Positions 1 to 64,000 of a DNA stretch of 64,000 nt are shown here, in pieces. The notes beneath the pieces are model-generated. The model did not search any database. It was not told the origin of the DNA and worked only from the letters and a program-made list of their open reading frames with translations. A program made the translations under genes and the position numbers. Source of the DNA: Methylobacter marinus A45 (GTDB lineage Bacteria; Pseudomonadota; Gammaproteobacteria; Methylococcales; Methylomonadaceae); the NCBI RefSeq assembly GCF_000383855.1, contig NZ_KB912877.1, positions 1,522,616-1,586,615 of the forward strand, written 5' to 3'. Numbering within the stretch: the stretch's first letter is position 1; each line of letters opens with the position of its first letter.

Positions 1-966
1 CGCGCCCTGGTCGGACAGCGATAACTGATACAGGTCGTCGGTCAACCGATGCAGCCGCATGACGTCGTTCATCAGTGAATCGACCGCGTCCCGCGTCAGC
101 GGCCGTATGCCGTCCTGCAGCGCTTCCAGCTCGCCGCGCAGAACGGCCAATGGCGTGCGCAATTCGTGCGAGATATCGGCCACCCAGCGCCGCCGCGTCT
201 GTTCCGATTGTTCCAGCGCCGCGGCCATCTCGTTGAAGTCCCGCGCCAATTGGCCCAACTCATCGCCTGACTCGACCGGCAGGCGCATGTCGTAGCTGCC
301 TACCGCCAGCGCTTTGGCGGCGGCGGTAATGCGCTTGAGCGGCCGAACCAGCGTGTACGCCAATAGCAGGGCCAGTCCTGCCGACAGCAGCACCATGAAA
401 ATGGCGATCCAGACGAATGCCTGGGACTGGCGCTCCATAAACTGGAGTTCAAGCGGCTGATTGACCGGCTTGCCGGGCAGCACGCCCAGGAAGCCGACAG
501 TTTGGCCCTGATAACGGATGGCATGCAATGTCAGTTGCGATAGCGCCTCCCTGCGTCCGAAGATGATCGACTTGTCGGCTCGCAACAGCATCACGCTCAA
601 TTCCAGCGGCTTGAAACGCCAGCTCTTATGCGATTCGGGCAGCGCCGGCGGCCAGACGTCGGGCGGCTCGTTCAACGCCTGCTTGAACCAGGGCGCGGGC
701 CGGTAATACCGGTGTTCGTAAGCCTGCCCCAGCAGTTCCATCCATTTGCGCTTGTTACCGGTCAGTTCACGCCAGCCCGGGTCGTCCGCATAGTATTCAC
801 TCAGACCCTCGATCAGCGCACTGATACGCTCCTGCTGGCGTTTTTCGATGAAATCGGAAAATCCGCGATCCAGGGACCAGCGCATGAATACATACATGCC
901 CGAGACGACAAGACTGGTCGTCAGCAGAAACGTTAAAAAGAGTTTGAAGCGGATGGATTTATGCAC
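1..966 (-). CDS. BaeS-like sensor histidine kinase, N-terminal part (cut by window edge)
   Basis: Inner-membrane sensor kinase of a two-component system; only the first 322 residues are inside the window and the reading frame runs off position 1. It begins with a transmembrane segment (residues about 5-22), has a periplasmic region of about 120 residues, a second membrane segment, a HAMP linker (VESGDELGQLARDFNEM) and the start of the HisKA domain with the H-box ISHELRTPLAVLRGEL. HAMP and H-box closely follow BaeS/CpxA-type kinases. The start is taken as GTG at 966; TTG at 990 is possible in the same frame and no Shine-Dalgarno clearly decides. The ATP-binding domain and the partner regulator must lie left of the window. 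It is divergent from the DUF4405 gene. The stimulus is not visible from sequence. Confidence 0.85.
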   Translation of the reverse strand, partial: MHKSIRFKLFLTFLLTTSLVVSGMYVFMRWSLDRGFSDFIEKRQQERISALIEGLSEYYADDPGWRELTGNKRKWMELLGQAYEHRYYRPAPWFKQALNEPPDVWPPALPESHKSWRFKPLELSVMLLRADKSIIFGRREALSQLTLHAIRYQGQTVGFLGVLPGKPVNQPLELQFMERQSQAFVWIAIFMVLLSAGLALLLAYTLVRPLKRITAAAKALAVGSYDMRLPVESGDELGQLARDFNEMAAALEQSEQTRRRWVADISHELRTPLAVLRGELEALQDGIRPLTRDAVDSLMNDVMRLHRLTDDLYQLSLSDQGA

Positions 967-1046
967 AAAGATACCCGATAAGCTATTCAAGGTATTATTG
1001 TCGGCGAATGTGCAAGAATTATGAACTGTGCAACATGGAGATTTCA

Positions 1047-1631
1047 ATGAAAGCCACTTTAAATTTTGTCATCGATATCATCGCCTTTATCGGGTTTCTT
1101 TTTCTGACCATGACCGGCGTGTTGATGCGCTATATCCTGCCGCCGGGCAGCGGCCGTTTTTCCAGCATCTGGGGCCTGAGCCGGCATGAATGGGGCGCGA
1201 TACACTTTTGGATATCGGTTGCCTTTTTTAGTGTACTGATCGTCCACCTGCTGTTGCACTGGCGCTGGATTATTCATGCGATTACAGGCCGCCCGAGCGA
1301 ACAATCCGGGCTGAGAGCCGGTCTCGGTATCGTTGGCCTGCTGGCGCTGATCGCACTGTCTTTCGCACCGGTCATAAGTCCTGTTGAACAGGCTGAAGGC
1401 GCCCTGACCAGAGGCAAGGGCATCCAGATCAGGGGTTCCATGACGCTGGCGGAACTGGAACAGGAAACCGGTGTGCCGGCCGCGCATGTTATTGAGACAT
1501 TGAATCTGCCGGACTCAACCAGTGAAAACCAGCGCATCGGCGTGCTGAAGAGGACTTACGGGTTTGAAATGGGCGATATCCGGCGTATTATCCGCGAGTA
1601 CAGGCGCGAGTCGCCTGCGCAGCAGCAATGA
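1047..1631 (+). CDS. DUF4405-type membrane protein
   Basis: Small inner-membrane protein of 194 residues. Start chosen at ATG 1047 because GGAG lies seven bases upstream; an in-frame ATG at 1008 would add 13 residues with no better ribosome site. There are three hydrophobic segments: residues about 5-28, 56-74 and 93-110. The second contains HEWGAIHFW, with a further His (IVHLLLHW) one membrane depth later. Spaced histidines of this kind are typical of DUF4405 and related cytochrome-b-like membrane domains, so haem binding is possible but not shown. The C-terminal 80 residues are soluble and resemble a small helical domain (LAELEQETGVPAAHVIETL). The stop overlaps the start of the next gene by four bases (ATGA), suggesting translational coupling to the peptidase. 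Function unknown. Confidence 0.7.
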   Translation: MKATLNFVIDIIAFIGFLFLTMTGVLMRYILPPGSGRFSSIWGLSRHEWGAIHFWISVAFFSVLIVHLLLHWRWIIHAITGRPSEQSGLRAGLGIVGLLALIALSFAPVISPVEQAEGALTRGKGIQIRGSMTLAELEQETGVPAAHVIETLNLPDSTSENQRIGVLKRTYGFEMGDIRRIIREYRRESPAQQQ

Positions 1632-2848
1632 ACGTTATTAAATTCCTGGATAACTCTGATTTAACCACTGCTATGACCATACCCACCGATATACAGCAAC
1701 TGCACGCTGAAATGCGCCAATGGCGCCGGCATCTGCACCAGTTTCCCGAAACCGCGTTCGAGGAAACCGAAACGGCCCGGTTCATTGCCGACAAACTGTC
1801 CGATTTCGGCCTGGATGTGCATCAGGGGCTGGGCAGAACCGGCATCGTCGCCACCTTATCGGCCGGCAGCGGTGCCGGTAAAATCGCCCTGCGCGCCGAC
1901 ATGGATGCGCTGTTCATACAGGAACAGAACAATTTTGACCATAAATCACGGCATGAAGGAAAAATGCATGCCTGCGGCCATGACGGGCACAGCGCCATGT
2001 TATTGGGCGCGGCCAGCTACCTGGCCAATCATCGCAATTTTGACGGCACTGTGTATTTTATTTTTCAACCCGCTGAGGAAGGGCGCGCGGGCGCCAGGCA
2101 AATGATTCTCGATGGCCTGTTCAAAAAATTTCCGGCCGATCGCGTCTTCGGCATGCATAATTTCCCCGATATTCCGCTCGGTCATTTTGCCGTCAGACCG
2201 GGGCCGATGATGGCGTCGTTCGACTGTTTCGAGATTGTGCTGACGGGCCAGGCCACGCATGCCGCGATGCCGCATCTGGGCAATGACGCCATCGTCGCGG
2301 CCGCCCAGTTGATCAGTGCCTTGCAGACGATCGTCAGCAGAACCGTCAATCCGGCCGATCCGGCCGTCGTCAGCATTACCCAGGTTCACGCCGGCCAGAC
2401 CTGGAATGCACTGCCGGAATCCGTGGTGTTGCGAGGTACCTTCCGATGTTTCAGCAATACGGTGCAACAAACCATCGCCGACAAAATCAGCCAGCTGTCC
2501 CATGCTGTCTGCCAGGGTTTCGATGTCACGGCGGAAATTAAATTCAATCCGGAAAATCCGGGCTATCCGGTCACCTTCAACACGGAAGAAGAAACGCGGA
2601 TGGCGCTAAACGCCGCCATCGCGGTAGTCGGCGACGATAGCATCAACCGGCAACCAACGCCCTGCATGGGCTCTGAAGACTTTGCCTTTATGCTGCAGGA
2701 AAAACCGGGCTGTTATCTGTGGCTTGGCAACGGTTCGTCCGATAATAGTTGTTTACTGCATAACCCCCACTATGATTTTAACGATGCGATCCTGCCGATA
2801 GGCGCGGCGTATTGGGTCAGGCTGGTGGAAACGGTATTGCCCCAATAG
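1628..2848 (+). CDS. M20D-family amidohydrolase (hippurate hydrolase-like)
   Basis: Cytoplasmic metal-dependent amidohydrolase of the HipO/AmaA/IlvA-like M20D group, which hydrolyses N-acyl amino acids or related amides. Visible family signatures: RRHLHQFPE near the N-terminus, RADMDAL, the metal-ligand motif HACGHDGH with its Cys and two His, the catalytic PAEEG and the FGMHNFPD segment. The lid domain follows and the C-terminal metal histidine lies in LLHNPHYDFND. Length (about 400 aa) is normal. The start at 1628 overlaps the previous stop; an internal ATG at 1673 would still keep the whole domain and is closer to the usual family N-terminus. The substrate cannot be deduced; N-acetyl- or indole-conjugated amino acids are usual for the family. 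Confidence 0.85.
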   Translation: MNVIKFLDNSDLTTAMTIPTDIQQLHAEMRQWRRHLHQFPETAFEETETARFIADKLSDFGLDVHQGLGRTGIVATLSAGSGAGKIALRADMDALFIQEQNNFDHKSRHEGKMHACGHDGHSAMLLGAASYLANHRNFDGTVYFIFQPAEEGRAGARQMILDGLFKKFPADRVFGMHNFPDIPLGHFAVRPGPMMASFDCFEIVLTGQATHAAMPHLGNDAIVAAAQLISALQTIVSRTVNPADPAVVSITQVHAGQTWNALPESVVLRGTFRCFSNTVQQTIADKISQLSHAVCQGFDVTAEIKFNPENPGYPVTFNTEEETRMALNAAIAVVGDDSINRQPTPCMGSEDFAFMLQEKPGCYLWLGNGSSDNSCLLHNPHYDFNDAILPIGAAYWVRLVETVLPQ

Positions 2849-2925
2849 TGTCCGATTTACGGCTTGGCCAACATGTTGATTCTTAAAACTCCGACTTGTT
2901 GACAATACCAATCAGCATAAAAAAG

Positions 2926-3114
2926 TCACTCTGCGTAAACAGTAAACAGCATGTGGTATTCCTTTAACATAAAAAGATAAATCGCTAACAGCAGAAATCC
3001 TGCCCCATTGCCTAACCAGTCCGAAACCGCAAACCGTTCATGTTCCGCCTCAACTTCCATGCTGGACAACAGCGTTATTGCTGTCACCTCGTTAAACTTC
3101 AAACCGTTATTCAA
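2926..3114 (-). CDS. Possible small membrane protein
   Basis: Open frame of up to 62 codons just downstream of csgG. The longest version needs a TTG start; an ATG at 3060 would give 44 residues. It has one hydrophobic stretch (GAGFLLLAIYLFML) after a charged N-terminus. No Shine-Dalgarno is convincing and I recognise no family. It is listed only because it follows the curli operon on the same strand and has a plausible membrane segment. It may not be a gene. Confidence 0.2.
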   Translation of the reverse strand: MNNGLKFNEVTAITLLSSMEVEAEHERFAVSDWLGNGAGFLLLAIYLFMLKEYHMLFTVYAE

Positions 3115-3153
3115 CGAGCATGCCTTGCATTGCCGCCATCCAGTTAACTGATT

Positions 3154-4107
3154 TTAGTTTTCTTGTGAAACGGACTCAGGCAGTTCGATGTTTTTAGGCG
3201 TCATGCTGATGACACGGCCTTGCTTGTCAAATTCCGCGAGCATTTCCGTGTCGCGCTGCTTCAAATAGTCCTCGATTAGCGGCTTGACCAGATGCGGGTC
3301 CTTGAAACGCCATAATTTGTTGATCAGCCCTTCCATTACCAGCGCATAAACGCAAGCCTCTATGGTTTCCATGACCGCCATTTGCGGCGGCTCGTTGCTG
3401 GTTACGCCCGCCTCGACCTCCAGCAGTCGCTTGAAAGCCACATAGCGAAACAAGCCGGAATCCAGTTGCATGGAGAACACGGTTTTTCTGGCGTCGACAT
3501 GGCTCAGTACCGAACCGTTTTTTACAGAAACGGCTCTCAGCATGCTGGTCACCGTATCGCGCCTGAATTCTGTAGAACCGCCCAGGCCGAAATAATGCGC
3601 GCCGACGCCGCCGGTCAATAAGTTGGTCTCATAGGCGACAATACCGCCCTCCAGCAGGATAGGCGCGTACAGCAGCGGCGGCAGGCTCGGGCCGCGCGAT
3701 TCGGCCTTATTGTTGCCATTGGTATACATTTCCCGGGTTTGATGGATAATTTTGCGCTCATTCATCAGGTCAGTCAGGCCTTCCCTTTCCAGCACGGTAA
3801 ACCACTTGCCATTACCGGCTTCCATCAAGGCGCGTATCAACATGGAAGTAGCGCCCTGCGTCACCGCCGTGGAATACTGCACGAGGTTTTCGCTGCTTTT
3901 GTACTGGCCGGTCTGGTCGCGAAATTTATACACCGCGACGACGACCGGCTCCTCCGGCGGCGGCAACGAGCGCAGCATATCCGAAAGGCCCGAGCGATAA
4001 TCGGTAGTCGCCTTGCCGGAACTGACCGGCTGAAAAATACTGGAGCATGAAGATAGCGCTGTCGCGGCCAGTAAGCCGCACAACAGTCGGTGAAAAACAG
4101 GAATCAT
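3154..4107 (-). CDS. csgG: CsgG curli secretion channel
   Basis: Outer-membrane lipoprotein that forms the nonameric pore for curlin export. The 317-residue protein has a lipoprotein signal peptide ending at LSSC, so the mature N-terminal Cys would be lipidated. The family core follows: VVVAVYKFRDQTGQYK, the constriction-loop region YSTAVTQGATSML, WFTVLEREGL, LLEGGIVAYETN and the repeated strands GGVGAHYFGLG and VSMLRAV-like segments. Length is about 40 residues more than E. coli CsgG, mainly in a polar C-terminal tail. Its ATG overlaps the csgF stop by four bases, so translation is coupled to csgF. It closes the csgE-csgF-csgG export unit. No csgD-type regulator or csgC is visible nearby. 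Confidence 0.93.
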   Translation of the reverse strand: MIPVFHRLLCGLLAATALSSCSSIFQPVSSGKATTDYRSGLSDMLRSLPPPEEPVVVAVYKFRDQTGQYKSSENLVQYSTAVTQGATSMLIRALMEAGNGKWFTVLEREGLTDLMNERKIIHQTREMYTNGNNKAESRGPSLPPLLYAPILLEGGIVAYETNLLTGGVGAHYFGLGGSTEFRRDTVTSMLRAVSVKNGSVLSHVDARKTVFSMQLDSGLFRYVAFKRLLEVEAGVTSNEPPQMAVMETIEACVYALVMEGLINKLWRFKDPHLVKPLIEDYLKQRDTEMLAEFDKQGRVISMTPKNIELPESVSQEN

Positions 4108-4559
4108 GGCATGGTAGTAATATAGGGAACAGTCAATACGGTATCGGAAATACCGTCAGAAATGCTGATGCTGACGCTGCCGTTGACCAATTGGTCATCA
4201 ACGATTACCGCAAAATCGCTTTGGCCATCACCATCCAGGTCAAAATTAAGGTCGGAACCCAATTGGATATTACCGTTCTCATCAAACAGATTTTCCGTCG
4301 TGGCGCGTGAAACCTGATTGAGAATGGCGCGCTGCAAATTTTCTTTAAAACGCTCGATCTCGGATTTTTGTGCCGCCGCTGTCTTGCTGGCGACAGCGGG
4401 ATCTTTGTGTTTGTTCTGTTCCGCCGCCTGATTCAGTAAAAAAGGGCCGTTCAGGGGGCTGCCGCCAAAATTGGGGTTTACAAAGCGGTGAACCAGTTCG
4501 GTGGCTGACAACGGAGTTGTAAACACAGTCAGTAACAAGGGATAAATCCATATTCGCAT
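4104..4559 (-). CDS. csgF: CsgF curli assembly factor
   Basis: Periplasmic/outer-surface accessory protein that caps CsgG and helps anchor the nucleator. The 151-residue protein has a signal peptide (about residues 1-19, ending ATEL region) followed at once by the conserved CsgF segment LVHRFVNPNFGGSPLNGP, which in the E. coli protein inserts into the CsgG channel. The C-terminal half is polar and ends in a beta-rich region. Gene order csgE-csgF-csgG is that of the standard export operon; the gene starts two bases after csgE ends and overlaps csgG by four bases. Confidence 0.92.
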   Translation of the reverse strand: MRIWIYPLLLTVFTTPLSATELVHRFVNPNFGGSPLNGPFLLNQAAEQNKHKDPAVASKTAAAQKSEIERFKENLQRAILNQVSRATTENLFDENGNIQLGSDLNFDLDGDGQSDFAVIVDDQLVNGSVSISISDGISDTVLTVPYITTMP

Positions 4560-4561
4560 AA

Positions 4562-4927
4562 TTAGTAAATCTCCAATCCACGCAACGCATCCTTATGCTG
4601 CCGAATATACAATTCCAATGAAGCCCGCGCCGCCCGGGCCTTTTCTTCAATTCCGCTCGTGCGGGTGCCGATACGATCCTGAAACACAATATTGTCATTG
4701 ATTTCTATCCAGATGATATTGCCGGCGAAAATATCAGGGCGCTCGCGCACGGTAATGGTCCCGGCATAATCGGGTACTTCCCAGCCATTCATCAATTCCT
4801 CGTAAAATAAATGACCGACACGCGACAAGGTTTGATCGACAACCAGGCCGCCGATTTCAAACTGCGGCTCGACAGCTACGGCTGGCGACAGCATTAACAA
4901 TAAGACACTGAAGACGTAATATTTCAC
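4562..4927 (-). CDS. csgE: CsgE curli secretion specificity factor
   Basis: Periplasmic adaptor that gates CsgG and selects curlin subunits. It is 121 residues with a signal peptide ending AVAVEPQ. The family core is present: EIGGLVVDQTLSRVGHLFYEEL, the ITVRERPD segment and the C-terminal QDRIGTRTSGIEEKA region. Length matches CsgE of enterobacteria. The start ATG overlaps the stop of the upstream curlin-repeat gene by four bases (ATGA), so that unusual gene and csgE-F-G form one translationally coupled unit. Confidence 0.92.
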   Translation of the reverse strand: MKYYVFSVLLLMLSPAVAVEPQFEIGGLVVDQTLSRVGHLFYEELMNGWEVPDYAGTITVRERPDIFAGNIIWIEINDNIVFQDRIGTRTSGIEEKARAARASLELYIRQHKDALRGLEIY

Positions 4928-5211
4928 CGCTCACCCTGACGTATCACAACACGATTGTTGCCGCCATTTTGCCGGACCGTCGCCTGATTATTGCTGCCTT
5001 TCTGTGATACGGAGCTGTCATTGCAATCACCGGACTGTTCCACTGTCGTATTATTTTGCTCGCCTGCTTGCTGAAGACCGGCATGATTATCCTCGCCGAC
5101 CTGAATCACAGTCAGTTCGTTATCGATGCCGGTTTGTTCAATCACCTTCTCGTTGCGTTTGCCATGCTGCACGATAGTCTGTTTGTTACTGGGATGGGAT
5201 GGCCGCATCAT
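4924..5211 (-). CDS. Leaderless curlin-repeat protein
   Basis: A 95-residue protein made almost wholly of curlin-type half-repeats (QxGxxNxxxxxQ), for example EQTGIDNELTVIQVGEDN and QKGSNNQATVRQNGGNN, about five in all. Start taken at ATG 5211, which has a strong GGGAG six bases upstream; a longer frame back to ATG 5313 exists but has no ribosome site. With the supported start there is no signal peptide: the protein opens MMRPSHPSNKQTIVQHGKRN. It also contains a Cys (SGDCNDSS), rare in curlins. It heads the csgEFG unit and overlaps csgE by four bases. It could be an intracellular relative, a minor subunit secreted another way, or the longer frame could use an atypical leader. Function not known. 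Confidence 0.7.
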   Translation of the reverse strand: MMRPSHPSNKQTIVQHGKRNEKVIEQTGIDNELTVIQVGEDNHAGLQQAGEQNNTTVEQSGDCNDSSVSQKGSNNQATVRQNGGNNRVVIRQGER

Positions 5212-5370
5212 GGATATCTCCCGGGTTTTTATTACGGACGCGCACGTATCGGCATGGACTGGCGGATAAAAAAACCCAGCATTAAATAAACGATAGCTGG
5301 CTTTCCAGTGCATTGATCATTGCGCATGATGAGTCTTGTCTAACCTTTTCCAGTCCAAAGACAACTTAGC

Positions 5371-5404
5371 AAAAAAGCGGAAAAGGCCCATAACCTTTTC
5401 CGCT
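5371..5404 (-). terminator. Intrinsic terminator after the major curlin gene
   Basis: Eleven-base perfect stem (AGCGGAAAAGG / CCTTTTCCGCT) with a seven-base loop, followed on the minus strand by six T residues. It lies 37 bases past the stop of the large curlin gene and separates it from the csgEFG unit. Confidence 0.85.
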
Positions 5405-5440
5405 GGCTTAAATGTCACCTGTTGGACGTAGAAGTATTTA

Positions 5441-6661
5441 TTAAGGATTCTGCAAAATCGTCACTGAGTTAAATGAGCCGTTTTGCGCGGCGCTGGCAAA
5501 ATCGCCGCCGGCATTTTGCATGATCTCGATCATATTGCCCTCGCCTCCGGCTTGCATGGCGAAAGCGACATCACCGATGGCGGTCTGGTCAATGGTCACC
5601 GTGTTCAACGCCAGTGTGCCGTCGCCTGACTGATCAACGGTTGCTGAGTTAAGATTACCGGATTGGGTTACCGTCGCTAAATTATAATCGCCAGACTGAT
5701 TTACGGCCGCTGTGTTTTGTTCCACAAAGACATTATCACCGATATTATTTTGATCGATTATGGCGGTATTGTTGTTGCCGGACTGATCGATCGATGCGGT
5801 ATTCTGCAGATCCTGCTCGACGGTTGCCGTATTGTTATCGCCCGATTGATCAATGCTGGCCACTTTATTTTCACCGCTGAGCGAGTCGATCCGTTGATCA
5901 ACTGTGGCTGTATTATTGTTTCCGGACTGCAGTACGGTTGCCTGATCGGAATGACCTTGCTCGATGGAGACAACATTGCCGTTGCCTGATTGATCAACCG
6001 TCGCTACGCTGGAATCGCCTAGCTGGTTAACGGTTGCCAGATTGCTGTCGCCTGATTGAATGACACTGGCAATATTATCATTGCCTGACTGATCGATGCT
6101 CGCCGTGTTTTGTTCCACGAAGGCATTCGTGCCGTTATTATTCTGATCGATTGTCGCGGTATTATTATTGCCGGACTGATTGATCGAAGCCACGTTTTGC
6201 ACGTCTTGTTCGACGATTGCCGTATTGTTATTACCGGACTGGTCAATGGTTGCAACATTGCCTTCACTGAAAACATCTATGGCTTGGTCTATGGAAGCCT
6301 GATTGTCGTTTCCAGTTTGCAGCACCGATGCCTCATCGGATTCGCCTTGTTCGACCGATGCCGTATTATAGGCCCCGATTTGGTCGATAGTCGCCAGACT
6401 ATCGTTGCCCATGCCGACGGCGTTTCCTGCATTACCTTGATTTAATGTCGCGCTGTTTCCTTCATTGGACTGCGTGATGGTGCCGATATTGTTACCGCCG
6501 TACTGACTGGCATTGGTGGTATTTAAGTCGCCTGTTTGAGTCACCGTCAGATCATTAAAGGAACCGGTCTGGGAGGTCGTCGCGCTGTTCCCCGCCAGTG
6601 ACGCACCCGCAACCCCATAAAGAATCACCGTAATTGCCGTAGTCAATAGTGTTTTTTTCAT
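5441..6661 (-). CDS. csgA: CsgA-like curlin with tandem supra-repeat
   Basis: Secreted amyloid subunit of curli-like fibres. The 406-residue precursor has a signal peptide (MKKTLLTTAITVILYGVAGA, cleaved near residue 23) and then about 27 curlin half-repeats of the form QSGNNNTATVDQ. It is more than twice the length of E. coli CsgA (151 aa). A higher-order duplication is visible: residues 91-220 and 221-350 align nearly end to end with one single-residue insertion. RBS AAGGAA lies five bases before ATG 6661. The gene sits 64 bases behind the CsgB-like gene and ends in its own terminator, so subunit genes and export genes are separate transcripts or processed separately. Which of the two large curlins is nucleator and which is major subunit is inferred from size and repeat regularity only. 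Confidence 0.85.
   Translation of the reverse strand: MKKTLLTTAITVILYGVAGASLAGNSATTSQTGSFNDLTVTQTGDLNTTNASQYGGNNIGTITQSNEGNSATLNQGNAGNAVGMGNDSLATIDQIGAYNTASVEQGESDEASVLQTGNDNQASIDQAIDVFSEGNVATIDQSGNNNTAIVEQDVQNVASINQSGNNNTATIDQNNNGTNAFVEQNTASIDQSGNDNIASVIQSGDSNLATVNQLGDSSVATVDQSGNGNVVSIEQGHSDQATVLQSGNNNTATVDQRIDSLSGENKVASIDQSGDNNTATVEQDLQNTASIDQSGNNNTAIIDQNNIGDNVFVEQNTAAVNQSGDYNLATVTQSGNLNSATVDQSGDGTLALNTVTIDQTAIGDVAFAMQAGGEGNMIEIMQNAGGDFASAAQNGSFNSVTILQNP
5612..6391 (-). repeat. Two tandem 390-bp coding units in curlin gene
   Basis: Unit 1 is 6391-6002 and unit 2 is 6001-5612. Matching landmarks in order: TIDQ/TVDQ, SVEQGESDEASVLQ/SIEQGHSDQATVLQ, the long irregular turn IDVFSEGN/IDSLSGENK, VEQDVQN/VEQDLQN, DQNNNGTNAFVEQN/DQNNIGDNVFVEQN. 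The irregular turns match in both units, which shows duplication of a block of several repeats rather than independent spread of single repeats. Confidence 0.85.
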
Positions 6662-6725
6662 AATTATTCCTTAAGTGTACTGTTAAAAAATTTGCCAAAT
6701 ACGCCATATTTCAGTGCGCTTCCCC

Positions 6726-7379
6726 TCACAGTCCCTGTGTAACGGTCATGTTGTTGCCGTTACCTCTAATCTCCAGATTAAAACTCATGCCGTCGCCCAA
6801 CTGTTGGTGGATCACGGTATTTTCATCGCCATCAATCATAATGCCGGCGCTGTTCCACTGGCCTTGCTGTAATTGCACGACCTCGTTCCTGTCTCCGATA
6901 ATATCGATCATGGCAAGATTATTGAAACCGCTCTGATAGGCACTGATCAGATTGCTGCTGCCAGAGATCGAAGCCGCAATGCTCTGGGCTTCGCCATCCT
7001 GGCCAATGTCAACCCGATTGTCCTGACCGTATAGATTAACCAGGGCATTATTGCCGCTTTGCCACTGCTGAATCGTTATGGCATTGCGTTCACCGAAGTC
7101 ATTGATTTCAGCATTATGCTGATACCCTGTCTGCAGGATTTCGGCGACCCCATTGACGTCGCTTGAAACCGCATTAAGCTCGGCATTTGCGGCTACCTGC
7201 CGAATGCGGGCGACATTGCCGTCGCCGGATTGGCTGATGTCGGCTTGATAGGCATGCCCGACCTGTTCTATCGAAGCCAGATTGCCGACATCGGCATCGC
7301 TATAGGCGTGGTTGGGTAAGGTTAAAAAAGCAGCCGCTAATATTGCCGTTCGTCGGTTTTGTATCAGACGCTTAATCAT
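6726..7379 (-). CDS. csgB: CsgB-like curlin-repeat protein
   Basis: A 217-residue secreted curlin-family protein. A signal peptide (residues about 1-27, ending NHAYSD) is followed by irregular repeats such as IEQVGHAYQADISQSGDGN, ILQTGYQHNAEIND and IQQWQSGNNALVN. Repeats are less regular and less N/Q-rich than in the neighbouring 406-residue protein, which is the usual difference between nucleator CsgB and subunit CsgA; the assignment as nucleator is inference. RBS AAAGGG lies six bases before ATG 7379. It is the first gene of the subunit operon, with the promoter expected in the long spacer upstream. Confidence 0.75.
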   Translation of the reverse strand: MIKRLIQNRRTAILAAAFLTLPNHAYSDADVGNLASIEQVGHAYQADISQSGDGNVARIRQVAANAELNAVSSDVNGVAEILQTGYQHNAEINDFGERNAITIQQWQSGNNALVNLYGQDNRVDIGQDGEAQSIAASISGSSNLISAYQSGFNNLAMIDIIGDRNEVVQLQQGQWNSAGIMIDGDENTVIHQQLGDGMSFNLEIRGNGNNMTVTQGL

Positions 7380-7749
7380 TTAATGCCCTTTTATATCCAT
7401 AGAATTGTGCAAGAAATACCTGTCCAGATTCATCCGCCATCTTGTTTGGCTCTGCAAAGCACAGTACAAAACTAACGCCCAGATTAGGCGGCAAAAAACG
7501 CAATGACAGTATGCGCTGTTGAATTTAGGCTGGAGGCACTACTCTTGCCGGTGCTGAGATTTAACCAAAAACTTATAGGGGAATCTGTGATGGAGTATGA
7601 ATATTTCAAAACAGAGCACAGCGGATTTTTTTATGGATTAAAGCTGTTAAGTCTCGATTGATCGCTTTGCAATAGTACGAAGGGGTTTTTGGTGTCAACT
7701 GAGCACAGACGTAAGCTCAAGAAGGGATGATTTCAATTTCATCGACGCT

Positions 7750-7778
7750 AAAACGGGCTTTATCAGGAAGCCCGTTTT
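7750..7778. terminator. Hairpin with 11-bp stem, possible terminator
   Basis: Perfect stem AAAACGGGCTT / AAGCCCGTTTT with loop TATCAGG. Both strands end in TTTT, so it could terminate a transcript in either direction. It lies 370 bases upstream of csgB and 500 bases downstream of ribA, so the transcript it serves is unclear. Confidence 0.5.
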
Positions 7779-8105
7779 AATAGTCAATGATGCGATTTGT
7801 TTTCGGGTCGTTTATCCGAATGTCGATTTTCCATATTCATTGAAATAGAGGTTCGCCTCCATTCCTTGGATTCATCCGAATAAATACAGTAAATGTCATT
7901 ATTAATATGATTCGGCGTGACACGACCTTAACCGATATTGTTAAAACCGAGCTGGTTTTTGATAGTTTGTCATGCCGTCTACCGAGCCGGGCATGGGCGT
8001 TGCTCACCCTGGCCGTCCGGTTTTTGCCTAATCCGGCCTTTCAAAGCCGCCCGTTCAGGATTCGGCATTGAATCATGGCATTGTTTTAAATACGGGTAAC
8101 AATAA

Positions 8106-8184
8106 GGGAGCGATGCTTATGCCCTTTGGGTATACATCGCAATTGAAAATCGCCTGGCAAGTCGCGATGTGGGCATCGCTCCCA
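8106..8184. repeat. Dispersed palindrome family 1, degenerate copy
   Basis: Outer arms GGGAGCGATGC and GCATCGCTCCC match the perfect copies at 43827-43889 and 45806-45867, but the left arm is interrupted by unrelated bases. REP/MITE-like element downstream of ribA. Confidence 0.7.
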
Positions 8185-8274
8185 CGGGGACGGGCTTTAC
8201 CTGAAGGGTTACCGGAGGTTATTTTTAGCCGAATCCTCAGGTGCCTGAATCAATTGTCCGCGCAATATCAATTA

Positions 8275-8892
8275 TTACTTCTGCTCATCCTTTTTCGACA
8301 TCGATAGCATGTGCGCCATTTTTTTCACTTTGGTTTTTAAATATTCCAAATTGTCATCATGCGCGACGGCTTCAATCGGAATACGGCCGGCAACGTTGAT
8401 ACCAAGCTTCTTAAGTTCAGTAATTTTATTAGGATTATTGGTAATCAATTCGATCGATTTTACTTTCAGGCTCTGCAACATTAATGCCGCGATGCTGTAT
8501 TCCCGTTCATCGGCCAGATGACCCAGGTGGATATTGGCATCCACGGTATCCATCCCCTGATCCTGCAGGTTATAGGCCTGCAGTTTTTTCAGCAAGCCAA
8601 TGCCACGGCCTTCCTGACGCAGATAAATCAGAATACCGAAACCGGCTTCATTAATCAGTTGCAGCGCCATATCGAGCTGCTCGCCGCAATCGCAACGCCT
8701 TGAGCCTAGGACATCGCCAGTAAAACACTCGGAATGAATGCGCACCGGCACATTTTCTTTATCCGCGACATTGCCTTTAATGAGAGCGACATGCTCTTTG
8801 TTATCGATGTTATTACTGTAATAATGCAGAATAAACTCGCCGTGACGGGTCGGGATACGGGTTTGTACTAAGTTGTCTAGTTGTAATTTCAC
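8275..8892 (-). CDS. ribA: GTP cyclohydrolase II
   Basis: First enzyme of riboflavin synthesis: converts GTP to 2,5-diamino-6-ribosylamino-4-pyrimidinone 5'-phosphate, formate and pyrophosphate. Family signatures are complete: VRIHSECFTGDVLGSRRCDC with the three zinc cysteines, GILIYLRQEGRGIGLL, LQDQGMDTVDAN and LITNNPNKI. It is the single-domain RibA form, not the RibBA fusion. Start taken as GTG 8892 (protein begins VKLQLDNLVQTRIPTRHG), which matches the usual family N-terminus; an in-frame ATG at 8937 would add 15 hydrophobic residues not found in relatives. The C-terminus has a Lys-rich tail. It stands alone. Confidence 0.93.
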   Translation of the reverse strand: MKLQLDNLVQTRIPTRHGEFILHYYSNNIDNKEHVALIKGNVADKENVPVRIHSECFTGDVLGSRRCDCGEQLDMALQLINEAGFGILIYLRQEGRGIGLLKKLQAYNLQDQGMDTVDANIHLGHLADEREYSIAALMLQSLKVKSIELITNNPNKITELKKLGINVAGRIPIEAVAHDDNLEYLKTKVKKMAHMLSMSKKDEQK

Positions 8893-9092
8893 GTATATGA
8901 CTAATCTGAATAATAGGCTGTATTTTACCCAATTCATCTGCTATTGAGCGAAAAAGTTTTGCCGACTGTCCCGCCCTGTTTTTTATCCGCCGAACTCGGC
9001 TCCCTGATGAGCTTCGGCCATGTCACCGGTTTGACGCCCCTATTTTAAAATTAGAACATCATAAATATCTAATACTTAAATTGCCTTGCCGC

Positions 9093-9112
9093 AAAAAGGC
9101 CGGCGCCTTTTT
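9093..9112. terminator. Short symmetric hairpin between divergent genes
   Basis: AAAAAGGC-CGGC-GCCTTTTT, an eight-base stem with four-base loop and a T tail on either strand. It looks like an intrinsic terminator but lies between two divergent genes, 57 bases before the GGCT start, so it may act as an attenuator or end an unseen transcript. Confidence 0.5.
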
Positions 9113-9168
9113 CATTACGCCACAGCTTGTGCTACCCTTAATAGCGTCTACCCGATCAGCTCCGCATC

Positions 9169-9699
9169 ATGTCCAGGACTTATAAAATATTCGCTTACGG
9201 CAGTTTAATCAACCAAAACTCATTAACCCGAACCGTGCCCGAGGCACGTAATATCATGCCGGTAAAAACGCGCGGATTGAAACGGGTTTTCAATCTGGCT
9301 TCGACTTACCGCTATGATGAACAACACCAGGCCCCCGTCTGTGTATTGAATGCCGAAACCGCCGATCCGGCACACGTCATGAACGGCACCTGCTTCGAAA
9401 TGGATGAGCAATCACTGGATCGGCTGCTGGCGCGCGAAAGCGGCTATGATTTCTGCCCGATCACGGCCTTCGGCTATTATGACGAGGCCGAGATTATTAA
9501 CGCTTATTATTTTAAAGCCCGCGATTTTGAGCCTTACCGCTATTTATCATCATCAAAGGCACAGGCCCATTACCTAAACCTGTGTCTTAGCGGCTGCTCT
9601 GTTTTTGGCCAGCCTTTTATCGATGATTTTATCAGCAGCACCTCATTCTGGGATATCGATCAGGACGGGCAAAAGGCCATCTGGCAGGAGCATTTCTGA
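9169..9699 (+). CDS. Gamma-glutamylcyclotransferase-fold protein
   Basis: Cytoplasmic protein of 176 residues with the GGCT/BtrG-like fold. The N-terminal nucleotide-free binding loop motif IFAYGSLINQNSL is present, and a conserved acidic residue of the family sits in LARESGYDF, the expected catalytic Glu. Members release 5-oxoproline from gamma-glutamyl compounds, as in glutathione turnover, but many homologues have unknown substrates. The gene overlaps hspQ: its TGA shares a base with the hspQ ATG, and the hspQ ribosome site lies inside this coding sequence, so the two form an operon. Confidence 0.8.
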   Translation: MSRTYKIFAYGSLINQNSLTRTVPEARNIMPVKTRGLKRVFNLASTYRYDEQHQAPVCVLNAETADPAHVMNGTCFEMDEQSLDRLLARESGYDFCPITAFGYYDEAEIINAYYFKARDFEPYRYLSSSKAQAHYLNLCLSGCSVFGQPFIDDFISSTSFWDIDQDGQKAIWQEHF

Positions 9700-10010
9700 T
9701 GCGCAGGGCAAAATTTTTTATCGGACAGATTATCCACCATAAACTCTTTAATTATCGTGGCGTGATTTTTGATGTTGATTTTGAATTTCTGGGCAGCCAT
9801 GTCTGGTATAACAAAATCGCCCGAAGCCGACCGCCTAAAAACCAGCCCTGGTATCATGTGCTGGTGGACAATGCCACGCATCACACCTATGTCGCCGAAA
9901 GCAATATGGAACCGAGTAAACTTCTCACGCCTGTCTATCATCCCTGGATTGAGCATTATTTTGAGAAGCTGGAACAGGGGATTTATCAGCTCAAGATCAC
10001 GAGACACTAA
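9699..10010 (+). CDS. hspQ: Heat shock protein HspQ
   Basis: Small cytoplasmic protein of 103 residues of the HspQ/YccV family, described in E. coli as a hemimethylated-DNA binder and as a Lon protease specificity enhancer. Signatures: AKFFIGQIIHHKLFNYRGVIFDVD and PWYHVLVDNATHHTYVAESN. Length and motif order are normal. AGGAG lies eight bases before the ATG at 9699, inside the upstream gene. The gene converges on the methyltransferase gene with only 22 bases between them. Confidence 0.9.
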   Translation: MRRAKFFIGQIIHHKLFNYRGVIFDVDFEFLGSHVWYNKIARSRPPKNQPWYHVLVDNATHHTYVAESNMEPSKLLTPVYHPWIEHYFEKLEQGIYQLKITRH

Positions 10011-10032
10011 TTTAAAACCGGTCTTCCGGCTG

Positions 10033-10650
10033 TTATTTTTTCGCCTCGATCAATTTAATAATATCGCTACTGCGCTCATCAACACGCACGGAGCCAAAGG
10101 CACAGGCCTGCACATTTTTAACGGTCTGCCGGTTGATATTGGCTCCGACCAGAGCGACCACCAGCGGATTAAGCAAATTCATGGCGCCGGCGATGACGGG
10201 TTTTGAACTCAGGACATGTTCCAGCAGCAAAACCTGCCCGCCCGGTTTGCAAACGCGGTACAGCTCTTTCAAACCTTTTACCGGCGAGGGTACCGAACAA
10301 AAAACAAAAGAGCCGATAACCGTATCAAAACTGTTATCGGCGAAACACAAGGACTGCACATCCATTAATTCCAGGTCCACGTTGACCTGTTTTCTGTCCC
10401 GCTTGCGTTTTGCCTGAGTTAGCATCTTTTCACTGAAATCAATGCCGGTTATGCGCGCGTCCTTGGGATAGTAATCAAAATTCTTGCCCGTGCCGACGCC
10501 GATTTCAAGAATATGATGGCCATTCACTTTATCCCATAACCTTTCGCGCCAACTTTTGAACAACAATCCTTCCACGACCGCCTCCATGCCGTCAAAATAC
10601 GGGGCAATCCGGTCATAACGTTTCTTGATGGCTGCGCTGTCTGGCTTCAT
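10033..10650 (-). CDS. Class I SAM methyltransferase (PmtA/UbiE-like)
   Basis: Cytoplasmic or membrane-associated methyltransferase of 205 residues. SAM-binding motif I is ILEIGVGTGKNFDYYP, the acidic loop is ITGIDFSEKML, then VDLELMDVQSL and the post-motif LLLEHVLS. The N-terminal YDRIAPYFDGME and overall length resemble the bacterial phosphatidylethanolamine N-methyltransferase PmtA and the Methyltransf_11 group, so lipid methylation is plausible, but the substrate is not proven. Start chosen at ATG 10650; a TTG five codons upstream is also in frame. Confidence 0.75.
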   Translation of the reverse strand: MKPDSAAIKKRYDRIAPYFDGMEAVVEGLLFKSWRERLWDKVNGHHILEIGVGTGKNFDYYPKDARITGIDFSEKMLTQAKRKRDRKQVNVDLELMDVQSLCFADNSFDTVIGSFVFCSVPSPVKGLKELYRVCKPGGQVLLLEHVLSSKPVIAGAMNLLNPLVVALVGANINRQTVKNVQACAFGSVRVDERSSDIIKLIEAKK

Positions 10651-10693
10651 GATGAATTTATTCAAAGTAAATCAGGGATTGTAACCGATCTTG

Positions 10694-12271
10694 CTATTGA
10701 ACACGCCTGGAGACAAGTTCCGTTTCATGCTGATCCTGGCTTTGCTGAACATAATCGCCGTTGCTCACGAACGATGAATTGGTCAGACGGTTCAACCAGG
10801 CCTCCGCTGTCAGCTTATTGGTGTTCAATATCAGGTTAGGAAAGAATCCGAACAATAATACCAACAGGGCCGGCAGGCATAACAAGCCCAATTCGCGTGT
10901 TCGCAGATCCTGCAGTTGACTGATGCTGGCATGCACGACCGGACCGTAAAATGCGCGACGGATGAAGGATAACATATAGCCCGCCCCCAAAATAGCCCCC
11001 ATTAAAGCGGCAATGCCAAGGCTGGGATGCGCATTCAGCGCGCCGATAATCAACAGCAATTCCGCCGGAAAACCGCTGCCTCCGGGCACGCCAATGCTGG
11101 CTATGGCAAACAAAAAGAAGAAAGCGGTCAACCGGGGCACGGCTTTCGCCAGGCCGCCAAGATGAATCGCTTCGGTACTGCCCAGGCGATGCTGGATAAA
11201 TCCCGCTATCAGCATCAGACAGCCGGCAATCAGGGTAAAATTAAGCAACTGAAAAATCGCTCCCTGAAGACCTTGCATATTCAGCGTGGAGATACCGACG
11301 ATGACCAGGCCGACATGACTGATACTGGCATAGGCCAGCAAGCGGCGCAGATTGGTTTGCTGCAAGGCAATCATGGCGCCATAAATCAGCGTGATGGCGC
11401 CCAGAATCCCCAATACCCAGCTATATTCGACCGAGGCGGCAGGCGTCAACGGCATGGTATAGCGCAACAAACCGAATGCGCCCAGTTTCAGGCCGGTTAA
11501 CAAGGCCGTCGTATGCGCCGGCGCTTCCATGGCTGTCGTCGGCAGCCAGGTATGAAACGGCACTAACGGAGCCTTCACTGCGAAACCCGCTAGCAGCAAC
11601 AGAAAAATAATGGTCTGCCAATCAGCCGGGATCGGCGTATCCAGCAGGATAGGCAAGCTGAAAGCCAAGTCCTGAGGAATGCTGCCATGCATTTGAATCG
11701 CATGATTAACGGCCAGCATGATAATGGCGAATAATAAAGGCACGCCGCCGAACAGCATGAACAGCGTGTATTTCATTGCCGCGGTGCGGCGCTGGGGACC
11801 GATGCCCCACAGCCCGATGAGGAAGAAAAGCGGCGGCAATGTCAGTTCCCAGAACAAAAAGAACAACACCATATCCAGCGCCACGAATACTCCGATCGTG
11901 ACGCCTTCCAAAGCCAGCAGCAGAGCGAAATGAAATCGCGGCAGGTATTGCACCGAATTCCACGAGGCGATAATCGCCACCAGTGTCAGCAGCGCCGACA
12001 TCGGCAGAAACAGCACGGAAATCCCATCGATACCGACCAGATACTGAATATTCAGATTCGGCAGCCAGGCATGATGCTCGACTAGCTGAAAAGCGCTTTC
12101 ATCGGCATTAAACAGATACACGGTGACCAGCGTGGCAATCAGTTCCGCCCCTGCGATCGATAGCGCGATCCTCTTGGCCAGATGGCTATCGCCGGCGGTG
12201 CCGGTGACAAGCGCCCCCAGTAAAGGCAGCACAATAAGCAGCGTTATTATCGGAAAACCGGCTTCAATCAT
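10694..12271 (-). CDS. NuoM-type antiporter-like subunit of the DAB cluster (second copy)
   Basis: Polytopic inner-membrane protein of 525 residues, Proton_antipo_M family (NuoM/NdhD/MrpD). The charged residues of a proton pump are all visible: Glu142 in LFWELTLPPLFF, Lys233 in FAVKAPLVPFHTWLP, Lys262 in GLKLGAFGLLRY and Glu404 in GFPAELLLIIG, which correspond to E144, K234, K265 and E407 of E. coli NuoM. Start ATG 12271 with GAG upstream; GTG 12280 is possible. It overlaps the end of the preceding antiporter-like gene, so it is the last gene of a five-gene run with dabA and dabB. No NADH-binding or quinone-module genes (nuoB-I) are nearby, so it is not part of complex I. It probably forms proton channels coupled to bicarbonate capture by DabA. 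Confidence 0.85.
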   Translation of the reverse strand: MIEAGFPIITLLIVLPLLGALVTGTAGDSHLAKRIALSIAGAELIATLVTVYLFNADESAFQLVEHHAWLPNLNIQYLVGIDGISVLFLPMSALLTLVAIIASWNSVQYLPRFHFALLLALEGVTIGVFVALDMVLFFLFWELTLPPLFFLIGLWGIGPQRRTAAMKYTLFMLFGGVPLLFAIIMLAVNHAIQMHGSIPQDLAFSLPILLDTPIPADWQTIIFLLLLAGFAVKAPLVPFHTWLPTTAMEAPAHTTALLTGLKLGAFGLLRYTMPLTPAASVEYSWVLGILGAITLIYGAMIALQQTNLRRLLAYASISHVGLVIVGISTLNMQGLQGAIFQLLNFTLIAGCLMLIAGFIQHRLGSTEAIHLGGLAKAVPRLTAFFFLFAIASIGVPGGSGFPAELLLIIGALNAHPSLGIAALMGAILGAGYMLSFIRRAFYGPVVHASISQLQDLRTRELGLLCLPALLVLLFGFFPNLILNTNKLTAEAWLNRLTNSSFVSNGDYVQQSQDQHETELVSRRVQ

Positions 12272-13853
12272 GGTGGACACTCTTTATATGGGTATTGCCG
12301 CTTTCGGTAGGTTCTATCAGCGCATCGGCCGCCCGCTGCTCGCTATGCATGGGATAAGCCTGGCTCATGATGGCGACCTCATCGTCTATGAAATTCAGTA
12401 TGGGTGTTGTATCAAAGCCGGTACCGATCAGCAGCGCACTGATCGTGATGGTAATAATCCGCTCCTTGATTACCGGATGATGAATACTGCGATAGGGTTG
12501 TACAGCACGCTTGGAACTGCTCATGAACATACGTTGGAACGCCCAGAGCAGAAAAGCCGCGGCCAGCACGTTGCCGGTCAAAATAGCGATTGCCACCAGC
12601 CAGCCGCGTTCCTGAATCGCCCCCTCTATCAGCAAATGCGCGGCATCGAAGCCCGGTGTGCCGGGCATGACCATCGTACTCAGCGCGGCAATCAGAAACA
12701 GCAGCGCGATCGTGGCATTAGTATCGAACAAGGCGCCCAGACGCGGAATAAAGGCCGTGCGGGTACGCTCATAAATCAAGCCGACGCTGAACAGCATGCC
12801 GGCCGTCGCCAGACCGTAAGCCAGCGACAGCAGAATACTGCCTTCCAGGCCCTGGGTATTGAAACAGAACAGGCCGATCACCAGCATGCCGGTGTGACTG
12901 ATAACGGCAAAAGCCAGCAAGCGCCGGATATTGATTTGCATGAGCGCCAGCAATGCACCGTAAAAAATACTGATCAGGCCCAGCGTCACGATATAATCGG
13001 CCCAGGCTTCGGCGACACCGGGAACCAGCGGCAAGATGAAGCGGACCACGGCATAAATGCCCAGCTTCAACCCGACCAGGAAAATGGTGATACTGGCCAC
13101 CGTGCCCTGTTCGGCCAGTGCCGGCAGCCAGCCGTGAAACGGAAACAGCGGCATGCGAATGGCGAAACCGTAAAACAGCAAAATGAAAATCAGCGTCTCG
13201 TCGTGTAAATAGGCGTTGTTCTGCTTGATGGTCAGCCAGTCAAACGTCAGCGGGTGCTCTGAATCGATCAAGCCAAAGCCCAGCAGCAAAAAGCCGGCCA
13301 GCGTCATCAGCAATCCGCAGCCCCAGTATTGCATTAAACCGGCGACGATCCAGGGCCTTTTGCGTCCGGTACCGGCATGCATGGTCAGCAAGGCCACGGG
13401 CAACAGTTCCAGCAGGCTCCACAGCCAGAACTGCATCACATTCAATGCCGAAAAAGCGCCGATTAATATTGCTTCATAACCGAGCAGGCAGGCGATGAAC
13501 TTACGGTCAATGACATGCCGGTTAATGATCGAATAGATCAGCGTCAGCAGCGTCAGCACGGCCGTCAGCGGAATAAACAGCACATTCACGCCATCGACGC
13601 CGACACTATAACTGAAGCCGAAAAAATGCACCTGCTCGGCCAGCTGAATCCCTGCCCGGCCGGCGTCGAAAACCTTCAGCAAATAGATACTCAGCAATAA
13701 ATTCACCAGCGTGCCGGCAAAGCCAAAGCGTAACGCGACAGCCGTTGAACGCGAGCATGCGACGGCGATCATCGCCGCGACCGGCACGAAAGTCAGGGCG
13801 CTTAATAGCGGAAACGCTGCCGATGCCGACCAGAAAGTTACATTGATATCCAT
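12264..13853 (-). CDS. NuoN/NuoM-related subunit of the DAB cluster with altered key residues
   Basis: Polytopic inner-membrane protein of 529 residues of the same antiporter-like superfamily, but divergent. The transmembrane-5 Glu is kept (LLELLPVALL, Glu149) and so is the transmembrane-8 Lys (GLKLGIYAVVRF, Lys263). The transmembrane-7 Lys is replaced by Arg233 (FAIRMPLFPFHGWLP). The transmembrane-12 Glu is Ala405 followed by His406, with a Glu only five residues later (HLLIEGAI). Start is ATG 13853 with GAGGA four bases upstream, seven bases after the dabB stop; a TTG at 13871 is possible but less likely. It overlaps the next gene. It may have a structural or regulatory role rather than full proton pumping. 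Confidence 0.8.
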   Translation of the reverse strand: MDINVTFWSASAAFPLLSALTFVPVAAMIAVACSRSTAVALRFGFAGTLVNLLLSIYLLKVFDAGRAGIQLAEQVHFFGFSYSVGVDGVNVLFIPLTAVLTLLTLIYSIINRHVIDRKFIACLLGYEAILIGAFSALNVMQFWLWSLLELLPVALLTMHAGTGRKRPWIVAGLMQYWGCGLLMTLAGFLLLGFGLIDSEHPLTFDWLTIKQNNAYLHDETLIFILLFYGFAIRMPLFPFHGWLPALAEQGTVASITIFLVGLKLGIYAVVRFILPLVPGVAEAWADYIVTLGLISIFYGALLALMQINIRRLLAFAVISHTGMLVIGLFCFNTQGLEGSILLSLAYGLATAGMLFSVGLIYERTRTAFIPRLGALFDTNATIALLFLIAALSTMVMPGTPGFDAAHLLIEGAIQERGWLVAIAILTGNVLAAAFLLWAFQRMFMSSSKRAVQPYRSIHHPVIKERIITITISALLIGTGFDTTPILNFIDDEVAIMSQAYPMHSEQRAADALIEPTESGNTHIKSVHHD

Positions 13854-13860
13854 CGGGTCC

Positions 13861-15423
13861 TCAAAATGCAATCAGCAAGGTTATAAAAATAAACAGCACC
13901 AGATAGCGCGGACTGAATAACAGCAGCTCGACCTTGTTGGCCGCGTAGCCCAACTGACGTCCATAGCGGATCGCGTTTTTGCCGATACCCCGCAGTACGA
14001 AGCTGTCTTCGAACCAATGCATAATGGCGGCTGCCCATTCGGTGATCTTGCCGGCCAGACCGCTGCCCTGCGCGAAACTGTCGACTTCATTATCGAGCCG
14101 GGCGCCGATCTTCTGCTCTTCGAGCTGAGCCAGCGTCGATATCGCGCGGATGGCAGGCGCCGATACGCCCAAGGTGCGGTCAACGATATGATCGTCAAAA
14201 TAAGTCAGATCGTGCGCCAGGCGGCGTATCGGCTTGACCAGGGTCCAATCGGTGATCTGATCGAGCCAGAACCGCTGCAAGGAAGCAACATAGGCCCAGC
14301 GCATGCGTGCAATGGCCGGCGCGACCGGCTTTATCGGATTATCATGGACATGATGCACGAGCGAAGGCGCAACCAATACCTGATAGCCGCGAACCACGGC
14401 ATGCGCGCAAAGATGCCAGCTGGCCAGCTGCCAAAAACCCAGGCCGCATTCCATGAACATCAAGCCCAGTTGGCCCGAGGTGGCAAACACCAGCGAACTC
14501 TTGACATCGGTTTGTGTCAAGCCAACGACAAAGCCGTAGACCGCCGTCAACAGCCCCGCGACCGCGACCAGAGCCATCGCCAGCGGCGCCTGCTCAAAAA
14601 TCGGCTCCAGCAGAATCAGCAGATAAACGCCGGCATGCACCATCACCGCGCCGTAAAATATGGCACTGGACGGTGTAGGCCCCTCCATTGCCCGCGCCAG
14701 CCAGGGCGTAAACGGTATCTGCGCTGATTTGACACAGGCCGCCACGGCGAAACAAAGAGCGATGACAGTGGCCTGGCCCGTCGATAATTGCGCCGATGCC
14801 GACGTCAGCCTAGCCCAGTTTACGTCGCCGGCCCAGGCATAGCTCAGGCCAATGCCCAGCAAAAATGCCGCATCGCCGATACGGTTGGTCACGAAAACCC
14901 GCGTGGCATTCTGGGCGGCGACGGGGCGCTCATAATAATAGGCGATCAGCAAATAGGAACAGAGGCCGGCAATCTCCCAGCCGATAAACGTGCCGACCGC
15001 GTTGCCCGATAGCACCAGCAACAGCATGGCGGCGGAAAACAGGCTCAAGATAAAAAAGAACCGGTGAAAGCCTGCCTCCTTATGCATATAGTTGGTCGAA
15101 AAGCGCATAACGATAAACAGCAGGATGGTAAACAGCGCCGCCAGCACGACGCCAAAGCCCGTGGTGAGAAAATTCACCCGGATATCCAGCGTCTCGCTGC
15201 CCAGCCATTGACCGACACTGAAGGAACCGGCGTTCTTGCCCATCATGTCGCCGCCCAGCAGCGTCAAAGTCAGCAGGCTGGACAGAATAATGGCCCAGAC
15301 CGCGATATCGACCGTCGTGGTTTCGCCTGCTTCACCGTCCAGCCAGCCGAACAGATGGCCGACCCCGATGGCTGCCGCGGCGGTAAACGGCAATAAAGGA
15401 ATCAAAATAACAATTAAATCCAC
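13861..15423 (-). CDS. dabB: DabB, NuoL-like inorganic carbon transporter subunit
   Basis: Inner-membrane NuoL/NdhF-type protein of 520 residues, shorter than true NuoL (about 610), as is usual for DabB/MpsA proteins that pair with DUF2309. The proton-path residues seen are Glu150 (FIGWEIAGLCSYLL), Lys232 (AACVKSAQIPFTPWL) and His263 in MVHAGVYLLI. A C-terminal amphipathic region and a last membrane helix (YLVLFIFITLLIAF) follow. Start is GTG 15423, with GGGGAG located in the last codons of dabA. In Halothiobacillus DabA-DabB this subunit is proposed to use proton flow to drive vectorial CO2 hydration by DabA. Adjacent genes dabA and three NuoM/N-like genes support a larger complex. Confidence 0.87.
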   Translation of the reverse strand: MDLIVILIPLLPFTAAAAIGVGHLFGWLDGEAGETTTVDIAVWAIILSSLLTLTLLGGDMMGKNAGSFSVGQWLGSETLDIRVNFLTTGFGVVLAALFTILLFIVMRFSTNYMHKEAGFHRFFFILSLFSAAMLLLVLSGNAVGTFIGWEIAGLCSYLLIAYYYERPVAAQNATRVFVTNRIGDAAFLLGIGLSYAWAGDVNWARLTSASAQLSTGQATVIALCFAVAACVKSAQIPFTPWLARAMEGPTPSSAIFYGAVMVHAGVYLLILLEPIFEQAPLAMALVAVAGLLTAVYGFVVGLTQTDVKSSLVFATSGQLGLMFMECGLGFWQLASWHLCAHAVVRGYQVLVAPSLVHHVHDNPIKPVAPAIARMRWAYVASLQRFWLDQITDWTLVKPIRRLAHDLTYFDDHIVDRTLGVSAPAIRAISTLAQLEEQKIGARLDNEVDSFAQGSGLAGKITEWAAAIMHWFEDSFVLRGIGKNAIRYGRQLGYAANKVELLLFSPRYLVLFIFITLLIAF

Positions 15424-15427
15424 GCGC

Positions 15428-18400
15428 TTAAACTCCCCACAGTTCAGGCTGTTTGATCAACACGGGTGCCACCGGCTCGGATTTGCCCCGATAACAATCC
15501 AGCGAACTCGGACAAACCGGCAGGTCCCGGGATTCGGCTTGCCACGGCACAAATCCCGCGCCGCGCTCGAAAACAAAAATATCGCCGCTGTCCGGATCTT
15601 TCGCGCTTAAATGCACCCAGCCGCCGGCGATCAGTTCGCGCAGGCCTTCCTGGCGCGCATAGATTTGTTCCAGAACCGAGGTTTTCGCCTCAACCAGTAT
15701 CTGCAGACGCATCGGCTCGTGAATTTCAACCATCTGCTTGGGCAGACCGGTGCGCAAATCGCTGGCCGTGCCTTCCATAACGCCGAACAGGCCGGTCACA
15801 TTATGCGGGACTTTGGTGCCGCAGCCGAAACGTTCGTTATCGATCGTGGAAAAATAGTATTCCAAATTGATGCCGGCGCCGACCGGGCCGGCGGTCAGCA
15901 GAATCGACTCGAGGATGCTGCCGTCCGGGTCCTGCGTCGGGTCGTAGGAAATCAGGAACACTCGCCGATCCAGGAACAAGCCCTGGGACAAGGCGCGCCG
16001 GCCGACCACGGCCGCGGCATTGGTCGCATGACCGAATTCGGGGCGAACCTGGCTTAAATCATGCGCCCGCAACGTCACGTGCTGAAAAGCCCGGGCCGGC
16101 GATGCCGGCTGCCCGGCAGAGACAAACCGCCGGCAGCGTTCATGCGCGGACAATTCCTGCGCCCGGCCGATGCAGGTCTTGAATCGCTCGAATTCCGCAT
16201 GCAGCGATGCCGGTATCAGGTCCAGATCGTACCAGGTCATCGCATCGCTGCAGGTGTCGTGCTGCATGCCCACGAACCAGCAATCATCAGGAATGACGAT
16301 ATTCTGCCGCGCCAGCAGCGCACGCACTTCCGGCCGGTTAGCCATGGCCGCGAACACGCGCGCATTCGGCCCGCCCTGGCGCCCGCCGCAGGCGCCGCAA
16401 TCATGCGCGGCCTCGTGCGGATTGTTCTGGCTGGTCGAGCCATGCCCGGCCAGCGCGACAATCGGCGCAAAGCCGCTGGTCAGGCCCAAAATACGCAGCA
16501 GCGCCGCAACCCGTTCGGCTTGCTCGCTATCGGTAAAGCCCAGTTTGGGCCGTTCGGCCGTGGCCGGCGTGGACGTATCCTCGGAAGTAAACTGCAATTC
16601 GGTGGCAACCGGCGGCACCACAGTCCGGCTCAGCCAGTCGGTAACCGTCTTATGATAGCGAGGCAGCAAGGTTTTACCGAGCAGCCCCGCCAGGGTGAAC
16701 GGCGCCAGCACATCGATCGCGGCGTGCGACAGTAACAGGTTGCGGCGCAGGCTCTGATACAACAGATAGCCAAAGCCCCGGCTCAGGCTGCGGCCTTTCT
16801 GGCGCGCGGACAAGGTTTTTTCGTGGCCCTGCCGGGCGATTTCATCGACTTCATGGGCCGGCGTGACGACGACCGGGCACAGCGGCGTCACATGTGTGGC
16901 ATCGAGGCCTTTATAATTCATCGGAATGCCGAAAAATCCGGCCACGCCCAGGGTTTCAATAGCCGGGTTCAGCTCTTCGAGATGGCGACGGAAACTTTCC
17001 TCGCGCTCATCCATGCAAACGATGATTTGCGCTTCGGGCCGGGTCGTGCGTCTGGCCCAGCGCCCCCGGTTATGATTGGCGTGCAAGGCCTGAAACAGCA
17101 TATCGCGATAATGACGTTCATAGGCGCATAGCCAGACTTTGCCGCGTTCTGTTGCATTGAATTGGTCCAGCACGGACAGCATCAGCAGCAAATCCTGCTT
17201 TTTCAGGGCTTTTATATGCGCCGCATTGATCCCCAAGTGCTGACAGAGCCGGAACAAGCGCCAGCCGCTGCAATAGATGGTGTGATTGCGCTCCGCCTGC
17301 TGCACCGCCAGCGGACTGCAGCACCAGATGCCGATCAGGTCGGCAAGCTGCTGCCAGTCGGGACGCTCATGCCGTTCAGACCCGGCAAGAAACGCCAATG
17401 ACTCCGCGCGGTCGGCCAGGTATTCCGGCAAATTGCCCTGGTATAACTTACTGCGCACGATGAATTCGGACAGGTTTTTATGGAAATAAGACTTAAGGCT
17501 GCTCAATTTGGCCTCGATCAGCCAGGTTTCGCGGCAAATCTGGTTCAACCAGAGCCTGTCCAGCGTCAGCCGGATCGCCAGATAGTCGGCGAGCTTGGGG
17601 TGGGCGTCGTTGTCCGTGTGATAGTGCGGATGATGCTGGCGCCAGTTGATCAATCCAGACCAGCCGGGCACTTCCAGCGCCAGGCGGCGCAAATACCCGT
17701 CCCATTGGGCCTGCGGTATTTCCAGATGGCTCAGTTGCAGGATGATCGCATCGACGGCATCCTCCGGCAGTTCGGCCATAATCTGTTGCCAGTCCGGCAA
17801 TTCATGCAAAAACGGATTGGCATCATAGGCGGCAGTTGCGCGCCAGGCACCATAAAGACCCAATTGACTGCGCTCTGGGATAGGCCATGGCGCCAAGCCT
17901 TCATCCAGGCCCGAGGCGCAGATGCGGATCAGCTGCGGGCGCACGGAATCGAGGATGTCTATGCCGGTCAAGTGCTTGATGAAGCCGCGCAAGGTCATGC
18001 CATCACCCATCTCGGCCAGCAGCTCATCCAGATTCTGGCGCGCCTGCTGCTGCATTTGCTGATGCAAAGGCGAATCTTTCATGCTGATGCGCGCCCGGGT
18101 CAGCCAGTCTTCCGCCTGCTCCATGGATAACTCGAGCAAGTCCTCGGGATGCAGACTGGCCTGCTCCATATCCAGCTTGGCCAGAATGCTTTCCCACAAG
18201 GGCCTGATCGCGCTCGCCGGCAATTGATTGCGCACCGGCTCCGGCACATCGGCTTGCACCGACTCCAAGGCCGCCATTTCTTCTATCTGCCAGTTCAATT
18301 GGCTGACCGTAATCGACGGCAGATCATATAACAGCGCGATGCGATAAATATCCTTGCGCCTGATGATTTTATCGCCCGTGTGACAAATAATCTGTTCGGC

Positions 18401-18697
18401 CTGCAAGCCGGGCTCGGCGCCCAGCGCGGCTTCGATATCCCGGTCATTGATACGCCCTGTCCGATAATGCTCCCGGCTGCATGCTTCAGGCAGATAACCA
18501 TGAGTGCCGGTCAACGCCTCGAAGGCCGCCAGAGCTTCTTCAAAGGGCAGATGCTGGAAACCGTGCAGGGTATTGTGATGCACGAAATCTAGGATAGGCG
18601 CCTGTCCGGGCAGCACATGATCCAGGTGCTCCAGAGCCTCGGTCACTTGCGCGCGCAAATCGGCTATGGCGCTGGATTTTAATGGTGATACTTGCAT
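15428..18697 (-). CDS. dabA: DabA, DUF2309 carbonic-anhydrase-like subunit
   Basis: Peripheral cytoplasmic subunit of the DAB inorganic-carbon accumulator (UPF0753/DUF2309), thought to hydrate CO2 to bicarbonate in one direction when coupled to DabB. The beta-carbonic-anhydrase-like zinc site is visible: Cys561 and Asp563 in [12 protein letters not shown], His752 in [10 protein letters not shown] and Cys767 in [10 protein letters not shown]. The 15-residue spacing between His and Cys equals that reported for Halothiobacillus DabA2. At 1,089 residues it is a long member, with most extra length before the zinc site. The other family block [19 protein letters not shown] is present near the C-terminus. 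It lies five bases before dabB and 23 bases after a NuoM-like gene. Confidence 0.93.
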
Positions 18698-18720
18698 TAC
18701 TACAGAACTCGTTTTATTTC

Positions 18721-20187
18721 CTAATGGACGGGATTAATCACGCTGTTCATCTGGAACAGGGTTGCTGTTGACAGTTCAATCAACGGTGCAGGCAGCAATC
18801 CGAACACCACGATACCCGCCACCAGTATACCAGCAGCGATTAACTCCGAAGGACGCAGATCCTCTATCTGCTGCATGTGAGGCTTTACCGGCCCGGTAAA
18901 CAGCATGCCGATAGTGCGGATCGCATAGGCGGCGCTGATCAGCATGCTCAGGCTGAAAAATACCATTAAACTGCCCCAGCGCTCAAAGCCGCCGATCAGT
19001 GCGTGCAGTTCGGCGACAAAACCGATCGAGCCCGGCAGGCCCATCGCGGCCAGCAATGTCAAGGAAGTAAAAACGGCGAAACGAGGCATCACCTGAACCA
19101 GCGAACTGTAATCCTGGATGTTGCGCGTATGCGTGCGCTCATACAGCAACCCCACCAGCAGGAACAAGGCGCCGGCAATCAGGCCGTGGGCGTTCATTTG
19201 CAGGACCGCGCCGGTAAAACCCGCTTCGTTCAAGGCCGCGATACCCAGCAAAATGATCCCCATATGACTGACCGAGGAATAGGCGATCATGGCTTTCAGA
19301 TCGCTTTGCCGCCAAGCCAGCAGACCGCCGTAGATCATGCCGAACAAGGCCATGAAAACCAACAGCGGCTGCAAGGTTTGAGCCGCTTCCGGCAACATGA
19401 CGACGGCTCGCAGCAGACCGTAGGCCCCCATTTTCAGCAAGATGCCGGACAGCAGAATACTGACCGGGCTGGGCGCTTCGACATGCGCCAGCGGCAGCCA
19501 GCCGTGCAGCGGAAAAATCGGCATCTTGACGCCGAAACCGATTAAAAAGCCCAGCAAGGCCCAGACCTGCTGATCTTTCGGCATGTTTTGCGATACGTGC
19601 ACCATCGCGCTCATCAGGGACACATGTTCAGGCACATACTCATACACCGCAATCAGGCTGATCAGCATGAATACCGAACCGCCCATGGTATACAGCACGA
19701 AATTAAGGCTGGCCGCATGGCGTCTTTTGCCGCCCCAGCGATCGATCAGAAAAAACAGCGGAATCAGGGTCACTTCCCAGAAGATATAGAAAACCGCCCA
19801 GTCCTGAGCCAGAAACACGCCCAGCATGCCGAACTCCAGCAACAGCATGCAGATATGATAGCCCTTGACGCGGCGGTTAATGCTAAGAGACGCCAGCATC
19901 GCGATGGACGTCAGCAGGGTCGCCAGCACCAGCATCGGCATGGATAATCCGTCCAGGCCTAATGCATAAGCACTGCCGAACTTGGGATTGAGCGGAAAAT
20001 ATTCGCTGAACTGCACGCCGGCATCATGCCGTTCATACTGGTACGCCAGCCAGCAGCTCAGTATAAAAACTAGAGTGGTGAACAGATTGCCGATACCACG
20101 GATGACCTGAGTGTTCTGACCCGGCGTTAAAGCCAAAAGAAGCGCGCCAACAGCCGGTGTCCAGAGTAGTATGCTAAGAATCCCCAT
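18721..20187 (-). CDS. NuoM/NdhD-type antiporter-like subunit (first copy) of the DAB cluster
   Basis: Polytopic inner-membrane protein of 488 residues, the typical size of NuoM. All canonical charged positions are present: Glu138 ([14 protein letters not shown]), Lys221 ([16 protein letters not shown]), Lys252 ([11 protein letters not shown]) and Glu393 ([11 protein letters not shown]). It is the first large gene of the dab run and ends 23 bases before dabA. AGGA lies rather far (12 bases) upstream of ATG 20187. The gene is probably read from the regulated promoter at 21045-21077 together with the small membrane gene at 20411-20809, although a 223-base gap separates them and could hold another promoter. 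Confidence 0.87.
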
Positions 20188-20410
20188 GTTTACATTTATC
20201 CTGTGGAGTATCGGATACTCTGATGTTGCCTGTATTACAAACGGACGATTATGCCTTCAAGCCGTCTGCTTTCTCCTTCTATCCACTTTTATCCGTAAGA
20301 ATGAGGGAGTTGCCTACTCAGCTTGATGTTAAAAAAGTCCCCGGTTAAGTCTATACCAATAAAACGATATTAATAAGCAAGTAATGTGCCTTGATTGTCA
20401 TACCCGGCTT
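20188..20410. other. Spacer before the first NuoM-like gene
   Basis: 223 bases between the small membrane protein gene and the first NuoM-like gene, both on the minus strand. I see no strong hairpin or T-run, so transcription may read through into the dab genes. Confidence 0.4.
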
Positions 20411-20809
20411 TCACATGAACACCCAAAAGTACAATCCGGTAACACCGACTGTGCAGGTCGTTACCAATTTTGCTTTCTGAAGGGATGAGCATTCCCGCCA
20501 ATAACAGCTCATGTCCGCCATGCAACGCTCCCGCTTGGCGCGCAGATATCCGATAAACCGGGGCAACGCGCGCCACAGTCGATGCAGTCCGAACAACGCC
20601 AGGCACAGCAACAGATAGAACACGATAATCTGGCTCTGGTGGCGCGTTGTATGAAATACATGCTCAATGAGTTCCTCAAGCCCAAGCTCGAACCACTCGA
20701 AGGCAATATGGCCGAACGCGAGCAATGCGTGCAACAGCACATCATAGGTACTGATCACAACAACAATCAGGACGGTCCAAACGATCGTTTTTCGATGAGC
20801 TTTAAACAT
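20411..20809 (-). CDS. Small three-helix membrane protein, Ci-island family (copy A)
   Basis: 132-residue inner-membrane protein of no family I recognise. It has three hydrophobic segments (residues about 9-30, 64-80 and 112-130). Between the first two is an acidic/His-rich stretch EELIEHVFHTTRHQSQIIVF. Start set at ATG 20809, which has GAGGA eight to nine bases upstream; the frame is open back to 20878, but this start gives the same length and N-terminus as its paralogue at 27197-27598. Shared blocks are LIEH-F-T--H--QIIVFYLLL, GL-RLWR and YW-E-S-L-K. It sits downstream of a regulated promoter (21045-21077) and upstream of the dab genes, so it is a candidate accessory component of Ci uptake. 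Confidence 0.75.
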   Translation of the reverse strand: MFKAHRKTIVWTVLIVVVISTYDVLLHALLAFGHIAFEWFELGLEELIEHVFHTTRHQSQIIVFYLLLCLALFGLHRLWRALPRFIGYLRAKRERCMADMSCYWRECSSLQKAKLVTTCTVGVTGLYFWVFM

Positions 20810-21195
20810 CACGCGCATCCTCAGGATTTCGTTAAACATCGGAATAAAACCGAACTTTGCCCGGTTTATGTCGTACATCCCGAAACGAGCCCTAAAACGC
20901 CCTGATCATCGATTACCTGTCTTCTACAATTTTCCCTGCCTGGGCCTGGCAAGAGATGCCAATGGCATTTCCACTAAATAACATGGCCCGATGGGCTCTG
21001 TTATCAAGCGCATGCATACCCTTGCCGCTCTCATGTGCAGCGTCATTGTATTTGCGTAACCTTTCAATAACCTTTCAGAGCTTGGGCTGAATTTTGCAGC
21101 CGTTCAGTTCTTCTGGTCAGCCGGCGCTGTTCACTCGCCGGACCATTGCGCAATCCTTCTCGCGACCAAGCATTATCTTCTCTTCGCAGCGCCGA
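20810..21195. other. Regulatory spacer upstream of copy A
   Basis: 386 bases. From right to left it holds a GC-rich imperfect hairpin just past the SulP stop (21115-21144, CCGGCG/CGCCGG, no T-run), the regulated promoter at 21045-21077, and a predicted untranslated leader of about 230 bases. Confidence 0.5.
21045..21077 (-). promoter_or_regulatory. Tandem-repeat response-regulator box plus -10, site 1
   Basis: On the minus strand two TGAAAGGTT-type repeats with an 11-bp period (21077-21068 and 21066-21057) are followed after six bases (CGCAAA) by TACAAT (21050-21045). The second repeat overlaps where a -35 would be. Direct repeats at 11 bp just upstream of a -10 are typical of OmpR/PhoB-family activators. 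Nearly identical to 25049-25081. Target is the small membrane gene and probably the dab genes. Confidence 0.75.
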
Positions 21196-22884
21196 TTAAC
21201 TGGCTGCCTTTGAATCGAGCGCGGCTTGAATTTTCCCGGCGCCACCCAAGGGGCCGGCAGTTTCCGGTTCGAGCAAGGCTTTAACTTTCCCTTTCTCCTT
21301 CAACGCCTTAACTTCCTTCAAGTCATCGGGCACCGGCTGAATTTTTCCCTTGCCCTCCAGTTCCCTGGCCTCTACCTTGATGTTATTGTCCTGGGCGCTC
21401 AACATGAAATCATGAATGGTTTCGAGAATGTCATGATCGATAAACTGCGTTTTTGAACCGTCAATCAGAACCGTGCTGTTTTCTTCGATCTGGTTGAAGT
21501 ACTGTCTCAGCCGGGCGCGATTGAGGAAGGTAACGTCCTTGTTCAAATTCAGGACATAATGATCGCCGATTTGAGTTATTGAAATGGCGGCATGGTAATT
21601 CGCCCGAATCACATAATACAGGCCGACGACAATACCGACCGCAATGCCTTTTAACAGGTCGGTCAGCAAAATCGCGACGATTGTGACCACAAAGGGTATC
21701 AACTGGCTCCAGCCTTTATGGAAAAACTCGACAAAAATTTTCGGCTTCGCGAGCTTATAACCGGTTTGCAACAGTATCGCCGCCAGGCAGGACAAGGGGA
21801 TATTGTTAAGGAAACGCGCGAGAAACATCACGCTGAGCAGCAGGAACGAGCCATGCACGAAGCTCGACACTTTGGTCTGCCCGCCGGCATTGATATTGGC
21901 GGCACTGCGCACGATCACCGCGGTAATGGGAATACCGCCGATCAGGCCGCTGAGCATGTTGCCGACGCCCTGGGCTTTCAGCTCGCGATTGGTTGGCGCC
22001 ACGCGTTTCAACGGATCCATTTTATCAGCCGCTTCGAGGCTTAACAGAGTCTCAAGACTGGCGATGATGGCTATCGTGAAGGCAACCGTATAAACCTCCG
22101 GCTTGGCCAGGAAACTGAAATCGGGGAAGGTAAACAACTGCAGAAAATCCGCCGGCTTTTCAGTGACCGGCAACGATACCAGATGTTTGCTGGAAATCGC
22201 CCATTCCGGCGCCATGCGCAAGGTCACCAGATTGTAGACAATGCCCCAGGCGACGACCAACAGCGCGCCGGGAATCAGCCGGAATAAAGTCACACGCTTG
22301 ATAAAACTGCTTTCCCATAGCATCAGGATCAGCAGCGACACGACACTGACGACCGTGGCGCCGGGCGAAATCGCTTTTAATGCCCCGCCTAACGCTTGGA
22401 CGGTTGCCAGCGCGGTTTCCCGCATATAGCTTTCGTCGCCTTCGAAATTGAAATCATAGCCGACGGCATGGGGGATTTGTTTCATGATCAGGATCAGACC
22501 GATCGCGGCCAGCATGCCTTCGATCACTGCCGAGGGAAAATAGGCGCCGATAGCACCGGCCCGGAGGAAGCCGAGCACCAGTTGCAGTACGCCGGCCAGC
22601 ACCACGGCGACCAGAAACCCCTGGAAACTGCCCAGATGGTCAATGGCATTGAGCACGATCACGGTCAAACCCGCGGCCGGACCGGAAACACTGAGTTGCG
22701 AACCGCTCATCCAGGCGACGACCAAGCCGCCGATCATGCCGGCGATCAGCCCGGAAAACAATGGCGCGCCGGAGGCCAGCGCCACGCCCAGGCAAAGCGG
22801 CAAAGCAACCAGAAACACGACCAATCCGGCGGGGATGTCGTGATGCAGGTGCTTTATATAGTAACTAAAATGTTTGTGAATCAT
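21196..22884 (-). CDS. SulP-family anion transporter (candidate bicarbonate transporter)
   Basis: Inner-membrane SLC26/SulP transporter of 562 residues. Features: N-terminal DIPAGLVVFLVALPLCLGVALASGAP-type segment, the family loop MSGSQLSVSGPAAGLT, PSAVIEGMLAAIGL, the conserved AADKMDPLKRVAPTNRELKAQG loop, and PITAVIVRSAANINAGG. A short STAS-like domain lies at about residues 445-510 (VLIDGSKTQFIDHD), with a Lys/Glu-rich C-terminal tail containing two related GKIQ and KGKVKALLEPE-like segments. SulP proteins carry sulfate, bicarbonate or other anions; the position between carbonic anhydrase and dab genes favours bicarbonate (BicA-like role), which is inference. RBS region unremarkable. It follows the Usp gene by 102 bases. 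Confidence 0.83.
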   Translation of the reverse strand: MIHKHFSYYIKHLHHDIPAGLVVFLVALPLCLGVALASGAPLFSGLIAGMIGGLVVAWMSGSQLSVSGPAAGLTVIVLNAIDHLGSFQGFLVAVVLAGVLQLVLGFLRAGAIGAYFPSAVIEGMLAAIGLILIMKQIPHAVGYDFNFEGDESYMRETALATVQALGGALKAISPGATVVSVVSLLILMLWESSFIKRVTLFRLIPGALLVVAWGIVYNLVTLRMAPEWAISSKHLVSLPVTEKPADFLQLFTFPDFSFLAKPEVYTVAFTIAIIASLETLLSLEAADKMDPLKRVAPTNRELKAQGVGNMLSGLIGGIPITAVIVRSAANINAGGQTKVSSFVHGSFLLLSVMFLARFLNNIPLSCLAAILLQTGYKLAKPKIFVEFFHKGWSQLIPFVVTIVAILLTDLLKGIAVGIVVGLYYVIRANYHAAISITQIGDHYVLNLNKDVTFLNRARLRQYFNQIEENSTVLIDGSKTQFIDHDILETIHDFMLSAQDNNIKVEARELEGKGKIQPVPDDLKEVKALKEKGKVKALLEPETAGPLGGAGKIQAALDSKAAS

Positions 22885-22986
22885 ATGCCCGTCCCAAATC
22901 TGGATCTAATAATTGTTGTGTTGAACCTTAATCCGCAATTAGCCAGTCCTAATTCGAATAAACCAGCAATCTCGCTATTCCTTGTT

Positions 22987-23865
22987 TCAAGGCTTTATCG
23001 CCATGAATGTCGTATGCACGGACCTGATCAGCGTCGCCGTCGTACTGCCGATGCGCAAATGGTCAAGCCCGGTCCGCCCTGCCGTCGCCATGACGACCAG
23101 GTTGTAATGCTGCTCGATGATATGTTCACGAATCGCATTGTGAGCCGAGTCGGCACCGTGAACGACAAAAAACTTCAGGTTGCCGGCAAGACCGGGCAGG
23201 TGTTGTTCGGCAACCTCGTGCAATTTTGCCAGCCGCTCCTGCTTTTGCCGCTCGAATTGTTCAGGCTTGCTGAAGTCGCCGCACAACGCATGGAACAGAT
23301 GCACTTCGGCGCCGGTCGCAAGCGCGATGTCGTGTGCGTACGGTAAGGCGGCAAAGGAATTCAGGGAAAAATCCGTAGGCACCAGGATTTTACGGAAAGG
23401 CGTAAAAGCTTCTTCATCCTCGACGATTACAATCGGGCGGTTGCCGAGGCGCAGCACTTTCTCGGTAGTGGACCCCATTAACATGCGCATGAAACCGGCT
23501 CTTCCGTGACTGCTCATGACCACCAGATCGAACCGCTCGGATGCATCGGCGATAGCCTGGGCCGTATTGCTATTTTGTTCGGTCACGCTATCCGCCAGGA
23601 AATCGGTTCCCACAGCCTCCGAGACAAATCGCCGAAGTTTTTCCTTGATGGCCTGAGCGATGGAGGCGGGATCGCCATCGGCATGAAAACTATCGACATC
23701 ATAGTGAAACCCCTCCATATCCGAGTACAAATCATAGACATGAAGCGGCGAGATCCGGCCTTTATAGATACGCGCCAATTCCTGTGCAACCGGCAAGGCT
23801 TTACGGCAAAAACCGGAAAAATCGATGGGAACAAGAATGTTATAAGGGTTTGGTGCTTCGTTCAT
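22987..23865 (-). CDS. Tandem universal stress protein (UspA x2)
   Basis: 292-residue cytoplasmic protein with two UspA domains in tandem (about residues 8-145 and 155-290), the UspE-type arrangement. Domain 1 starts YNILVPIDFSGFC and ends in VVMSSHGRAGFMRMLMGSTTEKVL; domain 2 starts KILVPTDFSLNSFAALPYA and ends VVMATAGRTGLDHLRIGSTTATLIR. Both ends contain the G-2x-G-9x-G-S/T ATP-type motif, so nucleotide binding is likely. Start is ATG 23865 with GGAG eight bases upstream; the frame is open to 23931 but without ribosome site. It lies between can and the SulP gene on the same strand. Usp proteins often accompany SulP transporters, where a regulatory role is assumed. Confidence 0.85.
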   Translation of the reverse strand: MNEAPNPYNILVPIDFSGFCRKALPVAQELARIYKGRISPLHVYDLYSDMEGFHYDVDSFHADGDPASIAQAIKEKLRRFVSEAVGTDFLADSVTEQNSNTAQAIADASERFDLVVMSSHGRAGFMRMLMGSTTEKVLRLGNRPIVIVEDEEAFTPFRKILVPTDFSLNSFAALPYAHDIALATGAEVHLFHALCGDFSKPEQFERQKQERLAKLHEVAEQHLPGLAGNLKFFVVHGADSAHNAIREHIIEQHYNLVVMATAGRTGLDHLRIGSTTATLIRSVHTTFMAIKP

Positions 23866-24255
23866 GCCTTGAACTCCAAAGCTATTGTTAGAATTGATAA
23901 TGCTAATAAAGTCGGCTTTAGCCGGAAGCATCGAGCGCTATCGCCGGTGGCCGTGTCAAATGCGGAAACGCCCTCGGTAACAGACTGTACCGGCCTGGCT
24001 CTCCGCGGATAAAACTTGTGCTCCGTAATCTCCTGCCCATCTATGAAAAAAAGTACTACCAACGCCATATAATTCACAGCATATGGGCCATATTCAATAT
24101 TCATGGGCCGCCTGTGCAGATCAGGCGGCCGCCGGTAGTACGAGGGGCAATGACTAAGGAGAACGATTTTTTCATGGTGCCTGCGGTGTTGCCGGTCAAA
24201 AAGCGGCAGACAGTTGTCGGGGGTTGAACATAAACAACCCAAACCGTCGATCATC
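23866..24255. other. Spacer between can and the Usp gene
   Basis: 390 bases without a convincing gene. An eight-base GC hairpin (GCCGCCTG / CAGGCGGC, 24107-24129) lies in the middle without a T-run. The Usp-SulP pair may have its own promoter here. Confidence 0.4.
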
Positions 24256-24936
24256 TTAGGCTGAACGCAATTTCTTCTCAGGCAAGGGTCTTTCCGTCTC
24301 GTGGTAATCGTATTTGAAAATCGGCTCAATCTCGGTATCGGGATACAGCGTAATCAGCGGTTTCAGCAGACCGTCGTTAAGACCATAGACCCAACCGTGC
24401 AAGGTCGGCCGATTGTCTTCATGCCAGGCTTGCTGAATGATCGACGTATGGGCCAGCGTCTGCACCTGCTCCAGAATATTCAATTCAACCAGTCGGTTGA
24501 CGCGTTGCTCTTCCGTCGGCAGAGCATCTATTTCGGCCTTGTTCAGGCGATAAATATCCTTGATGTGCAAGAGCCATTTATTGGTGATGACCAGTTGGGA
24601 GCTTTGCCGGCCCAGTGCCGCCTTGATACCGCCGCAGTTATAATGCCCGCACACGATGATATGCTTGACCTGCAGCACGGTAACGGCATATTGCAGCACG
24701 CTCAGGCAATTGAAGTCGGTCGCAATCATCTGGTTGGCGATGTTGCGATGAATAAACATTTCGCCGGGTTCGGCATTGACGATAATTTCCGCCGGAACCC
24801 GGCTGTCCGAACAGCCGATCCAGAGAAACTCAGGCTTTTGCTCTTTCGCCAACTGGGTGAAAAATTCAGGATTACTAACTTTTTTTTGCCTGGCCCAAGT
24901 TTTATTGTCACTTAATAATTTTTCAAATGAGTGCAT
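24256..24936 (-). CDS. can: Beta-class carbonic anhydrase
   Basis: Cytoplasmic zinc enzyme interconverting CO2 and bicarbonate. The 226-residue protein has all beta-class ligands: Cys42 and Asp44-Arg46 in WIGCSDSRVPAE, and His98 and Cys101 in IIVCGHYNCGG. Length and sequence resemble E. coli Can (YadF), including HRNIANQM and the LHGWVYGLNDGLLKPL C-terminal block. It is preceded by a predicted regulated promoter (25049-25081) whose -10 lies about 115 bases upstream of the start. Divergent from the two-component system. With DabA also hydrating CO2, its role here may be to equilibrate CO2 and bicarbonate delivered by the transporters. Confidence 0.94.
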   Translation of the reverse strand: MHSFEKLLSDNKTWARQKKVSNPEFFTQLAKEQKPEFLWIGCSDSRVPAEIIVNAEPGEMFIHRNIANQMIATDFNCLSVLQYAVTVLQVKHIIVCGHYNCGGIKAALGRQSSQLVITNKWLLHIKDIYRLNKAEIDALPTEEQRVNRLVELNILEQVQTLAHTSIIQQAWHEDNRPTLHGWVYGLNDGLLKPLITLYPDTEIEPIFKYDYHETERPLPEKKLRSA

Positions 24937-25048
24937 AGTGATCTCTCTTTTTAATTTGTATTGTCAGTAAGTGCCCGACCAATGATTAATGTTATGCTTT
25001 TCAGCTGTATAACAAGAGTTACCAATCTTGACATTTCAGTATGAAATG

Positions 25049-25081
25049 ATTGTATGTGTGTAACCTTTCAAGAACCTTTCA
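25049..25081 (-). promoter_or_regulatory. Tandem-repeat response-regulator box plus -10, site 2
   Basis: On the minus strand two TGAAAGGTT repeats, 25081-25073 and 25070-25062, 11 bp apart, then AC and six bases (CACACA) before TACAAT (25054-25049). It differs from site 1 at only about three positions across the module. It points toward can. On the opposite strand TTGACA (25029-25034) and TGTATG (25052-25057) with 17-bp spacing could be the promoter of the regulator gene, so bound regulator could also affect its own gene. Confidence 0.75.
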
Positions 25082-25098
25082 CATGAAATTAAGAATGC

Positions 25099-25770
25099 AT
25101 GAATATTTTATTAATAGAAGACGATGCGGTATTAGCGGATGGCTTGATGCATACGCTAAGCGCTAATGGCTACTCGGTGACTTCCGCCACCAAAGGCAGT
25201 TATGCCGAGCAGTTGCTAGACTCGCAAGGCTTCGATTTAATCGTACTGGACCTGTGCCTGCCGGATATGGACGGCCTGCAACTGTTGCGCAGGTTCAGGC
25301 AGCATAAAATAGCGCTGCCGATTTTGATCCTGACCGCCCGCGACGGCATCAGCGACAGGATCGAGGGCATCGAACAGGGCGCGGATGACTATATGACCAA
25401 GCCGTTCGAACTGCGGGAATTTGAAGCGCGCGTCCGTGCCCTGATTCGGCGCTGCTACGGCGGCTTTAGCAACGATATCGTCATCGGACGGCTGGCACTG
25501 GACACTCAGAGCCATCAAGTGCTGGCCGACGGCCAGCCGATACAACTGTCGGCGCGTGAATACGGCGTCCTGGAAATCTTGTTGATACAGGCCGGCAAAG
25601 TCGTCAGCAAGGACCGCATCGCTCAGCGCCTGTCGGCTGACGGCGAGGCGCTCGCCGACAATGCCATCGAAGTCTATATCCATCGCGTCAGAAAGCGCAT
25701 AGAACCGTACGATGCCGTGATCCGTACCGTGCGTGGACTGGGTTACCTGCTGGAGACGGCCGATGGCTAA
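25099..25770 (+). CDS. OmpR/PhoB-family response regulator (QseB/TctD-like)
   Basis: 223-residue cytoplasmic DNA-binding regulator. Receiver domain residues 1-115 with the acidic pair EDD at 7-9, phospho-acceptor Asp51 (LIVLDLCLPDMDG) and the conserved Lys in YMTKPFE. The C-terminal winged helix (about 125-220) has LSAREYGVLEILL and VYIHRVRKRIE...IRTVRGLGYLL. Its start lies 17 bases from the tandem-repeat box shared by the can and dab-side promoters, which makes it the prime candidate to bind them. It overlaps the sensor kinase gene by eight bases. Binding itself is inference. Confidence 0.9.
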   Translation: MNILLIEDDAVLADGLMHTLSANGYSVTSATKGSYAEQLLDSQGFDLIVLDLCLPDMDGLQLLRRFRQHKIALPILILTARDGISDRIEGIEQGADDYMTKPFELREFEARVRALIRRCYGGFSNDIVIGRLALDTQSHQVLADGQPIQLSAREYGVLEILLIQAGKVVSKDRIAQRLSADGEALADNAIEVYIHRVRKRIEPYDAVIRTVRGLGYLLETADG

Positions 25771-27151
25771 AGTCAGAAGCCTCAGAACCGAAATCCTGTT
25801 CCGTCTGATTATCCCGCTCATTTGTTTTATCGCGATCGAGAGCGTGCTTTCCTACTTTGTCACGCTGCACTATGTCAATGAAACCTATGATCGGTGGCTA
25901 TTGGATTCGGCCCGCTCACTGACGCAGGAAATCAAGGTCAAGGACGGCAAGGTGCACGTGGAACTGCCGCCCGCCGCGCTGGAGATTTTCAAATGGGACG
26001 AGTTAGATCAGACCTTTTTTAAAATCATCTCCTCCGAGCAAGGCATGATCGTCGGAGACAGTTTTGTGCCGGAGTCCTTCGACCCGAGCGTGGATTGGTC
26101 GCGCCCGATCTTTTTTGAGGACGAGATTCGCGGCGAACCGGTCCGGGTCGTGTCCATGCTGGTCATCCGCGACGAAACCCCGGACAAGATTTTTGTCCAT
26201 GTCGCCGAAACGGTGAATAAACGCCGGGACATGATGGTCGACATTTTATTGGCCGACCTGGTCCCGCAGATTATTTTGACCCTGTTTGCCGGTACTTATC
26301 TGCTGGCAGGCTTAAAGCGCGGCTTGAAGCCGCTGCATGTGCTGGCCGATGAAATCGCCCAGCGCTCGCCGCGCGATTTGAGCCCGATCGCCGAAACGCA
26401 TGTGTTTCTCGAAGTCCGCACACTGACAGACACCATTAATGATTTGCTGGCAAGACTGGCGGCGGCCATCGCCGCCCAGCAACGGTTCGTCGCCAATGCC
26501 GCCCATCAATTGCGCACGCCGCTGGCCGGCTTGAAACTGCAGGCGGAACGCGCCTTGCGGGAACAGGACCTGTCGGCCATGAAGCCGGCTCTGCTGCAAA
26601 TGCAGAGCTCCGCCGACCGCGCGTCCCATACGATCACGCAATTGCTGGTGCTGGCGAAATCGGGCCCCGTCGACGGCATGAGCGAACTCAAACCGGTCAA
26701 CCTGGAAACGCTGGTCAAGGAGACCTGCATGGATTGGGCGCCTAAAGCCCTGCAGCGAAAAATGGATCTCGGTTTCGAGGGTCCGAAGCAGGCTGTTTAC
26801 GTGCGCGGCGACGAGGTCCTGCTGCGGGAGCTGCTGGCCAATCTGCTCGATAACGCCATCTTATATGGCAACGAGCACGGCAGTATTATTGTTAAGCTGA
26901 GACGGAATCCCACGCCCAGCCTGATTGTCGAAGACGACGGGGCCGGCATCCCCGACCAGGAACGGGAGAAAATTTTCGAGCGCTTTTATCGCATCCCGGG
27001 CAGCTCCGGCAACGGTTGCGGCCTGGGGCTGGCGATTGTCAAGGAAATTGCCGATCTGCACAAGGCGCGCCTTGAACTGAGCCGGATCAGCGCCGCGGGC
27101 GGCACGCGCGTTATTATCGTATTTCCGAATTTAACACCGACGGCCATTTAA
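25763..27151 (+). CDS. TctE-like sensor histidine kinase
   Basis: 462-residue inner-membrane kinase, partner of the overlapping regulator. Start ATG 25763 lies within the last codons of the regulator gene. First membrane helix at about residues 12-33, a periplasmic 2CSK_N-type domain of about 125 residues, second helix around ADLVPQIILTLFAGTYLL, HAMP-like linker, H-box FVANAAHQLRTPLAGLKL, and an ATPase domain with N-box LLANLLDNAILYG, VEDDGAGIP and GCGLGLAIVKEI. Family members such as TctE sense extracellular carboxylates. The stimulus here could be bicarbonate/CO2 status or pH by gene context, which is speculation. Confidence 0.88.
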   Translation: MAKVRSLRTEILFRLIIPLICFIAIESVLSYFVTLHYVNETYDRWLLDSARSLTQEIKVKDGKVHVELPPAALEIFKWDELDQTFFKIISSEQGMIVGDSFVPESFDPSVDWSRPIFFEDEIRGEPVRVVSMLVIRDETPDKIFVHVAETVNKRRDMMVDILLADLVPQIILTLFAGTYLLAGLKRGLKPLHVLADEIAQRSPRDLSPIAETHVFLEVRTLTDTINDLLARLAAAIAAQQRFVANAAHQLRTPLAGLKLQAERALREQDLSAMKPALLQMQSSADRASHTITQLLVLAKSGPVDGMSELKPVNLETLVKETCMDWAPKALQRKMDLGFEGPKQAVYVRGDEVLLRELLANLLDNAILYGNEHGSIIVKLRRNPTPSLIVEDDGAGIPDQEREKIFERFYRIPGSSGNGCGLGLAIVKEIADLHKARLELSRISAAGGTRVIIVFPNLTPTAI

Positions 27152-27196
27152 CCTCATCAAGCCCAAGCGCTGGCATGAACAGAACAGGAGTTAGCG

Positions 27197-27598
27197 ATGA
27201 TTTCATCCCATAACCTAAAAATCATCTTCGCCTCAGTCGCGCTCGGCACTGTTCTTCTGATACCCGATGTCGTGTTCGGATTTGTGTATGAAGTGCTGCA
27301 TGGCTTGTATGAAGTGCTTGAAGAAGTGTTCGATGTGCTGATCGAGCACCTTTTTGATACCGGCACCCATGAAACGCAAATCATCGTGTTTTATTTGCTG
27401 CTGGCACTGATCGGTTATGGGCTTTACAGGCTGTGGCGCCTCTCGCTGCGCTGGTTTGACACAATCAAGGGCGCATGGACCCGGCAAAAATCGAATGCGC
27501 GGCTTTATTGGCAGGAATCCTCCTGGCTCAGAAAAACCGGGATCGTGGCGGTTAGCCTGGTTCTCATCAGTTTCCTGGTCTACTGGCACACGATGTAA
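27197..27598 (+). CDS. Small three-helix membrane protein, Ci-island family (copy B)
   Basis: 133-residue inner-membrane protein, paralogue of 20411-20809. AGGAG lies six bases before ATG 27197. Three hydrophobic segments at about residues 8-30, 62-80 and 113-130. The loop after helix 1 is acidic (YEVLEEVFDVLIEHLFDTGTH) and is followed by ETQIIVFYLLLAL, GLYRLWR and YWQESSWLRK, all shared with copy A. It follows the sensor kinase by 46 bases and is probably co-transcribed with the two-component genes. A paralogue at each end of the island suggests a function tied to it, for example as sensor partner or transporter accessory. No family name recognised. Confidence 0.75.
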   Translation: MISSHNLKIIFASVALGTVLLIPDVVFGFVYEVLHGLYEVLEEVFDVLIEHLFDTGTHETQIIVFYLLLALIGYGLYRLWRLSLRWFDTIKGAWTRQKSNARLYWQESSWLRKTGIVAVSLVLISFLVYWHTM

Positions 27599-27610
27599 CC
27601 TGACCAGGAG

Positions 27611-28897
27611 TTATCCGCCCAGCCGGCGAAAATGAACATTTGCCACAACCCGTAGACTGACGAACAGCAGCATGACCGCTGTCATATAAGCCGTCGCCAC
27701 ACCGAGCGAGCCGAATTCGGCGCCCAGCACAAAACTCAACGTCACCATGATGCTCATGGCTACCAGGGTCAGGCTTAATACAATGCGGTGCAAGCCCATG
27801 AATTGCAGATAATAAGGCACATCGGCAAACAAGGCGCTGAAACAGGCGCCGGAAGCAATAATCAGCATGGGGTGGTAGCCATCGCCGAAATGCGCGCCGA
27901 ACAGGCCCAGTATGAATCGACCCGCGAAGATCAGAATAACCAGCAAGGCCAGGATCAGACCGCCGACCGCCAGAGCCCTCTGCTCCATAAGCGTCCTTAT
28001 CGCCCGTTTATCGCCCCGGCCTATCATTACGACCATCATGGGCAGATAATAACGATTGGTTGAGGTCCCTATCAGCGAAATAAAACCGCCAGTCTGGGCG
28101 GCGACGGCATAGACGCCCACTTCCAGCCCCGAAGGAAAAAGGATTTCCAGAATGATGACGCCGCCGCTGGTCATGACGGTCAGCATCAGGCTGCTCAGAA
28201 CCAGCGGCAGCGACCCGCTGAGCCATTTTTTACCGTGCATGACCGGCACCGTTTTGTTAAGGCCTGCCGGCACCAACAGTTTGGCGATTGTCCACATAAT
28301 GATCAGCGTCATGGTCCATGCGCCGCCGAAACAAAGCACGGCGGTCAAAGCCGATGCCTTCACGGGACTGGCGGACAAACCAAGCAACAGCGCCAGATAA
28401 ACCGCCGGCAGAAACAGTCTGTAAATCGTGACGCTGAGCAATTGAGCGCCATGCGCGGCAATGACTTCAACCAGAAACAGCGTCACGGCAATGACCGGCA
28501 AAAAACCGGCGAAAATCACAATGGCGATATGCGCATCGGCCTGACGCAACGCCAGAACGGCTTCAAGACTGATACTCAAAATCGCCACCAGCAGCAGACT
28601 GAAAGCGCTGATGCCGCGCAGGGCAAACAGCCAGAAACCGCGGAATCGTTGCCAGTCCTCGCGGTCACGCAGCAGCGCGACGGTTCGCAAGGCGTATTTT
28701 TCAAGTCCCAGAGTCGCCAGCGTCGACAACATCGTTACCACCGACACGGCCACGCTGTAATCGTCGAATTCACCGATGCTCAGCCATCGCGCCAGCAAGA
28801 TATTGGCCGAATACATCAAGCCGTAATTAGCCAGCGCCAGCGCAAACAAACCGAGTGAGCGAAAACTGTTCGACTGCAGATCCAGGTGGTAATCCAT
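27611..28897 (-). CDS. Polysaccharide flippase-like membrane protein (MOP superfamily)
   Basis: 428-residue inner-membrane protein with about 12 hydrophobic segments, in the Wzx/RfbX-like branch of the MATE/MOP superfamily. N-terminal features LANYGLMYSANILLARWLS and TMLSTLATLGLEKYALR are typical of oligosaccharide flippases, as is the central FISLIGTSTNRYYLPMM. No glycosyltransferases are nearby, so the lipid-linked substrate is unknown. It converges on the copy-B gene with 12 bases between the stops. Confidence 0.75.
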   Translation of the reverse strand: MDYHLDLQSNSFRSLGLFALALANYGLMYSANILLARWLSIGEFDDYSVAVSVVTMLSTLATLGLEKYALRTVALLRDREDWQRFRGFWLFALRGISAFSLLLVAILSISLEAVLALRQADAHIAIVIFAGFLPVIAVTLFLVEVIAAHGAQLLSVTIYRLFLPAVYLALLLGLSASPVKASALTAVLCFGGAWTMTLIIMWTIAKLLVPAGLNKTVPVMHGKKWLSGSLPLVLSSLMLTVMTSGGVIILEILFPSGLEVGVYAVAAQTGGFISLIGTSTNRYYLPMMVVMIGRGDKRAIRTLMEQRALAVGGLILALLVILIFAGRFILGLFGAHFGDGYHPMLIIASGACFSALFADVPYYLQFMGLHRIVLSLTLVAMSIMVTLSFVLGAEFGSLGVATAYMTAVMLLFVSLRVVANVHFRRLGG

Positions 28898-28998
28898 TAA
28901 CGTTATTTTTCAAGTAAGGCCATGCCTGGCACACCAATCGACAGGCGGTCAGGAAACCGTTCGCCCCGATGGCCGAACGGCGACCGGCGCTGATCCGT

Positions 28999-30516
28999 TT
29001 AAGCCTCGGGCTCTTTTTTGATGATTTTAAAGCACGCAACCGTGCCGTTCATTTCATTGGCGGTCAGCAAATAATGGTCCGCGCCCACCATAAAATGCGC
29101 GATACCTTCCGGCGACTTGACGTCTTCCCCGGGAATCATGCCTAATGCCTCCACTTTCGGGCGTTCGGGATCGGCCAGGGAAATCAGCATGACCGCGCCC
29201 GCTCTTTCCATGCCGACAGCAACCCAGGGCACCCCTTCAAGATCAAAGGAAACCAGCATTTCCGGCTCGGCGCCTTTGCGGCCGCTTTGGCTGTCGAGAT
29301 AGAGATGATGCGCAAAAGTCACCTCATCAAGCTGATTGCCCGTATCGCCGACAAACTTGCCCGTCCTGGCATTGAATACGCTGATGGTCCGGCCGCCGCT
29401 CAAGGTCTGGCCTTCGGTTTCCGTATCGCCTTCATCGGCGGTCACAAAATAGCGTCCGTCCGCGGTCAAGGCGATGCCATCGGGCTCCCGCAAGGCGACA
29501 ATGGACTGATCGAAGCTCACCCAGCCGTCATTGGTCAAATCCGCCATGTGCTCCGTGGATCCCATGCCGTAATAGCCCATGACCTTCTCGCTGATCAAGT
29601 TGACGACGGCGACTTCGTTGGTTTCCTGCAAGGTCACGTAAGCCCGGCTTGCATCCGGCGAAATGGCGATGTATTCGGGCTCCAGCAAAGTAGACGAGTG
29701 CCGGCTTACCGGAATCATTATTTTGCGCTCGCCTTTGGTTTCATTGCCAAAAACCTCGGACTCTTCAAAACGCCCCAGATGGACTTTTTTGTCCTCGATC
29801 AGGCCATTGCCGTCGAAATCCATTTGCTTGCTGATGTTTCCATCGCCGTTCCAGTCGATCCCGACTTCCAGATAATGCCCCTTCTCTTCAATGACAAAGC
29901 CCTTGCGCGCGGTTACGTCGGCCAACCTCAGGTTATTATTGGCTTCGATCAGACCGTCCCGGTCCAGGTGCACGATCGAAATGCCGCCCTTGGCCTTGAA
30001 AAATTGCCGCTTTTGCTGATCAAACCAGAAATCCTCGCCCTCATTGGCGACCATGGCCAGACGGCCGTCCGGCGAAAAAACCACCGCATCCGACCCAAAA
30101 CCGGCCTCAACCTGATCGATCAGCGCGCCGGTCGACGCCGAACGGATTTCCAGCCGGCCGCGCTTGACGCCCGTGTCGACGACCGCCGCGAACAGGTCGA
30201 GCGACGGATGAAAGGCCACGGACGTCAGTTCCTCGCCCTGGCCCAGTCCTAATGAAAAACGGGCCAACCGACGCAGCCTCTCGGGCTGACTGACATCGAG
30301 CACATCGACCTCGCCCGTGTCGAAATTGCTCAGCACCGCCCGCAGTGTAAGCGTTTGCACACTGACGATTTCCGTGCCTTTTTCATAGCCCGAGTAATAA
30401 AGGGAAACGGGCTTTAAATCCCACTTGACCGGCTCGACCGGTGTCGACACGCAAGCCGGTAATAAAAGAGTTGAAACCAGGGTGATAATGCAAAAAATTT
30501 TCAACGACAACCTCAT
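28999..30516 (-). CDS. Choice-of-anchor-I-type lipoprotein with calcium-loop insert
   Basis: 505-residue lipoprotein with a signal peptide ending LLPAC, then a beta-propeller-like body of LVIVD/choice-of-anchor-I type: repeats such as VAFHPSLDLFAAVVD, VVFSPDGRLAMVANEGED, IAISPDASRAYVTLQETNE and IALTADGRYFVTADEGD. About 200 residues in there are two acidic loops, DWNGDGNIS and DFDGNGLIED, that resemble EF-hand/dockerin calcium loops. Start taken at ATG 30516; an in-frame start at 30603 falls inside the terminator of the upstream porin and is unlikely. Location is outer membrane or periplasm. It lies behind a Pho-box porin gene, but the terminator separates them. Enzymatic activity is unknown. 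Confidence 0.75.
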   Translation of the reverse strand: MRLSLKIFCIITLVSTLLLPACVSTPVEPVKWDLKPVSLYYSGYEKGTEIVSVQTLTLRAVLSNFDTGEVDVLDVSQPERLRRLARFSLGLGQGEELTSVAFHPSLDLFAAVVDTGVKRGRLEIRSASTGALIDQVEAGFGSDAVVFSPDGRLAMVANEGEDFWFDQQKRQFFKAKGGISIVHLDRDGLIEANNNLRLADVTARKGFVIEEKGHYLEVGIDWNGDGNISKQMDFDGNGLIEDKKVHLGRFEESEVFGNETKGERKIMIPVSRHSSTLLEPEYIAISPDASRAYVTLQETNEVAVVNLISEKVMGYYGMGSTEHMADLTNDGWVSFDQSIVALREPDGIALTADGRYFVTADEGDTETEGQTLSGGRTISVFNARTGKFVGDTGNQLDEVTFAHHLYLDSQSGRKGAEPEMLVSFDLEGVPWVAVGMERAGAVMLISLADPERPKVEALGMIPGEDVKSPEGIAHFMVGADHYLLTANEMNGTVACFKIIKKEPEA

Positions 30517-30593
30517 GAGACAAGCAGAGTTAAACGGCAGGTATTCTAACCGTCCGTCCGGCTTATTCCCAACAGATGAAATTTTTATAGAGA

Positions 30594-30621
30594 AAAGCCG
30601 CATCTAAATCGATGCGGCTTT
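30594..30621 (-). terminator. Intrinsic terminator of the porin gene
   Basis: Stem AAAGCCGCAT / ATGCGGCTTT with an eight-base loop; the minus strand continues TTTTCTCT. It lies 29 bases past the porin stop and before the lipoprotein start. Confidence 0.8.
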
Positions 30622-30649
30622 GTAAATGGCCTGGCATTGCCGGCGGACT

Positions 30650-32110
30650 CTAAAAATACAATTGTCCGCGCAGCATGAAGGTGTCCAGGTTGTCAGGCTG
30701 GCCGCCGCCGACCGTGGTCAAAGGCGAATTCTCAACCTCCAATGCTCTGTTGTAGTCCGCCATAAAACGGATATTGTTGTTGACATACCAGTTCAACGCG
30801 ACCGTAATGTTGCTCATCTGCCCGCCCTTCGAATAATCCGTTAAATCGACTTCCGCGTAACGAGCCGCGAGCTCCCAGGCGCCCAATCCGCCATTGGCCA
30901 GACTGAATGGTTTTTTCGGGTCCACATGATAGAACTTGCCTTTCTTGTACTTGCGCGATTCGCCGGTCAAGGTCCATGAAGCCTCGCCATACCAGCCATC
31001 AAATTCCAGATTGTCGGAACCGTCTTTCCGATCCAGCCACATATGGGTATATTCGCCGCCCACCGTGAAAGGACCATACAGCGCGTTTGCTTCCAGTCCC
31101 ACCATCTTGATGTTGTTGACGTCCTCGATATGCCCCGTATCGATCAGATTAAGATTGGACATGTGAGAAGTCTCATAGGAAAACCGCAAATCCTTGTCAT
31201 TGACATCGTCTTTATGATCCGGAACCCGGTAGTTGCCGGCAACGCCCAAATGAATCACCTTGGTTTTTTCATTGATCGGCGCATAGGTCCAGCGAGAGCT
31301 GATCCCCCAACCTTCATCCGCCATATTTTTTTCTTTGTTCGGCGTGACGGTATCGCCGTAGATACCGACTTGTCCGGTCCAGTCTTTGTTCAGGCTTGCG
31401 ACATTAAGACCGATGGCACGATCCACGGTAGGCGCGTTCAACACATCCATCAACGACCGCTCCATAAACATCAGGTCGTTTGAACTTTCCTGCAACTCGC
31501 GGCTGAAGGCCTGCTTTTGTTGCCCGACAGTGATCGCCAAAGGAATTTCCAGCGCTTTTAGCCCATGATATTGCAGGAACATGTCCTTGACCCCGACCGA
31601 GTTATCGGCGAAGTCCACTTGGCTTTTAAATTCCCAATCCTTGAAGAAAACACCGGTGAATTCCATACGCGCACGGCGGATTTCCGTGCCGTCATTGGCT
31701 TCAACATGATTGCCTTTGCTATCCAGATAATCGTCACCGCTGCTGTATGAGGCATCGGCATGAATACGGCCGCCCAGCTTGAACTGAAAATTTTTATCCG
31801 CCGTTTCAAACTGTACGCCTTTCTTATCCAGCTTGACCTTGACTTGCTCGGCTTCCTTCATATGCTCGTCCAGCGCCTTCAGTTCGTTGGTCTTCAGCGC
31901 CAGGTCATTGCGAATCGCCTCCAGCTCGGCCTTTTGGCTGGCGGTCTCTTCCACTTTTTCGAAAGTTCCCAGCTTGATCCGGTTGGGGCCGGGTTGAGCG
32001 TAGATTTGTTGCGTCGTGCTGTCGACATACAGATCAATAGCAAAAGCAGAGGATGACAGGCTCGCCCCCAGAACGCCCGCCACTGCCAGAGTAACTTCGG
32101 AGAATTTCAT
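30650..32110 (-). CDS. Phosphate-selective porin (OprO/OprP-like)
   Basis: Outer-membrane porin of 486 residues. Signal peptide residues 1-24 (ends SSAFA), then a short coiled-coil-like region (KVEETASQKAELEAIRNDLA to KLDKKG), then a beta-barrel of the Porin_O_P family: FKLGGRIHADASYSSGD, RRARMEFTGVFFKDWEFKSQ and a C-terminal strand ending in Phe (TFMLRGQLYF). The coiled segment before the barrel is common in this family and may drive trimer formation. A tandem Pho box just upstream (32162-32202) supports induction under phosphate limitation and uptake of phosphate or polyphosphate. Confidence 0.87.
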   Translation of the reverse strand: MKFSEVTLAVAGVLGASLSSSAFAIDLYVDSTTQQIYAQPGPNRIKLGTFEKVEETASQKAELEAIRNDLALKTNELKALDEHMKEAEQVKVKLDKKGVQFETADKNFQFKLGGRIHADASYSSGDDYLDSKGNHVEANDGTEIRRARMEFTGVFFKDWEFKSQVDFADNSVGVKDMFLQYHGLKALEIPLAITVGQQKQAFSRELQESSNDLMFMERSLMDVLNAPTVDRAIGLNVASLNKDWTGQVGIYGDTVTPNKEKNMADEGWGISSRWTYAPINEKTKVIHLGVAGNYRVPDHKDDVNDKDLRFSYETSHMSNLNLIDTGHIEDVNNIKMVGLEANALYGPFTVGGEYTHMWLDRKDGSDNLEFDGWYGEASWTLTGESRKYKKGKFYHVDPKKPFSLANGGLGAWELAARYAEVDLTDYSKGGQMSNITVALNWYVNNNIRFMADYNRALEVENSPLTTVGGGQPDNLDTFMLRGQLYF

Positions 32111-32161
32111 TTCTTGCTCACAATTATTATTAGAAAATGTCCAGCAAGAATAGGGGATTAA

Positions 32162-32202
32162 GGTGACGATTTAGTGACAGTTTTATTACAGTTTTATTAC
32201 AG
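32162..32202 (-). promoter_or_regulatory. Tandem Pho box upstream of the porin
   Basis: On the minus strand four 11-bp-spaced half-sites: CTGTAATAAAA, CTGTAATAAAA, CTGTCACTAAA and TCGTCACC. The PhoB consensus is CTGTCAT-A/T-rich-CTGTCA. TATTCT follows nine bases later as a -10, the usual PhoB-activated layout. The start codon is 52 bases further down. Confidence 0.8.
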
Positions 32203-32306
32203 CGCCATCCTCCAGTCCGCTGACTTGAGAAGGCGGCCGCTCGGGGTGTTGAGCATCGAAACGGTAGTTATCGAAGAAGACAGGCCGGGCCAGTCAATAG
32301 GTTTAC

Positions 32307-32338
32307 GCCGGGCCGGAATTTACCGCCCGGCTTTTTTT
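32307..32338 (+). terminator. Orphan intrinsic terminator
   Basis: GCCGGGC stem, 11-base loop, GCCCGGC, then seven T residues on the plus strand. No plus-strand gene lies upstream for over 2 kb, so it may end a small RNA starting near 32205. Confidence 0.8.
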
Positions 32339-32406
32339 CATTTTAAGCATCTATCCGGGCGCTGCGCGACACTCTCAATAGCCGCGCCTTAACCTTAAAT
32401 GCCATC

Positions 32407-32524
32407 GACCAAAAGCAGGCGCTCCAGCGCGACGCAGTGAAGCGCATCGCTCGCGAACCATGCGCCTGCTTACGCCGGCACATCCTATGCCTAAACAGGA
32501 AAATTATTGACGACCAACGCCTTA
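32407..32524. repeat. Dispersed repeat family 2, copy A
   Basis: About 118 bases that match 62806-62922 at roughly 85 percent by eye, including the inner palindrome GCGCATCG-CTCGCGAA and the end GGCACATCCTATG. No coding potential. Confidence 0.8.
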
Positions 32525-32628
32525 TTGTATTGTCCGGTATTTTTTCACGCTAATCCTTACCCCGGCCAAACTGAAGTGTGTTACCCCTCCCCCGCACAAG
32601 AGAACGTGATATTAATGCCTTTGCAAAT

Positions 32629-32647
32629 AAGATTGATTATCATTAAG
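32629..32647 (+). promoter_or_regulatory. Putative Fur box upstream of TonB receptor
   Basis: AAGATTGATTATCATTAAG matches about 13 of 19 positions of the Fur consensus, including the strong core GATTATCATTA. It lies about 115 bases before the receptor start. Confidence 0.6.
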
Positions 32648-32762
32648 AATTATAGTATTTTTGTTCCCAATGTTTTGTTGTTAAGCCACAGGTGTTGCCG
32701 TGCACATACACCGGAATGCTTCAAACCGGCACTGTACAAGAATTAAAACTTTAGGGGGTTAT

Positions 32763-35048
32763 ATGTTGAAACCAAAACAACTCATAGGGCCATTATCATT
32801 GGCCTGTCTTTCGGTGAGCATGACAGCGCAGGCTGATACCGAGGCTGTCGATAAAGAGGCGCCGCCGGCCGTCCTGGGCACGGTAACGATCATCGGTGAT
32901 CCGGAGCAGGTCAAGGACCTGCCGGCTTCGGCGCAATACATCGATACCTCGGAAATCCGCGATCAAAGCTACAGCGACATCAACCGCATCTTGCGCCGGG
33001 CGCCCGGCGTCAACATCCGGGAGGAAGACGGTTTCGGCTTATTCCCCAATATCAGTTTTCGCGGCGTCGACACCACCCGCAGCGCCAAGATCACGGTCAT
33101 GGAAGATGGCGTATTGACCGCGCCGGCCGCTTATTCGGCGCCGCCGGCCTACTATAACCCGGCCGGCGGGCGCATGAGCGGCGTGGAAGTCCTGAAAGGC
33201 TCCAGCCAGATCGAATACGGCCCTCATATCACCGGCGGCGTGCTCAACTACTTGTCAACCCCGATTCCGGACAGCGGCAAGGCTTACCTGAAAGCGATCT
33301 ACGGCAGCTACGGTGAATTCAGATCACATGGCTTCGTCGGCGATACCCTGGAAACGGAACACGGCCGTTTCGGTTACCTGGTCGAAGGCTTTTATCGCGG
33401 CTCGGACGGCTTCAAATCCATTGATGAAACCGCCGATTTCCACAACGGCGACCAAACCGGCTTCCAGCAGGTTGAACCGATGGTGCGCTTGTCCTGGGAG
33501 CCGAACACGGATATTTACCAGAAGCTGGAAGTCAAATTCGGCTACTCCAGCATGGACGCGGACGAATCCTATCTGGGCTTGAGCGAGGTTGATTTCAGGA
33601 ATGATCCGTTCCGGCGCTATTCCGCGTCGCGTTTCGACAATATGGACTCCGACCGCTCCGGCGGTTTTGCCCGTTATTTCATTTCGCCGACCGATAACCT
33701 CGATATCGTGACCACCGCGTATTACAGCGAGTTTAATCGTAACTGGAGTAAATTGAACGATATTCGCAATGTGCCCGACGCGCTTGGCGGATCTGGCGTA
33801 AACATGACGTTGTCCGCCGCATTGGCGGGGGCCAATGGCGGCAATGGCCTTGCGTGCCTGAAAGGCGATCTCGGTTGCCGCCTGCGCGTGCGTGACAATA
33901 ATCGCAGTTACTACATGGGGGGCGTTGAAACGGTCGCGGATTACCGCTTTGATTTGGGCGCCACGCACCATGAACTCAACGGCGGCTTCCGCTACCACGA
34001 AGATAAGGAAACCCGGTTCCAGCACGATACGACTTACACGCAAGCCGCGGGCGGCACGATTTCAAGCAGCGTCGTCGGCGCGCCGGGCAGCCAGGATAAT
34101 CGTTCCGGCCTCACCAATGCCTATGCGTTCTTCCTGAAAGACCGGATCGAATTCGGCAATTGGGGCTTTACGCCGGGTATCCGCTATGAGCATCTGAATC
34201 ATGTCTATGTCAACAATCTCAATCCAAGCCTGAACGGTAGAAGCTCGCTGGACATGTATGCCGGCGGGGCCAGCCTGGATTACCGCTTCAACGAGGACTT
34301 CATGATGTTCGGCAGCGCGCACCGTGGATTTTCGCCGCCCAGCCCGCAAAACGCCGTGGTTGACAAGCTGGGAGAAGAAACCAGCAATGCCTTCGAATTG
34401 GGCGGGCGCTATACGCACGGCGCTTTTTCAGCCGAAGTCACCGGCTTCTATACGCAGTTCGATAACTTGCTGGTGGTCGACAACATCGGCGGCGCCGGTA
34501 CCGGAGAAAGCGAAAACTTCGGCCAGGTCGACAGCCGCGGCGTCGAGCTGGGGTTAAACTTCGATGCCGGCGAGGCTTTCGGATGGGGTTTTAGCAATCC
34601 TTACTACCTGGCGTTCACCTACACCGACACCGAACAGATGAACGACGCCACCTCGACCGATGCGGAATCGATTTTCAGCTTCGGCAAAAAAGGCAATCGC
34701 ATCCCCTATATTCCCGAGTATGCGGTCAGCTTCGGCAGCGGCCTGCATTTCGACCGCTGGGGCATCGATGTCGCCGCCAGCTACGTCGATGAAACCTATA
34801 CCAGCGCCAACAACACCGACGTTCAGCTCAACGGCGCCGGCGAGCCTGACTCCCGGTTCGGCAAGACCGACAGCTATATCGTCGCCGACGTCTCGGCCTA
34901 TTATCAGGTCGCCAAAGGCGTGAAAATTCTGGGCGGCGTGCAAAATATCGGCGACGAGGAATATCTGGTCTCCAGACAGCCGCACGGCCCTCGCCCCGGC
35001 ATGCCTTTGTTTGCTTACGGCGGTTTCGAACTGGATTTCGACATTTAA
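32763..35048 (+). CDS. TonB-dependent outer-membrane receptor (FecA-like)
   Basis: 761-residue outer-membrane active transporter. Start ATG 32763 with AGGGGG four bases upstream; signal peptide residues 1-24 (ends MTAQA). The plug domain begins GTVTIIGDPEQVKDLPASAQ and includes APGVNIREEDGFGLFPNISFRG-type and VEVLKGSSQIEYGPHITGG segments; the barrel ends with FAYGGFELDFDI. Similarity of the plug to FecA and the upstream Fur box suggest ferric-chelate uptake, with iron-repressed expression. There is no extended N-terminal signalling domain and no sigma/anti-sigma pair nearby, so it is not a transducer type. The TonB box is not obvious. The exact ligand is unknown. Confidence 0.85.
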   Translation: MLKPKQLIGPLSLACLSVSMTAQADTEAVDKEAPPAVLGTVTIIGDPEQVKDLPASAQYIDTSEIRDQSYSDINRILRRAPGVNIREEDGFGLFPNISFRGVDTTRSAKITVMEDGVLTAPAAYSAPPAYYNPAGGRMSGVEVLKGSSQIEYGPHITGGVLNYLSTPIPDSGKAYLKAIYGSYGEFRSHGFVGDTLETEHGRFGYLVEGFYRGSDGFKSIDETADFHNGDQTGFQQVEPMVRLSWEPNTDIYQKLEVKFGYSSMDADESYLGLSEVDFRNDPFRRYSASRFDNMDSDRSGGFARYFISPTDNLDIVTTAYYSEFNRNWSKLNDIRNVPDALGGSGVNMTLSAALAGANGGNGLACLKGDLGCRLRVRDNNRSYYMGGVETVADYRFDLGATHHELNGGFRYHEDKETRFQHDTTYTQAAGGTISSSVVGAPGSQDNRSGLTNAYAFFLKDRIEFGNWGFTPGIRYEHLNHVYVNNLNPSLNGRSSLDMYAGGASLDYRFNEDFMMFGSAHRGFSPPSPQNAVVDKLGEETSNAFELGGRYTHGAFSAEVTGFYTQFDNLLVVDNIGGAGTGESENFGQVDSRGVELGLNFDAGEAFGWGFSNPYYLAFTYTDTEQMNDATSTDAESIFSFGKKGNRIPYIPEYAVSFGSGLHFDRWGIDVAASYVDETYTSANNTDVQLNGAGEPDSRFGKTDSYIVADVSAYYQVAKGVKILGGVQNIGDEEYLVSRQPHGPRPGMPLFAYGGFELDFDI

Positions 35049-35337
35049 TCGCCTCGTGCACTCTCGGTCTTACGGGCCGAGGGTTTTCCGCGCCGGCCTT
35101 GCTTTCCCCAAACCGCCCGCCTCGTGTCAAAGCGGTTTTGCTCATTTTTTCCGGAACAACCGCCGCAGTCGACACCGCATTACCGATCACAGCGCGTCTC
35201 AAGGACCAGGCGCCCTACCGGACGGTTATAATGGCATGACATGCCGTGAACCCTTGCCGGCATCTCAAGTCACAGAAAAGAGTAAGAGCGCTAAGCTCAT
35301 AAATTGCTCCTCAAGTCCTGATGCTTACGGAGGCTAT
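35049..35337. other. Spacer between TonB receptor and gnd
   Basis: 289 bases. A weak five-base hairpin CTCGG/CCGAG (35063-35081) followed by TTTT may terminate the receptor gene. The gnd promoter should lie further right. Confidence 0.35.
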
Positions 35338-36783
35338 ATGAAAGCAAATATCGGTTTAATCGGCCTGGCGGTCATGGGACAAAACCTGGTCCTCAACATG
35401 AACGATCACGGTTTCAAAGTCGCGGTCTATAACCGCACGACCAGCAAAGTGGATGAGTTTTTGACCGGTCCGGCCAGCAATACCGCGGTTATCGGCACGC
35501 ATTCACTGCAGGAACTGGTCAACAGCCTCGAGACGCCCCGTATCATCATGTTGATGGTCAAGGCCGGCAGCGTGGTCGATCAGTATATCAACGACCTGCT
35601 GCCGCTGCTGTCACACGGCGACATCCTCATCGACGGCGGCAATTCGCTGTTTACGGACACGCACCGGCGCACGCAGGCCCTGAAAGAAAAAGGCATTCTT
35701 TACATCGGCACGGGCGTCTCCGGCGGCGAGGAAGGCGCCCGACACGGTCCGTCCATCATGCCCGGCGGCAACAAGGCCGCCTGGCCCACCGTCAAACCGA
35801 TCCTGCAAGCCATCAGCGCGCAGGTGGAAGGCAAGCCCTGCTGCGATTGGGTCGGCGATAACGGCGCCGGCCATTATGTCAAAATGGTGCATAACGGCAT
35901 CGAGTACGGCGATATGCAGCTGATCGGCGAAGCCTACCAGCTGCTGTCCGAGGGGCTGGGCCTGACAGCCGACGAACTGCACACGCTGTTTGCCATATGG
36001 AATCAGGGCGAGCTCAGCTCTTATCTGATCGAGATCACCGCCGATATTTTCGCTTTCAAGGATGAGAACGGCCAGCCGCTGCTGGACAGCATTCTCGATG
36101 CGGCCGGCCAGAAAGGTACCGGCAAATGGACCGGCATCAACGCCCTGGAGCTCGGCATTCCGCTGACGCTGATCGTCGAATCGGTGTTCGCGCGCTCGCT
36201 ATCGGCGCAAAAGGAGGAACGCCTCAAGGCCGCGCAACTGCTGCCCAAGCACACGCATACCTTCGGCGGCGACCGGCATACCATGATCAACACCATCCGC
36301 AATGCGCTGTACGCCTCCAAGATCATTTCCTACGCCCAGGGTTTTCGCCTGATGCGCGAAGCCTCCAGTGAATACAACATGGCGCTGAACTATGGCGAGA
36401 TCGCCCTGATGTGGCGCGGCGGCTGCATCATCCGCAGCCGGTTTTTGAATGACATCAAGCAAGCCTACGATGCCGACCCTGACCTGCAAAGCCTGCTGTT
36501 GGCCGATTTCTTCGTCGATGCCATCCAACAGGCCGATCAGGGCTGGCGCAAAGCGGTCATGCTGGGCATAGAGCTGGGCATTCCGACGCCGGCATTTTCG
36601 GCCGCGCTGGCGTATTACGACGGCTATCGCACGGAAAGACTGCCGGCCAACCTGCTGCAGGCACAGCGCGATTATTTCGGCGCCCATACCTATGAGCGCG
36701 TGGATAAGCCGCGCGGGCAATTCTTTCATACCGACTGGACCGGGCGCGGCGGCAAAACCTCGGCATCCACCTATACTGTCTAA
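35338..36783 (+). CDS. gnd: 6-Phosphogluconate dehydrogenase
   Basis: 481-residue cytoplasmic enzyme; oxidises and decarboxylates 6-phosphogluconate to ribulose 5-phosphate with reduction of NADP. Start ATG 35338 with GGAGG four bases upstream. Rossmann motif [21 protein letters not shown] at the N-terminus with NRTT for NADP specificity, the family block [36 protein letters not shown] with catalytic Lys and His/Asn, and the C-terminal tail [11 protein letters not shown]. Normal length of the long (decarboxylating, dimeric) type. Followed 23 bases later by zwf, so both oxidative pentose-phosphate steps are encoded together. In RuMP methylotrophs the pair forms the dissimilatory formaldehyde oxidation cycle; that is context only. 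Confidence 0.96.
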
Positions 36784-36806
36784 TCATTGTCCCTGGAACT
36801 TTCATC

Positions 36807-38291
36807 ATGAGCGCCGACCCCTGCACCTACGTTATTTTCGGAGCCACCGGCAACCTGTCGCGGACCAAACTGATGCCGGCCCTCTATCATCTCGATGCCG
36901 AACAGCGCCTGCCCGAAGGCACGCGCATCCTGGCCATCGGGCGCAGGGACTGGGATCAGGCCCAGTGGCAAGCCGAAGCCCGGGGCATGATAGAGGCCAA
37001 GGCGCGCGAAGGCATCGACGAAGCCGTGTTCCAGCGCTTCAGCGCGCGCCTGCATTTTCATCAGGGTGATATCCGGCAGGAAGCCTGCTATGAAGGGCTG
37101 GCCTCGACGCTCGCATCCAGCCAGTTCCCGAATAATGTAGCGTTTTATCTGGCCGTCAGCCCGTCCGACTTCGGCTTCGTCATGGAACTGCTGAGCCGCA
37201 ACCGCCTGTTCGACGAAGAAGACGGCTGGCGGCGCGCGATCATCGAAAAGCCGTTCGGCTATGACCTGGACAGCGCCCGGTCGCTGCAAAGACGCATCAG
37301 CCACTATCTGAGCGAGGAACAGATTTACCGCATCGACCACTATCTGGGCAAAGGCACCGTGCAAAACGTGCTGGTGTTCCGGTTCGCCAATCTCCTGCTG
37401 GAGCCGCTGTGGAACCGTAACTTCATCGATCATATCCAGATCACGCATTCCGAAGACATCGGCATCGGCAGCCGCGGCGACTATTACAATACCGCCGGCG
37501 CCATGCGCGACATGCTGCAAAGTCACCTGCTGCAGTTGCTGACGCTGGTCGCGATGGAACCGCCCGCCTCCATGGAAGCCGAATCCCTGCGAGACGAAAA
37601 AGTCAAAGTGCTGAAATCGCTCCGGCCGATACCGAAAGAAGCCGTGCACGCGCATGCGTTCCGCGCCCAGTACGCCAAAGGCAGCATCAACGGCGAAAAA
37701 GTCCCCGGCTACCTGCAGGAAGCCCATATCCCGCCCGACAGCGTTACCGAAACCTACGCCGCGATGAAACTGTATGTCGACAACTGGCGCTGGCGCGGCG
37801 TGCCTTTCTATCTGCGCACCGGCAAGCGCATGGCCAGGGCGCAATCGGTCATCTCGATCTGCTTTCGCCACCCGCCGCTGCAATTTTTTCGCGGCACCGA
37901 AGTGAGTTGCATGAACCCGAACTGGATATTGCTGGGGATACAGCCCGAGGAATGCATCCGCATCGAGATGACGATCAAGGAACCGGGACTGGAAATGCGC
38001 ACGCGCATGAGCACGCTCGATGCCAGCCTCCGGCAGCAGCACGAGACATCCCACGACGCTTATGAAGACCTGTTGCTGGATGTACTGACCGGCGACCGGT
38101 CGTTGTTTTTGCGCTTTGATGAAGTCGAATACGCCTGGCGCATCATCGACCCGATCCTGCAGACCTGGGCCGTTGAGCGCGACTATATCGCCACCTATCC
38201 GGCCGGTTCCTGGGGACCGCCGGAGAGCCGCCGCCTGTTCGACAAGGAAGGTCAGTTCTGGCGCAGTTCGCTGACGCCTGAATGCAACTAG
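36807..38291 (+). CDS. zwf: Glucose-6-phosphate 1-dehydrogenase
   Basis: 494-residue cytoplasmic enzyme oxidising glucose 6-phosphate to 6-phosphogluconolactone with NAD(P). N-terminal nucleotide motif [19 protein letters not shown], the substrate-binding [13 protein letters not shown] with catalytic His, [10 protein letters not shown], and [15 protein letters not shown]. Normal length. It follows gnd in the same direction; no pgl (lactonase) gene is adjacent. A stable hairpin starts at the stop codon. Confidence 0.96.
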
Positions 38292-38321
38292 GCCGCTTCG
38301 AAGATCGACTCCGAAGCGGCC
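38291..38321. terminator. Hairpin at the end of zwf
   Basis: Ten-base stem GGCCGCTTCG / CGAAGCGGCC with an 11-base loop directly after the zwf stop. There is no T-run, so termination strength is uncertain; a palindrome fragment of family 4 (CACGCACCGCGTACCC) follows at 38344. Confidence 0.5.
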
Positions 38322-38396
38322 CAGTCCTATCAATATTGCAGGGCACGCACCGCGTACCCTTTTAAAACATCAGCCAGGATCAACTCCTAGATACAC

Positions 38397-38840
38397 TCAG
38401 TGTTGAAGTGTTGGATGATAAACATGAGCCGGCGGACCATAACCGAAATAACCGGCAACCAGCGCGGACAGGGCATGCAGCCATACGTCATGGCCGAAAA
38501 TCGGCGCCAGCCCGAACAGGGTGCTGGTAGCCGGGATCAGCCCCAGAACGGTCAGCACGCCATAGAAGATTGTCACGCCGCGCGCGAATACCAGCGCTTT
38601 GCGATTGTCTTTGGCACTGATGATGCCCCAGGCCCCAATCGCCAGATGCACGAGATTGTGCATTACGTTAACGGCAAACAGACCCAGCAGCCAGCCGTAC
38701 CCGGTCTCGACAGCCAGGCCCGGCGCATTCATAGGCGGTGCCTGCACCAGCCCCGGTATAAAGCCCAGTATGCCAACAATAAAGAACACTGCACCGTAAT
38801 AAAGTGCAAATTTGTCAAGCCTCAGATCTCGTGTATGCAT
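38397..38840 (-). CDS. DUF4383 membrane protein
   Basis: 147-residue inner-membrane protein with four hydrophobic segments. The family block LLGLFAVNVMHNLVHLAIGAWGI, with its His-Asn-Leu-Val-His pattern, identifies DUF4383. Other marks are FALYYGAVFFIVGILGFIPG near the N-terminus and a His-containing C-terminus. Function unknown; the family is widespread in bacteria. It converges on zwf and stands alone on its strand. Confidence 0.8.
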   Translation of the reverse strand: MHTRDLRLDKFALYYGAVFFIVGILGFIPGLVQAPPMNAPGLAVETGYGWLLGLFAVNVMHNLVHLAIGAWGIISAKDNRKALVFARGVTIFYGVLTVLGLIPATSTLFGLAPIFGHDVWLHALSALVAGYFGYGPPAHVYHPTLQH

Positions 38841-39145
38841 TTTTCACCTCCCATCAGTTGGGTTAAAAAATAAACAAGCATCAGAGTCACTTCTCGCTTT
38901 TTGTGTAGAAAACTCGCTGCCGTCGCTTGTGACGCCAGTAGTGAATTAACTTAACAAATTAGACATCGCGGCAAAATAATCATTCAGTAAAATTTGACAA
39001 ATCCTTAAAAAAATCAGTCAGATAGGAAGAGCTCGCGCTGCACTGAAAGCCGGGGCCTTTAAGAATTTGATACGCCGCAACTGATTTTTCGGCCCACGGC
39101 ATTTGAATACCTTTGCCGGGCGCCCCTTGGACAGTCAAACGGCCC
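38841..39145. other. Gene-free spacer
   Basis: 305 bases between the DUF4383 gene and the AI-2E-type permease gene, both on the minus strand. Apart from the expected DUF4383 promoter I see nothing definite. Confidence 0.4.
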
Positions 39146-40201
39146 TCACTCCCGCAATCGCCCATCCCGAGACAACAGCACCGCGACCCAGCGCGTGTCC
39201 TCGAAATGATAGAGCACAATCATGAGGATCACCATCATGGGCACGCCGAGAAACAGGCCGGGGACGCCCCAGAGATACCCCCAGAGCAACATGGAAAGCA
39301 CGATCACCAAAGGGCTGATATTGAGCCGATGCCCCATCAGGTTCGGGTCCAAAATATTGCCGATGACGATCTGGGTAGCGCCGATACCGAAGAATATCAC
39401 CAGAAAAGGCGTCAGAGGCTCGAACTGTACCAGTGCCAGCAGACTGGGCAGTATGGTGGCGACAATGGAACCGATGTTGGGAATAAAATTGAGCACGAAA
39501 ATCAACACCGCCCATAACTCGGCGAAATCCAGGCCGGTCCACGAGAGTATCACGAAGGAAATGGCCGCGGTCAGAAAGCTGGTGAAGGTCTTGACGCCGA
39601 TATAGGTGCGGATATCGGCATCGATAGCCTGAAAAACCGCGAGTACATCATCATGCCCCTGGTTTCCCATCAGGGCACGCTCGATTTTTTTCATGAAATA
39701 AGGCTGCTCGATGAACAAAAGCAGCAGATAAATGCTGATCAGACCGAGATTGCCGATGAGGTTCGCCATGCTTTTGACCAGCATGGCGAGCATGCCGCCC
39801 AGTTCCAGGTTGGCGAAATACTCCGTCAGGGCCTGACTGTGTTCGATGGAGAAATTTTCCAGCAGCGCCCTGAACTGCCGCACCAGGTTTTCCTGATACT
39901 GGGGCGCCGCCTCAACGACTTGGTAAACATTGCCGGTGATCAGGTTGACCAGCCCCTGCGTCAATAGCAGGATCGTGGTACCGGACAAGATGAAAGCCAG
40001 CCATTTCGGCAAGCGTTTGCCGAATACCGAAAAGGAGCTGTAGCTGATGGCGATAACATTCACCAGATACCAGATAAACAAGGCCACCACCAGCGGAATC
40101 AGCAGATTGCGTCCGACATAAAGAAAAACCAAAACGACGACAATGAGCAACAGCCAATAGACTGAATTGACGAGCCTGACGTTAACTTGTGGTTGCTTCA
40201 T
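39146..40201 (-). CDS. AI-2E/PerM-family transporter
   Basis: 351-residue inner-membrane protein with about eight hydrophobic segments, family AI-2E_transport (PerM, YdiK, TqsA). Marks: PLVVALFIWYLVN, WTGLDFAELWAVLIFVLNFIPNIGS (the conserved block around FIPNIGS), and GNILDPNLMGHRLNISPLVI. AGGCGG lies four bases before ATG 40201. Some members export AI-2, others sodium in exchange for protons; substrate unknown here. The 5' end of the gene and its ribosome site are duplicated immediately upstream (40161-40366), creating a short upstream ORF. Confidence 0.83.
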   Translation of the reverse strand: MKQPQVNVRLVNSVYWLLLIVVVLVFLYVGRNLLIPLVVALFIWYLVNVIAISYSSFSVFGKRLPKWLAFILSGTTILLLTQGLVNLITGNVYQVVEAAPQYQENLVRQFRALLENFSIEHSQALTEYFANLELGGMLAMLVKSMANLIGNLGLISIYLLLLFIEQPYFMKKIERALMGNQGHDDVLAVFQAIDADIRTYIGVKTFTSFLTAAISFVILSWTGLDFAELWAVLIFVLNFIPNIGSIVATILPSLLALVQFEPLTPFLVIFFGIGATQIVIGNILDPNLMGHRLNISPLVIVLSMLLWGYLWGVPGLFLGVPMMVILMIVLYHFEDTRWVAVLLSRDGRLRE

Positions 40202-40366
40202 CGTGCCGCCTTCGCTTGGTGTTCATTGTAGGTCGGGTTAGCGGTAGCGTAACCCGACATTTACTGAATTGACGAGCCTGGTGCTAACTTGTAGTTGCTT
40301 CATCGTGCCGCCTTCGTTTGGTGTTCAATGTAGGTCGGGTTAGCGGTAGCGTGACTCGACATTTAC
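40161..40366. repeat. 102-bp tandem duplication at the permease 5' end
   Basis: Copy 1 is 40161-40262 and copy 2 is 40263-40364, differing at about eight positions. Each contains the first 14 codons of the permease gene, its ribosome site and one GTAGGTCGGGTT-type palindrome (40228-40263 and 40330-40365). Copy 1 is the functional gene start. Confidence 0.9.
40238..40303 (-). CDS. 21-codon upstream ORF made by the duplication
   Basis: ATG at 40303 with the same AGGCGG site as the permease. It reads MKQLQVSTRLVNSV, parallel to the permease N-terminus MKQPQVNVRLVNSV, then seven residues from the palindrome, and stops at 40238, 37 bases before the permease start. It could be translated, but more likely has no product of its own. 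Confidence 0.35.
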   Translation of the reverse strand: MKQLQVSTRLVNSVNVGLRYR

Positions 40367-41050
40367 AGTCGACTGATTAAAATCAATCTGATCGAAACTG
40401 CCGACCTGCCGGTGTTCCGCCCCTGCGTCCAGCGTGCTGTCGCGTGTCAGCCAGATGGTGTTGAAACCGGCCGCGCGCGCGGCATCGAGCTCTTCCTTGA
40501 TATCGGACAAGAACAATATACTAGCGGCCGGCAGGCCCAGTTGCCCAGCTATTTTCTCGTACGCGGCCCGCTCGCGCTTGCCGCCGATATGGGTGTCGAA
40601 ATAGCCGGAAAACAGCGGCGTCAGATCGCCGAAGTCGCTGTGCCCGAACAGCAGCTTCTGCGCATAAACCGAACCCGACGAATAAACATACAGGGCGATG
40701 CCGTCGGCGTGCCATTGCTTCAGGTGCTCGACCGCATCGCGGTACACATGGCCGGTAAAGTCGCCCTGCCGGTAGCCAGCCTCCCAGATCAGGCCCTGCA
40801 GCGATTTCAGCGGGGTGATTTTTTTATCTTCGTCGATCCAGCGGATCAATTGCTCGATCACCTGCCCGGTATCGAGATCGGCGCCGGCTTCGGCACGCAC
40901 ATCGTCCAACAGCGCCTTGACCTCGGCCTCATCGGCATGGTCGCGCACAAACCCGGCCAGATGCGCGCGCGCATACGGGAACAGCACGTCCTTGACGAAG
41001 GACAGCGATGAGGTCGTACCCTCGATATCGGTGACGATGGCCTTGATCAT
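40340..41050 (-). CDS. mtnC: Enolase-phosphatase E1 (acireductone synthase)
   Basis: 236-residue cytoplasmic HAD-family enzyme of methionine salvage. It enolises and dephosphorylates 2,3-diketo-5-methylthiopentyl 1-phosphate to acireductone. HAD motif I is [11 protein letters not shown] (Asp9, Glu11 as in E1 enzymes), motif II is [17 protein letters not shown], motif III includes KIAGQLG, and motif IV is [14 protein letters not shown]. The last residues (NVESRYR) and the stop codon are encoded by the copy-2 palindrome of the tandem repeat, so the natural C-terminus has been replaced. Start overlaps the mtnD stop by four bases. Confidence 0.93.
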
Positions 41051-41610
41051 GACCGCATCACCGCCAGGTATTGGTCATAAGTCGGAAAGGTTTTGGCGAT
41101 ATCGCTGCCGGTAAAGTCGGCCACCCAGCCTTCCGGCGTCGTGAACAGGCGGATGCATTTGAAATTCGGGTTTTCGCCCATGTCGAACCAGTGCGTGGTG
41201 TTGGCCGGAACGCTGATCAGATCGCCCTGCTCGCACAGCACGGCATAGACTTTACCGGCCACATGCAGATAAAAAAGCCCGCTGCCCTCGATAAAGAAGC
41301 GCACTTCAAAATCTCTGTGCGTGTGCTCGGCCAGGAATTTCTGCCGGAACGCGGCTTTCTCGGGATGATCCGGTTTTAAACTGATCACGTCGACGGACTG
41401 GAAACCGTATTGCCGCTTCAGGCGCTCGATGGAATCCTCATAAGCCGCGATCACATCATCGGCGCTGGCATCGGCGGCCAGTTCGCGGTTGGCGGTCCAG
41501 CGCTCGAATTGCACGCCTATCGCGTCCAGCTGGTCTTTAATATCCGCGAAATCGGTGTAGAGCCAACCTTGTTCAGGGGCGTTATCGGCATAGATAGTCA
41601 ATGCGCTCAT
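41047..41610 (-). CDS. mtnD: Acireductone dioxygenase
   Basis: 187-residue cupin enzyme of methionine salvage. With Fe(II) it forms the methionine precursor 2-keto-4-methylthiobutyrate and formate; with Ni(II) it makes methylthiopropionate and CO. The metal ligands lie in [17 protein letters not shown] (two His and a Glu) and a third His in [13 protein letters not shown]. Length is typical. It overlaps mtnB and mtnC by four bases each (ATGA), so the three are tightly coupled. Confidence 0.94.
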
Positions 41611-42236
41611 AGTTTTTTAACTCCGTGCAGTCGTAGTTCACAATCAAATAAAAATTCCAGCGCCTCCAGATGGCGCAGCGCCTCGGCGACGCTGCCGCCC
41701 CAGGTATAGAAGCCGTGCCCGGCGATGACATAGGCGTGCATGTTACCGTGGGTATCGAGATATTGCTCCACCTTGCCGGCCAGACGGGCGATATCCTGGT
41801 CATTGGCGAATACCGGAACCACAATCCGGGTCTCATGCGTGTCGATGCCGCTGAAGGCTTTCAGCAGCTCGTAATCCTCCAGCACGATTTCCTCGCCGAA
41901 AATGCGCGACGCCAGCGTCGCGTTGACCGAGTGCGGATGCAGCACGGCCCGGGCCTCGGGAAAGCGTTTATATAAGGATGTGTGCAACAAGGTTTCGGCC
42001 GACGGTTGCTTGCCGTCCAGCGACCGGCCTTCGGTATCGACCCGCATGATATCGTCGATCTGCAACCGGCCCTTGTGCTTGCCCGAAACAGTCACGGCAA
42101 TCGTGCCGTCGGACAGGCGCGTGGAAAAGTTGCCGCTGGTGGCCGGCACCCAGCCTTTGTTGTCGATAAAGCGCCCGGCGTCAATCAGTTCGTTGGCCCG
42201 GGCGAGAAATTCTTCGGTATAAGTCATGTCAGTCAA
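41607..42236 (-). CDS. mtnB: Methylthioribulose-1-phosphate dehydratase
   Basis: 209-residue cytoplasmic class-II aldolase-family dehydratase converting 5-methylthioribulose 1-phosphate to 2,3-diketo-5-methylthiopentyl 1-phosphate. Zinc ligands appear as HPHSVNATLASR (two His) and a later His in VIAGHGFYTWG; the acidic residue is in LEDYELLKAF. The N-terminal NKGWVPATSGNFSTRL is typical of MtnB. It is the first gene of mtnB-mtnD-mtnC; mtnA and the nucleosidase/phosphorylase steps are not in the window. Confidence 0.93.
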   Translation of the reverse strand: MTDMTYTEEFLARANELIDAGRFIDNKGWVPATSGNFSTRLSDGTIAVTVSGKHKGRLQIDDIMRVDTEGRSLDGKQPSAETLLHTSLYKRFPEARAVLHPHSVNATLASRIFGEEIVLEDYELLKAFSGIDTHETRIVVPVFANDQDIARLAGKVEQYLDTHGNMHAYVIAGHGFYTWGGSVAEALRHLEALEFLFDCELRLHGVKKL

Positions 42237-42534
42237 TTAAAAGACAGGATAAGGGAAGCGGAAAGTTCGGATTTTAACACTTTTGCGCGGCAATGATCTT
42301 ATAGATGCAGCCGATCCAGGCATGGTGGGCTATCAAGCGGGACGGGGTTTGCAACCCCGTCCCTAGCGTTTCTGCGATGTCTAGGCCCGGGTAGGGTACG
42401 CGATGCTCACCCTACAGAATTACAAAACGCGGTAGACCAGGTTTACCAACCCGGCCTGCCATGCTTATAGATACAAATTCCCGGGGATCGATTATATTGA
42501 TCCGACCATTACTTCCCAGCGCGAGGACAGTCCG
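42237..42534. repeat. Spacer with two palindromes between mtnB and icd
   Basis: GGGACGGGGTT-TGC-AACCCCGTCCC (42339-42363, perfect 11-base arms) is followed by a family-4 palindrome GTAGGGTACGC...TCACCCTAC (42392-42416). Divergent promoters for mtnB and icd must also lie here. Confidence 0.7.
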
Positions 42535-43764
42535 ATGAAAAAAATAACCGTAGACCATCCCATGGTAGAACTGGACGGCGATGAAATGACGCGCATCATC
42601 TGGCATTTCATCAAGGAGCAGCTGATTCTGCCCTATCTGGACGTGCCGATCGAGTATTACGACCTCGGCATCGAAAACCGCGACCGGACCGACGACCAGG
42701 TCACCATCGAGGCCGCGCGGGCGATCAAGCGGCACGGCGTCGGCGTCAAGTGCGCGACGATCACGCCCGACGAGGCGCGCGTCAGGGAGTTCAACCTCAA
42801 GAAGATGTACAAGTCGCCGAACGGCACGATCCGCAACATCCTGGACGGCACCGTTTTCCGCGAGCCGATCATCTGCAAAAACGTGCCGCGCCTGGTGCCG
42901 AACTGGACGCAGCCCATCTGCATCGGCCGTCACGCCTTCGGCGACCAGTACCGCGCCACCGATTTCGCCACCCACGGCCCCGGCCGGCTCACGATCACGT
43001 TCACGCCCGACGACGGCAGCGCCGGACAGTCCCACGAGGTCTACCACTTCGAGGGCGACGGCGTGGCGCTGGCCATGTTCAACACCGACGAGTCAATCGC
43101 GGGCTTCGCGCGCAGCTGCTTCAACGTCGCGCTCGACCGCGGCTGGCCGCTGTACCTGTCGACCAAGAACACGATCCTGAAAAAATACGACGGCCGCTTC
43201 AAGGACATTTTCGAGGCCATCTACCAGGCCGAATACCGGGAGGGCTTCGCCGAACAGGGCATTACCTACGAGCACAAACTGATCGACGACATGGTCGCCT
43301 CGGCGCTGAAATGGAGCGGCGCCTTCGTCTGGGCCTGCAAGAACTACGACGGCGACGTGCAGTCCGATACCGTGGCTCAGGGCTTCGGCTCATTGGGCCT
43401 GATGACCTCGACGCTGGTCACGCCGGATGGCAAAACCCTGGAAGCCGAAGCCGCGCACGGCACCGTCACACGCCACTACCGCCTGCGCCAGCAAGGCCGG
43501 CCGACCTCGACCAATCCCATCGCGTCGATTTTCGCCTGGACGCGCGGCCTGGCATTCCGGGGCAAACTCGACGGCAACCAGCCACTGATCGATTTCTGCC
43601 AGACGCTGGAAAACGTCTGCGTCGAGACGGTCGAGTCGGGGCACATGACCAAGGACCTGGCGCTGTGCATCCACGGCGACCGGCTCGATGAATCCCATTA
43701 CCTGAGCACCGAGGCTTTTCTCGATACATTAAGACGCAATCTGGAGAACAGCCTGGGACAATGA
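42535..43764 (+). CDS. icd: NADP-dependent isocitrate dehydrogenase, eukaryote-like subfamily
   Basis: 409-residue TCA-cycle enzyme oxidising isocitrate to 2-oxoglutarate and CO2. Start [23 protein letters not shown] with GAGGA upstream. The sequence is of the subfamily II type shared with mitochondrial/cytosolic IDH and some bacteria: [53 protein letters not shown] and [12 protein letters not shown]. Metal-binding acidic residues sit in [12 protein letters not shown] and NYDGDVQSD. Third codon positions are strongly G/C, more than in most neighbours, which may mark high expression or separate ancestry. It stands alone between repeats. Confidence 0.94.
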
Positions 43765-43826
43765 ACACGGTTATACTTTATCCGGAGCATGCCCTATGCG
43801 TCTCAACGCAAAATAATAAGAAATTG

Positions 43827-43889
43827 GTGGGAGCGACGCCTTCGTCGCGATAGCAGTCCTTGAAATCGCGACGAAGGCGTCGCTCCCAC
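43827..43889. repeat. Dispersed palindrome family 1, copy 2
   Basis: Perfect 24-base arms beginning GTGGGAGCGACGCC and ending GGCGTCGCTCCCAC around a 15-base loop. Lies between icd and the adaptor gene, ending 19 bases before the adaptor start. Confidence 0.9.
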
Positions 43890-43908
43890 GGTTGGTATCA
43901 TCAAATTA

Positions 43909-45045
43909 ATGAACAAAAAAACCCTTATCTTCACCCTGCTTGCCGCCGCCGTCGGCATCGCCTATTTCACCTTGCGGCAACCCGAGCCCGTCACCGTTAA
44001 AACAGCACTCGTCGAACGAGGCGAAGTCAGCGCCACGGTCGCCAACACCCGGGTCGGCACGGTCAAGGCCTGCCGGCGCGCCTATCTGGCGCCCGCGACC
44101 GGCGGCCAGGTCGCCGAGTTGCATGTCAAGGAAGGCGACCGCGTCAAGCAGGATCAACTGCTGCTGGAAGTCTGGAACAAGGACCTGAAAGAACAGGTTA
44201 AACTGCAGAAAGCCCAGATCAAGGCAAACCAGGCGACCGCCGAGCAGACCTGCCTGCTGGCCGCCAGCGCCCAGCGCGAAGCCGATCGCCTGGCGCGCCT
44301 GCTGCAAAAAAACCAGTTTGTGTCGGAGGAACAGGTCGACATCAAAGCCACCGACGCCAAAGCCAGGCGCGCCGCCTGCACCGCCGCCCATGAAGCCATC
44401 GCCGTCAGTCGCGCCAATCTTGATTTCACGCGCGCGTCCATCGAACGCACGCTCCTGCGGGCGCCGTTCGACGGCGTCGTCGCCGAAATCAATGCCGAAC
44501 TGGGCGAATTCGTCACGCCCTCGCCGCCCGGCATTCCGACCCTGCCGGCCATCGACCTGCTCGACGTCAGCTGTCTTTTTGTCTCGGCGCCCATCGATGA
44601 GGTCGATGCGCCGCAGATCAAGACCGGCATGAGCGCCTGCGTCTCGCTCGACGCCTTCAGCGAAAAGCGCTGTTCGGGCACGGTCAGCCGCATCGCGCCG
44701 TATGTGCAGGAAAAGGAAAAGCAGGCGCGCACGGTCGAGGTCGAGGTGAAACTGACCGACCCGCGGGACATCAGGGACTTGCTGCCCGGCTATAGCGCCG
44801 ACATCGAGGTGTTGCTGGCCGACAAGCACCAGGCGCTCAGGGTGCCGGCCGAAGCGGTGCTGGAAAGCAACCGCGTGCTGCTGTTGCGGGACGACGGCCT
44901 GCTCGAGGAGCGGACCTTCGAACCCGGCCTGTCCAACTGGAATTATGTCGAAGTGCTGTCCGGTCTCGCTATCGGGGACAAAGTCGTGCTGTCGGTAGGC
45001 CAGGAGGGCGTCGTGGCCGGCGCTTACGCGCGCGAACAGCCATGA
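43909..45045 (+). CDS. HlyD/MacA-type membrane-fusion adaptor
   Basis: 378-residue periplasmic adaptor anchored by an N-terminal membrane helix (residues about 5-21). Lipoyl halves flank a long helical hairpin: LAPATGGQVAELHVKEGDRVKQ and LLRAPFDGVVAEINAELGEFV; the hairpin (about 85-170) includes LQKNQFVSEEQVD. A beta-barrel and a membrane-proximal domain (VPAEAVLESNRVLLL) follow. It links an inner-membrane ABC transporter to an outer-membrane channel. The stop overlaps the ATPase start by four bases. An outer-membrane TolC homologue and the permease are absent nearby. Confidence 0.85.
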   Translation: MNKKTLIFTLLAAAVGIAYFTLRQPEPVTVKTALVERGEVSATVANTRVGTVKACRRAYLAPATGGQVAELHVKEGDRVKQDQLLLEVWNKDLKEQVKLQKAQIKANQATAEQTCLLAASAQREADRLARLLQKNQFVSEEQVDIKATDAKARRAACTAAHEAIAVSRANLDFTRASIERTLLRAPFDGVVAEINAELGEFVTPSPPGIPTLPAIDLLDVSCLFVSAPIDEVDAPQIKTGMSACVSLDAFSEKRCSGTVSRIAPYVQEKEKQARTVEVEVKLTDPRDIRDLLPGYSADIEVLLADKHQALRVPAEAVLESNRVLLLRDDGLLEERTFEPGLSNWNYVEVLSGLAIGDKVVLSVGQEGVVAGAYAREQP

Positions 45046-45704
45046 TCGAGCTGGAAAACATCCACCGCTATTTCCAGGTCGGCGAACAGACCGTCCACGC
45101 CCTCGATGGCATCAACCTGAGCATCGACAAGGGCGAATATGTCTCGGTCATGGGGCCGTCGGGCTCAGGCAAATCAACGCTGCTGAATGTCATCGCGCTG
45201 CTTGATCAGCCGTCGTCGGGCCGTTACCGGCTGAACGGCCGCGACGTGACCCAGCTCAGCGACGACGAGCTGGCCCAGGTCCGGCGCGAGAACATCGGCT
45301 TCGTGTTCCAGTTCTTCCACCTGATCCCGCGCCTGACCGCCGCCGAGAATGTCGAGATGCCGATGATCCTGGCCGGCGTCGCGCCCAGGGAGCGTAAGCG
45401 ACGCGTGGCCGAGGCGCTGGCCGACGTCAATCTTCAGGATCGCGCCAGCCACCGGCCCGATCAGCTTTCGGGCGGCCAGCTCCAGCGCATCGCCATCGCC
45501 CGCGCCATGATCATGCAGCCTGAAATCCTGCTGGCGGACGAACCCACCGGCAACCTCGACAGCAAATCCGGCGGCGAAATCATCGACCTGCTGGAGAACC
45601 TGAACCGGCAAGGCGTGACGCTGATGATCATCACCCACGACCAGCACATAGGCGACCGGGCGCGGCGCAAAATCCGCATTGTCGACGGCCAGATCAGGCC
45701 ATGA
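45042..45704 (+). CDS. MacB/LolD-type ABC transporter ATPase, permease missing
   Basis: 220-residue cytoplasmic ATPase. Walker A is MGPSGSGKSTLLN, Q-loop FVFQFFHLIPRLTAAENV, signature LSGGQLQRIAIARA, Walker B ILLADEPTGNLD, and H-loop LMIITHDQ. The family normally pairs with an FtsX/MacB-like permease, encoded next door or fused. Here the following sequence is a palindromic repeat and then the cytochrome gene, and no permease is found. The permease may be elsewhere in the genome, or the operon may be decayed. Start overlaps the adaptor stop. Confidence 0.9.
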   Translation: MIELENIHRYFQVGEQTVHALDGINLSIDKGEYVSVMGPSGSGKSTLLNVIALLDQPSSGRYRLNGRDVTQLSDDELAQVRRENIGFVFQFFHLIPRLTAAENVEMPMILAGVAPRERKRRVAEALADVNLQDRASHRPDQLSGGQLQRIAIARAMIMQPEILLADEPTGNLDSKSGGEIIDLLENLNRQGVTLMIITHDQHIGDRARRKIRIVDGQIRP

Positions 45705-45805
45705 TTCAAGCTGTAGGCTGGGTTGGAGCTTTAGCGGAAACCCGCGAATGCCGGACTCAGGACTGGATTCAAATAACATCCCGATGCCGATCTTTATGAG
45801 TCCCT

Positions 45806-45867
45806 GTGGGAGCGATGCCTACATCGCGACTAAAGACCGTCAATCGCGATGTAGGCATCGCTCCCAC
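45806..45867. repeat. Dispersed palindrome family 1, copy 3
   Basis: Perfect 24-base arms beginning GTGGGAGCGATGCCTACAT with a 14-base loop. Compared with copy 2 the arms differ at several places and each change is matched in the other arm. Confidence 0.9.
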
Positions 45868-46151
45868 AACCGCTGACCGAATTTAAAACAAGGCAATTGT
45901 TGATTGTCAAATCCTTATCAGCCTGGTCAACCGCGGCATATGCCACACCCACCGCGGCATATGCCGCGGTTATATTAACAACAACTAATAAAAGCGCTAT
46001 AAATCAGCAAGGTATCAATTGGCATATTTATTGCTATGCAATTACTTGTGTTTGGAAGCAGCAAGCAGCACCCGGCCTGTTCTGGCCAATGCTACTTGCC
46101 AACGACAACAACCCGGCCCAGGCCGGCTTTCCATCCGTTACGAGAGTATTT

Positions 46152-48410
46152 ATGCCGCGTTATTATTTCTTCGCTTACCTGCTATGGCTAATCATGGCCC
46201 TGAGTATCCATGACGCCCATGCCGGCCCCCACCACCATAAAGACACCACGCCCGATCCCTTTTACTTTATCGACCAGACCGGCGTCGCCCTTGCCGTGGT
46301 CGTGACCTCGAACACGATCACGGTCAACGGCATCAACGCCTCGACTTCCATCAGCGTCACCGGCGGCAAGTATTCGCGCAACGGCGGCGCCTTCACAGCC
46401 GCCAGCGGCAAAGTCTATAACGGCGACACGGTGCGCGTCCGGCAGACGGCTTCATCCTCATACAGCACGACCACGAACACCGTCCTGACCATCGGCGGCG
46501 TAAAGGACACTTTCAGCGTCACGACGCAGGCGGGCAGCGCCGATACGACGCCCGACGCCTTCGGCTTCACGGCGCAAACCGACGTCGCGCTCAATACCGC
46601 CGTCACGTCGAACGCGGCCACGATCACCGGCATCGATGCGCCGGCACCGGTCAGCGTCAGCGTCGGCAGCTATTCGATCAACGGTGGCGCCTTTACCAGC
46701 GCGGCCGGCAGCATCAATAATGGCGACAGCGTGCGCGTACGACTGACCTCGTCAGCGCAGTACAGCATGCAAACGGCCGTGACGTTGACGATAGGCGGCG
46801 TGCAGGGCGCATTTCAGGTCACCACGCTGGCCGATGCCGGCGGCTTCCTGTTGGAACCGGCCTCGGGCGGCGATCCCAACTTTACCTCCACGCATTTCTC
46901 AGGCTCGGGCAACTGCCTGATGTGCCACAACAACCTGACCGACGCGCAGGGTAAGGATGTTTCGATTGAAACAGACTGGTCATCGACCATGATGGCCAAC
47001 TCGGCGCGCGACCCGCTGTGGCGCGCCAAAGTGCGCAGTGAGCTGAACCGCAACCCGCAACTGGCCGACGTAATCAGCGACAAGTGCACGCGCTGCCACG
47101 CGCCCATGGCCAACTTCGAAGCCAAAACCAGCGGCGAACCGATGCAGATCCTCGACGGCGGTGTCCTCGATGCCAGTCACAATCGCCATGACAGCGCCCT
47201 GAACGGCGTCAGCTGCACGCTGTGTCATCAGATCCAGGACTCGCCGAATCTGGGCACCCTGAGCGGCTTCACCGGCAAGTACGAAATCGGCAGCAACAAG
47301 CTGATTTACGGGCCGTATACCGATCTGTTCCCCAACCCGATGGTCATGAACACCGGCTACACGCCGACCTACAGCGCCCATGTCAAGGAATCCAAGCTGT
47401 GCGCTTCCTGCCACAACCTGAAAACGCCTTATGTGGACTCGTTCGGCAACGTGCTCAGCACCACGCCCGAGAGCGAATTCCCCGAGCAGATGCCGTACAG
47501 CGAATGGGAGCACAGCAGCTACGCGACCAGCAATCCGCAAAGCTGCCAGCAGTGCCATATGAGCCGCGCCGACGGCGTGGCGATCTCGAACCGGCCGATG
47601 TGGCTGCAGACCCGCGACAATTTCGCCGTGCATGAACTGGTCGGCGCCAACCGGCTGATGCTGAACATCCTCAACGACAACAAAACCCAACTGGGCGTAT
47701 TGTCGAACAACTTCCCGGAAACCATCGCCAAGACCGAAGCCATGCTGCAAAGCGCCGCGACCGTGACGCCGGTCAGCCAGTCGCTGGCCGACGACACGCT
47801 GGACTTCACCCTGCGCGTGAACAGCAATACCGGCCACAAGCTGCCCAGCGCCTATCCGTCGCGGCGCGTGATTCTGCACGTCACGGTCAAGGACGCGTCA
47901 GGCAATGTGGTGTTCGAATCGGGCAAGGTGAACGCCGACGGCAGCGTGACCGGCGTCGATGCCGATACCGATCCGGCCGCGTTTGAACCGCACCACGACC
48001 TGATCACCGCGCCGGACCAGGTGCAGGTCTACGAAGCGATCATGGGCGATGACATGAATCAGGTCACCTACACGCTGCTGCGCGGCATGACCTATCTGAA
48101 GGACAACCGCATCCTGCCGCAAGGCTTCGACAAGGCGACCGCTCCGTCGGACATCCGCGTCGCCGGCAATGCGCTGACCGACGATAACTTCATCGGCGGC
48201 AGTGACGAAGTCAGCTACCGGATTCCCGGACTCAGCGGCATCGGTTACCAGGTAACGGCCGAACTGATCCATCAGCCGCTGGCCTACGGCTTCGCGCAGG
48301 ATCTGTTCAATGATTCCGGTGCGGAAATCCAGGACTTCCGAACCATGTTCCAGGCGTCCAACGCCAAATCCACCACCATAACCACACAGGCATTCAGCGT
48401 CTCACGCTAG
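46152..48410 (+). CDS. Pentahaem c-type cytochrome with N-terminal beta repeats
   Basis: 752-residue exported protein. Signal peptide residues 1-24 (ends DAHAG). Two related domains of about 95 residues (near 33-125 and 133-225) share PDxFxFxxQTxVAL, SINGGAFT and LTIGGV segments and resemble bacterial Ig-like surface repeats. Then five haem motifs: CLMCH at 255, CTRCH at 312, CTLCH at 355, CASCH at 417 and CQQCH at 465. The final 250 residues are beta-rich and lack haem. Start ATG 46152 is chosen because a signal peptide begins there with GAGAG upstream; the frame is open to 45897. Likely periplasmic or surface-attached electron carrier or redox enzyme. A similar surface role is known for multihaem cytochromes in methanotrophs, but I cannot name the family. 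Confidence 0.8.
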   Translation: MPRYYFFAYLLWLIMALSIHDAHAGPHHHKDTTPDPFYFIDQTGVALAVVVTSNTITVNGINASTSISVTGGKYSRNGGAFTAASGKVYNGDTVRVRQTASSSYSTTTNTVLTIGGVKDTFSVTTQAGSADTTPDAFGFTAQTDVALNTAVTSNAATITGIDAPAPVSVSVGSYSINGGAFTSAAGSINNGDSVRVRLTSSAQYSMQTAVTLTIGGVQGAFQVTTLADAGGFLLEPASGGDPNFTSTHFSGSGNCLMCHNNLTDAQGKDVSIETDWSSTMMANSARDPLWRAKVRSELNRNPQLADVISDKCTRCHAPMANFEAKTSGEPMQILDGGVLDASHNRHDSALNGVSCTLCHQIQDSPNLGTLSGFTGKYEIGSNKLIYGPYTDLFPNPMVMNTGYTPTYSAHVKESKLCASCHNLKTPYVDSFGNVLSTTPESEFPEQMPYSEWEHSSYATSNPQSCQQCHMSRADGVAISNRPMWLQTRDNFAVHELVGANRLMLNILNDNKTQLGVLSNNFPETIAKTEAMLQSAATVTPVSQSLADDTLDFTLRVNSNTGHKLPSAYPSRRVILHVTVKDASGNVVFESGKVNADGSVTGVDADTDPAAFEPHHDLITAPDQVQVYEAIMGDDMNQVTYTLLRGMTYLKDNRILPQGFDKATAPSDIRVAGNALTDDNFIGGSDEVSYRIPGLSGIGYQVTAELIHQPLAYGFAQDLFNDSGAEIQDFRTMFQASNAKSTTITTQAFSVSR

Positions 48411-48452
48411 ACAATACCCAGGACGCAAGGACGCGTCTCCCTCCTCCTCTTG

Positions 48453-48487
48453 CCGGAACAGGTTAAGGATAATGTGTTCCGGTTTTT
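48453..48487 (+). terminator. Intrinsic terminator of the cytochrome gene
   Basis: CCGGAACA / TGTTCCGG stem, 14-base loop, followed by TTTTT on the plus strand, 43 bases past the stop. Confidence 0.85.
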
Positions 48488-48764
48488 CCAGAATCCTTGA
48501 AATGTTCGTTTAACCGAAATGCCGTCTTGATTGGGCATCAGCCAATCTGTTCGGCTTATGTGTGGGCGTCGACCAGGGTGTGATTAATCGCCCCGCAAAT
48601 ACATGGGGCAAAATTCATCGTGTAGCGTGTAGATAAAATGTGGGCAGACAAGCGTTGCCTAACTTGCCAGGCTTGCGCATGAAATGGACTTTCATAAAAA
48701 ACCGCCGCTGCCAAGTAAGGCATACAGCGGTTATTGGATTGTACGATTTTCGCGGCAGGTTAAT

Positions 48765-48793
48765 GTCGGGTTGCGAACAGCATGCAACCCGAC
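48765..48793. repeat. Family-3 palindrome
   Basis: GTCGGGTTGC / GCAACCCGAC, ten-base arms with nine-base loop, flanked by TAAT and CTACA as in the copies at 40228-40263 and 40330-40365. Confidence 0.75.
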
Positions 48794-48911
48794 CTACACG
48801 GCTCTTCGTTTACCTGGCATTTGCCGCTAATAGTGAACGGGGGAAGCGCTGCCTATCCGAACAGGCATCGCTCTATCGGTTATGGTTTAAATAGTAGGAC
48901 ATAAAAACAGC

Positions 48912-48960
48912 GGTCAATCCTTTCGGATGGTGCGTGTCGCCCCGTCCGAAAGGATTGACC
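48912..48960. repeat. Palindrome with 16-base arms
   Basis: GGTCAATCCTTTCGGA / TCCGAAAGGATTGACC with a 17-base loop. Perfect pairing; not similar to the other palindrome families in the window. Confidence 0.8.
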
Positions 48961-48994
48961 CCTGATTAAGTGGAATCGCTTGCTTCAGCATTAG

Positions 48995-49022
48995 AAACGG
49001 GACGGCAAACTCCGCCCCGTTT
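48995..49022 (-). terminator. Probable terminator of the long pilin gene
   Basis: AAACGGGACGG / CCGCCCCGTTT with one mismatch; on the minus strand the stem ends CCCGTTTCT. It lies 14 bases past the stop at 49037. Confidence 0.55.
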
Positions 49023-49036
49023 GAAACTCATCCTTA

Positions 49037-51358
49037 TTAGTTTGTCGTCAAAATCGACGGCCCAATAATGGTGACATTGCTACTTGTGCAGGATACCGAT
49101 ACCGGATTATTTACAGAATCAACTGCAACCTTGCTACCGCCGATAGTCACACTTCCTGAATCCGCAATTGTTCCAGCGGCACAAGAATAACTGTAATTAC
49201 CGGATACATTGGTAATCGAGCAGTTACTTGAAGGCGTTGCCGCCGGAGAAGAAGTAACTCTAACGGAACCATTCGTTACATCTTTACCGCTTATGCCCTG
49301 GGCAATATTGCCTGTTACTGTTACATTACAATCCGTCAGGTTATTCGAATTAAAACTTGGCCCGGTAACAGCAGTCACACCTGCAAGTGTAGCTACCCCA
49401 CTCACTTGCTGTACATTTCCACCCGTCACGTTAATGGTTACATCACCAGGCAGCGAGGTAATAGTGCAGGTGTAGGTATTATCATAGTTATTCGTGCAAC
49501 TGCCTCCGTCAAGGTTGAAAATTATGGAATCTGCCTGATGGCCTGTGACTGCACCGGTAATGACATAAGTCATGAGAGTCGGTGCGGCCGCGACAAAATC
49601 CGGCCCATCGACATCCGCGGCATCCGCCAGGTTCACCGTATTGATACTATCCATTGCCAAAGTTACATCGCCACCGGATGCATTAATGGTAATGGTTGTG
49701 GGTGTTGCCGTAATCGTGCATTCATAGCTGTAGCTGATGCTGTCAGCATTCAAGGCTGTTGTACAAGTTCCATCCGTTAAAGTTAAGGTCACCGAGCCCG
49801 CCTGATTGCCTGATATGCTGCCGGTAATATGATACTCGGTCTCTTCAGCCTCTGAGTCATTGGCAACAAGCGCAGGGCCTGTGATGCTGGGCTGCGAGGT
49901 TGAGACGTTAATCACGGTGGAATTTGGCGCTACACTGCCGCCTGTCGCGGTAATGGTGACGGATGCAGTGGTATCGACAACAGTAATCGTACACTGATAA
50001 GTATAGTTATTATTATTTGAGGTAATGGTGCAGCCATTGCCATTGACAAACACTTGCACCAAATTAGCCTGATCGCCAGAAATATTACCGGCAACAGTGT
50101 AGGTAATAATTGAGCCGCAGCTTGATACATTTTCTGCCTGTGAAGTATTAATGTCATCAGGCCCTAACGAACGGTATACCGTGGAACTGGGCACACTCAA
50201 TTCGTCAAAATTCTGGAACCGGTTGCAATCATTGCTATTCCCGGTTGCCCTCACCACCAGAAAGTCCTGGCATGCAAAAGACTGATTGATACCTTCCGAG
50301 CCAACCACATTGTTATTAGCATCCAGACGCTGGGTTAAATACAAGCGAGCGGTAGTAGTGGCAGTTTCAATGCCGGTGCCGGCGATATCTTCGGCAAAGC
50401 AGACTTTTTTATTGTGAAAGCTAGCATCACTGGTTTCAATTAAGCCCACTTTGCCGTACCAGCCGCCTGAGACTGCCGTATACGTTACTGTATCGTCCTG
50501 ATTGACACAGCCGTTGCCTCCATTCGTGCAATCGCCGCCAAAATAACAAATATAATCGGACTGATTTTCATGAACGGGAAACACACAATAAGCCAAGTCG
50601 GAAAAGGTCACCGGATAACTGGTCAATGGCGATATAGAGACCGTAGGGTTCTGACCATTTCCAACATTACCTGCGTATACATTCCCTTTAATTGTATGAA
50701 TTGACCCGCCATTGAATTTGATCATGGCCTTGCCGGTTGAATCCAGCAAATAGATACGGCCCGTGTCATCGGTATATTTAAATAGACCGGAATCGTCATC
50801 CAGCGCCGTTTCGCCGTCAATTTCATCAAGGTCGAACTGTTCGGCCGGAGTTGACGACGAATTGTTATTCGGGCTAGGCGCACGCGCTGCGAGGCCATTG
50901 CCATCTGTTGCGTAATCTGTGGCTTTTCCCGGATCTGCCCAAACCACTTGACTGACCATATTGACCGTTTCATCAGCGCTGGCGCCACCCCATGTCACCT
51001 TTACACTGATGTTCTTCCTATCGGGACTGGTGGCGTCTGTCAACGTCCAGCTTCTGGCAAACGTAGCATTGCTGCCATTGATACTCTCGGTGCCGGTACC
51101 GGTGGCAAGATCAACGTCGAAGCTGCTCTTGCTGGGATCAGTGCTGGCCTTGAGAATATTGTTCCGAAATTGTTCAAGTTTTTCTTCTGCCAGCTTGACA
51201 GCTTCAGAGCGGGCTTTGCTCTCGCCGCTGCTGTGCATTAGCTCGCCTTGCAGCGATGCCAGCGACAGCAAGCCGACAGCAATCACAACGGCGGCAATCA
51301 ACACTTCTATTAAACCAATACCCTGTTGTGCTTTCATTTTGTTTGTATAAATAGCCAT
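49037..51358 (-). CDS. PilV-like minor pilin with C-terminal Ig-like repeats
   Basis: 773-residue type IV pilin-like protein. Prepilin leader ends QQG, cut before IGLIEVLIAAVVIAVGLLSL with Glu at +5, followed by a PilV-type helix (SGESKARSEAVKLAEEKLEQFRN). The middle (about 165-410) is Cys-containing and unrecognised. The last 360 residues carry four tandem units of about 85 residues starting near 416, 507, 595 and 676, each with ITGxIxGxQAxS..., a Cys pair and VTGPS/ITGPA-like ends. Ordinary PilV proteins are about 150-200 residues. Start ATG 51358 or 51337; both keep the leader. It ends a cluster of FimT-PilW-PilX-like genes that has no PilY1, so the repeats could provide the tip adhesin. 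That role is inference. Confidence 0.75.
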   Translation of the reverse strand: MAIYTNKMKAQQGIGLIEVLIAAVVIAVGLLSLASLQGELMHSSGESKARSEAVKLAEEKLEQFRNNILKASTDPSKSSFDVDLATGTGTESINGSNATFARSWTLTDATSPDRKNISVKVTWGGASADETVNMVSQVVWADPGKATDYATDGNGLAARAPSPNNNSSSTPAEQFDLDEIDGETALDDDSGLFKYTDDTGRIYLLDSTGKAMIKFNGGSIHTIKGNVYAGNVGNGQNPTVSISPLTSYPVTFSDLAYCVFPVHENQSDYICYFGGDCTNGGNGCVNQDDTVTYTAVSGGWYGKVGLIETSDASFHNKKVCFAEDIAGTGIETATTTARLYLTQRLDANNNVVGSEGINQSFACQDFLVVRATGNSNDCNRFQNFDELSVPSSTVYRSLGPDDINTSQAENVSSCGSIITYTVAGNISGDQANLVQVFVNGNGCTITSNNNNYTYQCTITVVDTTASVTITATGGSVAPNSTVINVSTSQPSITGPALVANDSEAEETEYHITGSISGNQAGSVTLTLTDGTCTTALNADSISYSYECTITATPTTITINASGGDVTLAMDSINTVNLADAADVDGPDFVAAAPTLMTYVITGAVTGHQADSIIFNLDGGSCTNNYDNTYTCTITSLPGDVTINVTGGNVQQVSGVATLAGVTAVTGPSFNSNNLTDCNVTVTGNIAQGISGKDVTNGSVRVTSSPAATPSSNCSITNVSGNYSYSCAAGTIADSGSVTIGGSKVAVDSVNNPVSVSCTSSNVTIIGPSILTTN

Positions 51359-51387
51359 AAAAATCGCCTGTCTGATTGCCAAATGCA

Positions 51388-52626
51388 TTACCAGTCGCGC
51401 CACGAGCCGCTGATAACCGTTGTTGTTCCAATGATTGGGTTGACCGCTTTGTCCAAGGTGTAGGGCGTGTAAATCAAGTCAACGCCGCCATGCCCGACAA
51501 CAGGGTCTTCCCCTGCCGGCACCAGAGCCGAATCGCCCTCAACAATGGTGGAACCCAGCACCTCAACAGTACCCGCCGCATCGAGTTGACCTCTGACATA
51601 AAGCAATCCATTGATATCAGGATTACCGGTTGCCCGTAAATTACCGTTAATAATGAGGATGACCGGGCTATCTGAAGTACCATAAGTGCCGCCGTTCATA
51701 GTGGCGTTTCCTTCGATCCAAACCACGCCCGACTTGCCGTTTGCCGAACCGATGTCGGCAGCGCTATAAACCTGATCCAGGCTTTCTGCCAGCTGGTACA
51801 TCGTTTCTCTGTCACCGTAGAAGAAATTGTTAAAAAACTCGTCGCCGGTTAAGGAACTTAATCTTGCATCATTGGCAATCGTATCCACACCATTGCCTTT
51901 ATTGCGGTCGGAAACGGCTTCGGATGTATAGGCGTTACCCGTATTATCATCCTCAAGTTGTGCTCGGGTGTAATCGCCTTCTTCAGTGCCGACCGGTCTC
52001 AGGTATGTTGAAGCGCTGGCCGATTCCCCGATATTGACGGCTTTGCCCGACCACGCCGTGGTATTGTTATAACGGTTAATGATTTTATAGTTGCCGGTTA
52101 ACCCTACACCGCCCCGTGATATCAGCGATTGCTTGGGGCCGTTGCCGCCAAAAACATCGATGGTGCCGACACATTGGGATATTGTTCTGGCCGCCAGGCC
52201 ATCGTCGCTATAACCCACCGCTGTAATCATACCGCTTTTCATGTTGGGCGTTTCGCCGGCGGCGACACAGCGTGTACCGGCGGCATTGTTGAAAGTAAGA
52301 GTAGCCGTAGTGGTTTGAGTACCATCACCGGAGGTATAAGTTCTGTCGGCGATGGTATCGACGATGCCATCACTACCGGCCACGCCGGTAGCGTTGATAA
52401 CCTGATCAAATCCACCCTGATCAAAATAACCCACACCAAAATCCATTGCGGCATTGGCGGCTGCAACGGCCTGGGCCATGCGATAGTTATCGGCGGAAAT
52501 CTGGGTTTCCATCACCACCGATTTTGACGAGAGCAATATCACTAAGGTAATGCAGATCAACAAGACCAACGCAGTTAATAATGTGGCTGCACCGTTTTGA
52601 TTTTTACGGATGTTTAGGCTTTTCAT
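51388..52626 (-). CDS. PilX-like minor pilin (cluster A)
   Basis: 412-residue protein with the PilX-type N-terminus NQNGAATLLTALVLLICITLVILLSSKS: a hydrophobic helix after a Gly, but without the canonical Glu at +5, as often in PilX. After the helix come METQISADNYRMAQAVAAANAAMDFG, which is the usual PilX block, and a long beta-rich C-terminus with repeated Gly/Asn turns (VILIINGNLRATGNPDINGLLYV). It is more than twice the size of the cluster-B PilX (161 aa). Inner membrane before assembly, then pilus. It lies 25 bases after the PilW gene and 29 before the long PilV-like gene. Confidence 0.75.
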   Translation of the reverse strand: MKSLNIRKNQNGAATLLTALVLLICITLVILLSSKSVVMETQISADNYRMAQAVAAANAAMDFGVGYFDQGGFDQVINATGVAGSDGIVDTIADRTYTSGDGTQTTTATLTFNNAAGTRCVAAGETPNMKSGMITAVGYSDDGLAARTISQCVGTIDVFGGNGPKQSLISRGGVGLTGNYKIINRYNNTTAWSGKAVNIGESASASTYLRPVGTEEGDYTRAQLEDDNTGNAYTSEAVSDRNKGNGVDTIANDARLSSLTGDEFFNNFFYGDRETMYQLAESLDQVYSAADIGSANGKSGVVWIEGNATMNGGTYGTSDSPVILIINGNLRATGNPDINGLLYVRGQLDAAGTVEVLGSTIVEGDSALVPAGEDPVVGHGGVDLIYTPYTLDKAVNPIIGTTTVISGSWRDW

Positions 52627-52651
52627 ATTTTTTGCCCTGATTTTTCTCTAT

Positions 52652-53377
52652 TTATTGCGTAAAAATACGGTCGTTTCTTATCTTCACACGGCCTACGAGA
52701 TTTTTGGTAACCGCATGATCCCCGTTGACGCGCCCAGCCAGTGCAATGGAAATTTCGCGTGTTTCAATCACACGATCATCGGCGACAATACTGCCCGCCG
52801 TAACGGCAGCAGCACACGTAGTGTCATAGCTTTGGTCGGCAACGCCTAGCCGTTTTCTTAAACATTTAAAGGATTCGGTAAAGGCCAAGGTGGTAATATC
52901 GACTTGCTCGCCGCCATCGCTCACATTAAGTGTTTCCCATCCGCTCTCATCGCAATCGATATTTGTAGAGCGCATTTGTATATTGCCGCCGCTGAGCCTG
53001 AAGCCATAGTACTCATTAGCATCAACATCATCGGTTGAATCGTTTAATGTATTGGCGCCGCTGGCATTAGCATCATAGGTATATAAAACGCAACTGGCGG
53101 ATGGTATTTGAAGATCAGTGGTGCCAGGCTCTGTGAAAGGATTGTCGCGGCTGTCAGAGCCAACCATCGCTCCGGCCCAGTACCCGGCTCGGCGGATATC
53201 GTTAACAATTAAGGCCAAGGCAGAATCCATGTCATGGTTCAAGCGAGCGGACTTGACGATGTCGGAACTGCCCCTAATCGTGGTGATATAAATGGAAATA
53301 GTTGCCGCAACAACTATTAAGCCAATCAACAAGGCAAGCATGATTTCGATAAGCGTAAATCCGGTTTGTTTTTTCAT
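52652..53377 (-). CDS. PilW-like minor pilin (cluster A)
   Basis: 241-residue type IV pilin-like protein. Start ATG 53377 with GGAG nine bases upstream. Leader MKKQTG, cut before FTLIEIMLALLIGLIVVAATISIY, with Glu at +5. The following LNHDMDSALALIVNDIRRAGYWAG block is the PilW signature. C-terminal part is beta-rich with Cys residues. Second gene of cluster A, 16 bases after FimT. Confidence 0.8.
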   Translation of the reverse strand: MKKQTGFTLIEIMLALLIGLIVVAATISIYITTIRGSSDIVKSARLNHDMDSALALIVNDIRRAGYWAGAMVGSDSRDNPFTEPGTTDLQIPSASCVLYTYDANASGANTLNDSTDDVDANEYYGFRLSGGNIQMRSTNIDCDESGWETLNVSDGGEQVDITTLAFTESFKCLRKRLGVADQSYDTTCAAAVTAGSIVADDRVIETREISIALAGRVNGDHAVTKNLVGRVKIRNDRIFTQ

Positions 53378-53393
53378 CCTGGCTGTCTCCTGA

Positions 53394-53972
53394 TTAGCAA
53401 TTTGGATATCCGGGCAACCCATCTGAGCCTGCAATATTGCAGATTCTTACCCGCCCTACTGGAGCTACAACGACTTTTACATGATAGTTGGCTGAATCCA
53501 GCTCTACCCGTCCATTTTTAGGTGCTGTATTTCGTGTGGCTTCGCCTCGCCTAAAATCAAACGCAGCCATTGTTGCAGGATTAGTATTAAAAGAGACTGT
53601 CCCCATTGAAACTCCAGTAAATTGCGTGCTGTTTACCGTTTTAATATTGCAATTGGCAGTAGCCGCAGCGGGACAACCATGGCGTGTATGCTGAAGGGCG
53701 CATGTTGTACCGGCAGCAGCGGGAGGTATGTATATTTGGTACGACCAGTTGGCACCATTAGTAAAAGACGCCTCAAGATTACAGCTTTGCTTTATTGCTT
53801 CCGCGCGCATCCATTGAAGATCAGAATTTAGCCCTTCAATTGCTTGCTTTAACCGGTTCCTTTCAATCATATCCTGATAAGAAGGCACGGCCAGCCCGGC
53901 AATAATGCCGATGATGGCAATGACTATCAGTAGCTCAACCAGCGTAAAGCCCGAGCGCCTTAATTTATTCAT
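53394..53972 (-). CDS. fimT: FimT/GspH-type pseudopilin (cluster A)
   Basis: 192-residue pilin-like protein. Leader MNKLRRSG, cut before FTLVELLIVIAIIGIIAGLAVPSY with Glu at +5. The core DLQWMRAEAIKQ and a beta-rich C-terminus with Cys pairs follow the FimT/GspH pattern. First gene of the cluster, divergent from the pilE-like gene at 54147. FimT minor pilins in other bacteria help DNA binding and uptake; that role is not shown here. Confidence 0.82.
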   Translation of the reverse strand: MNKLRRSGFTLVELLIVIAIIGIIAGLAVPSYQDMIERNRLKQAIEGLNSDLQWMRAEAIKQSCNLEASFTNGANWSYQIYIPPAAAGTTCALQHTRHGCPAAATANCNIKTVNSTQFTGVSMGTVSFNTNPATMAAFDFRRGEATRNTAPKNGRVELDSANYHVKVVVAPVGRVRICNIAGSDGLPGYPNC

Positions 53973-54146
53973 GTCTGCTCCCCTTTTTTATTATTAATAA
54001 TTATAGATAAGTATCGGTTTCTGACAGGCGCGCGAAATACCGCTTATCGGCTGGATTGGGACGCTAATCGGTTTGTCCCCATTACGCGATTAAATATAGC
54101 CGCTTATGCTATGCTTACCTGAAAAAACAACTCGAAAGGTGTATCA

Positions 54147-54542
54147 ATGAATACGTTTAAACGACCTGCCGGATTTACGCTGATTGAATTGATGATTGTT
54201 GTGGCTATGATCGGCATTCTGGCATCAATTGCTTATCCGTCTTATACAGAGTATGTGGCGCGCGCCAAACGCGCGGATGGGAAGGCAGGAATTCTGCAAG
54301 TACAGTTGGCCCAGGAAAAGTGGCGTGCTAATAATACAAGTTATAGTTCAGCCGCAACTGTATGCATAACACCTTCGCCAGATGGTCATTACGCTATTAG
54401 TTGTTCTGGCGTTACCGCAACTACTTACACAGTTACCGCAACACCCAATTTTACCGATGCTAAATGCACGACGCTTGTTATCGATGAACAAGGAAACAAA
54501 ACCGCGACCGGTAGCGATTCCGCAAATTGCTGGGGTAAATAA
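54147..54542 (+). CDS. pilE: PilE-like pilin (cluster A)
   Basis: 131-residue type IV pilin. Leader MNTFKRPAG, cut before [28 protein letters not shown], with Glu at +5. A Cys pair in the C-terminal part ([11 protein letters not shown] to SANCWGK) forms the usual D-loop. Similar to PilE minor pilins of gammaproteobacteria and to its cluster-B counterpart. Divergent from FimT with a 174-base shared promoter region. Confidence 0.85.
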
Positions 54543-54579
54543 TTCGTACCGCTAAGCCAACCAACCCGATCGACTTGAA

Positions 54580-55065
54580 ATGACTGTTCAACAACATTGC
54601 CTTTGCGGCTCTGGTCTTGATTATGCCGAGTGCTGCGGCCAATATCACTGCGGCGAAAAAGCCGCGCCCACGGCCGAAGCTTTGATGCGTTCACGCTTTA
54701 CCGCTTATGCCTTGCAAGATGAAGCTTATCTGCTGACCACCTGGGATTCCGGCACGCGGCCGGCGGCGATCGATTTTTCCAGGGAAAAAGCCGAATGGCA
54801 AAAACTGGAAATCGTCGGCACCAAAAAAGGCGGCATCAAGGACAGTAAGGGCGTGGTGGAGTTTAAAGCGTATTTCCTGCAGGACGGCGAGGAGCACGTA
54901 ATGAATGAGACCAGCCGCTTTACCCGCATTGACGGACGCTGGTTTTACCTGAACGGCGTGGTCAAATCGATAGGCAAGGTCGGAGCCCAGACCAACCAGG
55001 GCAAGAATGCTCCGTGCCCCTGCGGCAGCGGCAAGAAATTCAAGCGCTGCTGCGGAGCGGGCTGA
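54580..55065 (+). CDS. YchJ-family SEC-C motif protein
   Basis: 161-residue cytoplasmic protein of the YchJ family. It has a zinc-type Cys cluster at each end: CLCGSGLDYAECC at the N-terminus and CPCGSGKKFKRCC (SEC-C motif) at the C-terminus, flanking an NTF2-like domain (EALMRSRFTAYALQDEAYLLTTW). Exact function unknown. It follows the pilE-like gene by 37 bases but belongs to a different process. Confidence 0.88.
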   Translation: MTVQQHCLCGSGLDYAECCGQYHCGEKAAPTAEALMRSRFTAYALQDEAYLLTTWDSGTRPAAIDFSREKAEWQKLEIVGTKKGGIKDSKGVVEFKAYFLQDGEEHVMNETSRFTRIDGRWFYLNGVVKSIGKVGAQTNQGKNAPCPCGSGKKFKRCCGAG

Positions 55066-55078
55066 TCCGGCCAATTTC

Positions 55079-55156
55079 GTAGGGTACGCACCGCGTACCT
55101 TTTAAGGGTTGGTTCGCCGAAAAAAATTTCAGAATGGTACGCGATGCGTACCCTAC
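55079..55156. repeat. Family-4 palindromes in pair
   Basis: GTAGGGTACGCACCGCGTACC (from 55079) and GGTACGCGATGCGTACC-CTAC (55136-55156). Related copies at 38344, 42392 and 62962. Confidence 0.7.
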
Positions 55157-55303
55157 TCAAACCTTGTTCTTCAACCGATACAACGCCGAGATATCCTCAT
55201 CGCCGAAACCTGCCGCCATTAACTGCTGGTAATCGGCCAGCGTCTTGTCGACCAGTGCCGTCAAGGCACCGATCTGCCCGGCCATGGCCTAGCATATTTT
55301 CCT
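55157..55303 (-). pseudogene. 3' remnant of a beta-hydroxyacid dehydrogenase gene
   Basis: About 48 codons that match the last part of the intact gene at 62984-63838 (AMAGQIGA, LVDKTLADY, AGFGDEDIS, LYRLKNK). The codon CAG has become TAG (55289-55291), and homology ends near 55303 where an 11-base palindrome begins. There is no start or N-terminal domain. Downstream homology continues into the family-4 palindrome. The two copies are direct repeats flanking pilus cluster B. Confidence 0.88.
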
Positions 55304-55329
55304 GGTTTCCACGGTCCTCCGTGGAAACC
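55304..55329. repeat. Palindrome at the remnant break point
   Basis: GGTTTCCACGG-TCCT-CCGTGGAAACC, perfect 11-base arms, exactly where homology with the intact dehydrogenase gene ends. Confidence 0.75.
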
Positions 55330-55747
55330 GATACCGAACTTTGAGAGCGGCACGTCGTATGCAGCCGAATAGTGGCTAAGCCGCTGAATTTTATTGAACT
55401 CTACAGGGTTTACCCGTTATTTTTATGAGATATCCGGGCTCATAATTCGTGACTGTATCTAATGCCCTAGTACTTAGTCAGTCTTGATCTGACGAATAAA
55501 ATTAGCAGAGTGCGAATGAATTCGCACCTACAATTTATCCGTCTTAATTAAATTGACTGACTGCTAGGCTATGGTAAGAAATAACTCCCCGGGATTTTGA
55601 CAAGTCGCCTAAACAGCGAATCCCCTATAGAGCACAAGTAAGGTCACCTTACATAAGCGCTGATTTTACCGACAAATCGGAAGCTGCTTTTTAACTGCGC
55701 TATTAGTAAGACATCGAGTTCGACAAAAAACTGACAGTGAATGTTTA
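55330..55747. other. Gene-free spacer with MITE-like element
   Basis: 418 bases between the remnant and cluster B pilE. Contains the inverted-repeat element at 55466-55568; otherwise no recognisable feature. Confidence 0.5.
55466..55568. mobile_element. MITE-like element with terminal inverted repeats
   Basis: Ends CCTAG...TTAGTCAGTC and GACTGACTGCTAGG are imperfect inverted repeats 103 bases apart; the inside holds GTGCGAAT-GA-ATTCGCAC, and no coding frame. Could be a small non-autonomous element. No transposase in the window. Confidence 0.45.
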
Positions 55748-56176
55748 TTACCAGCAATCTGTAACGGAAAGAGAGGTTGAAATACCTCGTACTCCGGCTT
55801 GATTCAATGACAGCGTACCGCATTTATCATTGCTTTGAGCGCCCGTTGGCTCCGCATGTAGCGTGTAAGTATTGGCGGTTGCCGCATTAATAGTCAAATT
55901 ATAGTATGGCCCCCCTCCGCCAACTGGGCTAGTTGCTGAAAAAATAGTTGGAGTGCCGGTATTGTCACTAACGGTTCCAGCCCCTAAATAACTGTTAGTT
56001 TCCGTGAAATGCCGTTCCATTGCATTAGCAAATCCCATCAATGCCCCTTTTGCATCCGCTCGACGTGATTTCATAATACTATCCTGATAGGCTGGATAAG
56101 CGATGCCGGCAAGAATGCCTATGATTGCCACAGTAATCATTAGCTCTATTAGTGTGAAGCCATATTGTCGTTTCAT
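55748..56176 (-). CDS. pilE: PilE-like pilin (cluster B)
   Basis: 142-residue type IV pilin. Leader MKRQYG, cut before [28 protein letters not shown], with Glu at +5; C-terminal Cys pair (NDKCGTLSL to VTDCW). Start ATG 56176 with AAGGA upstream; a TTG two codons earlier is possible. Last gene of cluster B, 90 bases after pilY1. Alternative view: a minor pilin that links the tip complex to PilA, as PilE does in Pseudomonas. Confidence 0.87.
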   Translation of the reverse strand: MKRQYGFTLIELMITVAIIGILAGIAYPAYQDSIMKSRRADAKGALMGFANAMERHFTETNSYLGAGTVSDNTGTPTIFSATSPVGGGGPYYNLTINAATANTYTLHAEPTGAQSNDKCGTLSLNQAGVRGISTSLSVTDCW

Positions 56177-56266
56177 TATCAATTTTCCTTAAAGATCAAA
56201 CATCACAGCAACCGATAAATAGCTCTGCTGCCTGGCATAATAAAATTTCTTTAACCGGGATACGTT

Positions 56267-59200
56267 TTATTGTTGTTGCCGCCAAGATTGCCTGCCGCCA
56301 GGCGAACCGCTTGAACCTAGCTCAGTCGTCACTTCAATTTGGGCGGCATTAGAACCGCTCGTGTATTTGTATTCCAACTTTCCGGATGAAACCACACCAG
56401 GGGTGCCCGCGCTGCCTACAGTGGACTGCTTGCCCGATGGCGCGGCACTAATGTCATTGATAATCACCAGATCATTGCTGTCAATTATCCCGTCTCCGGT
56501 AATGTCCCATGGCGTGAGCCCTCCGGTGCCGGATAAACGGCTGCCAGTCAAGGCATCCAATTCCATTAGCCAGCTGGTGCCCTCGGATCCCGCACCACAA
56601 ATATCCCCGCCGCTTGGCGGAATCGGTATTAACGTGTTGAAAACAATACGTCCATGGCGCAGCAGTGGCGCGCTAACGACGCGCTCGCCATCACTGGTTG
56701 TCGCCGATGGGTTAAGTAAATCCAAATACCAGCCCTTTTGAGTGGGATAATCGACCGTGTTGTCCGTTGTCACCCGCAAATTAAATCCGCCTTTCGTCAC
56801 TTCCGCTGTAATGGCTTGATCCTGCAAATCGTTTTTCGCGACAGTGCCATTATTGTCCCAAATACCATAGAAAGTCTGAATTTGCGCGTTAGTCACATTG
56901 TTATCAATCGTTTCAAAATACTTGCCTGTACCAAAATACACCATCATGCCGGTAGACTGCCCTGGTCCTACTTGACTCACTTGCGGTTTGGCAGTAATCG
57001 GCTGTCTCGTGGCATCACAAGAACCTTGATTCACGCAAGCGATAAACAAAGGGGCCGGAGTGGCTGTTGTTCCATAAGCGACTTTCCATTGATTCGGGTT
57101 CGATGAACTGACATCGAATTTCCATAGGTTTCCGAGCAAATCGCCTGCATAAATAGCATCCACGATTCGATCAGCATCAGCATCAACGGCAATAGGCGTG
57201 GATAAACCGTTTGGCATAGCCGAACTGCCGGCTTTTGTGTCAATGGCAGTGATGATACTGCCTGTTTGCACATCAATAATGTACAGCACCGCCAGATTGT
57301 TAGCGCTGCCGTAGCCATTAGCCACAATAGCCGCCCATGAACCATTATGCATTTTCACAATGGATGCTTGCGGCAAGGTATAGCCCATATTATTGGCAAA
57401 GCCGCGCAACGCTGCTGTATCGGTGGTTCGATCAGAGGTCACAGGACTGTCGGTATCACTGATTTCCCATAGCACATCGCCACCGTCAAAACTGCTTGGG
57501 TCGGTCACATCCAGGGCAAACGCGGCCTTACCGCCTGCACCGGTCGTGCTCACGAGTATCGTATGCCAGGCATTGCCAAAATACGCATCGGCGACACGCG
57601 GCGAACCATCTACCAAATACTGATGAACATAGTCAGGCGACGACAGCTCATTCAGGCTGCTAAAAACGGCGTTAGGCACATAGGCAAGAATTTCCTTACC
57701 CGCATCAGTACCCGATGGACTAGCGTCGAAACCATGCAACATCCCATCATTGGCACCTACATAGACCATCTTGCGCCGACTGGCATTGCTGATCACAAAG
57801 GCTTTGTAAGACGTGCCTTCAGTCCCTGACAATTTGTCATAACCGTAGTTTTCATCGCTGACATATACTGGATTAGAATTGACAATATCGCCTAATACCC
57901 ACGGATCGGGACCTACCTTGGCACGAGTCGCCTTATCAAGGTGTGTGCGATTCCGGAAAATTCTGTCCGCCGCCGTCGTTGAACGTATAGTGTCCGTGTC
58001 GGTACGGGCAGGTTTTTTTTCTTCATGGCTCCAATCACCGCGTATATAGTTTAATCGCCACACGCCTTGATCGGTCGCACTGGAACAATCCGATATAACC
58101 AGCGCCGTTTTCTGGTCGGCCGTTAAATTGGCGCATTCAAATGCGACTCCTTTTGGGGAACCAGCTGAATCATAGGTGAAGATGTTCCTGGAACCGAAAG
58201 CCGGAATATGCTCCGCGGCGTTCCATAGCGCGGTCCCAACAGTGCCCGCATCCAGTATTTGATTGTTATTACTATCCTCACCGGTATCCAATATCCCGTT
58301 GCCATTAATATCCTCGCTAACCCCGAGAGGGAACATTGATAGGTCCCCTGTCCAATCGGCACTGTCAAACTTACCCTGATAAATGGCGGCATCGGTTCCC
58401 AATTTCGCGGAATTAGCCACCACGGAGGAGGATGAACTGACTTTACTGATAATGCTTGAGGCAATATTACCCAACGCATCGGCCAGCGCTGTAGTGTTAT
58501 CCGCGTAGATAAACTGGCCGCCGCCATTAGTCGCCGTATCGCTTAACAGAGGATTGACACCGGCTAGCGAAGGGTCAATGGCCGGATCGGCGAAGCCAAC
58601 GGTGTAAGTGCTAAGATTATTCTTTTCCCCGTTAATTTTCGCCAAGTCCGGCCGTAAATCCATCTCAAACAAGGCCTGGGCAACATCGTCCAGGTAATCG
58701 CTGGAATTACCGCCGGCGTTGCTGCTGACACAAGTAGCCGTAGCGCTGTTATTGCATTGAGATGGATAGTTATAAAGCCTTTTCATGTCATAGTGAGGCG
58801 TAATCCAGCCACCGCCGCTTTTACGGCCGCAATTACCGCTATTGTCGCCGGAGCAATCGCCATCATAATCCTGCAAATAAGTGCTGATATTCCTGTCGGA
58901 GGAGGGTAATCCGTCACTCAAAATGATCACTGAGCTTTTTTGGCAAGCACCCTGAACAGGGTTGGCGAGTGCCGACCCCGTTGAATTCCGGATACTGTGG
59001 TTGTTGAATATGTCGGCCAACGCCGCGCTTGTTGATGCGCCCCCGCCGGGATGCAGTACGAGATCCCCGGTATAGCCTGTTGTAAAATAACGCCCTATAT
59101 CGGACAAGGTTTCCGCCAGCGGTGTATAGGCATTGGCGCTAAACCCGGCTATTTGATTGATCATTGTTGTTGCTTTGGTCGAATCGAGATCACCAATGGC

Positions 59201-59863
59201 CGATAATAGCTCACCTCCGTCATCATTGTTATATCGGGCGAGCCCTAACCTGACCGTGGGTGAAGCGCCAGTAGCCGGCTTCAGTGAGTTTATAAAACTC
59301 GTAGCCGCATCTTTGACAATTTGGAGCCGTGTTGTTGAACTTGTGATGCTCCCTAACGAGCCATTGAAGGAACCGTTATATGTATTAAAAAACCGGTTTA
59401 ACTGATCGCCTTTGTAAACGCCTAAACCGGAGATATTGTAATATTTACTGGTATTGAAGCATTTTTTTCCATTTGAATTCCCGAAGCTGGTGGAATTGCT
59501 GCCGGTGCAACTTCCCGAGTCAGGACAAAATTTAGCGCTGCCCGAGAAAACCTGCATGGTAATAGCGGTTGTTGCGCCTGCCGCCGTCGACGCGCCACCA
59601 GAATGCCTACGGGAACCGCTACAGCTGGATGAGCCCGTAACGGCATCCGGGGCCAACGGGGTCGTCCCGCCAACAGTCACCGAGGCACTCATCGAACCCG
59701 AATTATCCACCATCAGCATGATATTGGGTTTAGCCGCGGACACCCCTATATACAAAGGGGTTTGCGCTGGTGTAATTGCCGATTCCGCCGGCTCCGGCAT
59801 AGTCCCTAGAATAACCCCAAAAAAGAGGACAATAGCCATGCCACGGTTGTTGTTAATGCCCAT
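56267..59863 (-). CDS. pilY1: PilY1 tip-associated adhesin
   Basis: 1,198-residue exported protein of type IV pili. Start ATG 59863 with AGGAG six bases upstream; signal peptide about 1-28. N-terminal von Willebrand A-like region with the MIDAS motif DNSGSMS (near residue 53) and later SVIILSDGLPSSDRN. C-terminal Neisseria_PilC beta-propeller with MVYVGANDGMLHGFDA, VVDAIYAGDLLGNLWKFD-like and LLRHGRIVFNTLIP. Calcium-type loops are seen as DINGNGILDTGEDSNNNQ and DITGDGIIDSNDL. In Pseudomonas PilY1 works at the pilus tip in adhesion, mechanosensing and twitching. It follows pilX by 50 bases in the standard minor-pilin order. Confidence 0.94.
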   Translation of the reverse strand: MGINNNRGMAIVLFFGVILGTMPEPAESAITPAQTPLYIGVSAAKPNIMLMVDNSGSMSASVTVGGTTPLAPDAVTGSSSCSGSRRHSGGASTAAGATTAITMQVFSGSAKFCPDSGSCTGSNSTSFGNSNGKKCFNTSKYYNISGLGVYKGDQLNRFFNTYNGSFNGSLGSITSSTTRLQIVKDAATSFINSLKPATGASPTVRLGLARYNNDDGGELLSAIGDLDSTKATTMINQIAGFSANAYTPLAETLSDIGRYFTTGYTGDLVLHPGGGASTSAALADIFNNHSIRNSTGSALANPVQGACQKSSVIILSDGLPSSDRNISTYLQDYDGDCSGDNSGNCGRKSGGGWITPHYDMKRLYNYPSQCNNSATATCVSSNAGGNSSDYLDDVAQALFEMDLRPDLAKINGEKNNLSTYTVGFADPAIDPSLAGVNPLLSDTATNGGGQFIYADNTTALADALGNIASSIISKVSSSSSVVANSAKLGTDAAIYQGKFDSADWTGDLSMFPLGVSEDINGNGILDTGEDSNNNQILDAGTVGTALWNAAEHIPAFGSRNIFTYDSAGSPKGVAFECANLTADQKTALVISDCSSATDQGVWRLNYIRGDWSHEEKKPARTDTDTIRSTTAADRIFRNRTHLDKATRAKVGPDPWVLGDIVNSNPVYVSDENYGYDKLSGTEGTSYKAFVISNASRRKMVYVGANDGMLHGFDASPSGTDAGKEILAYVPNAVFSSLNELSSPDYVHQYLVDGSPRVADAYFGNAWHTILVSTTGAGGKAAFALDVTDPSSFDGGDVLWEISDTDSPVTSDRTTDTAALRGFANNMGYTLPQASIVKMHNGSWAAIVANGYGSANNLAVLYIIDVQTGSIITAIDTKAGSSAMPNGLSTPIAVDADADRIVDAIYAGDLLGNLWKFDVSSSNPNQWKVAYGTTATPAPLFIACVNQGSCDATRQPITAKPQVSQVGPGQSTGMMVYFGTGKYFETIDNNVTNAQIQTFYGIWDNNGTVAKNDLQDQAITAEVTKGGFNLRVTTDNTVDYPTQKGWYLDLLNPSATTSDGERVVSAPLLRHGRIVFNTLIPIPPSGGDICGAGSEGTSWLMELDALTGSRLSGTGGLTPWDITGDGIIDSNDLVIINDISAAPSGKQSTVGSAGTPGVVSSGKLEYKYTSGSNAAQIEVTTELGSSGSPGGRQSWRQQQ

Positions 59864-59913
59864 GCCGATCTCCTGGATACCGGTATATTATTATGATTAC
59901 AAGATTTAGATGC

Positions 59914-60399
59914 TTATCGTTTGTATGTAGATTGCAGCACCACTACGGCGTTAGTACTGCCGCCTGTGCCGCGAGCAGTAATCCGATACCAGGAAATGCT
60001 TGCTGAATCCGGCGGCGTTCCGGCCTCAAGGCTGCCGCCGGCACCCGTCTGAGTGCCTGTGGTACCGGGAAGGCTTTCAATGACATAAATCGGGGCTTCG
60101 CTAACATCCGTCAACGTTCCACCGCTATAAGTGGTCACGGCGGCATTGGTCCAATCTACCGGCTGTGCGCCGGTATAAAGAACGGGCGATCCTGCCGTGG
60201 CGGCTTCACCGGCGCGCAAGGCCGCTTCCGCCGCCTGAAAGGCAAGATTGTAATCCCTGCTGTTTCCCGCCATTTTCTCTTCAAGACCGGTGACTTGACT
60301 GCCAGTGATACCGATCAATGTGAGCAACAACAGCATAATCATGCTAATGGGCAGCACTACGCCACACTGATGCTTTAATAAGGAATATTGGTTCAACAT
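59914..60399 (-). CDS. pilX: PilX minor pilin (cluster B)
   Basis: 161-residue pilus assembly protein. Start ATG 60399 is preferred because AAGGAAGG lies five bases upstream; an ATG at 60417 overlaps the pilW stop. PilX N-terminal hydrophobic helix CGVVLPISMIMLLLLTLIGITGSQVTGLEEKMAGN, then RDYNLAFQAAEAALRAGE, the usual PilX block. No canonical Glu at +5, as in the family. Part of the FimT-PilV-PilW-PilX-PilY1-PilE set that primes pilus assembly. Confidence 0.87.
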   Translation of the reverse strand: MLNQYSLLKHQCGVVLPISMIMLLLLTLIGITGSQVTGLEEKMAGNSRDYNLAFQAAEAALRAGEAATAGSPVLYTGAQPVDWTNAAVTTYSGGTLTDVSEAPIYVIESLPGTTGTQTGAGGSLEAGTPPDSASISWYRITARGTGGSTNAVVVLQSTYKR

Positions 60400-60413
60400 T
60401 ACTAGCCCTTCCT

Positions 60414-61475
60414 TCATGGTAGCCGATTACGCAAGGCAATGGTTGACGTAAAAACCCGCCTGATTCGCCTGTCTGCCGGCGTGACCGTCGCACCATTGTA
60501 AGTGTAAGCTAACGGCTGGGCGGCTAAGTTATCATCCATGCTTCTTACCAAAAGACTCACACGGATACTGACCACTTTACTCATATCGAGCCCGGCCGTG
60601 CCCGCAGGCACATAATAATTAGCCGTGCCATCCGGCGTTGCATCAGTGTCCGCACCATATAAAATCTGCATATTCTCAATGCCCTCAACCAATTCGACAG
60701 GATTGGTGTCGCTGGTAGGCCTGGAATTATCCAGACGCCATAAGGCAGGTTCGCCGGCGGCATTTTCACGAATAAATAAACTGAATGTCCGAAATACCAG
60801 TACTTCGGCATCAGGGCCGTATAGTTTGCTTAGGTTGTTACCGGTATTTTGATTATTGGCATGGGCGATAGTCTGGACCCCACTGCCGGATGAAGCGCTC
60901 GTTGCTATGAAAATATCCGACGAACTGCAATCAGAAATCAAAAGCACATCATACATATTGATATTGCAACTGTTGGCAGCCGCTATCTGGATATTGGCAT
61001 TGTTTGTCGCCATATTCCCTGTTAAATAACCGCCGCAACTTCCGCCAAATTGATAAGTAATTTGATCAGCGCCGGCCACACAGTCGTTGGAAGCCCCGCA
61101 AGCGCTGGTGCTCCAATTGCTGGTGACATTGTTGCCACCGCTAATATTGGCGGAAAACGAGGCCGGCACAGGATTCGGGTTGGGATTTTTAGGATCGATA
61201 ATGACGTTGGGGACGATTCCGGAGCGAGAGGCGCATCCCCGGAAATCGATCATACGATTATTCCTTGCAACAAAATCCATTACAAACCGTCCGTTTTCTT
61301 GCAGTCTAGACAGGTTCTCCTGCATTCTATAAGTCTGTTTGGAATTGATAAAAATCTGAATGATTCCGCCTATTAAAAACACACCCAGTACCATGGCTAT
61401 CACCAGCTCTATCAACGTAAAACCGCTTTGAGAGTTCTTAGTTGTCATAGGGTATAAACGATTCAAATGCTTCAT
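60414..61475 (-). CDS. pilW: PilW minor pilin (cluster B)
   Basis: 353-residue minor pilin. Leader ends NSQSG before FTLIELVIAMVLGVFLIGGIIQIF, Glu at +5; then RMQENLSRLQENGRFVMDFVAR, the PilW signature. C-terminal beta domain with several Cys. Start at ATG 61475 overlaps the pilV stop by four bases; ATG 61448 would shorten the leader to eight residues. Confidence 0.88.
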   Translation of the reverse strand: MKHLNRLYPMTTKNSQSGFTLIELVIAMVLGVFLIGGIIQIFINSKQTYRMQENLSRLQENGRFVMDFVARNNRMIDFRGCASRSGIVPNVIIDPKNPNPNPVPASFSANISGGNNVTSNWSTSACGASNDCVAGADQITYQFGGSCGGYLTGNMATNNANIQIAAANSCNINMYDVLLISDCSSSDIFIATSASSGSGVQTIAHANNQNTGNNLSKLYGPDAEVLVFRTFSLFIRENAAGEPALWRLDNSRPTSDTNPVELVEGIENMQILYGADTDATPDGTANYYVPAGTAGLDMSKVVSIRVSLLVRSMDDNLAAQPLAYTYNGATVTPADRRIRRVFTSTIALRNRLP

Positions 61476-61957
61476 AGCTGAAAACTTACTGAGAAATTCG
61501 GATCGGAAGAGTCGACAGCTCCATCGCCGTTATCATCCCAGTTGATAGTAATGTTAAAAACGCCCGTAGCGGCAACCGCTGTTATTGTCCCCCTGCCCTG
61601 GGGCAGGAGCTTTAAGCCGCTGTTCCATTGGAACAGATCATTTTGAGCCATTTGCGCGCCGGTACAGCCAGTCACGATTGCGCAGCTTGCCTGAACGGTG
61701 GCATCACTCGAGTCCATGGTAAGGTATGTGCTGGCGGTAAGGACATTGCCGGTTGCAGGATCCAGACTTTCATTTTTATTGGCTCGCATTCTGTCGGCCA
61801 TATCATAAGCCAGTTGCGTAGCTTGACTGCGATTATAGGCACTCAAATTGTTTTTAATGCTGGTCGCTTGAAGCCCTAGCAGCCCTAATAAGCCGACAGC
61901 TAAAACAAGGGTTGCAACCAGAACTTCAATTAACGTGAATCCGCTAGCTTTTTTCAT
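61472..61957 (-). CDS. pilV: PilV minor pilin (cluster B)
   Basis: 161-residue minor pilin of normal size. Leader MKKASG, cut before FTLIEVLVATLVLAVGLLGLLGLQ, Glu at +5; then NRSQATQLAYDMADRMRAN, the PilV hallmark. Compare the 773-residue PilV-like protein of cluster A. Translationally coupled to pilW. Confidence 0.9.
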   Translation of the reverse strand: MKKASGFTLIEVLVATLVLAVGLLGLLGLQATSIKNNLSAYNRSQATQLAYDMADRMRANKNESLDPATGNVLTASTYLTMDSSDATVQASCAIVTGCTGAQMAQNDLFQWNSGLKLLPQGRGTITAVAATGVFNITINWDDNGDGAVDSSDPNFSVSFQL

Positions 61958-61994
61958 AAGACATCACTAAACAGGGAATTTTATTTTGTCTGGA

Positions 61995-62531
61995 TCATGG
62001 ACAGGCAGTTGTTCCTTCAGAAGCTCTTGGACGGCCTACTGCATTGATCGTGATTGCGCGGGAGTTAGTGGTGTTGGCTGAACTATCGCATAGCCTTAAT
62101 GTGTCACTGATGAATGTGTCGCTGATATGGATTAATAGGCCAGTAGGCAAATAGACCACAAAGTCCGCAAAGTTCGCCCCGGTTCTTAACGTAAAGCCGC
62201 TTGTTAAAGCCGGATAGGTTTTTAGTAAGGTATCCTCGGTATCGAGCGTGCCATTCCCATTTAAATCGGTGAAAATATCCCAGCCTGAATCCCAGTTCCG
62301 ACTTGCGCTTCCCTTTCTCCTGACGCTGACCCGCACGCCTCGTTTGATTGCCTCACTGCGAGCCAGATTGAACGAGGCAACCAACTCATTAGCATAAGTG
62401 GTTAACTGGTTGCTTCTTATTGTTGAGGTAAAACTGGGTATGGCAATACCCATGAGTATAGCGGCAATGGATATCGTAACTATAAGTTCAATCAGGGTAA
62501 CGCCAAGATTTCCTGTCGGCTTGCTGCTCAT
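61995..62531 (-). CDS. fimT: FimT/GspH-type pseudopilin (cluster B)
   Basis: 178-residue minor pilin. Leader ends TGNLG before VTLIELIVTISIAAILMGIAIPSF, Glu at +5. FimT/GspH core NELVASFNLARSEAIKRGVRV, followed by WDIFTDLNGNGTLDTEDTLL, a frequent acidic loop in this family. First gene of cluster B. Confidence 0.86.
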   Translation of the reverse strand: MSSKPTGNLGVTLIELIVTISIAAILMGIAIPSFTSTIRSNQLTTYANELVASFNLARSEAIKRGVRVSVRRKGSASRNWDSGWDIFTDLNGNGTLDTEDTLLKTYPALTSGFTLRTGANFADFVVYLPTGLLIHISDTFISDTLRLCDSSANTTNSRAITINAVGRPRASEGTTACP

Positions 62532-62983
62532 CAGTGGTTAATCTCCTTTTATTGATGAATTTCAGTCTAGCTGCCCGATGAAAAAAAACAAGCTCATTAA
62601 CCACATTATTTATAACTTTAATTCGATTTAGGAACGAGTATGAAATAAGACCCGCGATTGAGGCAGGCTTTCTATTCCTGTTCAGCGACTGCATGGACAG
62701 GAAATGACAGGATCATTTCCTGTCCCTGGGGTCGTCTGTGTCCTCTGTGGTTAGGATCTGGCTAAAAATGACTTCCTGAAACTGGAATCTTGCATAGGAT
62801 GCGCTGACCAAAACCAGGCGCTCTAGGCGGCGCAGTGAAGCGCATCGCTCGCGAACGATGCGCCTCCTGTCGTCGGCACATCCTATGTTTAAACAGGGAA
62901 ATTATTGACGACCAAATCCTTAGTTATTAATTGGGCTAAAAAATGAATACTTTCACAGTCTGGTATGCAATGCATACCCTACA
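62532..62983. other. Spacer with dispersed repeats before cluster B
   Basis: 452 bases. The right part is occupied by repeat family 2 copy B (62752-62922) and a family-4 palindrome (62962-62983). The fimT promoter should lie near 62540-62640. Confidence 0.5.
62752..62922. repeat. Dispersed repeat family 2, copy B (most complete)
   Basis: The right 117 bases match 32407-32524. The left 30 bases (GGCTAAAAATGACTTCCTG region) and part of the centre match 63922-64000, which lacks about 75 inner bases. No coding frame. Confidence 0.8.
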
Positions 62984-63838
62984 CTACTTGTTCTTCAACC
63001 GGTAAAGCACCGAGATATCCTCATCGCCAAATCCGGCTTCCATCAGCTGTTCGTAATCGGCCAGCGTCTTGTCGACCAATGTCGTCGATGCACCGATCTG
63101 CCCTGCCATGGCCTGGCAAATTTTCAGGTCCTTGTGATGCAATGCCAGCTTGAAGCCCGGCGCGAAGGTGCCGCGCGTCATGGTCGGGCCGCGGTGTTCG
63201 AGAAACCAGTTGCCGGCCGCGCCGCCTGAGATGACTTCAATCACCTTGTCCAACGGCAGGCCCTGCGCCTGACCGAAGGCCAGCGCCTCGGTCACGGCCT
63301 GATTGATGCCGGCGGCCATGATCTGGTTGACGGCCTTCGTGTTCTGACCCGCGCCGGTCGGCCCCATGTGCGTGATGCGGCTCGCCATGGCCATCAGTAC
63401 CGGCCGGACTTTTTCCAGGGTATCGGCATCGCCGCCTATCATCATGGCCAGCGTGCCTTTGTTGGCGCCTTCGACGCCGCCCGATACCGGCGCATCGAGA
63501 AATGCGGCCTGTTTTTCGGCCAGGATCGCGGCGGCTTTTTTGGCCGTTTCGCTGCTGACCGTGGACATGTCGACGACGATCGAGCCGGGCTTGACAGTAG
63601 TGGCGACGGCATTGACGACATCCAGCACATCCTGATCAGCGGAAACGCAGATCAGCACAATGTCGGCTTCAGCGGCCAATGCCTGGGGTGTTGCATAAGC
63701 GGTCACGCCCAGGCCTTCGGCCAGGCTTTGCGCCGTTGCCGCCGTGCGGTTGTAAACCGCTGTTAAATAGCCAGCGGCGGCTAGGTTTCTGGCCATGCCG
63801 GCGCCCATCGCGCCGAGTCCGATCATGCCTGCTTTCAT
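62984..63838 (-). CDS. NAD(P)-dependent beta-hydroxyacid dehydrogenase (GarR/GlxR/HIBADH family)
   Basis: 284-residue cytoplasmic oxidoreductase. Rossmann motif IGLGAMGAGMARNLAAAGY, then NRTAATAQ; the substrate loop DAPVSGGVEGANKGTLA; catalytic Lys in GAGQNTKAVNQIM; and the C-terminal FKLALHHKDLKI. Family members act on tartronate semialdehyde, 3-hydroxyisobutyrate, succinic semialdehyde or glyoxylate; the exact substrate cannot be fixed from motifs. A 3' fragment is present at 55157-55303. It is the last gene and stands alone. Confidence 0.85.
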   Translation of the reverse strand: MKAGMIGLGAMGAGMARNLAAAGYLTAVYNRTAATAQSLAEGLGVTAYATPQALAAEADIVLICVSADQDVLDVVNAVATTVKPGSIVVDMSTVSSETAKKAAAILAEKQAAFLDAPVSGGVEGANKGTLAMMIGGDADTLEKVRPVLMAMASRITHMGPTGAGQNTKAVNQIMAAGINQAVTEALAFGQAQGLPLDKVIEVISGGAAGNWFLEHRGPTMTRGTFAPGFKLALHHKDLKICQAMAGQIGASTTLVDKTLADYEQLMEAGFGDEDISVLYRLKNK

Positions 63839-63921
63839 GATATCTCCAGTTGAAAATGATATGTGATACGTATCCTATAGCCGGACGGGGACATATTGCT
63901 CCGCCCGAAAAGCTCATTATT

Positions 63922-64000
63922 TAGGATTTGGCTAAAAATGACTTCCTGAAATTAGCTAGCGGCACGATGCGCCTCCTGGTGCCGGCACATCCTGTGCTTA
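63922..64000. repeat. Dispersed repeat family 2, copy C (inner deletion, reaches window edge)
   Basis: Left end matches 62752-62781 and right part (GATGCGCCTCCTG to the GGCACATCCT end) matches 62856-62891. May continue beyond the window. Confidence 0.75.

Follow-up and report, generated by a model that had tools for sequence, protein, structure and literature searches.

The locus raises the question of why a carbonic anhydrase gene and an operon for a putative inorganic-carbon transporter carry almost the same promoter module, and which regulator would act on both. We analysed a window of 64 kb, the whole stretch of DNA, with the following features.

10694–12280, minus strand: further antiporter-like subunit, last gene of the putative operon (PF00361)
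12264–13871, minus strand: second NuoM-like subunit (PF00361)
13861–15423, minus strand: NuoL-like subunit, DabB-type (PF00361 and PF00662)
15428–18697, minus strand: dabA, inorganic-carbon transporter subunit (PF10070, E 1.2e-258)
18721–20187, minus strand: NuoM-like antiporter-type subunit (PF00361; NDH_I_M above cut-off)
20411–20878, minus strand: mem155, small membrane protein, first gene after site 1
21045–21077, minus strand: site 1, tandem 11-bp box (21058–21077) and −10 TACAAT (21045–21050), facing the mem155-nuoM-dabA operon
21196–22884, minus strand: sulP, SulP-family anion transporter, putative bicarbonate transporter (PF00916)
22987–23931, minus strand: usp, double universal-stress-protein domain (PF00582)
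24256–24936, minus strand: can, beta-carbonic anhydrase (PF00484, E 4.3e-52; NCBIfam PRK10437, 251.8 bits against a cut-off of 251)
25049–25081, minus strand: site 2, tandem 11-bp box (25062–25081) and −10 TACAAT (25049–25054), facing can and divergent from the response regulator
25099–25770, plus strand: response regulator of the OmpR family, TctD-like, predicted binder of both sites (PF00072 and PF00486; tree; box co-occurrence)
25763–27151, plus strand: sensor histidine kinase with a 2CSK_N sensor domain (PF08521, E 2.4e-37; PF00512, PF02518)
27197–27598, plus strand: mem133, paralog of mem155 (35% identity), beside the kinase

DabA (PF10070) stands here with PF00361 partner genes, the combination of the DAB, or DIC-accumulating, complex, a putative transporter known here from its genes. 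What differs from that complex is that four antiporter-like genes surround dabA and that a gene for a small membrane protein precedes them. Profile searches gave no family match for mem155 and no Pfam family match for mem133, and relatives of mem155 follow the box in L135 and other loci. Since a scan found no terminator-like site in the gap between sulP and the dab operon, read-through from sulP into this operon may occur. Within the window, searches against Rfam and for tRNA genes found nothing.

An earlier note on this DNA had described one 33-base module on the minus strand at 21077–21045, facing the small membrane protein and the dab genes, and again at 25081–25049, facing can. Both copies are present with these orientations. 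Site 1 reads TGAAAGGTTATTGAAAGGTTACGCAAATACAAT and site 2 reads TGAAAGGTTCTTGAAAGGTTACACACATACAAT; over 33 positions there are 3 differences, matching the roughly three that had been claimed. In both boxes the unit TGAAAGGTT forms direct repeats 11 bp apart, and TACAAT follows 7 bases downstream. The number of bases between TGAAAGGTTAC and TACAAT is five, correcting the six given before. The start codon of the OmpR-family regulator (25099) lies 18 bases from the end of site 2 (25081), as the note had it. A consensus scan listed no ordinary −35/−10 promoter at either site. PhoB promoters likewise have tandem repeats that replace the −35 element at a fixed distance from a sigma-70 −10, so the two modules, with 11-bp direct repeats, no −35 and a constant distance to the −10, are of the PhoB type, although the repeat sequence and the regulator branch are different. 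For the regulator itself, visual inspection suggested a TTGACA promoter on the plus strand near 25028; it is not conserved in the congener sequences compared and was discarded.

Could the likeness of the two sites be a matter of chance, or has a promoter segment recently been duplicated? The copies lie only 4 kb apart, as a duplication might leave them. However, the 20-base repeat pair occurs twice in the window without mismatch, against 0.05 matches expected at up to 3 mismatches in shuffled windows. In the whole genome (4,988,792 bases), sites 1 and 2 are the only copies with at most 2 mismatches. Four more copies have 3 mismatches (two under a slightly stricter search pattern), and a reversed control pattern gives 2 matches at up to 3 mismatches. 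The earlier note had held the pair hard to explain by chance and had named many unrelated genomic copies as grounds for refutation, and the genome count favours its reading. The similarity stops at the module edges and the flanks are unlike, as judged by eye in an alignment, disregarding a misplaced stretch of L072; this argues against segmental duplication. Moreover, the box is kept through the bacterial family while the spacer bases change, a conservation that already refutes both explanations. With the shuffled-window expectation, the genome copy count and the dissimilar flanks, we reject them as having practically no probability.

The box follows the regulator gene. Among 237 genomes of the family, the regulator is present in 126 and missing from 111, and the box is found in 122/126 of the former and 22/111 of the latter. 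Box matches outnumber those of the control pattern with the regulator (255 vs 32) but not without it (26 vs 25). Within DabA-positive genomes, 94 of 98 with the regulator have the box, against 14 of 68 without it, so the presence of DabA does not explain the association. The closest paralogous regulator served as a control, with the box in 112/175 genomes that have it and 32/62 that lack it (P 0.10); the genomes in all these counts are related, and P values therefore overstate the independent evidence. In 51 of 61 loci, a box lies within 60 bp of the regulator start and reads away from it; none of the 61 has a box reading towards the start, and the reversed pattern gave none. For 108 of 121 boxes, a −10 (TAnnnT) lies at the same offset, and no other offset has more than 15, in line with the preserved spacing that had been claimed for the two sites. 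All four genomes of the genus have the box before the mem155-nuoM-dabA operon. In genome G023, can-usp-sulP is located approximately 600 kb from the regulator and still carries the box, with 2 mismatches (L163).

This DNA-binding domain is found in nine proteins of the genome, and another OmpR-family regulator might bind the boxes, leaving the neighbouring one a bystander. We consider this very improbable. Over the 237 genomes the box follows the neighbouring regulator and not clearly its closest paralog, and the recognition-helix pattern that it shares with TctD is missing in the other regulators aligned, six out of eight. Binding by the neighbouring regulator, which the earlier note had proposed, is thus predicted from co-occurrence, the paralog control, the adjacency in the 61 loci and a geometry shared with TctD; we found no binding or CO2-response experiments on this regulator in the literature.

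TctD, the regulator of tricarboxylate uptake, is the nearest characterised relative, and the earlier note did not name it. In our tree, the regulator groups with pseudomonad TctD, apart from PmrA/BasR and QseB. The joint TctD-type branch (96/94, starred) includes the long-branch paralog L290; the methanotroph clade is supported at 100/99 (starred), and its sister link to the pseudomonad branch at 95/74 (not starred). Among curated NCBIfam models for the regulator, PmrA fits best (224 bits, cut-off 330), and the nearest solved structures are of BasR. The TctD model PRK15479 gives 203.6 bits (cut-off 337), QseB 188.8 (cut-off 345) and, for the QseB/QseC pair, the QseC model 230.4 (cut-off 475). 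As every score stays under its cut-off, we rejected PmrA, QseB and TctD as curated families here; two pseudomonad homologs, at 288 and 277 bits, also fall below the cut-off of PRK15479. PmrA/BasR and QseB belong to the same OmpR subfamily as the regulator but are separate from it in the tree.

In Pseudomonadaceae, the exact box with its −10 in register is divergent from a TctD homolog in 30/37 records, and OprD or TctC genes lie downstream in 27 of these 30. The TctD-TctE system of Pseudomonas (opdH-tctCBA) thus shares with our locus the box, the 7-base spacing to the −10, the divergent placement, a similar recognition helix and neighbouring tree branches. TctE has a 2CSK_N sensor domain, and so does the kinase here. 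In contrast, the targets there are an OprD-type porin and TctC, and here carbonic anhydrase, SulP and DAB; the regulators are about 40–43% identical. Compared with 15 TctE-type kinases, the kinase shows 24–31% identity in the sensor domain (core 35–43%), against 43–90% in that domain for 10 methanotroph kinases. Tricarboxylate uptake genes (opdH, tctCBA) are not among the targets here, as the sole boxes with at most 2 mismatches in the genome face can and mem155-nuoM-dabA. The shared box and spacing, together with the tree, suggest that a TctD-type system here serves inorganic carbon: its regulator falls in the TctD branch and has retained the TctD box, while the genes that it is predicted to control are different.

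We therefore propose that the two modules are probably operator-promoters of this regulator, which would jointly activate can-usp-sulP and mem155-nuoM-dabA when inorganic carbon is scarce. The neighbouring kinase would phosphorylate the regulator, a dimer of which would occupy the two direct repeats at the −35 position and bring sigma-70 polymerase to the −10, which lies 7 bases further downstream. Site 2 would drive can-usp-sulP, and site 1 mem155-nuoM-dabA and the antiporter-like genes after dabA. Carbonic anhydrase, the bicarbonate transporter SulP and DAB as a pump for CO2/bicarbonate would then rise together. Absence of a listed −35 hexamer at both sites implies that the promoters should need an activator, and a fixed spacing to the −10, here 7 bases, is typical of activators that touch sigma, as in PhoB. 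Boxes beside TctD homologs in relatives share this geometry. A repressor that covers the −35 region at both sites and blocks polymerase is unlikely for these reasons, although the box spans the −35 position near the regulator's own start, where blocking is possible. TctD of P. aeruginosa gives examples on both sides: it activates opdH and counteracts PhoB at shared promoters (PMC4513871). The same paper has two PhoB half-sites 5 nt apart. In the part of the eLife atlas consulted (PMC8041468), TctD is named only in citing that work.

The genes behind the box bear on the signal. The genes that usually come after the box in the loci sampled from the family are those for carbonic anhydrase, SulP and, for certain genera, DAB. 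Taking the nearest query-set gene that starts within 1 kb downstream, 55/62 boxes in regulator-centred loci and 31/49 in box-picked loci lead to a member of the inorganic-carbon set; in the latter, 8 of 38 in-register boxes have no query-set gene within that distance. Unrelated genes also follow some boxes, among them those for a BBP2 porin, CitMHS, an outer-membrane efflux protein and the ATP synthase A chain. The box precedes nuoM-dabA in at least 26 of the 98 genomes with both regulator and DabA, part of which were viewed. Among further dab operons, 4/20 from regulator-positive and 0/18 from regulator-negative genomes have it (P 0.11), the 4/20 being biased low because these loci were those not already fetched for their box. 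These counts weaken DAB as a universal member. The single regulon of carbonic anhydrase and dab operon claimed by the earlier note is supported by the box and regulator comparisons, with DAB belonging to it in some genera only; by these comparisons, the DAB operon lies outside the core of the regulon and its membership is lineage-specific.

Another family of the order has relatives of the regulator (60–68% identical), and there the same box stands in front of OpgC and RND-efflux genes. A box by itself therefore does not point to inorganic carbon, and we ruled it out as a constant marker of inorganic-carbon genes. The regulator might control both operons in response to a carboxylate, as for TctE, to pH or to an envelope cue, with carbonic anhydrase and SulP serving pH or anion balance. 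This has a modest chance of being right. Related pairs go with tricarboxylate uptake in pseudomonads and with OpgC and RND efflux in the other family, one box in the bacterial family precedes a CitMHS transporter gene, and the SulP protein fits the model of the dicarboxylate transporter DauA better than that of BicA (both below cut-off). Against it, alpha-carbonic anhydrase, two kinds of beta-carbonic anhydrase, several SulP types and DAB, found under the box in different genera, converge on inorganic carbon, and the sensor domain is distant from TctE-type kinases. Low CO2 or bicarbonate is the signal that we infer. CcmR, CmpR and CbbR, regulators of carbon concentration, have similar targets (bicarbonate transporters and carbonic anhydrase) but are of the LysR type, whereas a two-component path is predicted here. 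When CO2 is removed, Methylococcus capsulatus responds within 3 h with a 2.0- to 3.8-fold rise of all five carbonic anhydrase genes (PMC11423575). In the literature searched, we found no regulator of this methanotroph response, and 'two-component' does not occur in the available part of an inorganic-carbon review (PMC10880623).

We give about even weight to a broader reading, in which a TctD-family system was rewired from organic-acid uptake into a master switch for inorganic carbon in gammaproteobacterial methanotrophs, with branch, box and spacing frozen and target sets exchanged. If so, the set would be tricarboxylate uptake for pseudomonads, OpgC and RND efflux for the order's other family, and for the system described here carbonic anhydrases, SulP and DAB; the kinase would be a sensor of CO2/bicarbonate shortage. 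Regulatory rewiring would then be seen in a clean form, with operator and spacing fixed and the target genes changed. The analysis provides a named candidate regulator, two predicted operators and a 33-base site that is directly testable, and about half of the family genomes, those with the regulator (126/237), allow the putative regulon to be read from their sequence.

The window carries two copies of a 33-base module, both on the minus strand, in the following setting.

15428-18697 (-), dabA
20411-20878 (-), 155-aa small membrane protein
21045-21077 (-), module, site 1
21196-22884 (-), sulP, SulP transporter gene
22987-23931 (-), usp, double-Usp gene
24256-24936 (-), can, beta-carbonic anhydrase
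25049-25081 (-), module, site 2
25099-25770 (+), OmpR-family response regulator, TctD-like
25763-27151 (+), kinase
27197-27598 (+), second small membrane protein

Inspection of both sequences showed that each module consists of two TGAAAGGTT repeats at an 11-bp interval (the box), a 7-base gap and TACAAT. The earlier note's observation of two near-identical modules at these places is confirmed, the sites being unlike at 3 of 33 positions, and by eye the two promoters are dissimilar beyond the module edges. Its count of six bases between TGAAAGGTTAC and TACAAT is corrected to five. The window holds 2 mismatch-free copies of the repeat pair, where 0.05 would be expected with as many as 3 mismatches allowed. 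The whole-genome search that the note had proposed returned sites 1 and 2 as the sole copies at up to 2 mismatches; at 3 mismatches, 4 more copies appear, versus 2 for the reversed pattern.

Site 2 points to can, which is followed on the same strand by the double-Usp and SulP genes. Across site 2 from can, and pointing away, lie the regulator and its neighboring kinase, which carries a 2CSK_N sensor domain. Site 1 locates within a 317-bp gap behind sulP, with the 155-aa membrane protein, a NuoM-like gene, dabA, a NuoL-like gene and two further antiporter-like genes downstream. Our scan found no terminator-like site in the stretch from sulP to site 1, so site 1 may double as an internal booster. 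In the dab cluster (10694-20187), dabA is surrounded by four antiporter-like genes (PF00361) rather than paired with a single dabB-type partner. The two small membrane proteins share 35% identity, and neither has a match in Pfam or NCBIfam. Since their relatives adjoin SulP genes, in one locus (L135) immediately behind a box, they look like an unstudied component of the inorganic-carbon machinery. A phosphate-selective-porin-type gene (PF07396, 30650-32110) lies close to the system and has no box.

The earlier note had predicted that the neighboring regulator acts on the boxes, a link now backed by co-occurrence and matched controls. Both boxes, before can and before mem155-nuoM-dabA, are present in 4/4 genomes of the genus, one copy with 2 mismatches. 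Among 237 genomes of Methylomonadaceae, the box (up to 2 mismatches) occurs in 144 and the regulator (E 1e-60 or better) in 126, the box being found in 122 of the 126 regulator-positive versus 22 of the 111 regulator-negative genomes. One of these 22 (G042) probably owes its missing regulator to a contig edge, because its kinase sits at a contig end (L171). The regulator-positive genomes yield 255 box matches versus 32 for the reversed control pattern, and the regulator-negative genomes 26 versus 25. Within DabA-bearing genomes, the box is present in 94/98 with the regulator versus 14/68 without it. The same test on the regulator's closest paralog in M. marinus A45 (44% identical) gave 112/175 paralog-positive versus 32/62 negative genomes (P 0.10); as the genomes counted are related, P values are not taken at face value, and we judge the matched controls to be telling.

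The position of the box is also conserved. In 61 regulator loci (60 hand-chosen from the list of regulator matches, plus the window), a box pointing away lies 60 bp or less from the regulator start in 51 at up to 3 mismatches, 49 at up to 2 and 37 at up to 1; neither a box pointing towards the regulator nor the reversed pattern in the same position was found in any of the 61. Of the 10 loci with no such box, six hold regulator copies that are more distant (61-67% identical) and one a box that is weaker; in the other three the can operon is apart from the regulator, and the box lies about 1 kb off, upstream of can. The preserved spacing between repeat and -10 noted earlier holds widely: at methanotroph loci, TAnnnT stands at a single offset in 108 of 121 distinct boxes (up to 2 mismatches; runner-up offset, 15), and these boxes have no conserved -35. 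Some promoters carry three consecutive repeats (loci L144, L149, L150, L116 and L120).

An exact box scan of an 84,980-species collection gave at least 116 stretches, 80 of them listed: 19 methanotroph, 37 Pseudomonadaceae, 6 Oceanospirillales-type and 18 other records. Among these listed matches, the -10 is in register in 19/19, 30/37, 5/6 and 2/18, respectively, and a divergent regulator homolog lies within 200 bp in 12/19, 30/37, 0/6 and 0/18. Of the 30 Pseudomonadaceae matches listed with a divergent regulator, 27 have a downstream OprD-family porin (within 1.2 kb; 9 records) or TctC homolog (within 4.5 kb; 26 records), with Pfam names taken from L175 and L216; the other three hold fewer than 450 bases of downstream sequence. 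Both Pseudomonadaceae box-side regulators that we scored have TctD as best match. In P. aeruginosa, Bielecki et al. (PMC4513871) describe activation of opdH by TctD and a TctD motif ahead of tctD and opdHtctCBA. In our tree, the methanotroph regulators fall into a single clade (100/99), whose neighbor is the pseudomonad TctD branch (95/74, not starred). Together they are separate from E. coli BasR and QseB (96/94); the tree has some long branches, and one paralog (L290) is placed within this joint group. The recognition-helix pattern IE[VI]Y[IV]HR[VL]RK is exact in 33/61 methanotroph and 26/28 Pseudomonadaceae regulators, and in 0/6 aligned paralogs. By sequence, the regulator is placed in the TctD branch. 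Four Pseudomonas records (L192, L196, L225, L231) have exact boxes with near-identical 3' flanks and no regulator homolog in the stretches examined; the 685-aa protein behind the L231 box has no Pfam match.

A class II activated promoter would be the simplest account, in which a regulator dimer would occupy the repeats where the -35 would be and touch polymerase, always the same distance from the -10. We infer that the regulator is an activator at the boxes because a -35 is lacking, the spacing is constant and TctD activates opdH. Because the box is so near the regulator's start codon in many sampled relatives, binding there should affect its own expression too, in either direction.

The nearest query-set gene with its start at most 1 kb downstream of the box (non-set genes may intervene) belongs to the inorganic-carbon set (two kinds of beta-CA, alpha-CA, SulP, SulP-Usp, NuoM-DabA, small membrane proteins, Usp) for 55/62 boxes in the regulator-centered loci and 31/49 in 40 box-picked loci, hand-chosen among the box matches listed, mostly at up to 1 mismatch. 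The remaining boxes include two OpgC, two BBP2 porins, a CitMHS transporter, an outer-membrane efflux protein and an ATP synthase A chain, as well as intragenic boxes and some with no identified gene downstream. In one genome (G023), can-usp-sulP lies about 600 kb away from the regulator, yet has a box there with 2 mismatches (L163). The BBP2-type porin genes stand behind a box with the -10 in register in two genera (L138:3538-4764, L168:3525-4916), perhaps providing an outer-membrane path for bicarbonate; the ATP synthase gene (L136:3778-4566) lies downstream of the kinase. We infer the signal from the targets. In Methylococcus capsulatus, CO2 removal raises expression of all five CA genes, by 2.0- to 3.8-fold (PMC11423575), a response not tied to this regulator. 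Among the papers listed in literature searches that covered few subscription papers, none connects carbonic anhydrase, SulP or DAB to a TctD-like regulator in its title or abstract opening.

The earlier note's joining of the dab operon and carbonic anhydrase in one regulon is supported for the window's genus and does not extend to a general rule. A box precedes 4/20 further dab operons from regulator-positive genomes versus 0/18 from regulator-negative ones (20 loci less 2 without a NuoM-like gene; P 0.11), the 4/20 being biased low because that sample was drawn from loci not fetched earlier for a box. Since a box precedes nuoM-dabA in at least 26 of 98 genomes with regulator and DabA (genera g1, g2, g3, g10 and g12), the predicted DAB control is confined to some genera, the window's among them.

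In another family of Methylococcales, regulator relatives (60-68% identical) keep the box ahead of OpgC and RND-efflux genes. The 27 boxes in 20 loci, 3 of these from the window's own family, precede 14 OpgC, 10 efflux and 1 Can gene, and 2 have no identified gene. OpgC-like acyltransferase genes stand behind a box in loci L346, L354, L358, L360, L127 and L130, several also with an RND-efflux gene. Two genomes of genus g16, Methylomonas-like on the basis of a promoter shared with L179, also have the box ahead of OpgC-like genes. In L346, a can gene lies downstream of OpgC.
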